From Gongronella butleri (Eukaryota > Mucoromycota > Mucoromycetes > Mucorales > Cunninghamellaceae), in contig JAIWZP010000007.1 in NCBI GenBank assembly GCA_025201375.1, positions 744,001-808,000 on the forward strand: a stretch of DNA of 64,000 bases. Direction: 5' to 3'. The position numbers were made by a program, and so were the translations under genes. This document shows, in pieces, positions 1 through 64,000 of this stretch (position 1 is its first letter; every line of letters begins with the position of its first letter). Under the pieces are notes generated by a model. It worked only from the letters and a program-made list of their open reading frames with translations, did no database searches and was not told the origin of the DNA.

Positions 1-998
1 CGTACAGACGCTGTCGCGCCTCATACGATTCAGTGACCATCTTCTCCGCCTCAGGCTTGTCCTCCTCGGGGATCCGCGGCGAATACTTGCCCAAATGGCC
101 CGGAGGCTCTTGAAAAGAAGACAATGGCTTTTCTTCAATCGGACTCACGACAAACTCGTGCTTGGGCAATACTAGCTTGGTCAATTCCGACTTTTCATGC
201 CGCTTCAACTTACGATAGTATCGATACACGAAAAGCAGCGTGATTGCCTATGAAAACAAGAAAAAAAACATCCATCAGATTGCTTTTGCGATAGTTTTTG
301 CTTTCTTTTCATACAGCACCAAAGACATAGGCAATGCAGCTTAGCAAGCTGAACACGCCATATTCTTTCCACGTTTGCTGACACTCGTCGACGCTTTGCT
401 GGTGAGCATAGCCAAAGATGCTCCAAGAAGATTGGGTATTGCGCTGGAAACAGCGCACGAGGAGACTAAAGCGGTACAGCGAGAGAATCAGGCTGCCGTG
501 CACCACACCCACAACCAATAGCACGACAACTGCAAAGACCGTGCAGCACAAGATGTACTTTATCTTGCGCACGGATCGCTACAAACAAAAAATCTGTGAG
601 ATTTGCCATTTTTTCTTTTTTTTCTGTCGTCTTTTTCTATATTCGCACCCTGCACGTGAAAACCAAAAGCACCATCGTAAGCACGGTGACTAGAGCGGTC
701 AATGCGTAATAGATATCCGCGTCCACCATGAAAACGCTGTTCGTCCATTCTAAAATAGCAAAAACACAGGTCAATCGCAGCATTTTTGCCTCATTTTTTT
801 CATATCTTACGCCGAAAATAGACCAAATTCATGACAATCAACGCCGGGCCCATCAGCTAAAAACGCGTGCGTCAGGTAAAAGTAAAAATAAAAAAAACTT
901 TTTCTATATTTTACCAAGAGCATGGATTCCGATGCCAAGGCGACAAAGCGACTTGATGTCGCTTGGCTGATGAAATGCCTTACATTGTCCAGCTTCAT
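1..998 (-). CDS. Putative four-span membrane protein (partial, runs off the left edge)
   Basis: Five exons read on the minus strand: 998-915, 856-811, 749-649, 578-315 and 247-1; the junctions keep one open frame of 247 residues up to the window edge. I do not recognise the family. Four hydrophobic segments are visible: one around ALIVMNLVYF, one around ALTALVTVLTMVLLVF, one around CTVFAVVVLLVVGVV, and one around LLSCIAYVFGAAITLLFVY. Between spans 3 and 4 lies a loop of about 50 residues with two cysteines. After span 4 comes a basic, then acidic and Pro-rich tail that is presumably cytoplasmic (YRKLKRHEK, PEEDKPEAEK). The topology recalls tetraspanin or MARVEL-like proteins, but no CCG signature is present. 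The start ATG (996-998) is the only one upstream in frame of span 1; a further 5' exon cannot be excluded. Confidence 0.6.
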
Positions 999-1191
999 CA
1001 ATCAAGAAACAATGCAATAACGTCAACCAAAAAGGAAATGAAAAAGAAATAAAATGAAAAAAAAAAATAGAATGCGGAAGCTGGAATTGGATGTGCGCAC
1101 CCATGTTTTTTTTTACGCACAGAGCCATAGCGCGTTGCAATTCGGCCAATCATGACCCCATGTCGATCTTTTATACCCCATTCTGTTTTTT

Positions 1192-3050
1192 TTATTGTGA
1201 AAGTTCATCCGAATTTCGCTGATGATGATGGCGACGACCAGCCTCCTCATCGCTGACTTGTTGGGGGTCTTGGTCGATTTCGTCGTCTTGGTCGCTGTCA
1301 ACAGTGTCTGGGTTTGGCTGGTCCTCGACACGCGCGTAGCCCTCGCGATACGCCTGCCAGCGCTTCCAAATGTAATAGCCAATGGCGCCAATGATGGCAA
1401 AAAAGACGAGGACCATACCGACGATCAACAGGACCTGCCACCATGGCAAACGCGCGTCAAAGTCCTCACGCGGCAGCAGGACTTGGTCGATTTGGATGAC
1501 GGCGCCACCATTAGTGACGCGGCCTGTTGAGACGATATCGGCGCGATTTTGTGTGAGACCCTTGACGTACACGGTGTCGTAATAATCGCCGTCGCCCATG
1601 CGCGTCAGTACGACCTGTTGCTCGTCATGCATCGTATCCAATGTGATGGTCACGCGTTGTTTGTCGCTCGGCGGCGCATTCTTCTTTTTTTTCTTGCCAT
1701 CGTCGATGAGGCGAGGCATTGGCTTGGGTATTACGTGCAGACGCGCCACGCGCCGCAGCAATTCCGTGTCCTGGAGCAAATGAGACAAATTCAACTTGGC
1801 AAATGCGCGGTCGCTTGGTGCGAGCACCGTGTAAGCTTGTTGCTTGTCGGCAGCCGACGATGGATCGAGCAGCGGTAGTAATCCGGCCTTTTCCATGAGA
1901 TCCAAGAAGCCATTGCAGCAGTCGGCAGAGGCAAGCACGTCCTTTTGCGTAAAAACAAGCGTTTTAGGCAATTGGACGCGATCGACCTTTTGCACCACGC
2001 CATTGCGCATCAACATGTCGAGTCCGAGGACTTTGCCAATCACATTGCTGTCCGTGCCGTCCACGGCGCCATAACCGCGCACGTAAATTTTGCCGTCGTC
2101 TGTCTTGTTCACATACATTTGGTCTGCTTGGCCGTGCCGCAGCGACAATGTTGGTAGAGTTTGCTCGCCAGTAGCCAATGTGTCTTGATAATACACTTTA
2201 TCCAATGCTTGGAAGCGCATCACGTGTGCCAATTTGTCCTTGTGGCTCGCATGCAGCAAAAACTTGGTAACAAGGCCCAAATGCTCAAACGCGTCGTTTG
2301 TCGGCGCGAACAGCGTGATTCCGCGCGCGTGTTGCACAAGATCAATCGTGTTGGATGCAAACAAACTCGCAACAAACGTCGAGAGGTCCAAATGAGCAGG
2401 CAATTGGTGCATCAGGTCGCCAGGCAGCTGCAGTGCTTGGTCAACGGGGTATACGGCGCCTTGACTCTCCACGAATTCTATTTGAAAGGAGTGAGACAGC
2501 ACGTGATTTCCCTCACTTTTTTTTTTCTCCTTCTTACCTGGCTTGCCTGTCAAGTGTGCATTACCAAACTGAAGGGCCAACTTTTTGTCGGCAGTCAATT
2601 GATCTTGTGTGGTGACATGGACGCGTAGCCTCTGTTTGATGTTCCCGCCTAAAAAGATCTTGCCGGCCTCGGTCGCCAGCAATTGATTGTCATAAAAATC
2701 GCGTTCGCCATAAGACCTGTCGAGAACATGATACTAAAAACGGACAAAAAACAAAATAAACCGTGAGTTGACGAACAAAGCATGGACTTTTGTACTTTTC
2801 AACTCACCAAGAGCCAGTCCTTTAGTTCGTACTTTGACACGAGCGTCTCATCCATAGCGTCGTTGGGCGGCACGATAAGAGTATGCTGGTTCTTGTCGTC
2901 CTGGGCGTCCAAATAGTCCTGCAGACCGTAGGCGTCGAAAAGGTCGATAAATTTCGTGCTGTTCATGGCCTGCAGCACAGACCGGAATGTCTCCGGCTTG
3001 GCCGCTGCACTTGCCACACACCACGTGTAGAAAAGAAGCGAATGAAGCAT
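1192..3050 (-). CDS. Fasciclin (FAS1) domain type I membrane protein
   Basis: Exons 3050-2808, 2733-2538 and 2477-1192; the second intron (60 nt) is a multiple of three and open, so a naive reading would run through it. The product is 574 residues. MLHSLLFYTWCVASAAA looks like a signal peptide. At least three FAS1-like units follow, recognisable by H-box and conserved phrases: LIVPPNDAMDE with YHVLDRSYG, then GITLFAPTNDAFEHLG with GVVQKVDRVQLP, then YTVLAPSDRAFAKL with GGAVIQIDQVLLP. One transmembrane helix (WQVLLIVGMVLVFFAIIGAIGYYIW) precedes an acidic, Gln/His-rich cytoplasmic tail ending DELSQ. FAS1 domains are adhesion modules at the cell surface or in vacuolar membranes. A longer N-terminus starting at 3137 or 3131 (MGMAAYRLPWLVG) is open in the same frame; I prefer 3050 because it gives a clean signal peptide. 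Confidence 0.85.
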
Positions 3051-4538
3051 CGTGAACGGTGAGAAAACAGACAAAAGAGACGAAAAAGTTTGCAAAAATC
3101 CAACGAGCCAAGGAAGTCGGTACGCGGCCATGCCCAATTTGGAAATCTTGGCGCCGCTTTTCCGCCCAGTTGCATGAATGCAAGTGCCCCAGGCCCACTC
3201 GCAGCAGCGTGATCAAACGAAAACGTGAAAAGGCGTCGCACGTGGCTAGCGAATATAGCATTTAGGTAAACAGCCCATTCTTCCCAAAACCTATCAATGC
3301 AGGCCTAATGCCGTCGTCCTGGCGCTCTGCGGATATGTTTTGCTTAGAATGGTCTACGCAGCAGCGCGTAAAAAAATCAAAAAGGGGCTTTTAAAGCCTG
3401 TCTTTGATGTTCCTTCAAGTTGACGGTTATGGCATGGCTGGTTAAATTAGTTTAGGCATTGGTATCGTGCATAAGATTCGCCATTCATGAACTTAAAGGC
3501 TACTTTTGCTTGCGTTAAGCATCAGTTTTGAACAAACGCACTAAAAATTCAACATCCTGCAAATAAAAATGCCAATCTGACATCACCACAGGATTTCGCG
3601 TCCCCGTTTTCATTTAAGAATGTTGGTTTTACATGTGAATTCAAGGTTAGTTGAGAAAAAATCGCAAATTTGGAAAAAAAATCGCGTTTTTTGCAAAATA
3701 CTTGCGGACGGTACTAGACAAACATACCTAACGTTGACGATACATAAAGATAGACAACAATAGGTAACAGAATACAAAATAAAAGGCAGACAGAAAAGAA
3801 TGAAAGAGGTCAAACAATCAGATTTTCAATTTTTACGCGCAAACGCCGCACAATCGTGTAGAATCACAACATTTAATTCACCACTTGTATATTCTCGGAG
3901 AGAAATTTTTAATGGTCCATGCCCATGCATCGTAGGCTACTGGAGAGAGTGCACGACCACGAATTTAGACGCATCCTAAATCACACAAAAGCGCGTTTTT
4001 TAGAGTCGTCGCCAAATGGCATCCATATGAAAATGCAATTTTTTATGCATTAAAATTGATTTTCTGCCCAACCTGCTTTACGTTGCTGAGCCGCACCATA
4101 GTTATCGTTGCTGCAGGCCAAACTTTTTCGCTATTGACCAAGATTCGTGGCGATCCAGCGCCCATTTTTAATTTTCAAATATTAGCCATTCTTATTTTTG
4201 GCTGTTGCCTGTCGTTTAATCGATTTACAATTACTGTATGCAGGTGAGCTCAAATGATAAGCTGGAATTTCTCTATATAATCTCGCTGCAGAAATTCAAA
4301 CAATTATTAAAAGAGCTTTGCGAGCTTCAATGAGCGAAATGGCAGTTTTTGCAAAATTGGCGCATTAAATCATGCACACCAATACGCACGTTGAGCAAGC
4401 GACGTTTATAAAGACCGGAGATCGCCTCGTCGTGCAGTGCAACTGCGGCAAAGGAGCATCAGACACTTAAAAATGGCTGGTATAATAACGAGGGTGATTG
4501 TGGGGCTGAAGCCCTTTTATTATGGCATTTTTAGCTCT
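3051..4538. other. Intergenic spacer, no gene seen
   Basis: About 1.5 kb between the fasciclin gene and the 3' end of the permease. It is A+T-rich, with short open frames that show no coding character, no splice logic and no recognisable motif. It contains a TACTGTA site near 4231 but no long repeat that I could pair with other parts of the window. Confidence 0.6.
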
Positions 4539-6720
4539 TTATGTGCGATAAGTAAAGGTGAGATCTTCTTTGTCGGTCATGTCGTTGATTTCGCGGTCAG
4601 CGCTTGCCACTGATTTGTCGGAACGCGCGCGCTGATCGCGTACAATGGAACACCGGATATACACAAGCAATATCAACTCCACAACGTTGCACCCTGCAGG
4701 CAAAAAAATGTCAGCCATGATGCACAAATGGCCGTCTCACTCTCTTCAACAATTTTTCTTACCGATGAAGACCATGGCACCACCCTTGAAACGTGGAGAA
4801 ATAGATCTATTTTGAAAATAATGCGCTAAATGACGCGTCTTTTGTTACCAACACGCGTTTTTCTTACTCGACTAATAGTCTATAAGAATGACAAGAAACG
4901 TAGAGGCGTGAACAAGGTTGATTACTCCTCTCACTTTTTCTTTTTTCTCTATTTTCCGCATTTTTGGATCTTACGGGCCTGCAAAGTGGCCAATGCAATA
5001 GGCGCAGGTCTGGCATGCGGTGTAAAATGCCTTTTTGGTGACACCCTTCACATTGGACCCGATGCAGTTCTGCATTAGCGCGTATACACTAATTTTGGAA
5101 TTTTTTTGAAAAAAAAAGGGATGCATTGAAGGTCAATTGTAGCCAGCATACTTGAAATCGTGCGCATACGTTGGATTGAGAAGCATCAAGCCCGCCATCT
5201 GCCCGGCCACCGAGGATGTGGCGGCAAGCAAGATCATTCCCACCAAACTGATCATGGTAAATCCCATGGCCACAAAAGTAATCTCATTGAACCATTGAGA
5301 CAAGAGTGACATCCCATACAGCATGAGCGCCGTCAGTGCACCCACGGGAATATGTAACAAAAGCGATTGGAAAGACTATTGACGCGTAAAAACGTGAGAC
5401 TGAAGCGGCATTGTGCCAATTTTCACGCGCGTGTTTCATTTCTCTTTTTCATTTACGTCGAATCCGAGCGACTTGATGATTTGAGACGTATAGATGCCAA
5501 CGCCACCTGTTTGCAGAGTGCCGAGAAGCGAGACAACGACAATTGCGTAGAGGCGGCCTTCTTTGAGCGCCTCAAAGACGTGTGCGCGATTGAATTCCGT
5601 GTCTGCCGCCATGCCATTCTCCTTTAGACGCTCGTCGACAATGTGATCTTCCTCCTCCTTGAGCGAGAACCATCGCGACTTGGGGGTGTCCGGCAAAAAA
5701 ATGAAAAAGACGACGCCAACCACCACTGTGGTCACGCCCCATATAAAGTACACTTGAAAAAAGCGTGTCGCGTTACAATTAGTCTAGGGAGAAGCCGCTT
5801 GTCTCCCCTGCATCTGCTGTGTGCGTGAACCCTTACTGTATTGCCATGCAGATATGCCATGCACTCCATGCAGATGCTGGACAGCATAGGCAATGAGCCC
5901 TCCCACCATGATGGCCACGCAATTGGACATGAACACCCACGACACCACGAAAACCTGCTCTTGTCGGCGGTAGAACAGCGAAATCAGCATAAAAACGCAT
6001 GGATAGCTGCAAATCAAAGAAAATGAAAATGTCAAAAAGATCATTTAGCACAATTGCGTATCTGCAAGCATCTTTGAGCCTCCTTGAGCGCCATTGAGCT
6101 TTCAGTTTCTTACCCTACTGATTCAAAAATGCCCAAAAGAACGCGCATGGCTGCAAGCGATGCAAAATTGGTACAAAGGGCAGTGCACGCGCAAGTGGCA
6201 CCCCAGCAAATGAGCACGGCGCCTAGGTATTTGCTGATGGGGAATCGCTGCATCAGGTAGTGATTGGGCAGCTTTAAAAAAAGGTGGTTGAGGCATAAAT
6301 TCAACAGTCAATGCGTTTTGCACTGCATTTTTTTTTTTTTTTTTTTTTGGCAAACAATACTTGGAAGATCAGGTAGCCGAGATAGAACAAGGCACCCAGC
6401 AAAGCGAATTGCTCCTCCGACAAATGCGCATCTGTCAAAATGCCCATGACGGCAGCGAAATTCAATGCAGCCTTGTCGAGAAACTATTTTTAAAAAGAAT
6501 TGAGTACCAATGGTATGATTTGATGCATCGCACGCACTTGGATGAAGATGATCATAAAGATCAATGGCAAGAAAACTCGATCAATCTTGCGCTTGACCCT
6601 TTTTTCAGCCTTTGTGTATACGTGTCGATCGTTTGATGGCTGAACAACGTCCGTAGAGACAGTCGTTGAGCTCTTGCCCGAGATGTCACCTAGACTATAT
6701 TTTTCGCTCTTTTGGTCCAT
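4539..6720 (-). CDS. MFS transporter, Dal5/allantoate permease family (anion:cation symporter)
   Basis: Nine exons: 6720-6538, 6483-6361, 6271-6114, 6006-5837, 5752-5457, 5375-5152, 5088-4975, 4806-4763, 4693-4539; total 488 residues, usual for the family. Family hallmarks appear in order. KRVKRKIDRVFLP leads into TM1. FLDKAALNFAAVMGI and LGALFYLGYLIFQLPNHYLMQRFP follow in TM1-2 and the first loop. The middle holds NFASLAAMRVLLGIFESVGYP, then FLPDTPKSRWFSLKEEE. TM10 carries NVKGVTKKAFYTACQTCAYCIG, and the tail ends DMTDKEDLTFTYRT. Dal5-type proteins import allantoate, ureidosuccinate, nicotinate or similar organic anions at the plasma membrane; the substrate cannot be told here. The gene is divergent from the SPT2 gene. 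A CTTATC (GATAAG) site lies at 6853-6858 in the shared spacer, and yeast DAL5 is controlled by GATA factors, but one site proves little. Confidence 0.9.
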
Positions 6721-7517
6721 CGATTAAGCGCGTCAGAAAAAAATAAAAAAAGTGCAGAATTCAACAAAAAAGAAGGGAAAATCACAGGGAATCAAGCCAA
6801 GAAAAAGAAAGCAAGAAGATGCTTCGCCTCCTATTCATTCCATAAGAGCGATCTTATCCGGATGAGATGCCGGATGAGATGCAAATGCGGGTATGTCGTG
6901 ATTTGGGTTGAAAAGGGCAGCGAGGGGTGGTGGTGATGCCAAGCAGTTGGATGCAAAAGCAATGTTGCGCCTATTTTAAATGATCGCGCGGCGCGTCCAT
7001 TTTTTTCATTGCCTCCAGTCCTTTTTTTTTTTTTTTTTTTTTTTGTGTTTGTCACGCACAGCACCGTGAATTGAACGTGAGAATGGCCATTTAATATTGG
7101 TAAAATGGATTTTTTCCCCTCGAATGCGACGAATTGTCAAGAAAAGTGAGAGAATGGACCGTTGTCATGGTGACCCAGGAACAAGGAGTCGTCTGTCAGG
7201 GGCAAGATTACGTCGCCCAACAGCATAAATGAAGCTGGACTCCTGATTTCTATTTTTTGTTGCACGATCATCCGTCAAATCATGATCAATGGCTGCCAAA
7301 TAGCCCAATTGCGGTGCCGGGCACATTTTTTTTAACGTTGACATTTGTCTTTGAAGGCCACTCCATGTGGCAAAGAGCCGTGCGAATGGCCATTGGGTGC
7401 CGCAAGCACTCAATTGGCGCGGAGGTCCCAGCCCACCTGCCAATTTCTCTCTTTTTTTCTTTTTCTTTCGATTTTGTACACCCCTTTTAACTCAACTTTT
7501 TGTTGATCTGACAGTTT
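6721..7517. promoter_or_regulatory. Divergent promoter region between the permease and SPT2 genes
   Basis: This 0.8-kb spacer separates two head-to-head genes and must hold both promoters. Visible features are a CTTATC/GATAAG site at 6853-6858, a repeated CCGGATGAGATG-like pair at 6857-6880, a long T run at 7021-7044, and C/T-rich stretches just before 7500 on the SPT2 side. No TATA box stands out. Confidence 0.4.
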
Positions 7518-9223
7518 ATGAAGTAAGTTCAGCGACGCTAATGACAAAAAATGTGCTCTTATTCAAAAAAAGACGAAAAGATGGTTTTGCTGGTATTTTA
7601 GACTGACGAGTTAACTTTTTATAGGGAAAAGGCGCTGACGTATGAGCAGCTGATGGCGCGTGCGGCGCAAGTTGGGAAGCAAAATCAGAGCTCGCTGACG
7701 ACGAAGCAAAACGACAAGCAATTGCAGGAAAAGCGGCGGCTTGAGAAGGAACAGCAAAAAATGGCAGACTTGGAACGGCGCCAGCAAGAGCTCAAGGCCA
7801 GGGAAAAGGCTGTGGAACGGCGCATGCAGCAATTGACCCACGAAAAGGGCCAGCGGAGGCCATTGCCGGCGACATCGACGGCCGAGCGTGCAAATACCCG
7901 GCAAACACCCGCACAGCGAAAATCAACTGGCACTGCCAGCGCCGGTGCACGCAAAAACACATCATCGAAGCCGCGCACGCCAAAGAAAGCACCTGTATAC
8001 GAAAGGAAACCTGATCCGGGCACGGAAAAGAAGGTACGAACCGAAATTGGGCGTCAGTCTGGGCCAATTCATCATTTTTATTGGTTTTTTCTCGTTTTAT
8101 TAGAGAGCCATGTCGTTCCAAGAGCTTATGGCGGCAGCTAAGGATAAAGCGACAGGCAAAAAACAGATACCCAAAGAAGCATCCTCAGCTACAACATCAG
8201 AACCCGAGGATCGTGGTCGTGAGAGGAAGATGGCGCGTCCAATTCCTCCAGGTATTAAGAAAAAAAGTGATTTCAAAGATGCAAGTGTCCCGTGCTTATT
8301 CCAATTGCATTTATTGCTCTTTTTTTTTTTCTGATAGCTCCAAGACGCGACGCAGCCATGGAACGTTCAACGCCGACAATCAACACGTCAGCATCGCGCT
8401 CAAGAGAAAAAATGGCGGCGACATCTTCTCCATCAACGGGTTCGCCTAGCAGCAGCAGCAGCAGCAGCCTCTTTATGAAGAAAAAGGTCGGCAATGGCTT
8501 TAAATCCGGCGGTTTGGGTCGTGCAGGATCGACTTTGACGACAAGGGAGCGCTTAATGCAGCAGCACGACACGAGGCCACAAAAGGTGGTGGGCGCAAAA
8601 CGCGATCGTCAGACCATTGAGGACATTCAGCAGGAATTGCGCGCGTCAAAACGCGGTCCTGACGTGCCGACGCCCCCGACGCGTCGCCCAGAACCGGCAC
8701 GTGGTAACCAGCCCTTCCGCATGCCTTTCCGACGCGCGCCAGCACCGCGCCGATCGCGTTATGACGAGGAAGAGGACGAATATGACGAAGACGACGACTT
8801 TGTGGTGCGCGATGACGAGGTCGACGATAATGATTATTCTTCCGAGATCCGCAAGATGTTCAAGTACGATCGCAGGAGGTAAGAATTTTGCTTGAAATGC
8901 GCAAAGACGACGCGTGAAAATACTTGGAATGCGTGAAAATCGAAAAAAGGGCGCGTCATTGATCCTCGATTGCCTTGTTTTTAGATATGCGGATGAAGCT
9001 GCCTTTTCGGATGATGATATGGAGGCCGATTCGAGGCAGGTGCTCATGGAAGAAAAGCGAAGGTAAGCCTGAAAAAAAAGAAAAAAAAAAGATGTCCGGC
9101 CGCATTATTGACGCGTTTTTTCCCTTTTTTTCGTGTAGCGCGAGACTTGCACGCGAAGAGGATCTGCGCGAAGAGCGATTGGAAATGGAGCGGCAGCGAC
9201 GGCGCAATGGCAAAGGACGATGA
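7518..9223 (+). CDS. SPT2-type chromatin protein / histone H3-H4 chaperone
   Basis: Six coding exons: 7518-7522, 7625-8033, 8104-8251, 8338-8878, 8985-9062 and 9139-9223; 421 residues. The first coding exon is only five bases (ATGAA) followed by GTAAGT, and joining it to 7625 gives MKEKALTYEQLMARAAQ. The N-terminal half is a charged coiled coil (KRRLEKEQQKMADLERRQQ), then a basic low-complexity middle with a short Ser run. The C-terminal block is the SPT2 signature: an acidic stretch (EEEDEYDEDDDF), then SSEIRKMFKYDRRRYADE, then SDDDMEADSRQVLMEEKRR, and a Arg/Glu-rich end. SPT2 binds histones H3-H4 and keeps nucleosomes in place during transcription in the nucleus. AATAAA follows at 9268. Confidence 0.85.
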
Positions 9224-9267
9224 TCCATGATTTTAGAATCAAGATGCGAAATTTATTGAAACCGTCG

Positions 9268-9273
9268 AATAAA
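9268..9273 (+). terminator. Polyadenylation signal AATAAA of the SPT2 gene
   Basis: Canonical hexamer 45 bases after the SPT2 stop codon. Confidence 0.5.
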
Positions 9274-9380
9274 CACATGGATGTCGTAGACTACAGGGAA
9301 AGTGGGGGCCTAGGCCATGAACTAAGAAAGGTATGATGTTAAAAAGAGCGGGGAGGGATGCAAAACAAAAGAGATCAAGC

Positions 9381-11089
9381 TTAAGCCCAATCGGAAATCA
9401 ACATTTGAGCCTTTTCAAGGATGGTGGCGGGCACCTGTTCGCTCTCCAAGATGCTCTGGTTGATCAGGTACGTTTGTAATCGCTCTAGCAATTCCAATTT
9501 CTGCTTGGCAGTGAAATTGTTGATGACCAGAGTCAAAACGGCACCGACAGACACGTTGTATTTCTAAAAAAAAAGGGGGGGGGCATGAGCAATGCACGCG
9601 TCCCTTGATCAATCCCTCTCTCTTTTTTTTTTTTTTTTTTTTTTTTTCCTTTTTCTTCCTTTTACCTTGATGAAGCTGATATAATACATGTGAGCGAAAA
9701 AGCCCATGAGGAATTGACAATCCATGCGATCTGTGAGGCCACCATGGCCTGGGATGCTGTCACCAAAGTCCTTGACCTTGAAAGCACGCTTGACGGCGCT
9801 GGCAAAGAAGCCACCAAATGGCGCAATCAAAGACGCAAAGGTAGCCATGTTGAGCGCGTGCAATTGCACGGGTGCGAGCCACACCTGTTGAATTTCGTAG
9901 CCAGACACGGTCTTGATGGCGATTTGCACAATGGCCGGCAATGCCCAAGGTACCGAGCGAAACACGGGATTCTTGGGGTCACACGAGACACCTGACCACG
10001 CCGATGCGCCAAGATCCTGCCAAAAAAAAAAAAAAAAAAGAGGGGGGGGGGAGCATGAGACTTCCATCTCATCTTGTGATGACTTTCGCGCTCCCGTTAC
10101 CTGGACCGGGCAAATCATATAGTCGAATTGCATCAGGAATGTGGCGGCGCCAAAGCCGAGAAGGAGCGTGCAGAGCAAGGCGCCCACAAAGCCCTCGACC
10201 GTCTTTTTCGGGCTCAATTGGATGAGGGGCGTGCGACCAAAGAAGAAACCGCACAAGTAAGCAAAGACGTCATTGATCACCACGAGCGCACTGGGAAGCA
10301 AGAACCTGAAGAGAGAAAAATAGTCAGTTGTGAGCTCGCATTCACCAATTGAGCGATTTTAGCCCCATTTTCTCTTTTTCTTCCCATACCAAATCAATCC
10401 TTCCAAGATGTTGTCAACAATGAAATGGCTCTGCACAACAATAAGGAGCAGGGCCATGTGGGTCCAGCCGAATTGAGCCATTTGCGTGCGATATTGGCCC
10501 TTGCGCAGGTTCATGACGAAAAAGACAAAGCCTAGAAAGGAATTGAGTCTCCACGTTTCAACCCCCGTGGCCACTTCTTACCAAACACGTAGAGCATGAA
10601 GCTAATGAAGCGATGGTGTGTGGCAAATGGCTGCAAAAAGGCGTCGACCATGATGATTTCTTGGAAATAATAGATAATGGACTCGCCGTATAGGAAATAC
10701 TCGGTTGTAATTAAAAAGTACCTAGAAAAAGAGAGCGCGCGAGTGAGTGAGACGCCAAGGGAGAGAGCAAAAGAGGCAAATTCTTACCAGCTCATTGTCT
10801 TGAACCAGCCAATAGTGACCTCCTTTTCGGAGCGACAAGAGATCTGGATCACTTCTTGATAGACCAAGACCGTGATGGACAGCACACCGACGATGGACCA
10901 GATATAACCGGACGCGAGGACGAGGAAGAAGGCGCCAATCATCATAAGAGTCGTGACAGTGCGAATCAGCATATTCTGCCACTTCTTTTTTGGCTTCTCG
11001 TTCATAAGCAACACCGCAGCCGGCGTGGACTCAGCTTCCTTGGGCGTCCCGTTCGACTTGGAGTTGCGTTTCCCACCTTTTTTTGTCAT
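9381..11089 (-). CDS. Phosphatidate cytidylyltransferase (CDP-diacylglycerol synthase)
   Basis: Six exons: 11089-10788, 10721-10582, 10531-10390, 10305-10101, 10016-9666 and 9563-9381; 440 residues, as in fungal Cds1. It makes CDP-diacylglycerol from phosphatidic acid and CTP in the ER membrane, the precursor of phosphatidylinositol, phosphatidylserine and cardiolipin. The N-terminus is Lys/Ser-rich and cytosolic, and several hydrophobic spans follow. The conserved active region is plain: FLLPSALVVINDVFAYLCG, FFGRTPLIQLSPKKTVEGF, and the family signature KDFGDSIPGHGGLTDRMDCQF with its metal-binding aspartates. The gene is tail-to-tail with SPT2 (157 bases apart). Confidence 0.93.
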
Positions 11090-11206
11090 TGGGTCGGGGT
11101 GGGGGTGGGGTGTAAGGGAGAGGAGGGAAAAAAGACGAAAAAAAAAAATGAAAAAAAGAAGTGGGGAAGAAAAGCTTACCAGAAAAAAAAAAAGTGAAAT
11201 ATCGGA

Positions 11207-11448
11207 CTAAAACAGGTGGTCCGCTCGTCCCTTGCTCTTTCGGCCATCACATGTCATTGATCGGCCTTGTTGGGTCTGCCTCTGAATTATATTTAAAAAA
11301 AAAAAGCCTACATCCCGAGACACGAACAAGAACATCGGACCTAGGGACACGCAAAGGCAGGTGCACATCATCCTGGCAGCACGAATTTCCGCGTTTTTGA
11401 CCACCAATGGCTTCAATTCCTTGCGGAAATGGGTCCAATTGTTCATTT
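11207..11448 (-). CDS. Possible small single-span protein (weak)
   Basis: An open frame of about 80 residues starts at ATG 11448 with a basic N-terminus (MNNWTHFRKELKPLVVKN) followed by one hydrophobic stretch (MMCTCLCVSLGPMFLFVS) and a polar Gln/Arg/Lys-rich tail. A basic start plus a single span would suit a small mitochondrial or ER membrane protein. I recognise no family, and a run of T codes for FFF inside it, so it may be chance. Confidence 0.25.
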
Positions 11449-11479
11449 TCGCGCTTTGGAGCTGCCCTTGCTGTGCCAA

Positions 11480-12463
11480 TGCCCGCCTACCCCACTCCGC
11501 CTTGGACGTGCACCCAGTGAAACCTTAATTCGATTTCACGAGATGAGGAATGAGGTCGGGACCGGCGTTTGACCGCGCCTGACGACGTCGTGCCACCACA
11601 TGCTTCAATTGGTCGCTTTTTTTTCGTCGAACTGACCCTGCCCATGGTTCACTTCCTCCATTCCTCACTGCAATGCTTGTTTATCCTTGCAAGCCCGTTT
11701 AAGCAATCGCACCGCGTCGACATTTTGTTTTTTTTCCCTTTTTATAATATTTTCTGTTTTTATCCTCGTTTCATCGTCATGCAATGAGGCTACCATGCAC
11801 TGGCCACCCCAATTGGAGCGAGAAGGCAATCGAAAAAGGTCCATTGTGACAGGAGTACGCGTGGAAAACAAAAAAAAAAAAAGAAAAAGGGGAGCTGAAA
11901 GAAATGGAATTGAAGCTCAAATACAAGATTCAAGATTCCATCGAGTCATGAGCCCATTGTTTGCCTTGTATACCAGGTTTGGACACGCCCAGGAACACGT
12001 CAATGGCGAGCGCTGAACAAAATGGCTACAATTGTTGTCACAATGAGCACCTTTTTGCTGGAATCAAGACTCGTACATTGTCATGGTGACTGTGCGCACC
12101 TTTTGTGCGTTGCCATGACAATAAAAAAGCGTGATAATGGCCGTCAAGTGTGGAGAAACCTTGCGATTTTGTCGATTCACGCTCAATTCTTGCTTTTACC
12201 CAGCACCAACTTTAAAATTCTTGTGCTCAATCACCTGGCAAAAAAGGAGGGCATTGTTCTCATGCTGAATTTGGATCGACTTTATCAAAAAAGGACAAAA
12301 GAGCGGGTTTCAGGCATGGGTTTTGGTGCCTTTTTCTTTTTTCTTCTTCTTTTTTTTTACTGCTTTTCACTCTTTTTTTTTTCTTTTTGCTCTTGTCGCT
12401 TCGTTACCCCTCACCCCCACTCCCCCAATTCACTCGTTTTGTCTCCCTGGCGCCAGGTAGCCC
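11480..12463. other. Spacer upstream of the methyltransferase array
   Basis: One kilobase with C/T-rich and A-rich runs and no convincing gene. The last 130 bases (about 12330-12450) are very pyrimidine-rich (TTTTTCTTTTTTCTTC, CCCCTCACCCCCACTCCCCC), resembling the C/T-rich tracts ahead of other genes in this window, and probably contain the promoter of the first array copy. Confidence 0.45.
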
Positions 12464-15400
12464 ATGACCGACGCCCCCTTGTTGAACCGACCCCCTCCTC
12501 CAATGTCTGTGCACGCGCCATATGCAGATCTCATGGCAACAGACACCCCTGACGCTACGCCTCCGCGCGATCCCGGCTCGCCTGCGCATACTGCCACGGC
12601 ATCGCCCACAGCGGCCGTCTCAAAGCTTGACATGAGCGATATTTATGGAATGGCGACCCCGGTCTCCACGTCAAGCCCGCCAGCCGATGATCTCGCATCA
12701 AACCCTGCATCTGAGCCCCGTGACCTGACTGACACTTGCGCCCTTGTTGTCATTCGCATCTTGGGAGCAACCTTGAGCGAGGTTAAAAAAGAAGTCCTTG
12801 CACAAATGCTTCAATTCCAAGGAAAACCAGGTAAAAAAATGCCACAAAATGCGATTTCGTCGTCCCATCGACCTCACATTTACCCTGTTTTTGTTACTTC
12901 TTAGCGGGGTCGATTCCCGACATTCCAATTGACAGGATCGGCGCCGCATTGTACCAGATGAAGCAGAAAAAAGAGGATCAGCGCGGCGATGACGAATGGG
13001 ATCCAGCATGGGCAGCAGACACCTATACAAGTATGATAGCTTTTATGGCTGTCTACAAGGCACTAGTAACGGTGATCTTGACGGATCTCATGGCCGACGA
13101 TGTTACCGCCATTCCATCGCAACATCTCGTCGATGACTTTCTCCGCCTATTTGCCACGACTGACAATGACATTCTCAGCAGCGTCGACGACCCATTCACT
13201 TGGTTTCATGCGCAGCATCGCGCGCAGCTCGTCTACACGCTCACCATGCGCATTCAAAAGGAACATGGCATCGCGTTTCGCTCGCTTGCACTCATTGACA
13301 CCGTTTTGACACGTTTTTACACCGTGTACCTCTTACAATCCGTCGCACAGCAACATCAGCGGAACCACGGTCAATTCTACACGCCGCAGATCATGGTCCA
13401 GTTCATGTGGGCACGTTGTTTCCAAGACACTCTTGGAAATGAGCTATTACAACGCGTGTTCGACCCTTGCTTTGGAATTGGCGCATTTCTGTGCGCGTAC
13501 TTGACCCATTTGCTGCATGTTGTGCAGCAGCGCGACGATTTGTGGAATGACGGCCGCGCACTTCAATCGCTATTTGCTCAGCTGCCCAGCTATCTCTGGG
13601 GAGTCGAGATTGACCCTTTTGCGCATCGCCTCGGCAAACTAAACATCATTGTCCATCTGTTCCCTCTCTACCGACGTTGCGTGTCGCTCGGTGTCTCGTT
13701 TGATCAGTTTGTGATGGATCGGCTATGCCTGTTTCGTAATGACGCGCTACTTTTGGCGCTCCCGGATCCTCAATTGCACCCATGGGAGCACGCTCAGCTG
13801 CTAAAGCTCCGTGATCCCTCTCGTTTGCAATTTGATTATATTGTGACAAACCCGCCTTACATGACACGAAAAACTGGCTTCGTCGTCGTCCCGGACCGCA
13901 CCATCTACGACCCGCATATTCTCGGAAACAAGGGAAATCAGGCTTACACGTATTTTATGTGGCTCTGTCTCCAGCGATTGAACCCCATCTCGGGCCAACT
14001 ATGCTTCATCACACCGACTCAATGGGCATTGCTGCGATTTGCCGAACAAATCAGGTAAAAAAACAAAAAACAAAAAAAAAAGCATTTTTTTTTAAATTCA
14101 CGTTTTTTTATTTTTTTTTTTTTAAAAAAAAAGGAAATGGATGTGGGAGCATTGCCAGCTGCTGGAAGCGCACATCTTTCCCAATGCAAAAGTGTGGCCA
14201 GGTGTACAGACGGATTCGCTGGTTTTCCGCGTTCGCAAGCGCCAGGCGGACAAGCCATGTCCTCCCGCGCTTTTTTTACGCCATCGATCCGACACGATTC
14301 CACTGCCCGCCCTCCTGGAGACATTTGCGCGATTTGACCTGCAGCATGCGGAGCGTGACCCCGATGTCCTCTACAAGCTGACGCCAACAGACGATGTGAA
14401 GCAAATCACCAAGGTGTCGATGCAAGGCACGTTTGCTTCGCTGTTTCCGACGTCCATGGTGTCTGACGAGCTCGAGCGACTTACGAGCCACCTGCCGCGT
14501 CTATGCAACACGCCCGACGCGCCACTCTGCTGGAATCGAGGTCCAAACACCAACCCGGTTTATGCGCTCGTGGTCAGATCCGCTTGGGCACGCGCTCATT
14601 TTGGCGAAAAGGATTTTAATGCGTGGCTGCGCCCGGTTTTTTACTGGAACGGCAAGAAAATGGAGGTCGGGGCTGCTGATCAGCCTGTGGTGGATGCACC
14701 CGAGACGAGCGCGAACGAAGGTGACAAGGTGATGCGCTTTTGGCGCGGCCGCGATCCCGAGCGCATGGCCAAAAAAGAGTGCTCACCAGCTGAAGCCTAC
14801 GTTGCATGGCCATCTGCGTGCGCATACTCGATGATCTTGATTGATAAGGCGCGTGCCGCTCAATTGGACAAAACGTCGCCGCTGTACCAATACTTGCGCA
14901 GCGCTCGCATCCAGCTGCAGGCACAGCAAACCGACAAGGAGGTCGCGTGGTGTAGTTTCAGCAAATGCGGCGTTTCCCGCGTGAAACTCATTCATCCGAT
15001 TAATTTCGGCTATTTTAGCAAGTCCATGCCACGCCAGCGCTTTTTCTTGGACCGCCACGGCTGCTGTGTCACCAATCAGTGCATGTACCTTACCCTCAAC
15101 CCGGCAAACGACGCGCGACGTCAAGCAATCTTTCCATTTCAGCCCCAGGATGACAAACAAAAGGAGGACCCGGACCATCTCCAGGAGGATGCGCCCTATT
15201 TTTTTTACATTGGTCTGCTGAACTCCAGCGTCATGCACTATTTCACCCAAAAGCACTGCAAATACGACATTGCAGGCCGCATGCGCTTCTTTTCCGCCAA
15301 CATTGCCAAGATACCCTATGCGGAGCCGACGCCCGAGCAGGCACTTGATATGGTGCAACTTGTGCGCATGCAAATGGCCATACGAGAGTGCATCTATGAC

Positions 15401-15823
15401 GTGCTGACGCACATCCCAAGTGCCAAACAGCAGGTGTTCCTCGAAAAAGTGCGCTCGTACACTTGGGATCTTGCGCCGGGGATGATGCATCTCGTCAATG
15501 AGCACGTCACGCTATGCGACAACACGCCCACGGCCTATGGTGGCATCGAAATGACATTGCGACGCGGCGGTGGCACCCCTGCAGACCGACTCGTGCGCCT
15601 TCTGATCGCGCAATCGTTGCTTCAACGCGTCATTGAGCATCTTGTGTATGATCTCTATCGGCTGCCTTGGGATCTTCGCCTTGCTCTTGAAAATGAACAA
15701 AAGCTGACCTTGACCACTCAATGGCAAGCTTGTCACGATACCCTGCAGCAGCATTCGCCCATGCAATTAGCCGAAGCCATTTTGGACGGCTCTCTTGTCA
15801 TAGATTCCATCGTCATGAACTGA
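12464..15823 (+). CDS. Array copy 1: gamma-order adenine-N6 DNA methyltransferase with Type IIG/TaqI-like recognition domain
   Basis: Exons 12464-12830, 12905-14054 and 14134-15823; 1068 residues. Residues 1-122 are Pro/Ser/Thr/Ala-rich and look disordered, ending just after QMLQFQGKP at the first intron. A helical region follows (IPDIPIDRIGAALYQM; DPFTWFHAQHRAQLV). The methylase core has GQFYTP (F280), the SAM-binding motif DPCFGIGAFL (D309), LWGVEIDPFAHRLGKLN, RNDALLL, and the catalytic TNPPYMTR (N438-Y441). This motif order and the NPPY tetrapeptide are those of gamma-class DNA adenine-N6 methylases such as Eco57I/TaqI. The C-terminal half resembles Type IIG specificity domains: GLLNSSVMHYF (N869), AKIPYAEPT, IEHLVYDLYRLPWDLR. 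Expected reaction: SAM-dependent methylation of adenine at a specific DNA site. No nuclease motif is seen. Poly(A) signal at 15925. Confidence 0.85.
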
Positions 15824-15924
15824 ATACAATAACGGTGGTCACACTCTCTACAGCACATCGATTCCCTCCTCCACCAATGTACCATTGTAAAACTTATCAT
15901 ACAATAACTTTTTTTTTATCATGT

Positions 15925-15930
15925 AATAAA
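15925..15930 (+). terminator. Polyadenylation signal AATAAA, array copy 1
   Basis: Canonical hexamer about 100 bases after the copy 1 stop codon. Confidence 0.45.
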
Positions 15931-15939
15931 AAATTAATC

Positions 15940-16507
15940 ACGCTTTCATGCCTTCTTGTCAATTTTTCGACTTGTCGTCCTTTTAAATCCGAGAATCCAG
16001 ATGACCAAGGTCCTTGTCCAAAATCAACATATTAAAGCAATTGAGTTAAACACATGGTTTGATGCAATTACCTTCATGATGTAAGGATAAAAAAAAACAA
16101 TGGAAATTGACAACAAGAATGAAAAAAGAGCAGGGGAAAAAAGCACAACGCGAAAATGTTGAAAAGGGTAATTCTTTTGATAAAATGACGGTCAATGCCA
16201 TTTGATCACAGGTGAGAGGCACAGCCGACGCCAGACAAGGGAAGTTGAAGCATAGACACGTGACGAGGCTCAAGCTGCATTCGAGCACCATTTCAAATAT
16301 TTGTTGAAAGGGGGCAATGATTTGTCGCTCACGTATTTACCCCTTTTTTTCCGCGTCATTCGATCTCCGACGACGCGGACGCCAATTCATCGTTCTCGAT
16401 GTGTCAAAGAAGGATCAGCATAATGAAATAAGTTCAACTAAAGGCTAAAGGGCTGGATTCTTTATTATTTCTTTCTTTCTTGCTTGCTTGTTTTATTCTT
16501 TGCAAAC
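15940..16507. other. Spacer between array copies 1 and 2
   Basis: The longest spacer between copies 1-5. No gene seen. It ends in a TTTCTTTCTTTCTTGCTTGCTTG pyrimidine tract just before the copy 2 start, similar to the C/T-rich leaders of the other copies. Confidence 0.4.
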
Positions 16508-19500
16508 ATGAAATACTGTTCTTTATCAAGTTGCCCTGGCCCTGTTTTGCCTGAAGAAGAACCTCGCAAGCCTGGAGTGGATCTCATGGACGTTGATTCT
16601 GCAAAAGAAGATGTTTTTCCTGTTCCTTCTCTTTCTCATTTTGATCTCAATGAAACAAATGCCATTGCTCGTATGCTAGGGAGCATAATGGATCAAGTCA
16701 GACAAGATGTGTGGAAGGAGATGTTGCGTGCACAGGGAAAATCAGGTAAAAAAAAAAAAAGAAAAGCAATGCACTGTGACCGTTTTCTCACCTTTTTTTA
16801 TTGCAGAGGACATGATTCCCGACATTCTTTGGGCACGACCAGATACACTTTACATCAAATGATGCAGCAAGAGATGAACGAGAGCGACAGTGACGACATG
16901 GACCTGATGCAAGCTGCGGAAATGTATACAGACTTGGTTGCGTTCATGTCTGTTTTTCTCACTTGTTTCGAGATGATCCTGACCGATCTCATGTTGGTTG
17001 GTCTGAGCGCTGCCAATGTCGCACCATCGCCGGTGTCGCACCGCCCCATTATGGCCTATCTTGGCCTCTTTGCCGCCAATGACGATAGTATCCTCAGTTG
17101 CGCGGACGACACGTTTACTTGGTACCATTCAACACATCGAGCGCGAATTGACGAATTGATCACCAAAAAATTCAAGAAAAAGAAATGCCGTGTCACGTTC
17201 CAGTCTCTTGATTACGTTGACAATATTTTGACGCGATTTTACTCTGCGCATCTCTTGGACGACCTTGCTCGAAAGTACAAAAGAAGCCACGGCCAGTATT
17301 ACACGCCGCAATCCGTCGTCCAGTTCATGTGGGATCGCTGTTTCCAAGACATTGATGGTGGTGGCATCCTTTCTCAGCCAATGCGACGCGTTTTTGATCC
17401 ATCCATGGGAGTTGGTGCTTTCCTTTGCCAATATTTGGTTCGTCTGTATCACGCTGCGCTGCAAAATGATGAATTGTGGCACGACAGCTCAGCACTCAAG
17501 TCGTTGTTTATGCAATTGCCAAGCTGCCTGTGGGGAGTGGAGGTGGACTCTTTTGCCTATCGCCTCTGCAAACTCAATGTCATTTTACATCTGTTTCCAT
17601 TGTATTTGCGCTGTTTGACGCTTGGAGTCTCGTTCCAAGGGTTGAAGCTTGATCGATTGTGTCTGTTTTGCAATGATACGCTCGTTTTGGCGCTCCCAGG
17701 CGCGCAATTGCACGCGTGGGAGCACAAACAGCTAGTAAAGCTCTGCGACCCAGCGCAATTGCAATTTGACATGATCCTTGGCAATCCGCCCTATGTTCAC
17801 CGCCACCACGGCTTTGAAGCCAAGGCGAAAGGTTCCATCTACGACCTCAGCTTGCTTGGTTCTCGGAATGTCCAAGCGTACAATCACTTTTTGGTTTTTT
17901 GTCTCGAGCGTCTGCATCCAACTGGGCAGCTCTGTCTCATCACCCCGACACAATGGCTCTTGTATCGCTTTGGCTCGGCAATCAGGTAAAAAAAAAAAAA
18001 AAGAAAAGAAAGGAATTGAAACGCGACGCGACGCGATTTGCTGACTTTTTTTTTAGAGCCAAAATATGGGTCGCCTTTCAATTACTGGAGGGCTTTTTTT
18101 CAAGTCAAAGAAGATCTTTGCAAGAACAAAGACCGACTCAATCGTGTTTCGGGTGCGCCGGCGCCAAGAAGGCAAAGTGTGTCGACCGTTGATCTTTGTG
18201 GAGCACAAGTCCCCCGCGGCCAAATTGTCAGAAATCCTCAAAGTCTATGGCCGTCTCGCCCCAGATCACCACAATGCTTCCGACCTCGATATCAAATACA
18301 AGTTGACGTCCACGGAGGATGTGAATTTGATTTCCACCAAGCTTCACAGCTCATTTGTCCATCTTTTTCCAACAACATCTGCGCAAAATGACCTTGACGC
18401 CCTGACGCAACATTTGCCGCGGCTGTGTCAAGCACCAGACGCCCCTCTTTTGTGCAAGACAGGGCGGTCCATGTTTCCACTTTATGGCTTTGTGGTCCGC
18501 AATGCCTTTGCACTAGAATGTTTTGGCGAAAATGCTTGTAACAAGTTTTTAAAGCCTGCATTCTATTGGAGTTGGAAGATGAGCAAGGAAAAGAGCAAGG
18601 AGTCCGACTTTTGGGCGACGCGCGATTCACTGCGCATGGCAAAGCAAGAAAATACGCTCGCGGAGGCGTACGTTCCCTTTTTTTCGTCGTCAGGCACTCA
18701 ATAATCGGCAATTTGCATTGGAAAAAAGGAAGCCGCCGCATTGGACCCGTCTTCGCCGCTCTATCAATATCTGCAAGCGTTGCGCACCACGTTTCAGCCG
18801 CGAAATGGTGTTGTAAATGACATTATGTACAGCATTCCAAGCGATTGCGGTCAAAACCATCGTTTCAAGATTGTGCAACCAATAACTTTGGGCAGCTACA
18901 CCCCCGGGGCGCCGCGCCAGCGCTTCTTTTTGGATCGCGATAATCTGAGCATCACGCCACAAAGCTTGTATGTTACACTTGCTGATCCAAGCAAGGCAAA
19001 ACAAATGATGGGCTTCATTCCAAGCGGCAACGGCACATGCGATGACGACGAATTCAGCGCTCTCTGCGAAGAAGCGGCCTATTTGTTCTTCACCGGTCTG
19101 CTCAATTCCAGTCTTTTTCGCTTTTTCTCTTTGACGTGCTGCAGACACGATGTGGACGGCCATTTGCGCTTTTACAGTGGCAATGTCACCAGGCTGCCGT
19201 ATGCACCGCCGACGCCTATACACGCGCAAACAACGGCACTCTTGGTCCAAGTGCAAATCGATTTGCGCGATCGCATTTTTGCCATGATTTCAGATCTCCC
19301 CAAGGGCCAAAGCCGGCCAATTATTGATAAAGTACGCTCACTCACTTGGGATCTCGATCAAAGTGCCATTGACATTGTCAATCAGCACGTTGTGCTTGTC
19401 GACAATGAGGAGGCACCGCCCTGCAACAATGCCATGGACCTCGCGCTTGCTCAAGGTGGCGGCTTGGCTTCAGATCGACTCATCCGCCTCATGGTTACCC

Positions 19501-19712
19501 AGTCGCTGATGCAGCATGCCATTGAACACGTTGTCCACGATCTCTACAAGGTGCCTTGGGATCTGCGCGAAAGAATTGAGCGCGAACAAGATTTGACACT
19601 CAATGCACAATGGGAAAACTATCAAATTGCTCTTCAGCAGCAATCCCCCTTGCAACTTGCCGAGTCTATCCTCAATGGCTCCACTGTAGTGCAATCCATT
19701 GTCATTTCCTAG
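16508..19712 (+). pseudogene. Array copy 2: adenine-N6 methyltransferase paralogue with one stop and two frameshifts
   Basis: Exon homologues 16508-16745, 16807-17985 and 18057-19712. The whole unit is recognisable: acidic start with LMDVDSAKED, GQYYTPQSVVQFMWDRCFQD, DPSMGVGAFL, LWGVEVDSFAYRL, GNPPYVHR, then LLNSSLFRFF, TRLPYAPPT and VHDLYKVPWDLR. Three lesions stand out against the paralogues. Near 16829 one base is missing (ATTCTTTGGGC where IPDIPLG is expected). Around 18094-18100 a T7 run appears one T short. An in-frame TAA lies at 18702-18704 where the paralogues have Tyr. Both frameshifts sit just after an AG-AG tandem acceptor, and use of the distal AG restores the frame each time. 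In that case 686 residues (methylase core plus part of the recognition region) could still be made. ATG 16508 is preferred over upstream non-ATG extension. A sequencing error is possible for the homopolymer. Confidence 0.75.
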
Positions 19713-19725
19713 TTTTTGATTTAAA

Positions 19726-19731
19726 AATAAA
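19726..19731 (+). terminator. Polyadenylation signal AATAAA, array copy 2
   Basis: Canonical hexamer 14 bases after the terminal stop of copy 2. It is followed by an A run of about 30 bases (19757-19787). Confidence 0.45.
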
Positions 19732-19754
19732 AAATGAGCTGGCCACCAAGTTGG

Positions 19755-19788
<34 letters not shown>

Positions 19789-20008
19789 CGCCACTCCCCC
19801 CACTCCCCCCTTTTTTTTGGGAGGGGGAGGGGAGAACAAGGAGGCGGCCGACCTAGTTTAATTCTCTTTGTTCCTTCGCATTGACTAAATTGAGGATCGA
19901 CATCATCTTTTTAAAAGAGAGTAAAAGGCTATTTTTTTTTATTCCATTCCATTCCATTTTTTTTTCTTTTTTGATTCCTTTCGTTTGTTTTTCTTAAAGT
20001 CAGCGGTC

Positions 20009-21613
20009 ATGCTGCCTACACAGTACGCACATTGGGAAAGCATGGAAGTGGATGATTCTTCTAAATTGGAGCCCATTGATTGCACAGCTGCTCTGTCGGA
20101 CGTCCAAGCCATACAATGCGACAAAATGGTCAAACTCCTGGGATACGTTGTGAACAAGACCAAGGCAAAGGTTGCTCGCGAGCTGAGAAAAAGACAAGGC
20201 AAATCAGGTAACAAAATGCGGATTGTGGATATGCATTGTCGAGCGCAAACTCACGGTTTTGCTTTTTTTTTTTTTTATTGCAAACAGTTGGGATGGCTGT
20301 CGACGTGCCTTTTGCCAGCATTAAACCTACACTGAACCAGGCGAACAGCGATGCTGATCTTGGCGACGAGACGAGCATGGATCCCGATTGGGTGTCAAAC
20401 GCGTACACATGCATGGAAGGCTTTATGACTGTGTTTTTGGCGCTGGTTGAGGTGATTCTCAAGAACTTGGATGCAACCTCTAGCGGAATTGCAGCAAGCG
20501 ACACTACCATGATTTATTTGAGCCTCTTTAGCGGCAACGGAGACTTGGTCACTAGTCACGACGACATTTTTGGGTGGTATTATGCAGCACACGGCAGTGA
20601 CATTTGCGACACGCTCTTTGTGCTCTTTGAACGAGAGAAATTCGACATTATTGACTCTCTAGAGCATGTTGACACCATCTTCACGCGGTTCTACACGCAT
20701 TATCTTCTGCGACCCATTGCCAAGGATTATCAAAGATATCATGGACAATATTACACGCCGCGTAGTGTGGTTCAATTCATGTGGGATCGCTGTTTTCAAG
20801 ATGTGGACAAGGATGCTTTGCTCTCTGGTCCCCATCTTCCGCGTGTGTTCGATCCGTGCCTTGGAATTGGGACCTTTTTTTGCGAATACTTGAAAAAAAT
20901 GACGCATCTCATTCAGCAACGTGGCGATTTGTGGCACAATGGCCGCGCACTCCAGGCTCTGTTTCTCCAATTGCCCAGCAGCCTTTGGGGTGTCGAGGTG
21001 GATCCATTTGCCCATCGTCTCGGCGTTCTCAGCACCATTTTACATCTTTTCCCTTTGTTCAAGAGGTGTGTCGCGCTTGGGGCCTCATTTGACGGCGTGG
21101 TGCTCGACAAGCTCTGCATCTTTTGCAATGACTCGCTACTGCTGGAACTGCCCGACCCGCAATTGCATCCGTGGGAGCACGAACAGATCACCAGGCTGCG
21201 CGATCCCAATCTTTTGCAATTTGATTTCATCTTGACAAATCCGCCGTATCAAAACCGTTTGACGGGCAACGTAGTGGTCCCGGACATCGTCGTGTACGAT
21301 CCTGCCATGTTCAATAACCGCAAGGGAAGCCAGGCCTATATTTATTTCATGATTCTGTGTCTACAGCGATTGAAATTGAATTCCGGCCAAATTTGCTTGA
21401 TTACTCCAGCTCAATGGACAACACTTCGCCATTTTGACAATCACAGGTATACAAAAAAAAAAAAAAGTCGCGTCGCGACACGTTTTGGCGTTTTTGCTGA
21501 CTTTTTTTTCCCGTTTTTTCCTTTTATTACGAAGAATATGGCTGTGGCAGGAATTTCAATTACTGGAAGGCATCATGTTTCCTCATAAAAAAGTGTGGCC
21601 CAAGGTACGAAAA

Positions 21614-21654
<41 letters not shown>

Positions 21655-23328
21655 AAGATAAAAAAAAGATAAAAAAAAGATATAAAATTCATTCGATTTG
21701 TTCCATTCATGCATTTTATTGATATTTAGATCCAAACTGACTCGCTGATCATGCGTGCGCGCCGACGCCAAGTAGGGCAGCCAAGCCCGTCCGCGATTTT
21801 TATGGAACACCGACATCCCAAGGCGACATTAGCGGAATCACTCGATGCATTCAGGCGCGTTTTGCGCGATCGGCCCGTTGGACGCGATCCCGAGGTGAAA
21901 TTCAAGCTGACGCCGACAGACGACGTGAATCTCGTGTGTGGTCCGCCGTATTGTGGCTCGTTTGCGCTCTTTTACCCTGCGCCATCGGCCACCATGGCCA
22001 TGGAGGAATTGACGCGCGGAATGGAGCAATTGGGCGGCCAGCGTGATTCGCCGCTCAAATGGCGCAGTGGCCCAAACCCGGCGCCTCTCTATGCTCTCGT
22101 CGTTCGCACCGACTTTGCGCGCGCTCAATTTGGCGATGAAATTTGCAAAAAATGGCTGCGTCCGGTCTTTTATTGGAATTGGAAGAGTCTGAGCAAGCTG
22201 GAGCGTGAAATCAACAGCAAAAGAGGCGATGTCAAGGACAATGACAAGGACCGACACTTTTGGCTGTCTCGCGACCCAGACCGCATGCATACCAAGGAGT
22301 GGTCGCACGCCGAGGCTTATGTTCAGAAGCCTCCCCGCCCTGGCTTTGCTTACTCGATCATCATGGTGGAAAAAGACGACATCAAGCAATTGGACCACTC
22401 GTCACCTCTTTACAAGTACTTGCGCGAGGTCAAAGATCATTATTTCGGCGCCGACTCGTCCAGAGATGTTGCATGGTCGACCTATCGCTATAATGCGACA
22501 AATGAAGCGTACAAGCTCGTCCACCCCATGACTGTGGGCTATTCGCCAAACATCACGCCGCGTCAGCGCTTCTTTTTGGACCGGGATGGCCTTTGTTTGA
22601 CCTCAAAGTGTATGTACTACACAATCAATGACGATGTCATGGTGCGGCGCCGCATCTACAAGGTTCTTCCGGGCGACAGCGAGGCCGACAAGGAAGAATC
22701 CGCTTACCTGTTCTTCCTTGGGCTGCTCAATTCCAGCATTGTCCGTCATTTTACAAGCATCAATTGCCGCGTCAATGTTCTTGGACACATGCGCTTCTAT
22801 CCCGACACGCTTGGCAAGATCCCTTACCAACCACCGACGCGCGAACATGCCGCCGCCATGGTCCTCTTTGTCGATGTCTTGTGCAATTTGCGAAATCGCC
22901 TGTTCACCATGCTCAATTGCACTCCTGACGGCGGACCGCGCTCTCTTCTTGAAAAAATTCGTACGCTCACTTGGGATCTCGCGCAAGAGGAAATCTGGCT
23001 ACTCAACAAGCACGTCAAAATCGATGAACGCGCGCCATTCGCCAACGCAATCGATCGCGCCGTTTTCGAGGGTGATGTCGCGCCTGCCGTGCGATTTAAG
23101 CGTCTCTTGGTGGCCCAATCTCTCATGCAGCATGCTGTAGAGCACGTTGTCTACGACATGTACAAGGTGCCTTGGGATTTGCGCCTTGAACTTGAGGCGG
23201 AGCATGATTTGACACTCACCTCGCAATGGCAATCGTGCCAGGATCTTTTGCAGCTAAAGTCACCCGTGCAATTAGCCGAAGCCATTCTAAATGGCACTCT
23301 GGACGTGGAGTCCATTATCAATTTCTAG
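20009..23328 (+). CDS. Array copy 3: adenine-N6 DNA methyltransferase with recognition domain
   Basis: Exons 20009-20207, 20288-21446, 21535-21604 and 21730-23328; 1008 residues, intact. The acidic head is short (SMEVDDSSKLEP). Core motifs: HGQYYTPRSVVQFMWDRCFQD, DPCLGIGTFF (D255), LWGVEVDPFAHRLG, CNDSLLL, TNPPYQNR (N384-Y387). Recognition part: RFFLDRDGLCLT, LGLLNSSIVRHF, GKIPYQPPT, VEHVVYDMYKVPWDLR. Compared with copy 1 there is an extra phase-0 intron after VWPK, so the third exon is only 70 bases; that intron starts with an A run of more than 30. Phe replaces Leu in the last position of motif I. ATG 20009 is the first in frame; an internal ATG at 20042 opens MEVDDS and is a possible alternative. 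Same transcription direction as its neighbours, 297 bases after copy 2. Confidence 0.85.
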
Positions 23329-23336
23329 AACCAATC

Positions 23337-23342
23337 AATAAA
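23337..23342 (+). terminator. Polyadenylation signal AATAAA, array copy 3
   Basis: Canonical hexamer nine bases after the copy 3 stop codon. Confidence 0.5.
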
Positions 23343-23692
23343 TTCTTTGTCTATTTTCAAAAAAAAAAAAAGAATCAAATGAGCAAGGAGCAAGGTGAGG
23401 GTGTTTGGCCTTTCTGGGAGTGCTGTTTTCGACGATCGCTGCGCTCAAGGGCGATGTGACGATTTTCATGCGCATTGACACGCCCAATCTTTTTTTTTTT
23501 TTGTCGCTGGGATTTGTGCGCGACAGGCCACAGTTGCCGATCCTCACGTAATTAGGAATAAAACAACCAATTTCATTGTGCTTTTAAAGGAGGGCCAAGG
23601 ACAATAAATTTAAAAAAGAGTAAAAACAAGCTGACTTTTTAATTTTTCGCGCTTTTTCACTCTTTTTCATTCTTTTTTATTATTTTGGAAGG

Positions 23693-25575
23693 ATGATGGG
23701 TGCATCGCTCTCCTCTCAGCATTGTCAGCCAGCACCAGAGAATGTCTCCACCAAGGATGATGCTATGGAAATCGATGGTGTCGACGCCAAGCTCGCAAAT
23801 GACCTAATCTCCCCGCCTTTGCTTCCTTCCCCTGCTGCGGATGCGATGGACCTGGATCAATTGGATGCCGATGACGACCCAAGCGACTGTTTTTCGACAA
23901 GCTCGTCAGATGATGAAGACCAAGCGTACTTTGGCCGTTCTATCCAGGTTGGAGGCAAAATCTATGAGGTTGATACCGAGCCTCTCGACTCCAAGCATCC
24001 AAATGACCTGCTTTCACTGCCGACACTTCGTTCACGTTCCCCCATGGCAGCAATGGATGTGGATCCATTGCAAGTGGACGATGCAGCAAGCGATTCTGAC
24101 GGCAACTTGTCTGACAATGAAGATCGGGCGGAATTGGACGACGCTACGAATGATCTTCAAGAAGAGACGGTGCGAGCAATTACCGGAATCCTTGGTCAAG
24201 CTGTGAAAAGGATCACTGAGACTGCCAAGCGCCAGCTGCTTCAAAAACAAGGAAAATCACGTAAGAATTGACATGATTGCATCCATCTGTCGTGATCAAT
24301 GGCTCAATTGCTTTTTTTTTCTCTCTATCTCTATTTTTCTTTCTTTCTTTAGGAAACGACATCCCAGATATCCCTCTGGGCACTGTTACCAAGACTCTAA
24401 AGGAGATGGGCGACCTCAACCAGATACGGCATGAGAACGCCTTGGACGCCAAGTGGACTTCTGATACCTACCTTCGACTTGTCGCGTTCATGTCTGTGAT
24501 TCTTGGATTTTTGGAGGTCGTCATGTCGGAGTTGCTGCTAGCTGAAAGCGGGCAGGGTGATGTCAGAGAACCTCGCAAGGAAATTGACGCGTATCTACGT
24601 CTGTTTGCGCACAATGGCGACGTTATCAGCCGCAGCAAGGACGACTTCTCCTGGTACCATCGCAAAAACCGCAGCAACATTGTCGATTCGCTCAGAAAAA
24701 AGCTTAAAAGACGCCAAATCGCCATCGATGACATTGCCATTTTGGATCCGGTGCTGACGCGATCGTACACGCGCCATCTTTTGGTGCCAATTGCAAAGGA
24801 CCATCAACGCACTCATGGCCAGTTTTACACGCCTCAATCTGTGGTGAAATTTATGTGGGGACGCTGTTTCAAGGGCGCCACAAGTGACAGCAATATGCTC
24901 TCGGAGCCATTGCCGCGTGTTTTGGACCCTTGCATGGTAAGCCACGCAATTAAACGCGAGAATCATCCTCTGATTTTTTTTATTCATGTCTGCAGGGAAT
25001 TGGCTCTTTTTTAAGCGCGTATTTGGTTCACCTGATTGGTCTTGCGCGAGAAAACAAAGATTTCTGGAACAATGGCCCGCGTTTGCAATCATTCTTTATG
25101 CAACTGCCCAGCTCAATCTGGGGGATTGAAATTGATCCTTTTGCGTTCCGTCTTGGCAAGCACCTCATCATTGCGTACATGTTTCCAATTTATCTGCGGT
25201 GCATCACGCTTGGCGCCTCTTTTCACGGCAAAAAGCTCGATCGTCTTTGTCTGCTCTGCAACAACACGGTGCTTTTGACGCTGCCTGAAAACAAAAAACC
25301 GCACAAATGGGAGTATCAACAACTCATCAAGCTCCGTGACCCCAATTTGTTGACGTTTGACTTTGTGGTGACCAATCCTCCCTATCTGACGCGAGCCACT
25401 GGGAATTTCTCTAAATTCGAAGAAGAATTGGACCCCTCCAAGGACTTGGGACCCGCCATTCAAGCATACATCTTTTTTTTCTGGTTCTCGCTTATTCGTC
25501 TGCATCCAGAGAGAGGTCAGGCGTGTTTTATCGCCCCGAGCCACTGGACCTCGCTTGGCTTTGGCAAGCAATTCA

Positions 25576-25632
<57 letters not shown>

Positions 25633-27360
25633 ACGGCGCGACATTTAAGGCTAATTTTTCCTTTTTTTCTTAAAAAAAACAGACGCTGGGTTTGGGAGCA
25701 TTTCCAATTGCTGGAAGGCGTGGTGATCCCTGAAAAGCGTGTCTGGCCAACGGTCGCAATGGATTCGCTTATTGTACGCTTCCGCAAGCGTCAAGAAGGT
25801 GTTGCATGTCCGCCCTTTTTACTCGCCAGGCATCAAAATCGTATGGCCTTGTTGCCTGAGCTCTTGGACACCTATGCGCAAATTAAGCCCAACCATGACA
25901 ACCTTGGCGACCTGCCTCTGAATTTTACACTGACGCCGACCGACGACCCTCATTTGATCGCCAAACCGGAGTTGGGCGACTCGTACACGTCTAGGCTCCC
26001 AATGTCGTCGCACGCGAACCAAATTTTGCAATTGACCAGCCACCTTCCCAAGCTGACGCGTTCACCCGATGCGCCGCTTTTGTACCGCCGTGGCCCGTCT
26101 ACAAGTCCAATCTATGGCAATGTGGTGCGCACTGAGTGGGCACGTTCGTACTTTGGTGAAAAGGACTTTTTGAAGTACCTTCGCCCCATTTTTTACTGGA
26201 ATTGGAAGTCCCTGAAGGGTCCCACGGAGAGGCGGTGCACGAAGCGATCCGCGCTTGTCTATCGCAAAGGCATTGTGCCCGACGAATTGTACATGAACAG
26301 TGAAAGACTCTTTTGGCTGGACTACGACCCAGAGCGCCTCAAGTACAAGGAGACCAATCTTGCTGAGGCGTACACGAGATGGGCGCCACACAATGAATAC
26401 TCGGTGATCTTGGTGAACAGGCTGCAAGCACGCAAATTAAATTCAAAGTCGCGTCTCTACAAGTACCTGAAAGACGCGCGAGAAAAGCTCATTCCGCGCG
26501 TCAAGCGCAACATTGCCTGGCACAACACCCTCTACAACGGCTCCAACCATAAAAACAAGATCATTGCCCCCATCACCACCGCGTATTTTCCAAATTCGAC
26601 GCCGCGCCCTCGATTTTTCTTGGACCACGAGGGCATGGCCGTGTCGGCGCAATGCATGTACTTTTTGCTCAACCCGGACGCCAAATGCCAGCAACTTTTC
26701 CAAGCCATTGACACGGGAAAAAGCGCAGAGGAGGCGGCATACCTCTTTTTCCTTGGCGTGCTCAATTCCAACCTCAATGGCTTCTTCACAGCCACGTTTT
26801 GCCGCTTTGACTTTGCGGGCCGAATGCGATTCTACGAGCCGATGCTTGGTCAAATTCCCTATGCCGAGCCAACACCAGAGCACGCGCTTGCCATGGTTCT
26901 CCTTGTGGACGTTCAAATTTGCCTCCGCGAGCGCCTTTTTGCCCTTTTCAAGCGCCTGCCCGACAAGACGCATACCCCTCTACGTATCCAGATGCGTCGG
27001 TGCATGTGGAATGTCGATGACGATACAATTACCAGCATTGACACGCACATTCAGCTAAAAGATGAAATGCCGGCCACCAATGCCCTGGACCATGCCCTCA
27101 TCCAAGGCAGCGCCAAGGCTTCGACACGCATTATTCGCTTATTGATCGCGCAGTCGCTGATGCAGCACGCAATTGAACAAGTTACCTATGATTTGTACAA
27201 TATTTCTTGGGATTTGCGAATTGCGCTTGAAACAGAGCAAAAATTGACATTAACCAAGCAATGGGAACCGTGGCAGGAGAGGCTGCATCAAACGTCGCCC
27301 GTGCACCTTGTCGAGAGCATTCTCAAAGGCACCCTCACCGTCGATTTAGCCAACTTGTGA
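23693..27360 (+). CDS. Array copy 4: adenine-N6 DNA methyltransferase with recognition domain
   Basis: Exons 23693-24260, 24353-24936, 24996-25576 and 25683-27360; 1136 residues, intact. The N-terminal tail is long and acidic, with three related short motifs (AMEIDGVDA, AMDLDQLDADDD, AMDVDPLQVDD) and Ser/Asp runs that look like casein-kinase-2 targets. Core: GQFYTPQSVVKFMWGRCF, DPCM/GIGSFL (D381), IWGIEIDPFAFRLG, CNNTVLL, TNPPYLTR (N511-Y514). A phase-0 intron (24937-24995) splits the SAM-binding motif between DPCM and GIG; only copies 4 and 5 have it. The intron before the recognition half has about 52 consecutive A just inside the donor. Recognition part: LGVLNSNLNGFF, GQIPYAEPT, IEQVTYDLYNISWDLR. 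AATAAA at 27400. Confidence 0.85.
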
Positions 27361-27399
27361 TCTTTTTTCCTGTTTTTCTTTTTTTTTTTTTTTTTTTAC

Positions 27400-27405
27400 A
27401 ATAAA
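27400..27405 (+). terminator. Polyadenylation signal AATAAA, array copy 4
   Basis: Canonical hexamer 40 bases after the copy 4 stop, directly behind a long T run. Confidence 0.5.
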
Positions 27406-27795
27406 TCAACCTCTTTTTTCCATTTTTTTCACTCTCGGAGATGATGCAGAGTGTGAACAGCCCATTGCCAAGCACGACAATTAAAAAAAAAAGGGATCCA
27501 CATTGGCTCAGGGCAAGTCAAAAATTCGACAATTGTTAGTTTTGAACAGAGAACCACCAAATACAAACCTGTGTTGATGTTTTTTTTTACGCGAAAAAAG
27601 CAAGCGACGCTCTCATTTTTATTGTCCTTTGGATTTTCATGGCGCGTCGAATTGGGAAAAAAAATAAAAAAAGCGTCAATTTCATTGTCTTTGCAAAGCA
27701 ACAAATGATCGACGTATAAAAAGTAAAAGTTCACTTTTTTTTTCTCCCTTCTTTTTTTTCTTGTAACCTCACTTTTGCTTTTTTTTTCACGAGCT
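27406..27795. other. Spacer between array copies 4 and 5
   Basis: Holds no gene. A C/T-rich stretch (TTTTTTTTCTCCCTTCTTTTTTTTC, about 27737-27790) ends close to the copy 5 ATG and is the likely core promoter or leader. Confidence 0.4.
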
Positions 27796-30051
27796 ATGAC
27801 CGGTGCTTTGCCATCCAATTGCTCTTCTCCAACCCCAATGGATATTTCTGGCTCTTTTCCCAAGGACAATTTGCTGGATGCTGGTGTGGAGCCCATGGAC
27901 ATTGACCCGCTTGAGTCCACTGACGCGAATTCCACAACAACCGGCAGTGCGTCGCCGCCAATGCCATCCGCAATCCTTGGACCGCTTCAAACTGTTGGTG
28001 ATGATGATATCGTGGTCTTTGAACAAGAAACAATCTTCTCTGATGGCGAGGATCGTGGCTCAGGTGCTGATGACGGAGCTTGCGGTGCCGATGAACCCGG
28101 AATTGATGACGGAGACGCAGTGGCTGGCGATGATGAAATTGAGGTGGTTGCCAATGATGATGGCGACGCGACGGACGACACAACAAAGCTTCAAGGTCGC
28201 GATGAAAAGATCGCCAATGGCCTGATCAGCATCTTGAACGCCTTTTTAAAGGACCTGAAAAACAATGTTTTGAAGGACTTGCTGAAAAAACAGAAGAAAA
28301 AAGGTAAAAATCCAAAAACGACACTTTTGGGACTTTCCGTGTATTGATTGTCTTTTTTTTTTTATGAAAAATAGCCAAGGCCATTCCCGACATCCCTATG
28401 GACAAAATCAGCAATACTTTGTACCGCATGCAGCCCAAGAAGCTGGCCGATTCGGACGTTTTGGATCCTGTGTGGGCAGCCGACTGTTATTGTACAATGA
28501 TAGCGTTCATGGCTCTCTATAAAGCATTTTTGGAGGTGTTCCTGACGGATCTCGTGGCACAAGGGCCTGAAGATGACCCTGCTACTGCTGATATTGCTGC
28601 TGATGACGAAAACGTGCTTTTTGGTGCTGATGATCCTGGTGCTGATGCTGACGACGAGCGTGTTGCTGATGATGAAGATGACCTTGTTGCTGGTGATGAC
28701 GATGAGCTTGTTGCTGGTGATGATTCTGACGCTGAAGATGACGATGAGACTGTTTCTGGTGATGAACCTGGTGCAGATGATGCTGCTGGTGATGCAAATG
28801 CTGAGGCCACGGCGTCGTCGCCATCGCGCAAGACTGGTCCCTTGGTCAACGACGTCTTGCATCATTCTTCCAGAAATCAACGGGTTTCGTGCGAGACTGA
28901 TCCCTTGGTGAACGATTTTTTGCATCTTTTTGCCAAAAATCGACATGTTCTGAGTGACCCTGACGACCCGTTCACTTGGTTTTACGCCAAGCGCAGGGCC
29001 AGCATTGTCGCGCGGCTCTCTGGGCGCATTCGCAGAAAGTTTGGCACTGGATTTGCTTCTGTCAAGTATGCAGATACAATTTTGACGCGCTTTTACTCGG
29101 GCACGCTGCTGAAAGCTGTCGCATGGAGACATCAGAAGGATCTTGGCCAGTTTTACACGCCGCAATGCGTGGTGGACTTTATGTGGTGGCGCTGCTTTCG
29201 TGAGGACGGCAATGCTGATTTGCTCGCTCAAGATTTGCCCTTTGTTCTCGATCCTTGCATGGTAAGAAAACGCGATTGGACTCGAGGATCATCATCTAAT
29301 TGCTTTTTTTTTTCTGCGCGATAGGGAAATGGCTCATTTCTTTGCAGCTATCTCGTGCATTTGCTCGAATTTGTCCAAAAACGCGATGACTTGTGGAACA
29401 ATGGCGCCGCACTATGCTCCTTGTTTGCACGTTTGCCTGGCCACCTCTGGGGCGTGGAGCTGGACCCCTTTATCCATCGTCTTGGCAAGCTGAACGTGAT
29501 TTTGCATCTTTTTCCGTTTTTCAAAAAATGCGTGTCGCTTGGTGTTGCCATGGACCAAATCGAGGTGGAGCGACTGTGCTTACTTTGCAATGACACGTTA
29601 CTTTTGACACCGCCCGACGAGGAATTGCATCCATGGGAGCACCAGCAAGTGCTCAAGCTTCGCGATCCTGCGCTCCTCCAATTTGACTACATCGTGACCA
29701 ATCCACCCTACATGACGCGCCGGTCAGGCTTTTTCAAGGATCCCGACACAGAGCTCTACAATATGAACGAAATTGGTCAAGGATGTCCACAAATCTATGT
29801 CTATTTTATTTGGTTTGCTCTGAAGCGGCTGAATCAAGCGACTGGCCTGCTTTGTTTTATTACGCCTATTCAATGGTTGAGGACTTCTTGTGGCACAAGG
29901 CTCAGGTATAGAAAAAAAATCAGAAAGCGTGTGCTTGAGTCATTTCTCACTCTTTTTTTTTTTTTGCTGTTTTGCATTACAGACAACTCATTTGGAAAGA
30001 TTTTGTGATTTCTGATGGCTTTATGTTCGCGACACGCAAAATTTGGCCACA

Positions 30052-30096
<45 letters not shown>

Positions 30097-31815
30097 ACAC
30101 GGTCGAATTACGTTTGCTCACTTTTTTTTTCTATATCATAGATTTGCACCGACTCTCTTATATTTACGACGCGCAAACGTCAACAAGGCCAGCTGACTCC
30201 GCCCACCATCTTTGTGCAGGACAAGCATGCCAACAGCACAAAACCAAAGGAGTCCCTCAAAAAGTACTATTCCATTGTCAAGAACAATTTTCTCAATGCC
30301 CACGAGCTTGATTTGGTGTGCAAAGTGACACCAACGGACAACTTGAACTTGCTCTCCGAGTCCTGGACACAAGGCACGCTTGCTTGCCTCTTTCCCTCAT
30401 GTGCTAGTGCCGACCGACTGGACCAATTGACGCACAATCTCCCACGCCTCATTAACGGTCCTGATTCGCCTCTCTCCTGGTCGTCTGGGGCCACAATGAC
30501 ACCGATCTACGGCAGTATGGTCAGAACAGAATGGGCGCGCAGCCATTTCAAGCCCAAAGAGTTTGAAAAATTATTCACGCCGGCTTTTTACTGGAGTTGG
30601 AAGAAGATTGTCCCTGAATTCTGCGACAAGGCGCAGCAACTAGTACGCCGCCGGTCGCTTGGTCCTGTGGCTGCATCGTCATCCGACTCGAGTGATGCGG
30701 TGAACATCAGCTTGGACAAGGTGCATCTCGACAAGGATATGCTCTTTTGGAACAAGCGTGATCCTGCTCGTCTGACCAGGAAGCAGTGGTCCAATGCCGA
30801 GTCTTATGTTCCACTGCCGCCCAAGCCTGGCCAGGAGTTCTCTGCCCTCACGATTTGCAGAAAAGACATTCGAAGGCTGGGTCGCAAATCGCGCGTTTTT
30901 CAATACGTAAAAGATATGCGCGATGAGCTCCGGCCGCAGTCAAAGTGCCCGGTTTTGACGCCCAGCTTTTTCAACTGTGGAAGCAAGCTACGTTTCAAGA
31001 TTGTCCATCCCACCAGCCTTGGAGGTTATTTTATCAACTCATCGCCGCGCCCTCGCTTCTTTTTGGACGTGGATGGCCTGGCCGTCAGCAACCAGTGCTT
31101 TTACTTTACGTTGACCAAGAATGAAACGGTGCGCAAGCAGATCTTTGACCTGACGATGGAGGACAATGGCGATGACGCCGAGGAAACTGCGTATTTGTTC
31201 TTTTTGGGCCTTTGCAACTCGTCGGTCATGCGATTCTTGACCTATCAGCACTGCCGCTATGATGTGAATTGCCGCTTGCGATTCCACCAACGCAACCTGG
31301 CAAGAATCCCGTACGCGCCTCCGACAGCCATTCATGTTCAAGTTACGGCCAGATTGGTAGACATGCAGATGGAACTACGCAAACGCATCTTTGGCATGGT
31401 GAACACGCTCCCAGATGACACCACGTACGAGATTCTCAAAAAAGTTCGATTGCTCCGTTGGGATGTGGACGAACATCATGCCAATGTCGTCAACAAGCAC
31501 GTCAAAGTCGATGTTGACGCGCCCGTGGACACTGCTGTGGGCTTTGCTCTTTCCCAAGGCGGCGGAACGGCTGCTGAACGCCTTGTTCGTCTCTTGTCCG
31601 CTCAGTCGCTCATTCAGCACGCGATCGATCATGTGTTTTACGACCTTTACAAGGTGTCTGGGGAGCTTGCACTCAAGCTGGAAAGAGAGCAGCATATCCC
31701 ACTTATTGATCTGTGGATGACGTGGCAAGTGCGACTCCATGAATGCTCGCCGTTGCATCTGGCTATTGCCATCCTGGACTGCACGATGCCCGTGAATGCT
31801 CCCGGTGTCAATTAA
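27796..31815 (+). CDS. Array copy 5: adenine-N6 DNA methyltransferase with recognition domain and large acidic insert
   Basis: Exons 27796-28303, 28375-29261, 29325-29905, 29983-30052 and 30142-31815; 1239 residues, the longest copy and the only one with all four intron sites. The tail contains PMDISGS and PMDIDPLESTD. A roughly 100-residue Asp/Glu/Ala-rich insert (28563-28840) built from imperfect VAGDD/ADDE units interrupts the helical region. Core: GQFYTPQCVVDFMWWRCF, DPCM/GNGSFL (D462; Asn in place of Ile), LWGVELDPFIHRLG, CNDTLLL, TNPPYMTR (N591-Y594). Recognition part: LGLCNSSVMRFL, ARIPYAPPT, IDHVFYDLYKVSGEL. The last helix departs from the PWDLR of its sisters. ATG 27796 is the first in frame. 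Confidence 0.85.
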
Positions 31816-31869
31816 TCGCTTCCTTGAAAGCCCACAGGGCAATTTGCATTTAACAACACTGACTCTATG

Positions 31870-31875
31870 AATAAA
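31870..31875 (+). terminator. Polyadenylation signal AATAAA, array copy 5
   Basis: Canonical hexamer 55 bases after the copy 5 stop codon. Confidence 0.5.
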
Positions 31876-32661
31876 AATATGCAAACAACTGCAATGAAAA
31901 TAAAAAAAACGCTTTTTCGGCTCTGCCAAGGTTGCCCAAGTGGATAAGAAACAATGAACGAGTGCTTCTCTTTTCATTGGTAATTTTTTTCGTGATTTAT
32001 TCTTTAAGATTAATTAATGGTGAACAAGCGTTGAAATGGAGTAAATTGTGAATTTCTTGTTTGACCTGCGCAATGGCATAGTCGACCTCTGGCTTTTACT
32101 TTTTCTTCAGAAAAAAGGGAGCCAAAATTACATATTTAATCAAGCGGTCTTGCACCTAGCCTTGCTATGATGTCGCATTCACATTGCGGCGCTCGGATCA
32201 CTATTTAGAAAAAAAAAAAGTGGAAGGAGCTGCTTTGTACACGGCGCGTCAAATTTGGTGTTACAGTAGCACAAACGAGGAAAATTCATGCACGGTTTTG
32301 TGCGCCCCCAATTCAGTGCTTTTGTGTCGTCTCCCTTCTTTTTTTTTTCTTTTTTTTTTGTTCAAACAGTCAATATTTACGTTTAACTTTGCCTTGATCA
32401 TTCTCGCCATTTTTTTTTTTCGAGACAAGTCATGATTCCTAGAATGGCGAGCGATAATTGACCATTTCTACAAAAAAATCATGATTTTCATCGTTTCGCC
32501 ATGAATGAAAGAAAAACCACCAAAAAAAGGGAGGAAAAGGAGAAATGTTCGTATTCATTCTCATTGTTCCCCAAGACCCAGCATTAATTGGAGATCGGCA
32601 AACAATATAAATCGGAGATTGATGATGCTTTGGTTTTTTTTCCTGCTATTTTTTTTTATCC
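31876..32661. other. Spacer between array copies 5 and 6
   Basis: About 0.8 kb, the widest gap in the array. No gene or recognition/nuclease component is visible. Several T runs and a short inverted ATCATGATT-like motif (about 32430-32490) are present. Confidence 0.4.
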
Positions 32662-35600
32662 ATGAAGCGTCCGCTTTTGCTGACACAGTCTTTTACGCCA
32701 ATGTTCAGCACGTTTCATCATTATGATCCCATGGGCCCGGATGCTCCAGACTCTACACCAAACAGTTCCACTTTCTTGGAGGCAAACTCAGAGGTTTTGC
32801 CGGTTGCTAGCACTTCAATAGCCACCAATGCGCATGTTCTGCCGCCAACACCCATCGTTGCCCATGAATTTGGTGGTTTTCAGGACACGCATACAAGATC
32901 GGAGTACGTGGGACTTGTCATGGACGCCCTGAGACTCACGATGCAGACCGTCAAGAGCGAAGTCCATCAATCGATGCAAACCATTCAAATCAAGCAAGGT
33001 AATGAACCCACCGTGCGCAGATCCGACCGGGATGCTCACCTTGCTTGTTCCTTACTCCCATAGCTGGGGGGCTTCCCGCAGTGCTCATTGAAGCAATCAA
33101 GCCCTGTTTGTATCAAGTGAACAGAAAGCATAGCGATGCCGCGGTAAATTCGACCTTTATTGTCAATGCATACGCGTGGATGGTCGCGTTCATGTCCGTG
33201 TATCAGTCGCTGGCAGAGGTGATCTTCTGTGACCTGCTGTTTCAGGGATCACTATCGGATCAACGAGACGTCGAGGAGATGCACCAGGCATTCGACGCGT
33301 ATTTGCGCATTTTTGCTCCCGAAGACGCACTGTTCAGCCGCAGTGACGATCCTTTTACTTGGTTCCACGAAGCAAACCGCACGCACATTGTCCGCCTGCT
33401 TGTTCAAGACCTGCGCAACCAGCTAGAAATCGACTTTAACTCGTTCGAGCTTGTTGACACGATTTTGACGCAATTCTACTCGAGGCTACTTCTTGAGGAG
33501 CTTGCTGCTTGCCACCAGAAATCCTATGGTCAATTCTACACGCCCGACTCTGTGACGCGCTTTATGTGGGACCGGTGTTTTCAAGACGAAGAGGACACAA
33601 TACCTGCTGGACGACGTGTTCTTGACCCTTGCATGGGCATTGGATCGTTTCTGTGCACTTTTTTGCGACGCTTGGTTGGTCAGGCTCAGCAGCACTTGTG
33701 GAACGACGGCCCAGCTCTTCAATCGCTGCTCTCGGAATTGCCAAGCAACATCTGGGGCATTGACATTGATCCGTTTGCCTATCGCCTTGCCAAATTCAAC
33801 ATCCTTGTACACTTGACGCCGCTGTACCGCCGTTGCATGCAACTGGGCATTCAATTCGAGGAGAGTTCGCTTGACCGTCTCTGTCTGTTTCGCAATGACA
33901 CGCTCCGATTGCCTTTGCCCGACCCAGAAACGGATCCATGGGAGTTTGCCCAGATTCACAAGCTGCGCAACCCAGACCGCTTGACGTTTGACTACATTGT
34001 GATCAATCCGCCATACATGACGCGAAAATCGAACAGCCAGCCCGATTGGCGCCTACTTGCCAACGCTGCCGATTGCAAAGCGACGCAAGGCTACATCTCG
34101 TTTCTTCGGTTCTGTTACCCTCGGCTTAACCCGACCATAGGCCAATTGGCCTTTATTGTACCCCAGCAATGGCTCGTGCTTGCCTCAAACACGAATTTCA
34201 GGTAAAAAAAAAAAAAAAAAAAAAAGGCATTGATTGCTCATTTTGATTTTTTTTTATCTTTTTAGGGCCCGTCTGTGGACCGCGTGTGAGATTATTGAAA
34301 TGTTCCTCTTTCCCAAGCCCAAGGTGTGGCAAAATGTTGCGACGGATTCGCTGATTGTTCGCATGCGGCTGCGTCAGCCTGGCAAAGTTTGTCCTCCCGC
34401 TATGGTTTTAGACCACAAAAATGCCAGCAATACGCCGCTGGAGACAATGCTCTGGAATTACAGCCGTTTTGACGTGCATCGCGCGTCTTTGACGCCTGAG
34501 GTGCTTTTCAAGCTGACGCCCGTGGACAATGTGCTTCTCCTCGACTTTGGCTATGAAGATCACTCGTACGAATTTATGCTGCCCTGGTCGAATGTCACGG
34601 GTGAACTTGACGCTCTCACTCAGCATTTGCCGCGGCTGTGCCTGACCGAGGACGCGCCGCTCACATGGAATCGCGGCCCATCCATTTCGCCCGCGTATGG
34701 TCACATTGTGCGCGATTGTTGGGCACGCGCACAATTTAGCAATGAACATTATTCGCGGTTTGTGCGTCCGGCATTTTATTGGAATGGCAAAAAGATGGAG
34801 ATGTACAGAGGCAATTCGCGGCGTATGATGGCGCGCAATTCGGCGATTGCGGCGCTTTGCAGCGATGATGACGACGACAACAACAACCACAAGAAAGAAT
34901 TGATACTTGGCAAGGAGCGGGTCTTTTGGCAGGCGCGCGATCCGGAGCGAATGGCCGAAAAGGAGTCGTTTTGCGAGGCGTATTTGCGTCGCAAGCCCAA
35001 TTCCGAGTACGCTGTGATCATGATTGACAAGGATTCCGCGGAGGAGCAGCTGGACCCGAATTGCGCACTGGCCAAGTACTTGGACGATGTGTACTCGCAG
35101 CTCATGTATGCCGACAAGCAGTACATGTCGTCGCAGACCTTTGACAGGTGTGGTCACGATGTTGGGCCCAAATTGGTGCACCCGTCCATCTGTCAATTCA
35201 GCAAATCATGGCCGCGTCAGCGCTTCTTTTTGGACTGGGATAACCTTGCCTTGACCACGCAATGCATATACTTGACGCTTAGCGATGCCGACCGCGACCG
35301 CCGCCACGCCACCTTTGCGCCCCTGGCACACAATGCAAGCGACATGGCCGCCGTCGACAAGGTTGCCTTTTTGTATTTTCTTGGTTTGGTCAACTCAAGC
35401 TTGTTTCAGCACTTTTGCCTTCGGTTTTGCCGGTTTAATGGCAACAGCACCATGCATATGTTCAAGACCAGCATGAGCAAGGTCCCGTACGCGCCACCCA
35501 CGCGTGAGCACGCGCATGCCATGGTGCAGCTCGTGCAAATGCATATGGCGCTGCGCGAGCGCATTTACGCTGTGATTGAGCGCGTCCCTGTGAAGCCTGG

Positions 35601-35973
35601 GCGCGTCATTCTTGGCAAGATGCGGTTGCATACGTGGGACGTGGACAACAACACCAGATTCGACATCCAATTAGCCATTCCTTTTGTGGACGACGCGTTT
35701 GCACCGGACAATGCACTTGATGGTGCGCTTATGCAAGGCGGAGGCACCGCTGACGAGCGCATTGTGCGGCTTTTAAAGGCGCAGTCGCTCACGCAGCACG
35801 CGATCGAGCATATCATCTACGACCTGTACCATATCCCGTGGCAAGCACGCCTTATTCTGGAAAAAGATCTGGATCAAGGACTCTCTGCCCAATGGGCGGA
35901 TTGGCAGGACCAGCTACAACAGACGTCGCCTTTGCACATGGTGGAGAGCATTTTAAACGGCACTTTTGAATGA
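32662..35973 (+). CDS. Array copy 6: adenine-N6 DNA methyltransferase with recognition domain
   Basis: Exons 32662-32998, 33064-34201 and 34266-35973; 1060 residues, intact. The tail is Ser/Thr/Pro-rich and less acidic than in copies 4-5; methionines at 32701 and 32725 are alternative starts. Core: YGQFYTPDSVTRFMWDRCFQD, DPCMGIGSFL (D300), IWGIDIDPFAYRLAKFN, RNDTLRL, INPPYMTR (N427-Y430). Recognition part: RFFLDWDNLALT, LGLVNSSLFQHF, SKVPYAPPT, IEHIIYDLYHIPWQAR. The variable stretch after FYWNGKKMEM carries an Asp run then an Asn run (DDDDDNNNH), a tandem-codon expansion. Intron pattern equals copy 1 (two introns). It is the last copy; nothing related follows it. AATAAA at 35984. Confidence 0.85.
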
Positions 35974-35983
35974 AGTCAGACGA

Positions 35984-35989
35984 AATAAA
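35984..35989 (+). terminator. Polyadenylation signal AATAAA, array copy 6
   Basis: Canonical hexamer 11 bases after the copy 6 stop codon. Confidence 0.5.
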
Positions 35990-36289
35990 AAGCAGAAGCA
36001 ATAGAGAATTTGGTTTTTTCAAAGAGTCGCATAGTAATTCCGTTGCTATTTTTTTTAATTGGTTGTGCCTGTTGCTCCCAATGACCTGCTGACCGTCGCT
36101 TTCGATTCTTGGACCATTCAAACAGGTCAAACAGGGAGGAATTTAGCAGGAGATACTGATGTTTTGCCGTAAATCAACGAAATCATAATAATGACTCTCT
36201 GTGTACGCTCTAAAATATGGCGAAAAGGGTCCCACCATGAAATGGCAAGCTGTAAACCCCGGATGGGCATCAATTTGAAGGTGCCTCGG

Positions 36290-37110
36290 GCCATTGGGCA
36301 GACGGTACACGCAAATAAAGATACACGTGATTTTGAGCACCCGAGAAGAAATCGCAAATTTGGTTTTGCGGACTCACACCAAACTTGAACATAAGATGAA
36401 GCGTATGGGGAAACGGCGGAAAGTGCCAAAAAAGTGAGCAATTGAACTGCCCGTTGATGAGCAATGAGCGATTTTCGATAAAACTTTGCGCGCGAACTGC
36501 ATTGGAAAAGCGCACTGTAAAAATGCATTTGGCGCGTCTACTATCAAGAGATGCTTTCGGTGCATGAATGCAATGCAGAAAATCGAGCAAGAAAAGCTGG
36601 ACTGACGCGATTTTACGACGCGTCAAAAATTATAATAATCTTTGCCGCGCATTATTTTTGCCAGAAGCTTGTATTTTTCACTGATCACGGGCATCCACAT
36701 ACGCGCAATCCTCTGGTCTTTTTGATGATATAACTTTCAAATCGCTGCAGTCAATTCTCGCTGGGTTTGCCTTGAGTGAAATTTTGCGGTTTTTCGCGTT
36801 TTGCGCGGAAAATAGTCCATGGACCACAGGTTTTTAGTGCATTATCGTCAGTGAACCAGATCTGCTCACCATATGAATGAATGGCGTGGTGATCTGAGGA
36901 CCTAAATTTTTTGATTTTCCGGGGGTCGACTGTGCCCCTTGGAAAAGTCGCCATTTTTAATCGTCGTGATATCGCGCCATCCAGTGATCGGATTTCCCCG
37001 TGGCTGGGATCATTCAAACGAGCAAGCCTTGAATGACTGATTCTAGTGGTAAACATTCTAGCATGTCGTCAATTCAGCGACAAGTGATCAGAAAAGAGTA
37101 AAAACGCTTG
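36290..37110 (+). repeat. Dispersed repeat, copy A
   Basis: A stretch of about 0.8 kb that matches, on the opposite strand and with many substitutions, 51490-52330. Shared blocks include GATCTGAGGACCTAAATT, GTCGACTGTGCCCCTTGG, GCGCCATCCAGTGA, ATTTTTGCCAGAA, and AATTCAGCGACAAGTG (AATTTCAGCGACAAGTG in the other copy). No coding capacity is convincing. It is probably the remnant of a transposable element. Confidence 0.7.
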
Positions 37111-38885
37111 AATTGTGATTCTCTTGAAATACACTAGATCTATGGACCCATTTTGATTACGTTTGCAGCATGCGAATGACAAGCATTTCAAATCATAAGC
37201 TGTGCACCGGTCGCCTATTCAGCTCCAGCAGGTTTGGACAAGGCATTAAAATTGCCAAAATGCAAGTTTCGATATTGCTGGTGTTCAAAGTCACGTTTAT
37301 GATGAGGACAGAGGCGTTGGCACGCTGACAGAGCAAGTGGCCTGCCATTGAAAAAGAAAACATTTTCAAGAAAAGCACGATGTAGCAATTTCATAAATAA
37401 AATAGATATTTGCAGCCTCCGACTATTAGGCCTCGTCACCAAAACGCCTCCATCTCCGATTTGACAGCGCACACGCGGCACTGCTGGTTGAACACGCGCA
37501 CGTCATTCTCGTTGCGACTCTTGGCTATATAAGAAAAAGTGGTCAAAAAGCCATTTGCAAAAAAAAATATTATATAGAAAAAAAGGGCTAAAAATGTGCC
37601 ACGTTCCGATGCCACGGAGGTCAATGCGAGGCAACAATGGACCTAAAGGCCCAGAGCGCAGATCAAGAAGAGCAGCAGAAAGCATAAAAACACAGAGAAA
37701 GAGAGAGACATGGGTGGGGTCACATGCTGCGCGTTGCACGTCGAGTAAATAAAGTTTACGGACCTGGATTTTTTTTCGAGGCGCGTTCCATTGGCCCGGC
37801 AAAACCGCCGTTGTGGTCTTTTTTTTTTTTTTTTGCAAAAAAGAAAAAAAATTAAGGGGGAGAGGGGAAGTAGGATGAAGAGCAAGGGGCCATGCGCCGA
37901 TGATCAACGTCAAAAAGAGCTTATCAAGCGGAACACATGACAATTGGCAATGGACCGTTGCCTCCCTTTTGTTTTTCCTGCACTCCAGCATCGCCATTGG
38001 GCGGATTGGGGGAAAAAAAAATATTGGGTGCGGGCCAAAAAAGAATCCTTGGGGGATCCCCCACACGGTAATTGACTCTTTGTTGCCCGGCCTGTACGAC
38101 CTTTTCTTTGTACCACAAGAGCCACCGATGGTGACAGGGCAAGGTTTTTTTTTTTTTTTTTTCAAAAGGGTGATCAGCACTTTTAGCGAGAAAAGAAAAA
38201 GCGTGTCTTGGCGTTTACACTTTTTACCCATTTTTTTTCGCGTGTTTGTTGGCCTTGGATTCGTTGTGTGTCTCGGAGTTGTGGACGAGAATCAGGCACG
38301 GAAACAAGTGAAAGAAGTGCGCGACGCGGCTGTGTAAAAAGTGAATAAAGGGCCATTTTACACAAAGAGGGAGGAGGGCATTAAGCGGGCCATAAAAGGC
38401 GGCAGCCAATTTACCATTGAGATTGGGAGAGGATGATTATCACGTACGTTTGAGGGGCACTCCTTTTTCTTCTTTCTCTTTCTTTCTCTTTGTCCTCCTC
38501 TCTCTTTCTCTCTTTCTTTTTTTGTTCGTGCCCTTTTTTCCCCTAGCCTTTCTCTTTCTTTTTCTTTTTGCTTTCGTCGCGCGTTCCCCCTCCTCCCTTC
38601 TCCACTCGACGGCGATCTCTTATTTGTCATACCCCTTTTTTCTTCTAGACAACTTGTTGCGCTTGTGGATAGATGTTCCTTTTTGGCTTTTACTAGCTAT
38701 GCTCTTTGTATTGTAACATCGAATTGTCCTCTTTTTTATATTTATCTCTTGTCACTCTTGCCCTTTCTATTTCCTCGCGTGCACTTTATTTTTGCCTTGT
38801 AACCCTGTTTTTGCCCTTTTTTATTTCATACCAGCTCTTTTGATATCTTTTTTTGCTCCCCCATTTCATTTTTTTCCAGCGCATC
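37111..38885. other. Intergenic region upstream of the Rho GEF, with one coding-like fragment
   Basis: No firm gene. On the minus strand 37524-37436 reads as a possible terminal exon (AKSRNENDVRVFNQQCRVC...FW, stop at 37436) behind an ATATAG acceptor, and the stretch above it contains a short hydrophobic segment (about 37640-37710), but I could not build a gene. Further right are A/T homopolymers (37816-37834, 38144-38162) and the pyrimidine tract listed separately. Confidence 0.3.
38459..38600 (+). promoter_or_regulatory. Long C/T tract in the Rho GEF promoter
   Basis: About 140 bases almost free of A on the plus strand, made of CTTT/CTCT units. Such polypyrimidine tracts precede several genes here, including the array copies, and on the coding strand of the homeodomain gene. 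This suggests a core-promoter element or leader feature in this genome. Confidence 0.4.
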
Positions 38886-41800
38886 ATGACCACGGAAACG
38901 GCTACGAGCATGCGCACGACGCATCTGACGCCCTCGGCGTCGATTCGCGATCAGTATTATCGCAAGCATGGGATCAGTCCGCGTGCGGCTGCGGCGGCGG
39001 CGGCCAATGGCGGCAGTAGTGGCTCTGCGGCGAGCTCGGACGCGCCGTCATTGCCTTTGGTGGACACAGGTGGCGATTTGCGCGCATCGTTTGATTATTC
39101 GTTGCACGATGAGGGCGACGACGATGACAACATTTTCGACTATCGTCCCGAGGGCGCCATTGCATTTGCGCCACTCAAGGGCCCGGATCTGCGCCTAAAG
39201 ACTGAAGACGCGTCGCTCTTTAGCATGCACACCGAGTATGACACGGATGACGATACCACCAACCAGTCCATCTGCAGCACACAGACATTTGACAGTCTCC
39301 ACCGCGGCGCACCGTCCAAAAAATCCTTTTCGCTCCTGCGTCGTCAACAGAGCAGCCAGGCGCTCGTCTCCATGGCCAACCAGCAGCAACAACAGCAACA
39401 ACAATCCATCAAGAAATCAGCATCCGAAAAGACAAGCTTGCTCTCAAAGCTATCAAAGACTACCGCACCCATGCGCGCTCGCATCTCGGCCATGTCCAGG
39501 ACTAGTAAGTTTCATGGAAGGGGGCCATCAAAGCGGATATTCATCCCTTTTTTTAAACGACTTTTGTCGTTTTTGTCATTTTTTTGGTAGATTTCCTAAA
39601 GACCGAGATGATGTCGTCGCTTTCGATTCCATTGCGGCGATCGGCTGAGAGCGTGTACAACCTGCCGACGACGGCGGCACTGCGCATCACGGGCCGGCGA
39701 TCGCAGGGCGAGCGTGCGCAATCATTTACGTTTGAGAAATCGGTGCGGCACACGAACCAATTGGCGCGCGACGCGCTCAAAGACGCGCATCCGGCCGTGT
39801 ATGTCGCGTTGCTGTCCAATGTGTCTGCCGCGTTCAAGGAGCGCATCTCAGTCGGCACGAAAATTAAGGACGGCATCAAATACAAGGACACCTTTGATGG
39901 TGTCGAGGCCGTCGTAAGAAACAACAAATAGATTTTCTTTTATTTTGCAGGGAGAAGTCTCATCCTGCCTCTTTACTTAATAGGACAAGCTGGCGGCGCT
40001 GATCAAGACCAAGGATCGCAATTTGGCGCTTCTTCTTGGCCGTGCGCTGGATTCACAAAAGTTGTTCCACGACGTCAATTACGAGCATCGTCTGCGCGAC
40101 TCGCGCACGGAGCTGTATCGGTTCACCGAGTCATTCAACCTGTCGCATTACCTGTCGGGCTCGTCCGATTCCTCCTCGACCTTTGCCACCATCAATGAGG
40201 ACAGCCCCACCGACTCGGCGCCATCGTCACCGACCTTGCACGAGAATCAAGCACCGCATGGCGTCTTCACCCTCCTCACTGGCTGCTACTCGCCCACATG
40301 CACGCGCGACAGGCTGTGCTACAGCGTCTTTTGCCCGCGACGACTGGAACAGGTAACCAAAAAAAAAAAAAAAAAAAAGAGAGAAAAAAAACCAAAATTT
40401 GCTCTGTTTCTCACGCATTCCCCGCCTGCTTTTCATTCAAAGCAATCACGCAGCAATGCCAATCGGCCATTACATCGCAGCAGCAGCAAATCGTCGCTGA
40501 ATGACAAGGTTTGGCGCTTTTTATGGTGGAATTTGGTCGCGCAGCAAGGCTTATTTTTATTTTATTTTTAGGAGGAGGATCGTCTTTGGGTTAAGACTGT
40601 GCCGAAATCTGTTGTGGAACGGCTGGATGCAAATGAGCGCAAGCGGCAGGAAAATATCTTTGAGCTGATCTATACAGAAAAGGACTTTGTGGATGATTTG
40701 GCCTACGTGGACAAGGTAAAAAAAAAAAAAAAAACAGTCGTCACCCCCATGACGCACACCATGCAAAACGAGAAGGAGAGAGAAAAAAAAAAATGGGGAG
40801 AAAAAGGTTAAAAGAAGCTTAATTTTTTTTTACCTTTTTAGCATTGGATTCAGCCATTGTTGACCCAAGACATCATTCAGCCGCCTGAGCGGCGCCGCCC
40901 GTTTGTGCGCGACGTGTTTTGGAATATACAAGAGCTGCAAGGCGTGAACCAGCGGTTGCTAAAGGCGCTGCAGCAGCGACAAAAGCGCAATCGTGTGGTC
41001 GATAGCATTGGCGACATTTTGCTCGAGCATGCGGCACATTTCGCGCCATTTGTCAAATATGGCGCGCACCAGATCATTGCCAAATCGTGTTTTGAGACTG
41101 AAAAGAGCACCAATCCGGCGTTTACTCGTTTTGTCCAAGTAAGGGAGTTCCGTGGAAAAAAAAAAATAGAAAAAAAAGGGGGTATCATTGCTTTGGCTCA
41201 CTTTTTTTTTTTGGTAGACCACGGAACGCTTGCCAGTGTCGCGGAAATTGGAACTCAATGGCTACCTGACCAAGCCAACCACCCGATTGGGACGCTATAA
41301 TTTGCTTTTGCGAGAAATCCTCAAACACACGCCAAAAGGCCATACCGACCAAGAGACGCTTCCCAAGACGATGAAGATCATTGCCGAGCATCTTTCCAAC
41401 GTGAACAATGAGACGGGCAAGACGGAAAACCGATTCAATTTGCGTTTGCTGTCCGACAAGCTGCAAGATTCGCCGTTTTTGGGCGACGTCGTAAGTGGAA
41501 ATCTCCTCCCCCCCCCAACACCAATGCGCGTCGTTTAACCCCGCTCACTCTCTCTCTCTTTTTCGTTTCAATAGCGCCTGGAGCTGATGCACGAGGACCG
41601 TCAAATCATCATGAAGGGCCCGATGAAGAAAAAAGGCACGGGGTCCGAAGCAATGCCTTTGCAAGTGTACCTCCTGGACCATTACCTGCTGGTCACAAAG
41701 TCAAAGGTCGTCAACAATGTCGAGCAGATCAAATTGGTGCGCAAGGTAAACCAAAGAATTTGAAAAAAAAAAAAAAAAGAGCAAAAAAAATTGGCATTGA

Positions 41801-42204
41801 CGCACTTTCCACCTTTTTTCTAGCCGATTCCCGTGATGTTTTTGTCGCTTTCGCTGCCGGATCTTGAGAAGCGGGCTGCGCCGCCGTCAGCACCGGATGC
41901 ATTGGCTTCGGGCGGTTTGGCTTTTAATCCCATGTCCTCGCAGGCGTCATTGCACTCGTTGTCGGGGCCCACGCCGCACCAGGCCGGCAAGAATGGTTAT
42001 CCGATCAATTTTGTTCACCTTGGCCGCAACGGCGGCAGCCCCACCACGCTCTATGCTACGACCGCCACGTCACGCCATCAATGGCTGCAGCGCATCGAGG
42101 CGTATCGCTATGCCATCACCGAGAAGCACAAGGTCTTTGACCTTGTCCCTGTCAACAAGGACTTTTTCAATTCCTTGAACAAGGTCAATTGCGCCGCGAC
42201 CTTT

Positions 42205-42252
<48 letters not shown>

Positions 42253-43736
42253 GGGAAAAACGGGGGAATAAAGACGCGTTTTTTCGCCATTTTTTGCATT
42301 TCTCACCAATTTTTGCATTTGTCACTCATTTTGCGTAGGCGAATCCATCCTCATTGGCAGCGACCAGGGCGTGTATTTGATTTCCGGCAACAAGGTGAGC
42401 AGCAAGGTGACGCGTCTTTTGCCATTGCAAAAGGTGTCGCAGATCGACACGCTTGAAAGCAAGTTTGTGCTTGCGTTGGCGGACAAGACGTTGTACACGT
42501 ATGCGGTGGATTCTCTGTTGGGAGACGATCAAGCCATTGAAAAGACAACAGGGGTATCCGAAGACGGTGCGGACGCGACCACGACGACCCAAGAGATGCA
42601 TGCCGCAAGTAGCAGGTCGCCCGCGCCCACAGACGCGTCGAATGGTGATTATCACGATACTGGTGATGACGACAAGCAGCAGCAAAGCAGCCAGCTGCGG
42701 CGCGGGCGTAAAATCAGCACGCACGTGTCGTTTTTCAAAGTGGGGCGCGTGATGGAGAAGATGGCCGGCCAAGATCCGCGCGAAAAGTCGCTCGTGTGCT
42801 ACGTGCGGTACAATGCCATGTCTTCGACGATCCGCGCGCTCGAGGTGCACCAAAGCGCAACGCCAAAGAGCAAAACCAAAAAGAGCCTGCGCAGAAAGAC
42901 CACCAAGCAATTGGGCACGCTTCTGCGCCAACATCACGAGGGATTGCGCGTGTACAAGGACTTGTACATTCCCGGCGAGGCAACCTCCATCCAATACTTT
43001 AAAAACGTCCTCTGCGTCGGCAGCGAAAAGGGCTTTCAAATGGTCGATGTGGCCTCGGCAGGCGTCCAAAGTAACGAAAAATACCAAAAAAATCGATAGG
43101 AAAACCATTTAACTGATCCGATTCCTTCCCATCTCTCTCTTTTTTTTTTTTTTGATTGTGATTAGGCGTGCTCGATCCGTGTGATGAATCTCACAATGCA
43201 TTAACCACACGCTACGATCTTCGTCCCATCTCCATGTTCCGGCATCCCAATGGCGACATTTTGCTTTGCTACAACAGTAAGGAGATGCCCCTATGCCCGA
43301 TTTCGTACGCAAAACTCATCTTGTTTTTTTTTTTTTTCCCTAGGCTTGGCGTTCTACATTGACAAAAAGGGCCGCCGCTCGCGCCCCGACTGGCTGATTC
43401 AATGGGAAGGCCATCCGACCGCCTTTGCCTTTCGATACCCCTATATCATCGCGTTTGATGCCAATTTCATCGAGATCAGAGACATTGACTCGGTAAGCCC
43501 ATCTTGGCGTGTGAATTCGTGCCGAGCCACACACACACACACAAAACACCCCGCTTATCTTTTTTTTTTTTTTTTTTTTCTGAAAATTTTCAAAATAGGG
43601 CAAAATTGTGCAAGTGATCCATGGCAATGAGATCCGATGCCTGAAGCCTGATCCTCTGGATACCATTTACTGTGTGATGCAAGACGACAAGACTGGAAAC
43701 GAATGGATCTTCCAACTAAAATACATTGAAAAGTGA
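38886..43736 (+). CDS. Rho guanine-nucleotide exchange factor, Rom1/Rom2 type (DEP-DH-PH-CNH)
   Basis: Thirteen exons: 38886-39504, 39591-39913, 39984-40352, 40443-40508, 40572-40715, 40842-41138, 41218-41490, 41575-41745, 41824-42205, 42339-43070, 43166-43276, 43344-43492 and 43599-43736; 1257 residues. The N-terminal 250 residues are Ser/Asp/Gln-rich with a Gln run. A DEP-like region (HPAVYVALLSNVSAAFKERISV; DTFDGVEAV) is followed by the Cys motif typical of fungal Rom2 proteins (CYSPTCTRDRLCYSVFCPRR). The DH domain begins RQENIFELIYTEKDFVDDL and includes YLTKPTTRLGRYNLLLREIL. A PH domain (MKGPMKKKG; RHQWLQRIEAYRYAI) comes next. The C-terminal CNH domain runs from ESILIGSDQGVYLI to IFQLKYIEK. 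Rom2 activates Rho1 at the plasma membrane in cell-wall integrity signalling. ATG 38886 is the first in frame after a splice-free leader. Confidence 0.93.
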
Positions 43737-43895
43737 TCATTGTGATCTTTTTTGCTTTTTTTTTTTGCTGTCCCGCCTTCTTCCCAGCCAGCTCCCCCGC
43801 CCCCTCACCCTCTTTATTGTTTCGTGTAGCGTGTGCCTCGCCTCATTGTTCTTTTAGAAATCATCCCCACCCCTCTTTCAACCCAAAAAATGCCT

Positions 43896-43901
43896 AATAA
43901 A
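43896..43901 (+). terminator. Polyadenylation signal AATAAA of the Rho GEF gene
   Basis: Canonical hexamer 160 bases after the stop codon, in the spacer between two convergent genes. Confidence 0.45.
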
Positions 43902-44166
43902 ATACACACAATCGTTTATTTTCGTTTTTTAAAATCAATTCTGAGGGGAAAAAAGTAGAGAGCCGTGCCATTGAGCAAAATGGGACAAAGCGAATACAAG
44001 TTTAAAGCAATGAGAATACATGGATGAGACAGGGCGGGAAAAGGGGATAAAAAAAAAAGGAGACGGAAAACGATGACATAAGGGTAAAATAAAGGTACAA
44101 GGGGGGATAAAAATGGGCAATGGACGGCGTGGAAGCGCAACGCGCCAAGTTTTTTTTTTTGCATTT

Positions 44167-46373
44167 TTAAGCCTGATAGCCCGGTGCACCACCAAGGAGC
44201 ATGGTGGGCTGCGTGGCGGCGGATGGCATTTGATACAATGAGGACCAATACCCTTGCATAGGCTGCGTAGGTGTGGGTGGTGGCGGCATATTGTAGAGCG
44301 ATGCGGCGGCGGCAGCTGGGGGCATGATCATGGACGTATCCTGCGGGTGATAAAAGGCGTGGCCCGCCGTGGTCGAAGGATAAAACGCCGGCTGATCAAG
44401 GAAACGCACAATTCGGTGTGTGTCGGGGTACTTTTCCATCAAGATGAGCAGGTCTTGCTTCAATTGCTGGCCCACGCCCTTGTGCGTGTGGCGGAAGAAC
44501 CGCGACGCCTGCTTGCCCTCGGTAAAGTCGCTGCATTGCACCCAATTGGCGCCATTTTGCTTCTTTTCCGTGGTCTTGTCACCAGTGGTCTCCATGTAAA
44601 ACAGCGGGCTCTCGCTGATATCAAAGTGGACATCGGCAAGGCCATTGCCGTCTTCCATGTAGTCGATGCTGGCAACAGATGCGAGCGGGATCTCCATTTT
44701 AAAGTGACAACCGGCATCCTCAATGTGCCATTCAAAGATCTTGCCATTGAGCACGCAAACAAGGTCCGATGTGCGCAACTTGAGTCGGTGCCAAGTGCCA
44801 ATGGTGAGCGTCGTGCAATTGAGGTACACGTCGTACTCGGGGTGCGTGGACTGTGTGGAAATGGCCTCTTTTGTCGAATTGCCGCCATTGTTGCTCGCAA
44901 CCACTTCGACATGCGCCGCCGTGGGTGTGCTATTGGACGTGCTGCTGTTGCTTGTGCTGGTGGATGTCGATGCCGACGGCGTGGGCGCAATGGCATTGGT
45001 ATGATCTTGCGACGAAGCGTTGTTCTTGGCAGGGTGCATCATCAGACTGGAAGGATCAATGGTGGCCACTGGTGGATCGCTCAGGGCACGTTCAAAGTGG
45101 TGATGCGAAGGCTCGCTAGACCCAGGCGTCGAGTGCATGGCGACCATGGACACCGATTGAGATCGCATCCCGTCTAAAAACAAGTAGGACGAAAATTGAA
45201 TGAGAATCTCCGATGGCTCCATTTTTCTGAAAGCCAGGCTCCGATGATACTTGCACGCGTCTTTCTCACATGATTTTTTTCCCATTTTTTGTGTTTTTGA
45301 ATTTTTTTTTTTTGTATATTTTTTTGGGTCCTTTGGCTATTTTTTTTGAGTGCCTTACGATGATGGGGCCAGATATCCTGGGGCCGGACGGTGATGGGAT
45401 GATCCATGATGGAGGTGATTGGCAAATCCGTGGGCATTGGTGTGGATTCTGCGGAATCTTGCGATTGGGTGGCCAGCATGGCTGTGGGGCCAGCATCTGG
45501 GACGGAGACCAGATTGGGGATGGAGGAGGATGGGTTGCAATCGAGATGCGGGCTTGGCGAGGGAGACAATGGGCCCTGCAGATAGTCTGGGAAATGGACC
45601 ATGTCTTGGAGAGGGTATGCGAGAGGGTGTGATGCGTGGGGTATGTTGTGATGGTGGTTGGCCATGGAGTCGAGAGATGACGTGGAAGAGATGGATGACG
45701 CGCTCGAGTAAGACGCGGTCAATGCCGGCGGTGTGGGCAAGGGTGCCGCGGTGGACGTGGTAAACGTGGCGGCATCCATGCTCTGGGATCGCGGCAATGG
45801 CATGCGCGCGTAAACAGGGGGTTGTGGGATGGATGGGGATTGCTGCGAATGAGCATTGGACGGATGAGGAGGTGGGGGAGGGGGAGCCGCGTGATTTTGG
45901 TGGTTTTGGTGCTGCTGATGCTGCTGAGGCGGCAAAGGCATGATGGGCGGGGCGCCATAAGGGGGAGGGGGTGGGGCCTGCATGCCATATTGCTGCTGAT
46001 GGTAGTGGTACAGCTGCGCACGGATCGAAGCCTGCTGCATCTGCATCTGCGCGCGCTTTTGCATGTGTTTGACCTTGGCACGACGATTCTGGAACCAAAT
46101 TTGGATCGACCGCTCGCTCATCTGCAGCCGCTCAGACAACTGCTTGCGCAGCTTACTATTTGGGCTTACATTCGCAGCAAACGTGTCTTCCAAAACAGCC
46201 AATTGCTCGGGGGTCGCGCGTGTACGCTTACGCGAGCCATTGGCCCCCGTGGGTGTCGCGTCGCCCGCTGGAGCGGGGCTGCTGCTTGTATTATTATTAT
46301 TGCTGACGGCCGTGGGCTCTTCGGCAATGGGCGTGCCAGCCTTTGGAGTGGATGGTTGGGCAATGTCGGTCAT
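44167..46373 (-). CDS. Homeodomain transcription factor, Hoy1/Phx1-like
   Basis: Two exons, 46373-45359 and 45173-44167; 673 residues. The homeodomain lies near residues 47-105: SRKRTRATPEQLAVLEDTF, then QLSERLQMSERSIQIWFQNRRAKVKHMQKR, with the diagnostic WFQNRRAK of helix 3. A long Gln/Pro/His/Ser-rich middle follows. The second exon encodes a globular C-terminal region (TLTIGTWHRLKL, VCVLNGKIFEWHIEDAGCHFKM, ASRFFRHTHKGVGQQLKQDLL, HRIVRFLDQPAFYP) of the type that accompanies the homeodomain in fungal Hoy1/Phx1 proteins, which act in hyphal growth or stationary-phase survival. The target genes here are unknown. ATG 46373 has a good context (CGCCATGACC); an open extension upstream is a purine-tract artefact. 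Confidence 0.85.
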
Positions 46374-46742
46374 GGCGAAAGAAAAAAAAAGATGCAAATT
46401 GGGGATAAAATGGAGAGCGAGAGGGGGGGCAATTGAAAAAAAGGGACAGACGAGCGAGGGAATGTGCGGATTGGTGGGCGACGAAGGGGGGAAAGAGAGC
46501 CAAAAAGGAAGACTGATTAAAGGAAAGATCAAAAAAAAGAGAGGGAAGTGGAGGCGAAAAGGGTAAAGCCCAAAGGAAGGAAAGGAAAGAGTCGCGAAAA
46601 AAAAAAAAAAAGACGAAATGAAGGGAAGACGAGGATGGCCCACGAAAGCGAAAAAAAAGGGGAGGGGAAGAAAAAAAAAAAAAAGACAAAAGTGTGATGA
46701 AAAGAAAAGAGAAATGAAAAAAAAAGATCAAGCAAATCCCTC

Positions 46743-46793
<51 letters not shown>

Positions 46794-48392
46794 GTGAGCC
46801 TAAACAGCGATCCTGGCTCCATCGCAACCTTTCCCCTTTCGCGAGCTTGCCACCATCGGCGTCCCCCTTGCGGTGTTTCCCCCCCCCCTTCCTCCCCCCC
46901 CCCTTTTTTTTGCCTTGTGATTGAGCCATCTGGGTTTTGAACCCACATCGCTACTGGCCAGTCCCCTATTTTGTTTTTCCCAAGGCAAAAAGGTGGCGGT
47001 TCAAATGAAAGTCAAATGGATTTGGTCTAGTGTGAAAAAAAGAGCAAGACCAAAAAAGGGGATTTCCATCCCGATTCAAAGAGTACGGCGGCCGTTTCGT
47101 TCTTTGCGCATTCTCAAAAAGATAGATCTGATTGCCGCGCTCACAAAAGACAAAAGAAGGGCAGCGAAGCAATTAAGCGAACCTATCAAAAAAGGAACAT
47201 GGCGATCATCAAAAAAAAAAAACGCGTGTTGCTGATCAAACACCCGGGGTTGATCACGCGTTACCCTTTTTTTTATTTCTTTTGCTTGATTGATTGTTCT
47301 TTTTCGAGATGGGGCGGCCATTGCCGCGAGATTGTTTTGCGCCATGTTTCATCTGATGCGATTTTGCATTCTCTTTTTTACATCCATCCATGCATGTTAA
47401 CCCAAACAAAAGGGAACGTGCGGTTTATCATCCTCGTTTTTAGTTCGCACGGTGCCTATTTTGAGCGGCTCAGGTTACACTACCGCTGATTATAGTAAGG
47501 CGGCACGTTGTCTTACCCGTTCTTCCCAGCACTTGCGCTTCCCGGTTGATTTTTCGCAAAATCCTTTTGGTTTAGGATAAAAAAAGTTGAGGCAACCGAC
47601 TTGCCTCGTTCGAAATAGAGTTTATCCTCTTTGGCTGGACTTGTCTGGAGTGACAGAGAAAAAAAAAAACAAAAAAAGAAGGAGGGGGAAACCCCAAGCG
47701 ACACTCATTGTTGCAACAACAAAAAAAAGCCAAGGCACGCTCCCCACGTTGCTTGTTTCTTTTGCTCCTTGACCCCCGTATTTCCCGCCCGCCCCCTGAA
47801 CGGAGACGGCCATGTGCTTTCGCGCGCGCGGATCCAGAAAAGATAAAAATAACACAAGCCAGCGTGGAGCCGCTATTGGCACGAAACAGCAGCTATTACG
47901 GTAAAACCTGGCCAATTCGTGACGTGCCAAAAGCGGCATACCATTTGGGCAAGCAGGTGATTTTCTCGCACACGTTCGCCCCCCTAACCCAAAAGACCCG
48001 CGCTTGGCGCGGAGATTGGGCGACTTTTTTGACGGATTGACCATCCTTGCAAGCCAAAAACAAAAACAAAAAAAAAAAAAGGAACTCCTCCCCCCTCGTC
48101 CTCCTTGACTCCATGGCCTCCCTTATTATTTGCACCACCTTTCTTATCACCAATGGCGAAGTCTGACATCATTGATATCGTCAATGATGCAGATGGGCCG
48201 GCGAATTCGTGAAAAAGACGCGTCCGATGCGCACCCTGGCTCGTTGTTTTTATTTTTTCCCTTGCGACACTTGAAAAAGAGAACGTGCCGTGTGCGTTTT
48301 GAACTGACGTTGCACAAGCAAGGCCCAAGCTTCGAATAGGGCAAGGCAAAATCACATCCCGTTTGGCAAGTAAACTCAGGCAACTCTTTTTT
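46374..48392. other. Intergenic region with purine/pyrimidine tracts and a 48-base T run
   Basis: Left part (46374-46740) is almost all purine on the plus strand, that is, a C/T tract ahead of the homeodomain gene. A T run of about 48 bases lies at 46745-46792. TGATCAA...TTGATCA (47236-47259) can form a hairpin. On the minus strand, 48383 downward gives a short Cys-containing frame (FTCQTGCDFALPY, GPCLC) that I could not connect to a gene. Confidence 0.35.
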
Positions 48393-48476
48393 TTAAGGTT
48401 TTCTGGATAGTGTGACGCATGGTGGACTTTTTATTCCCTTGCAAACGTAAGCAAAAAAGGCGCTCACACAATTGCA

Positions 48477-48570
48477 ATCACCGCAGACGTGCATGACAGG
48501 GCCTCCAATTTTTGCCGCACCGCCCAAAAAAGCCGCGCGTTCCTCGGGCTTCCATGTCAGGCAAGTGCGC
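48477..48570 (-). CDS. Possible exon of a small zinc-binding protein (weak)
   Basis: The minus strand reads TWKPEERAAFLGGAAKIGG then PVMHVCGDCNC followed by a GTGAGC donor. CGDC resembles half of a zinc ribbon, as in RNA polymerase subunit Rpb12, but the expected second half (RCREC) is absent downstream, so the identity is unproven and this may be chance. Confidence 0.2.
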
Positions 48571-49313
48571 CTTGTGCTGAACCTTGTTAAGCTTTTTTTT
48601 TCTGATTGTCTCCAGGGGCCGAGCAAAATAATAAAAATAAAAAATTGCGCTGGGTTGGAGCAAAAGATCACCTGAGTGGGTGAAATCTCCGCGCGCGGGG
48701 CGGGGAAGGCGCTGTGCACGCGCACGTTCGTTCGTTCACGCGCAAGGCCAATTAGCAGCCCTTCACAACACGCGACCCATGGAGGGAAAATCAACAGGAC
48801 CGCACGAGGTGAGAAAAATAGCACCTTTTTCCTTTTGTCGGTGCAAATGCTTGTCCTTTTTTCAAGTATTTTTATCCGATTCTTCCTTTTGCCAAGGCTG
48901 TGGATCGATGTCCTAATTGTTGCCTTGAAAGGTAAATCCTCTTTTTTTTTGCAGAACGTGACGAGCAAGCAAGCCATGTGTACCAAAAAGAAGCAAAAAC
49001 CAGCGCGTGATGGAGCGCACAAAGAATTCTTTCCCGTCGTTGCACATAACCTGGGTGTATTCCCCCAATCTTCTTGGTGATTAATGAAAAAAAAAAAGAG
49101 TAAAAATAGTAGATTCTGACTCTTGAGTAACAGGGTTCATCTGCTTTTGGCCAACTTTAATAAAGAGACACAAGGGAGCGACGCGTCCATGACAAAAAGA
49201 GAGAGAGAGAGAGCTGTGGTATCACTGATCACGTTCAGGGTACAAGACGACATTTTTGGGGAACTGGGCTCGTCCCTGTGGCACCGAACGAAACGAAAAA
49301 AAAAAAAAAGGCT
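48571..49313. other. Intergenic, nothing convincing
   Basis: Short open frames on both strands without family motifs. A GA-repeat (49198-49214) is present. Confidence 0.4.
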
Positions 49314-50727
49314 TCAGAACCCTCGACAATGCCAGTCGGTGCCACATCCAAGGTTATGCTTGACAATCTTGCCATCCAAATCATACCAATATGGAATTTT
49401 CGTCGAGGACTTCATACCCACGTCCACCACCTTGATTTCAAATAGGAAATTGGAGCCCAAGAAATCCACAACACGTCCATTTGGTAAGCGACGATCCTTG
49501 ACTGGCGTCACACACACCATGACTGAGCAATCTTTCAACGTCATTGACAACACGTACTCGTGCAGACGCTGCCGCTCGTCGTTCTCATTGTCCTCGTCCA
49601 TTGCGTCGTTTTTGTCTCGATCTATTCTAGCAAAAATGAGCGAATTGCGCCGGATGTTTTGTGTTTTTACCTTGATTTGCAGCATGATCACGCGCCAGAA
49701 ACGTTTCGACGACTTGGCACCATTCATCAAGATTGTAGTCACCAAGGGGTCGTGCCTTTTGTTTCTCGTACAGCGGATAGATGCCCTCAATGTCGAGCGC
49801 GTCGAGCTTTTGTTGCAAATCCTTGATTCTCGCGAGAATTGGATCCTGCCGGAGTATGACCGCGAGCAATTGCGCAACCGTGTCGGTCACCTGGCCACCG
49901 TCGTCACGTGTGTCGGCAGTGCCTGGTAAAAGTAGCTGTCTGCATCGCGCAATGCGCTCCTTTTGGCAATCCACGCGCTTGCCATTGTAAAAGACGTGCA
50001 TGTACTTGTGCGGTGCGCGGAGCGATGACGCGAGGGCCGTCTCCATGCGGATCTTGTCGCCCGAGAATAGATTGAGTGGGCAATACCGCGTGGCCGGCGC
50101 GTCTGGAGATACATTGCCCAATCTTAACCGCTGATGCATGCAAAATCGGCACATGGTCTGCTTTAGTGCTCGGTGCCGAACGTCGATCTTGGGCGACGAT
50201 GGCAAAAACCCCCATTTCGGCTAATTGGGGAAGAAAAAAAAAGATGAGACGGAGCAACACGTGTTTTGTCCATTCTCTTCCTGACCTTGATCTCGAATGT
50301 CCACGTGTCGTTCGGAGTAAAGATGCGTGTATAATCGATCATGAGCGACGCTGATGGCGCGACGGTGCGCGCATCGGCCTTGCCATTGGCGGATCTTTGC
50401 GCGTGGCTCTTTTGCTGGATGGCGTGCAAAAATTCGCCGGGAAGCGTCACTTTTTCCGCCGCGTCAATGTACGCGCCGCCAAGCAGTGGCCGCATCACGT
50501 GCTCGACAAACCCAAGATCAAAAGCCACAGACGGCGCGCTGCCTTGCTTGGTCAAGCGCAGAACACGGCCATACTGAGGAGGGAGAGGGGCATAAAAATG
50601 AGCCCTTTTCGTGCTTTTTTAACATGTGTTTCTTTACCAAGCGTGGATCGTTGCCCTTGTACTGGAACACGACATGCGCATTGCCTTCACCAAGGTAATC
50701 CCAGTCGTCGTTGTTCCATCGAGCCAT
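49314..50727 (-). CDS. Inositol-pentakisphosphate 2-kinase
   Basis: Four exons: 50727-50638, 50573-50286, 50220-49671 and 49621-49314; 411 residues. The enzyme phosphorylates Ins(1,3,4,5,6)P5 at the 2-position to give InsP6 (phytate), needed for mRNA export in fungi. Landmarks: WDYLGEGNAHVVFQYKG (nucleotide-binding start), YGRVLRLTK, then EIK/PKWGFLPSSPK, the family's EIKPKxGFLP block that straddles the second intron. RFCMHQRLR and YCPLNLFSGD follow. The C-terminal part has MTLKDCSVMVCV and ends with IPYWYDLDGKIV. Two acceptors five bases apart occur at the last intron (CTAG-AATAG); only the distal one keeps the frame open. Confidence 0.9.
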
Positions 50728-51489
50728 AAAACAAAAGGCGAGAAAACGGCACCCACAAGTCGAAAAAGAGGCAAAAGAAAGAAGCAACAGGGGAGCGGAG
50801 TCTGCTTTTTCGCTTTTTCTTTTCTTCATAAAAAGGGCGCTTCGTTTTGGCTCTCATTTCGGTGAGTGGTCAATGGATGCGACGGTATGATGGGCGTGTT
50901 CTTTGAGCACGTCGTCATGCTGTGGTATGGCAATCAAGACATATCAAGCGCATAATTTTTTGAACCTGGGATTGATTCACATTTTGGCCTCGCTTCTTAT
51001 GGCCGGAATCTTTCCCCCTCTTCTCTCTCTCAATGACCAAATGAAAATGAAAAAAACACAATTTGGCCACTTTCTTCTTTTTCAAAGGGACCATTGTCGT
51101 CCATATGCAAGAAGAAATACTGACGCCATTATGCCTGCAGTCACTGTTGATGCCATGGAGCACCAGCGGCGGCGCAATTGGCTCTGCTTGCCTTGCTGAT
51201 CAATGCAGACTTGATCTTGACATGGTCAAGCATCACTTCCAAGCGCGCTACCCGTACAAAATGACAATGATGATGTACAAGACGCGACTGCCTTCCACAC
51301 AGCACGGGTCGCGTGACGATTCATTGCTCCAATTCCTACAGAAAAAGCTATTTCCCCTTAGAACCTACAACCCTCTAATAATAATCCTTCCATTCTTGCC
51401 GCCTTCCTTTCCCAGACATATCCTACCTGTGCCATAGCTCTGATGACATTAAAACAAAAGGGGGTTGATGCGGTGGCTATCAAAAAATC
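50728..51489. other. Intergenic, nothing convincing
   Basis: Contains the promoter side of the kinase gene. No open frame with family features was seen on either strand. Confidence 0.4.
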
Positions 51490-52330
51490 GCGGAAAGAGC
51501 CATTTTTAATGACTTTTGACCACTTGTCGCTGAAATTATGACCTGCACGGCCATTGACTGCTTGAACCTGCGCGTCTGGCTTCTCTCGTTCGAACAAGCC
51601 CACGTTCAATGCACTGTTGTCACTGGATGGCGCGTAAGCACCATTTTCGAAAATGGTGGATTTTCCAAGGGGCACAGTCGACCATGTTGAAAATGATGAA
51701 TTTAGGTCCTCAGATCGCAACGCCCTTCGACCACATGGTGGACCTACTGCTTTCGCCGACGAAAAGCAAATAAAACCCTCGGGTCCATTGGCTGGTTTCG
51801 GCGCAATTCGTGTTTAAGGCTTTGTTTTCGACTCAAGGTCAAGTCAACGAAAAGTGTGCATGTATCTCCGTGAAACACACATCATCAGAAAGAACACGGC
51901 TCACTGCGTATGTTGATGTCCATGATCAACGAAAAATATGATTTCTGGCAAAAATAACGCGCGACAAAGACGACTAATGTTTTTTGACGCGTCGAAAAAG
52001 CGCGTCCGTCATGTTGTTCCTTCTCTGTTTTTTGTTTCGGCTTCATGTACCTGGAGGCTCCCTTGCTAGTGGACGCGTCGGCGGCTCTATGGACGCTTCT
52101 ACCAGTGCAATTCGCCGTTGAAATTAAACGCAAAATTGCTCATTGCTCGTGAACAGGCATTTGGACTGCCCTGTTTTATGATCGTTTTCGCCGTTTTCCC
52201 GTGCAATTCATCTTTTGTGTAAGTTTGATGCGATTCTGCAAAACTAGTTTTTCGATTTTTGTTTTGGGGGCTCGTCATGGCTAAATTTTGTTTTGTCTGT
52301 GGTGCGCCTCAATTCATTTTTGACGATTGC
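51490..52330 (-). repeat. Dispersed repeat, copy B (inverted relative to copy A)
   Basis: The reverse complement aligns with 36290-37110 over roughly 0.8 kb, with many substitutions and small indels. The best blocks are the reverse complement of 51660-51725 (GATCTGAGGACCTAAATT...GTCGACTGTGCCCCTTGG) and of 51935-51965 (ATTTTTGCCAGAA). Confidence 0.7.
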
Positions 52331-52537
52331 AAATTGCGTCCCACTCGAGTTTTTAGCTCGGCATTTCTTGTTGTAACGTATTTCGCGGCGCGCTTGCCTG
52401 ATTTGCAGAGCACAATTATACATTTTAGCAAAATGTCACTTTTGGCTATTTTTGCACCATCGGGTTTCGACTGAGCAAGTTTAGTCCATCACAGATCACC
52501 AGGCTTAAGAGGCTCCAAATGCACGACTGTAGGGATC

Positions 52538-52543
52538 TTTATT
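52538..52543 (-). terminator. Polyadenylation signal AATAAA of the EIPR1 gene
   Basis: TTTATT on the plus strand, 19 bases beyond the stop codon of the minus-strand gene. Confidence 0.45.
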
Positions 52544-52561
52544 TTGCATTGCGAAACGCAT

Positions 52562-54025
52562 CTAAACACCCATGATTTTGAATTTCTCGCGTGTTGGCAC
52601 CTGGCTGATGACGACACGGCCGGCGTACGATAGAGAAGCAAAAGTCCATGTGTCAGCCGCACTCCATGCCACCGCATACACGCTATCTTCGTGCTGATCG
52701 TACGTGGCAATGAGCCGATCTTGTTGTTTTCTGCAAAAAAAAAAAAAAAAATTGAGAATTGGAATGTACGGGATGAGCAAGGGCGGTCTTTTTACGATTG
52801 GCTCTCCATGCTATACTCGTCGTCGCTGTCAGTGGTATCATGGTCCATGTTGGCGGCGGATGACACGCTGACGACGCTGTGTAGCTGGACAGAGGTGTCT
52901 GAGCCGGATGACAATAAGATTTGGTCGTGGAATTTGTTGAATCCGACAGACCACACCCTAAAAAAAATTATAAAAGGAGGGTGAGACATGTTGATGCGCG
53001 TTTCCATCTGTGTTTCCTTTCTTTTTTTTTTACCAGTGTGTATGGCCATCGAGGACGAGCAGTGGGTCGTTGAGCTGGCGTGTGTCCCATAGTCGTACTT
53101 TTGCATCGTCGCCGCCCGTGGCAAGATGGTGCGGCTTGTTGGCATTATAATCGAGTGCGCGGATCGTGCTTGCGTGCGCGTCGCGGCGCAAAAAGGTCGA
53201 CTGGCCAGACCTCAGGTCCCAGCCGCCCATGCTCTGCGCGCCCACAGCCACGACCTCGGTGCTGTGTGGATTCCACACCACATTTTGCACGCACGCGACC
53301 GACGTGTCGTCATGCGCAAAGAGTGTCGACGCGTCTATGGTCCGCAGCGACTAATTTGGAGATGAAAATGAGCGTGACGCGTCCTCTCCTTATTTTGCCT
53401 CCCCATGCTCACCTTTGCCGAGGTGTATGACGCGTCGACTTGGGTATGATACAATGCGGTTTTGTCAAAAGAGATGAGCGACAGACCATCGCGGCCCCAG
53501 CGCGCCTTTTCCGCGGCATGATCCAGTGTGGCAAGGCTCTGCAGCGAACCCGAATGCCCATCATCGCTGTGCTTTCTCCAAATCGTCGCTTGCTTGGCGG
53601 CGCGCCGTGTTGACACTGTATAAAATATGAAATGAGCCCCGAATCGTGCATAAAATCAGCCCCTTGGTGGGTCTTTGTACCTGGAGAATGACACGTGAGC
53701 AGCACGTCTTCGTCGGCCGGGCAGCTAGCAATATCCCATATCTCGTCCGCGTGGTCAAACAGCATTGAAGTCGCTGTGTTTAGCTCGTCGTCGTATTCCA
53801 GCAGGCAAACCACGTTATTCTTCGCGCCCAGCGACCCGACAAGAAACTTGCTCTTGTCTGCTGATGCAACAGGGGTCAGACTGCGTGCCTACCCACCAAG
53901 CAAACGCGAGATGAGCCCGAGAAAATAAAAGGGGGGAGCGAAAAAAAGAGCGCGAAACGCACAAATCAAAATTTTACCTGGTGCCGCAGCCCATAGACGC
54001 ACGAGGTATCCTCTGCCTCAACCAT
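52562..54025 (-). CDS. WD40 protein, EARP/GARP-interacting protein 1 (EIPR1/TSSC1)
   Basis: Six exons: 54025-53978, 53888-53681, 53615-53413, 53350-53034, 52957-52796 and 52730-52562; 368 residues, close to the human protein. Family features: [15 protein letters not shown] at the start, [35 protein letters not shown], then WD repeats ([57 protein letters not shown]). An acidic loop ([12 protein letters not shown]) comes before the last repeat, [17 protein letters not shown], and the end is [20 protein letters not shown]1 works with the GARP/EARP tethering complexes in endosome-to-Golgi and recycling traffic. It is divergent from the Ste24 gene, with 406 bases between the starts. Confidence 0.92.
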
Positions 54026-54072
54026 AAGCGAAAATTAAAGAAGAAAAAAGGGCGCCTGGTTCTCAATTTGCA

Positions 54073-54106
<34 letters not shown>

Positions 54107-54431
54107 GGACCTGATTTCAACCACCGCCGTTTTGGGCAAAAAGGTGGGGACGCCCTTGGACACGTCAACCCCACGCGGCCCATGGCGGATGTTGTGCGCG
54201 CCAATTGCACACAAATATAAACAAACACGTTTGTGGGGCTCAGGTGACAATGGAAAATGACCTCAATGTTTCTTGAAATCCATGATGTCGGGGCAAAAAG
54301 ACATTGGCATCCAGACTCTTTTTCCCCCTTTTTTTAGTTTTTTGATAGATTTTCTGTTGCCGGACATTGATTCCACGCTTGCTTTTCTTTCTTTTCCGCC
54401 CTTTTTTTTGTTTCTTCCCACCCTCACCACG
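54026..54431. promoter_or_regulatory. Divergent promoter between EIPR1 and STE24
   Basis: The 406-base spacer between two starts holds a T run of about 27 at 54080-54106 and C/T-rich sequence (54320-54425) ahead of the Ste24 start. Confidence 0.4.
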
Positions 54432-56258
54432 ATGGAGACGCTCACGCAGGCTTTGGCTGCCTTGGACACCGTCGACTACAAACAATATGTGATCGGCTTC
54501 AGCTGTGCCATCTTTGGCTTTGAGCAATACCTCAAGTAAACTTGTTTGTTGATCACAGACGGGGTGCAAACACGATGAGAACACGTCCATTGAACGCTGA
54601 CGCTCCTATTTTCCCCCTTTTTTCCTTTTTTTTTTTTTCTTTTTCTAGCTATCGCCAATACAGCCGGTATTTGATGCGCGATCGGCCCAAGGAATTGGCC
54701 GACATCGTCACCACGGAAGACTTTAAAAAGGCCCAGAGCTATAATTTGGACAAATCTCGCTTTGGCTTTTTGCATGATTTCATCAAGCAAGCCGAGTCCA
54801 TGGCCATCCTTTACTACAATGGCATGGCATGGCTGTGGTACGCGTCCGGCCATCTCTTGGAGACTTATGCCGGCTATGGACCTGAGTATCAGGTAAGAAA
54901 AAGCGCACTGAGCGGCCCGAGACGCGTGTCTGACGCGTCTTTTTATTTTTTTTTATTTTTTCTGTCTAGATTTTGCAATCGCTTGTGTTTTCGATCTTGT
55001 TCAGCTGGTTCAGCACGCTGACGTCGCTTCCATTCTCGCTGTACTCGACGTTTGTCATTGAGCAAAAGCACGGCTTCAACAACCAGACGCTCGGTCTCTT
55101 TTTCTCGGATTTGCTCAAGAACCAGGTGGTCCTCGTCGTGCTCATGTGCCCCATCCTGTCTGCGTGCTTGTGGGTGATGCAGACCACGGGCGACAATTTC
55201 TTCTTTTACGTGTGGATTCTGCTGTAAGGCGAAAAATAGGGCGAAAAAGGAACGAAAAAGAAACGACCATTGGGGGGGAGGGACAACGACTGACGCGACA
55301 TTTTTTTTTCATGTATCAGGATGGCGTTCCAATTGTTCTTGATCATGATTTACCCGACGGTGATCCAGCCTCTGTTCAACAAGCTGACGCCTTTGGAGGA
55401 GGGTGATTTGCGCTCGCAGATCGAGGCGCTTGCTGCGCGCATTGCGTTCCCGCTCAAGAAGCTGTATGTGATTGACGGCAGCAAGCGCTCCAGCCACTCG
55501 AACGCGTACTTTTACGGCTTTGGCAAGAACAAGCACATTGTGCTCTTTGACACGCTGATCGAGCAATCGGATAATGACGAGATTTGTGCCGTCCTTGCGC
55601 ACGAGCTCGGTCACTGGAAGATGAGCCACACGCTCAAGTTGCTTGCCGTCACCCAGCTGTACGCCGTCACCATGTTCTGGTTCTTCTCGTTCTTCATCCA
55701 CAATGCCAAGTTTTACCGCGACTTTGGCTTCCACACCACCCCCGCACTCATCGGCTTTGTCCTCTTCCAATGCGTCTATGCACCCGTCGACAGCACCATC
55801 TCGTTCCTCATGCATGTGTACCAGCGCAAAAACGAGTACGAGGCCGGTAAGTTTGCACCCCGTTCATGGGTGGAAAAATAGGCGTACCAGCGCAAATTGG
55901 AAAGAAAAAAAGTGGGGGACGATAGACACACGGAAGACGCGCCGTGTCCATTTGGAGCCACGTGTCTCGCTTTACCCAATTGTGTCCATAGCAATGGATC
56001 TCACGCTATTTCTTATTTATTTATTTATTTATTTTTTTTTTGCCTTTAGACGCGTTTGCCCTGAAGTTAGGCTTTGCGTCCAAGCTTCGTAGCGCCCTGA
56101 TCAAGCTGAGTGTCAAGAACTTGGGTGGTTTCAACATGGACCCCTGGTATTCGGCGTGGAACAACTCGCACCCCACACTGACGGAGCGTCTCAACAAGCT
56201 GGGTGTCAAGCCCACCGCCGACAAGCCCATCTCTGTAGAAGAAAAGAAGGACCTGTAA
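54432..56258 (+). CDS. STE24: CAAX prenyl protease 1 (Ste24-type zinc metalloprotease)
   Basis: Five exons: 54432-54535, 54649-54892, 54970-55223, 55320-55846 and 56050-56258; 445 residues, the usual Ste24 size. It is a multi-span ER/nuclear-envelope protease that removes the last three residues of farnesylated CAAX proteins and makes the second cut in a-factor-like precursors. Landmarks: [64 protein letters not shown], the zinc motif [13 protein letters not shown] (HExxH), and the third ligand in KNEYEADAFA, which spans the last intron. The end is [15 protein letters not shown] followed by a short charged tail. No ER-retrieval KKXX is seen at the very end (EEKKDL). The gene borders the repeat-rich block. 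Confidence 0.95.
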
Positions 56259-56980
56259 AAGGTTGCTTCTTTTATTTACGCACGCATTGTCCTTCTCGGC
56301 TTCTCGATAATGGAAGCCGCTCTCTTTTTTTTTTTCTTCTTGTCTCCAAGCATGCCATCATTTTTTTTTTGAATTTGCTGATTGTTCTCGATTGTTTATC
56401 TCTCATGCACCCCGTTTGTTATTGTTTCCTTTGTAACTTTATGCATATCTGTTGTGACATAAACAAATCATAAAAAAAAGTTTCGCAAAACAAATTCTCA
56501 TTGTTCCACCCTCTTGCGACAGCAAAAGCAAATGTGTCATTGAAGATTCCCTTGAGAAACTGTCATCAATGACTCTTTTCGCGGGGATTATCATATCATA
56601 CTGTAGAGACACGTCGCTCGGATTATTCCTTGATCTCGTGGCAACGTGCATCAACAGCGCTCGAAAACACGTCTTTGCTACGTACGTACTGTACGTATTT
56701 TTATCTAGCCATCGGCAGTTCGGCACCATGCGTGCCTTTATTTTTCGCTGAACCATCCCGTCAGCTGCTCATTCATCAAAGTGCTGCTTGCGTCGCGTCG
56801 TCGCTCGTCAGTCGCGAATTGTCGCTGTATAGGATATCATACGATATTACCTGGACAACGATAATACTACTGTACTGTTGTACTGTAATGTAAATCAGCT
56901 TGAATTTCCCCTTGAAAGTTGAAACTTTGCCAGCTGCCGCGCGCGAGCGACTACTGTACGTACTGTACAGTACTGTACAG
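56259..56980. other. Start of repeat-rich block
   Basis: No gene is seen. From about 56590 the motif TACTGTA and its complement TACAGTA begin to recur, often in palindromic clusters such as ACTACTGTACTGTTGTACTGTA (56869-56890). Confidence 0.5.
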
Positions 56981-57999
56981 TACAGTACAGTGGGTGGCCA
57001 AAAAAACGTTCCACCCCTGGCAATTTTTTGCAATGCCAGCACTCAAGCTAATCACGTTAATCTCTTCTGTATTGATCAGAAATGACTCCAATGACATGAA
57101 ATTTTGTAGGAACAATGGTTTCAAAGTATAAAAACGATTCTAAAATTATGAAGTAGCTATAGCAAGCTGATTTTGAAATAGACCAAAAAAGGGGTACCTG
57201 ACGCGTCACGCGACGCGACGCGTACTCACGCGTATACAATGGTCTGTGGGGATGAATTGACATTATGAACACAATCTCCAAATTTTTCTGCAATGAATGT
57301 GATAGTATCCGATTGTACTCTATAAACCAATTTCATGATACAGGAATCACATCAGAGCTGTGACCGATATTTTAAATCCACACTATGACGCGTCACGCGT
57401 CAGGCGCGTCTGGAATAGCGATTTTCATCTCTAGCACGTAGATTTAACCATTTTTTTGGTTTGAAACCACCGTGACATTATTTAATTTGAACATCTGGCA
57501 TAGTCTCTTTTCGATTGGTTGCAATTTTATTAAAAATTTAGAGCACAAAGATCATGTTGGGGAAATCGCATCGTATGTCGCGTCCGACGCGTCACAGTGT
57601 GGATTTAAAATATCGGTCACAGCTCTGATGTGATTCATGTATCATGAAATTGGTTTATAGAGTACAATCGGATACTATCACATTCATTGCAGAAAAATTT
57701 GGAGATTGTGTTCATAATGTCAATTCATCCCCACAGACCATTGTATACGCGTGAGTACGCGTCGCGTCGCGTGACGCGTCAGGTACCCCTTTTTTGGTCT
57801 ATTTCAAAATCAGCTTGCTATAGCTACTTCATAATTTTAGAATCGTTTTTATACTTTGAAACCATTGTTCCTACAAAATTTCATGTCATTGGAGTCATTT
57901 CTGATCAATACAGAAGAGATTAACGTGATTAGCTTGAGTGCTGGCATTGCAAAAAATTGCCAGGGGTGGAACTTTTTTTTGGCCACCCACTGTACTGTA
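56981..57999. mobile_element. Palindromic foldback element with 414-bp terminal inverted repeats (Tc1/mariner-like ends)
   Basis: Arms 56981-57394 and 57586-57999 are reverse complements without gaps and with only a few mismatches; the spacer is 191 bases. Coordinates pair by a constant sum (114980). The ends read TACAGTACAGTGGGTGGCC, and a TA lies at each outer edge, as expected for TA-targeting Tc1/mariner elements (TA duplication, CAGT termini). No transposase frame is present; the identical 78-residue frames in each arm are only mirror images. It is best seen as a non-autonomous element. Confidence 0.8.
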
Positions 58000-59410
58000 T
58001 CCTACTGTACAGTAGAAGAAGAGCAGCATTTTTTTTCGGGGTCACTTTGTCACTTGCTGCGCGCACAACAACACCATTATTTTTTCCTACTGTATAATAG
58101 AACTGTAGATACCGTAAAGAAATAACCTACAGTAGTACAGCACAATACTGTACTACTGTAAGATAGACTCCTAGACAAAAGTGAATTTCTAAACTTTGCA
58201 GGCTTGTTGTGCCTCCAGAAATTTTTTTACAGCCCACCTTCGCGCCGATGAAAATCGCGTCGTCGCCGCAGGAATTTCAGTCCAGAGCTTGCGCCGAGTC
58301 CGCGCGATTTTTTTTAGCCCGCAAATTCGCCAAATCCCCACATTTGGACTATTTTGCACCTATCTCTTCATCTGCGTGGCTGATCCCGCTCAAAAATTGC
58401 TGCATCGCAGTCAGCGCAAAATTTGCAATGAAAAAGTTTAAACCCGCAAAGCGCTACAGTAAGACCACTTTTGAAAAATTCAGGGGTCACGCAGGGGTCA
58501 CACATTTCAGTCTCAGAAAATGCCAAATTTGGGAAATTTCGAACTCCGAGTGATCAATGCATCCCAAACAGGTAACTCCAACGATTTGCGATTGGCAGAC
58601 AAAATGGCACGTCGTCTCAAGAAGGTCAGAAAAAAGTGCAAAGAGTGACGCATGAACGGCGATCGACTGAGAAAACGTGCCTACTTTGGGCAAGATTTTT
58701 TTTGCAAAAGTTTAAGGTTTGACACTTCCAAATTAAGGTGGTGCGCAAATTGCATGGATTTTTTATTTTTTTTTATTTTTTTACTTTGCACAATTTTGTG
58801 GATGGCTGCTGCAGCAGTAGCCTGCCTGCTGAAAATACTGTATAGTACTGTAATGCCCGATGCAAAAAAGTTTAAACCGCCAAGCTGTCTCCTGTCAGGC
58901 TTTGCCCTGCAGGCCTGGCATTGATCGCCAATCCGCAGCAAATGCTGCAGCAGAATGTCAAAATCCAATCTAAAAATATCTGTCGCGCTTAGGAGCGCGT
59001 CTCAAATCAAATGCATCCGGTCTGCAAGAGCGGATGTTCACCAATTCGTCAAGACTCCTCAATCTGCACCTCTCTATCGCAAGCTTTCTCTCTTTTACTT
59101 CTCGTGTCAAGCCAACAATCTTGTTTCCCCTCTCGGTGGCCTCTCCTCGTTGCAAGTTCCTCGTGTCCCTCGTCAATATCCAATGTTCAGTCAGCTCCTT
59201 GTACATACAGTAATTTGTCAGCTCCTTTTACTAATGCAGTCCACGATTAGTGAGCATTGGAAGGAGGTGGTCGAGGACCAATGGGTCTCGACCTCAAGCC
59301 CCTTTCTGGTTTTCTCAGGGCAGATGCCTTTCAAATATTATAAATAGTCTCATAATTCACATAAGAAATAAAGGCATCTGCCTCAAAAAGCTTATTTTTA
59401 CCAGTAAGAT
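58000..59410. other. Repeat-rich block, right of the palindromic element
   Basis: No gene recognised. Perfect palindrome CTACTGTACAGTAG (58002-58015) abuts the element, and further TACTGTA sites follow near 58085, 58130-58160, 58455 and 58838-58853. A 130-residue open frame at 58955-59347 has no recognisable features. Confidence 0.45.
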
Positions 59411-59939
59411 CACTTTCCTAGAGCTCTTTTGGGTGTTTATAGTATGTGTTTTAGAGTGTGATTCCGCGCTGGAACCTAACAGATTGAGGCAGATAAAAAA
59501 TTCATGCATTTTCCTTTTTTTTTTTTACATATCATGCATATTTTTTTTAGAAACAATAATGCAATCTACTTCTCCCTTCTTCGTCCATCATCCCGCTGAG
59601 GTCGTCAATACCCAGACCTCCTCTCCCTCCGTAGTAGACGACACGACGTCGTCCCTATTGTCGGACGAGGATTACTACGAATGCTTCTCGTCGGCGACGA
59701 CGGCGCCGCTAGACGTGATCCGACAAGACCGGGTGAGGCGAAAAGTGTACGTCTTACGCAAGATTCTAGCCAATCCCGGGGACTGGCAACTAATGGGCCT
59801 TCTCGAAAACATCGCCGCACAGGAGGAAACGGCACGCATTGCCGCGGCGGCGCTCGAAACCGCCAGAATTCACTTTCCTAGAGCTCTTTTGGGTGTTTAT
59901 TATGTGTTTTAGAGTGTGATTCCGCGCTGGAACCTAACA
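59411..59939 (+). repeat. Pair of about 70-bp direct repeats bracketing an open frame
   Basis: The segment 59411-59481 recurs at 59871-59939 with a two-base difference in length: CACTTTCCTAGAGCTC... through ...CCGCGCTGGAACCTAACA. Between them is ATG 59560 followed by about 117 residues (Ser/Thr/Asp-rich, then DVIRQDRVRRKVYVLRK and NIAAQEETARIAAAALETA), a helical, gag-like or unknown protein running into the second repeat. This could be the remnant of a retroelement or a local duplication. Confidence 0.6.
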
Positions 59940-61073
59940 CCACCTCCTGTCCTATGATATGATACTGTAGCGCATTGCAAGTCATCCCACCATTACAGGT
60001 AGATGCTTTGTACGCTGTACAGTACCCCTGTTTGTTAGTAAAACTACAGTACAATACTGTAAAAATAATCGGGGGTCGACTAGACCGCTGTCGAGCAAAT
60101 CGCGATCAAACATTTTGATGAAAAAGTGGATTTTCTCTGCGAGTTTTGGCCATCCGTCCATGAAACTAGTCTCATTCGAAAGAGATTCAACGGCTGCTTT
60201 CCAACATCAAAAGCGCCCTGGGTTGTTGTTTCTTCCATTGTTGAGAGACTTGGGTTTGAAAAATTATGATATCCAATGTTCGATACTTTGATTGACTTTT
60301 GGCAGCGTACTACTGTACTGTACTGTACCTCGTACCTACAAACAAAGACTACAGTACAACAGTATCATACAAAGGTCGTGCATCATCGTGCGAACAATCT
60401 GGAAGAAATGTCATTTGAGAGCGTGTTTTTTTCGAATGGTCTGGAGCAAGCTGCAAGCAAGTTTTTTCATTATTGCGATCCACGAAAAATGTTGAGAGCG
60501 AGCCGATGCTGAATCTGTGAAAATATCATAGGTATGTTCATATCGCAACAACTCACAAGCAAGTTTGAAATCATCCGGCCAACTCGCCAACAGGTCAATG
60601 AATCTCTGCATTTCAACTTTCCGTTGATGAAGAAAAGACAAAAGAGACGCTTGAAAAAAACAAGTGGCAAAGTTTGATGTCAATTCAATCGTTGACACGA
60701 AATGATTTTTTTCAAAAATTCCCCACATCATCGAATTTTGAGCAAATGTCGCGTTCCTGGGATATAATATCATATGGTGATTTTATCATACGTATTTGAA
60801 ATTTGATTTTCTTGGAAATGCGGCTCGAAAAAGGTATCATAACAGTCTAGATACCGTATGATGGAGCTGTTGTTACTGTAGGCCCATCTTTTGAGGCGAG
60901 AAAAGGAGTGAGTCAAAATGTCGTCCAGACTCCAGACCGTGGCTGGGCGTCGATTACTGTATGCGCACTTGAGGCTACTGTAAAACGCAGTCAATTGTCG
61001 ACTTTTTCGCGATCACGGCAAACTGTATCATATTATTAATACTGAAGACTTCTCTCTGAACCCTTGTGCTTAT
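59940..61073. other. End of repeat-rich block
   Basis: No gene is seen. More TACTGTA/TACAGTA sites (60016, 60044-60060, 60309-60325, 60348, 60876, 60955, 60978) and several ATATCATA-type motifs. Confidence 0.45.
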
Positions 61074-62152
61074 TTATTTTTCTGATATTGCTTGCTTTTC
61101 ACGTAAAGAGAACAGCAAGTCGGCCAGCGCGTTGCGTGTCGCGGATGGCGGCATAATGTCGGTGTCGTCGATGCTTCCAAAAACGTCGCTCCAGTCGCCC
61201 TGTTTATCCCTCAGCAGGCTCTTGAGCAGGTGCTCGATCATGGCAATGACAATGACTATTGATAGCAACATGCAAAAAAAAAAAAAAAGATCAAAAATGG
61301 CTGCAAAAACAGGGAATTTCGAGCTGCGTTGCATCCCTACCGCCACAATCGGCGCCGTTTGTCTGCTGCGGTGCGCCGGGCACCACGACGTCATATGGGT
61401 ATCTGTCGCCAAGCAGGCGTTTGAGTTGAAACATGGTTCTCTTGGCCACGCTGAGATTTGTGGTGTCCATGCTGTCATAATAGTAAAAAGTGCGTGTCGG
61501 CCGATAAAACACGATCAAGGACCTGGTAAAAAAAGGAGGGAGTGGATGTGAGCCATTGCACGCGCGTGCGCGCCTTTTTTTGCCATTACCAATGCGAGCC
61601 ATCGTATGCGTGAGAAGGCGATCCATCATTGACGGGCACAAAGATCACCTCACGTTTGTCCAAATCCGGCGGCAGCACGGCCTTTAGCACCTCGGGCGAC
61701 TCTACACGCCGCAATGGGGAGTCAATGTCAATGGGAACAGCAGAAAAAAAAATGAGGAAAATAGATTACCAGTCGAGTGGGTCAAAAGCTGCACTATGGC
61801 TGGACGCAGCAACAGGATGTCTGTGCGCGATTTTAACGGGATGCGCTCGGCATATTCCATGTAAAATTCAATGATGGTGTCATTCAGCCAGCTGCTCTCG
61901 TCTAACGTGGCCAGGTCCTAGAAAAAAAAAAAAAAAGTCCACGCGGGTCAGCCGAAAAACAAAAAAAAAAAAAAAAAAAAAAAAAGAGGAAAAAGGCCCG
62001 TTCCTCCGCCACGCGCGCGCTGCCCGCAACCTGCTGACTTTTGCTGCTCTTTTCTCCACACTTGGCCCGTGGTGCTGGGCCTAGCGATGCAGGTTGCCGA
62101 TGCTTACATCAGAGCGGACGACCACGTCGTGAAAGTGGAGGATAAAAGACAT
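61074..62152 (-). CDS. NEDD8-specific protease NEDP1/Den1 (SENP8-like, Ulp1 family)
   Basis: Five exons: 62152-62108, 61917-61770, 61701-61590, 61522-61341 and 61255-61074; 222 residues, near the 212 of human SENP8. A cysteine protease that removes NEDD8 from cullins and other targets. N-terminal match: MSFILHFHDVVVRSD joined to LATLDESSWLNDTIIEFYMEY, the family's substrate-binding start. Catalytic parts: SHW (His-Trp, split by an intron) SLIVFYRPTRTFYYYDSMD (Asp), and QQTNGADCG (Gln and nucleophile Cys), also followed at once by an intron, then VIVIAMIEHLL. The C-terminal tail after DCG is longer and more charged than in animals. Confidence 0.88.
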
Positions 62153-62907
62153 GCAATTGCGTGCCCGTCGGGCGTCGGAGTCGTGTGCATTACTATTTTT
62201 TTCCCCGTGACAAGCCACGCCTATCATTTTTTTTTCACCATTTTCACGCCATTGTGCCCTGTGATCCACGAGATGATTTTCTTCAATGTCTTTTTTTTAT
62301 TATTATTATAGAAGATATAAAATACAAAAAGGGGCGCTAGGCCATGTACATCTTGATCCAATTCTTGTTCCAACAAGGAAAAAAGAAAGCATCTATCATA
62401 GCAGATCAAAAAAAAAAGAACAGATCAGCAACCCAATCTCCACCAATCCATGATGGGCAAGCAAAAGCAAGATGAAGTGGTTATGGAGACATTGGTTTCA
62501 GACAAAAAATTATAAGGTAGCTAGGTCGTTTTCATCATCACCGAAACGGTTAAAGCCAAATGCCAGGATCATCCTTATAACCAAAGCCATGCCACTGCCA
62601 CTTTTTTTCTTGCTTTTGCCATGCCAACAGAGTGCGTGTGTTGTTTTGCTTGCTTACCTCGATTACATGGCCATTGCCACAAAGTCCAAAGAGAAGAGAG
62701 AAGTAAGAAAAGCAACAGAAAAAAAAAAAAGCGCGGGCGTCGCTCGCCTTTTTAAATCATCAAGAAAAAAATTTTCACGTCTTTTGCAAGCAGCAGTCAT
62801 ATGTCGCGCCGCTTGAATTGGTATGAATTTGGTAGCACAAGGCGGCTGGAGATTTTTTTTTTTTGCATTTTGCATGATGCTCATTGTCTGGCGCCTAGTG
62901 TCGCGGA
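62153..62907. other. Intergenic, no gene seen
   Basis: Contains A/T runs and short frames only. The right half is downstream of the CsbD-like gene, the left half is the deneddylase promoter. Confidence 0.4.
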
Positions 62908-63378
62908 TCATGGTGCTGTTTTTGTCGGACCATGAGGCGGCGGGTGCTGTGCCGAGTAAATTTCGTCGTTTGCTTGCTCTGTGCGTTCCATTTGGCGGAA
63001 TTCGTATTCGTCGTCGCCGCTGACGTAGCCCATGACCTTGCCAACGATGCCCATGACGCGGCTATACTCGCCATGGAGCCTGCTTGGGACGCCCTCTTGC
63101 GAAAGCCGGCGTGCCTGCTTGGATGCGCTCGACGCCCATGTTTCCCATGTCTGTCCGCGCTGCTCGAGACTCCGTAGCCCCGTCATTGCGCCCAAGCGCG
63201 TCTGCACGCGCCCCGCCTGGCCCCACAGCGAGCTTTTGCACTTTAGCCATGTCGGGTCGCTGTCGCTGATCATGGCAAGATGTTCATCGATGGGAGTCGC
63301 TGCCTCGCACGCCAAGACGCCATCGTCAATGTCTTGTCTACTTGTTGGAAGGATGGGGGTCGAACCCTTGAAGGGCAT
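62908..63378 (-). CDS. Probable CsbD/Hmp1-like small protein
   Basis: Single exon, 156 residues from ATG 63378 to TGA 62908. Two related segments, SSLWGQAGRVQTRLGAMTGLRSLEQRGQ... and SRLHGEYSRVMGIVGKVMGYVSGDDEYE, resemble the paired G-x-x-x-G-AVTGD pattern of CsbD-like stress proteins and of the fungal Hmp1 protein, which recognises mismatched and cruciform DNA. The N-terminal 45 residues are polar and of no known type; the C-terminus is Pro/His-rich. The similarity is by eye only. An upstream open stretch to 63498 contains a T-run-encoded FFFFF and is probably not translated. Confidence 0.45.
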   Translation of the reverse strand: MPFKGSTPILPTSRQDIDDGVLACEAATPIDEHLAMISDSDPTWLKCKSSLWGQAGRVQTRLGAMTGLRSLEQRGQTWETWASSASKQARRLSQEGVPSRLHGEYSRVMGIVGKVMGYVSGDDEYEFRQMERTEQANDEIYSAQHPPPHGPTKTAP

Positions 63379-63699
63379 TGGAGTGGGAAAATATGACCAA
63401 AAAAAAAAAAAGAGAGACAAGAAATGAAAAAAAGTACGTGGAAAAAGATTTTCGAGGCAAGTGCGAAACGTTGCACAAAATGCGAGACGCCGGTTCATGC
63501 GCTTTTAAAGTTTCTGACGATTGTTATTTCCAGGCGCAAAAAAGGTGCTTAAAATTCTACGGCAGCGGTTTCACTTTTTGTATTGTAAGGGGGGCCATGG
63601 CGGGCCATTATGACCTAGTTGTTTGTTCATTTTTGTTCGTGGGTGTGTCTTTTTCTTTTACGTTTAAATTTTTTTTAACCCAACCCAAGAAAAAAAAAA

Positions 63700-64000
63700 A
63701 TGAACAGCGACACGAAAGTACCTCCCATGTCAGAGACCAAGCCTGTGGATTCGCCGTTTTTGGATCAGCCATTGTCAAGCAATGGTCAGGCGGCAACGTT
63801 TGGCTACCAAGGCGGTGGTGGATATGGCCAGCAAGCCAACACCATTGGCCAACCTGGCCAGCCGGGCTCTCCTTTTGGCGACAATGGTGGACAGAACACG
63901 CCTCCCATTGGCAATGCTGGCCAATCGATGACCCAAACTGGCTCTCCCTATCATCAAGGTGCTGGTGCTGTTGGAGCTATTGGCACGCCTCCCGGCGCTG
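63700..64000 (+). CDS. Gly/Gln/Pro-rich protein, N-terminal part (runs off the right edge)
   Basis: ATG 63700 follows an A run and opens 100 codons without a stop to the window edge. The start is polar (MNSDTKVPPMSETKPVDSPF), then a low-complexity region of Gly, Gln, Asn and Pro with loose repeats (GYGQQANTIGQPGQPG, QSMTQTGSPYHQG). It could be an RNA-binding or membrane-associated protein with a disordered head; nothing more can be said from this part. Confidence 0.6.
   Translation, partial: MNSDTKVPPMSETKPVDSPFLDQPLSSNGQAATFGYQGGGGYGQQANTIGQPGQPGSPFGDNGGQNTPPIGNAGQSMTQTGSPYHQGAGAVGAIGTPPGA

Follow-up and report, generated by a model that had tools for sequence, protein, structure and literature searches.

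The mould Gongronella butleri (Mucorales) carries a tandem array of duplicated genes assigned to the fungal MetB family of gamma-class adenine-N6 DNA methyltransferases. The best reading of this array is a set of DNA methyltransferases, without detected nuclease, that would act on several new target sequences. On balance we favour the view that each intact copy has its own non-palindromic target, other than AAAACA, in which one adenine on one strand is predicted to be methylated.

The array and its gene models

The window analysed is a stretch of 64,000 nucleotides (G000:C78:744001-808000) from a genome of 33 Mb in 110 contigs. Positions 12464-35973 of its plus strand are filled by six head-to-tail, intron-bearing genes, c1 to c6. 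Gene models were made by hand using GT-AG introns at positions common to the copies. Such introns are present in all intact array genes; a first-pass annotation of this DNA had proposed intron acquisition. The deposited proteins P0001 and P0005 are identical throughout to the c3 and c6 models, and P0004 is the c5 model minus 14 N-terminal residues.

Coordinates of the array genes and of other features of the window
Feature	Positions	Strand	Exons	Description
c1	12464..15823	+	12464-12830, 12905-14054, 14134-15823	intact, 1068 aa
c2	16508..19712	+		pseudogene, same family as c1
c3	20009..23328	+	20009-20207, 20288-21446, 21535-21604, 21730-23328	intact, 1008 aa
c4	23693..27360	+	23693-24260, 24353-24936, 24996-25576, 25683-27360	intact, 1136 aa
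c5	27796..31815	+	27796-28303, 28375-29261, 29325-29905, 29983-30052, 30142-31815	intact, 1239 aa
c6	32662..35973	+	32662-32998, 33064-34201, 34266-35973	intact, 1060 aa
Two overlapping ORFs	44167-46643	-		one with a homeodomain, one with a TRF2/HOY1 PH-like domain
U11 snRNA	50830-50998			minor spliceosome; 65.8 bits vs gathering score 39

Genome-wide, eight places scored above the curated cut-off of the Eco57I profile PF07669, two on contig C21 and six in the array. The six head-to-tail bacterial-style adenine-N6 methyltransferase genes described earlier are indeed present, but only five of them (c1, c3, c4, c5 and c6; 1008-1239 aa) are open, c2 being a pseudogene. If c2 is read with the conserved splice sites, its frame is lost where exon 2 begins and again where exon 3 begins, and a TAA stands in frame at 18702; exon 2 would stay open with an acceptor two bases further on. 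NPPY and motif I (DPCxGxG) are kept in all six intact copies of the genome (the five open array genes and the intact one on C21). In the motif series attributed to each gene the exact letters vary, with YYTP in c3, WGIDIDPFA in c6 and DPSMGVGAF in c2.

Two further features of the copies were observed. Introns 14055-14133, 17986-18056, 25577-25682 and 34202-34265, which occupy one shared position, start with GTAAAA and have poly-A directly at the donor (more than 40 A in c4). The short motif (A/S/P)M(D/E)(V/I/L)D recurs in disordered N-terminal regions, with three occurrences in c4 and others in c3, c5 and the C21 copy, and is rare in the other aligned MetB rows. The models show disorder at residues 1-22 in c3 and at 1-75 in c6.

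Contig C21 bears one intact family copy (P0002, hereafter C21a) and one decayed copy. Because the latter (C21:425823-428564, locus L035) matches window positions 17017-18265 at 86.5% and 18854-20440 at 82.4%, it must derive from the c2-c3 junction, from which a piece was lost before the copy decayed. The array has therefore given off copies to another contig. When the genome was searched for a canonical MetB with c3 or the Cunninghamella protein P0003 as query, none was found elsewhere and only C78 and C21 matched, in an assembly that may be incomplete. The contig looks fungal, since the window contains a U11 snRNA and a homeodomain gene (the two overlapping ORFs are perhaps a single gene) and since the c3, c5, c6 and C21-copy proteins are deposited under Gongronella butleri. 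A chimaeric contig, a concern raised in the first-pass annotation, is ruled out by the introns, the U11 snRNA, the homeodomain gene and the second locus on C21.

Family membership and origin

Homologues were searched with residues 250-1068 of c1. From 7992 scored candidates this query gave at least 92 matches: 4 from Gongronella, 77 other named proteins and 11 other unnamed ones. All 77 named non-Gongronella matches listed come from early-diverging fungi, which rules out a recent private transfer from a bacterium. The taxa among the named matches listed are Mucorales, Umbelopsis, Jimgerdemannia, Glomeromycotina, Mortierellomycota, Calcarisporiella and Basidiobolus; Absidia, Lichtheimia and Hesseltinella are absent from the 92 listed. 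As to a bacterial donor, a scan of genome contigs returned three weak loci with 21-36% identity, and a profile search outside fungi returned only unnamed proteins (E 4e-7 to 5e-4).

Whole-protein Pfam scans were run on P0001, P0002, P0004 and P0005, and all four exceeded the cut-offs of PF02384 (N6_Mtase) and Eco57I; c1 and c4 are covered by PF07669 at their loci. In the trees, which contain fungal rows only and no bacterial ones, the array proteins group with Mucor and Phycomyces proteins inside the fungal MetB clade, this clade itself being taken from the available text of PMC11258239. In a tree of 23 rows, the six intact Gongronella copies form one clade (100/100) whose sister is Cunninghamella MetB (100/99). 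The pseudogene c2 was excluded from this tree and from all counts. Branch lengths of the copies range from 0.31 to 1.06, c1 being the shortest (slowest-evolving) and c6 the longest, and the branching order within the Gongronella clade is less certain.

Membership of the array genes in the fungal MetB family is well supported by their domains and by the tree, and the tandem expansion arose in the Gongronella lineage. Of the horizontal gain followed by tandem diversification put forward at first, the duplication stands and the private bacterial acquisition does not. According to PMC11258239, as far as its text is available, MetB of Mucor lusitanicus writes asymmetric 6mA at AAA6mACA, and deletion of metB lowers 6mA by 70-75%, chiefly asymmetric 6mA, with the AAA6mACA motif gone. 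The same source reports the MetB recognition domain as MmeI-like, and its authors infer an ancient transfer of MetB from bacteria.

Changes in the recognition loops

Four motifs of the recognition domain are near-invariant in the family. Among the 88 non-Gongronella homologues listed, RGPNxxP is present in 87, QPRxRFF in 80, TNQC in 80 and QQGR in 79, and several of the homologues missing a motif are truncated proteins. For QQGR, the nine exceptions comprise two that read PQGR, six whose sequence or alignment does not reach as far as the segment, and P0007, which spans it but lacks QQGR. By contrast, QQGR and QPRxRFF are changed in all six intact Gongronella copies, and RGPNxxP and TNQC are each changed in five. 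Only c1 keeps both of the latter (as RGPNTNP and TNQC), with MPR in place of QPR and DIAGR in place of DQQGR; none of the four motifs is found in c4 or in any of P0001, P0002, P0004 and P0005. The Gongronella copies do not match an AAA6mACA subtype by these motifs, whose near-invariance is an observation of the present analysis with no published definition.

Three glutamines (c3 numbering) are lost throughout. In c1, c3, c4, c5, c6 and C21a, Q752 is replaced by M, T, T, S, W and M, Q826 by I, V, F, V, G and T, and Q827 by A, L, A, N, N and N, respectively. Among 177 conserved columns, only I389, E469 and P470 are also changed in all six copies. Moreover, the set of four loops differs between any two intact copies. 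The recognition domain looks like the new part of the Gongronella MetB copies.

To quantify this, we scored the columns in which 95% or more of 38 other MetB proteins, drawn from the 88 listed, agree. Fifteen rows that took no part in defining the columns (14 distant Mortierellomycota selected from a longer list, and the lone protein P0061) served as control. In Gongronella, deviating cells amounted to 56/120 in the loops, 90/432 in the rest of the recognition domain and 90/444 in the methyltransferase; the control values were 1/294, 112/1064 and 128/1109. The loops are therefore the most constant part of the recognition domain in the controls and the least constant in Gongronella. A column permutation gave p 0.0004, for loop windows that were chosen after the conservation data had been seen. 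Of 3000 sets of random windows of the same length, 51 reached the Gongronella value, including 9 with the control equally low; for loops 3 and 4 alone, 240 of 3000 reached it and 180 of 3000 did so with an equally low control. The contrast with the control rows is a stronger argument than the window statistics.

Several alignments bear on the role of these loops. In MmeI, base pairs 4-6 are read by R810/A774, T752/L805 and E806/R808 (PMC4833311, available text). Local hhalign paired residues 731-819 of the Mucor circinelloides homologue P0029 with 646-726 of the MmeI-type protein L040 (probability 86%, P 5e-6), and in this block TNQC falls at most two residues from MmeI N773/A774. The Cys-to-Pro spacing is 19 in both blocks and places DQQGRMR on MmeI 805-811, a placement obtained by counting along the interval between these two conserved residues; the hhalign path itself has a gap at DQQGR and would put it some five residues away. 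Ungapped extension of a very weak CamA piece (0.1 bits) puts DQQGRMRF on S514-Y521, and S514, I517 and Y521 are contact residues of CamA (PMC8187626, available text). A BseCI piece (11.5 bits) aligns AGRRRY at the DQQGRMRF position. RGPNTNP and QPRxRFF were positioned by eye and spacing. Finally, models of c3 and c6 show a fold match to DNA-bound CamA across the methyltransferase and the recognition domain.

On these approximate alignments to MmeI and CamA, the four loops likely read DNA bases. As an adenine is read by a glutamine in CamA (PMC8187626, available text), a changed target would be in keeping with the disappearance of three glutamines from members of a family whose site is A-rich, and we infer altered specificity for the Gongronella copies.

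Alternatives, proposed explanation and known systems

Where dS was finite (six of ten pairs for each domain, dS being otherwise saturated), the methyltransferase had dN/dS values of 0.11-0.26 and the recognition domain values of 0.24-0.44, with dN below dS in all these pairs. This pattern is compatible with constraint, without being a proof of function, and the copies evolve fast overall. It bears on the possibility that the extra copies are relaxed paralogues drifting to loss, with loops changed through disuse and not for new sites. The broken c2 and second C21 copy, the long branches (0.31-1.06) and the higher dN/dS of the recognition domain go in this direction. Such drift is nonetheless unlikely, as six copies are open with NPPY and motif I intact, dN is lower than dS wherever dS is finite, and drift alone is not expected to pick the loops that are most constant elsewhere.

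The loops might also read no bases at all, the copies keeping an AAAACA-like specificity and differing in how they are regulated or in the proteins they contact. In favour of this, the loops are mapped only approximately at the level of residues, and the greatest variation among copies lies in the N-termini; yet loops near-invariant across early-diverging fungi are changed in all six copies, and the motif order is that of the CamA/MmeI-like recognition domain, which makes a retained target quite improbable. NPPY is found in glutamine methyltransferases too, and P0029 has a weak HemK match far under cut-off. Methylation of RNA or protein is nevertheless highly implausible, given that most DNA 6mA is lost on metB deletion in Mucor (PMC11258239, available text) and that the C-terminal half resembles DNA-bound recognition domains.

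Copy-specific targets are the best-supported explanation. If the changed motifs read bases, as do the MmeI and CamA loops with which they roughly align, the targets would have changed with them; and since every intact copy is altered at likely DNA-reading stretches, marking of the fungus's own DNA at several sequences is predicted. An ancestral MetB with one specificity would have duplicated in the Gongronella lineage and lost the three otherwise conserved glutamines (Q752, Q826 and Q827) that would read an A-rich site. The copies would then have diverged into several writers. At asymmetric sites one of the two daughter duplexes comes out of replication without the mark, so that each mark would need fresh writing. 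More tentatively, the array may write 6mA words of several kinds in one eukaryotic nucleus, as a eukaryotic counterpart of bacterial Type IIL specificity diversification; self-marking, control of elements or regulation of particular genes might be its use.

If true, a eukaryote would multiply sequence-specific adenine marks as bacteria do. Gongronella would then be a natural specificity-swap experiment, with likely DNA-reading loops changed in every copy, each differently, and the way in which MetB reads DNA would emerge once each motif is assigned to its copy. In the literature searched, no paper joins Gongronella with 6mA or with a DNA methyltransferase, and Gongronella MetB was not found in the available text of PMC11258239 or PMC13297926.

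Among known systems, the MT-A70 enzyme Mta1 has the same product (6mA in fungal DNA), but it belongs to a separate family (PF05063) and acts on symmetric ApT. Pfam scans of four array-family proteins showed no PF05063 match; the MT-A70 matches of the genome lie on contigs C50, C26 and C67. The looser likeness to BREX PglX/BrxX noted earlier was not borne out, three proteins scoring 16.6-37.3 bits vs an NCBIfam BREX MTaseX cut-off of 400-500. Nor was a Type IIL/IIG restriction-modification enzyme with a fused N-terminal nuclease, as Pfam scans of four proteins at E up to 0.1 detected no nuclease family. MmeI-type (Type IIL) enzymes perform restriction-modification, whereas the Gongronella proteins have no detected nuclease family and an MmeI_Mtase match under cut-off. 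CamA of Clostridioides difficile, an orphan adenine methyltransferase of CAAAAA, shares about 16% identity with the array proteins; the aligned range holds no N-terminal helical domain, and CamA is a single bacterial enzyme. Of the same family is the MetB that Lax et al. (2024, PMC11258239) describe from Mucor lusitanicus, with the same N6_Mtase/Eco57I core, recognition domain and fungal clade; c6 and the Mucor circinelloides homologue P0029 share 33% identity. One metB is described in the available text on Mucor lusitanicus, whereas Gongronella has a tandem array in which every intact copy departs from the near-invariant recognition motifs.
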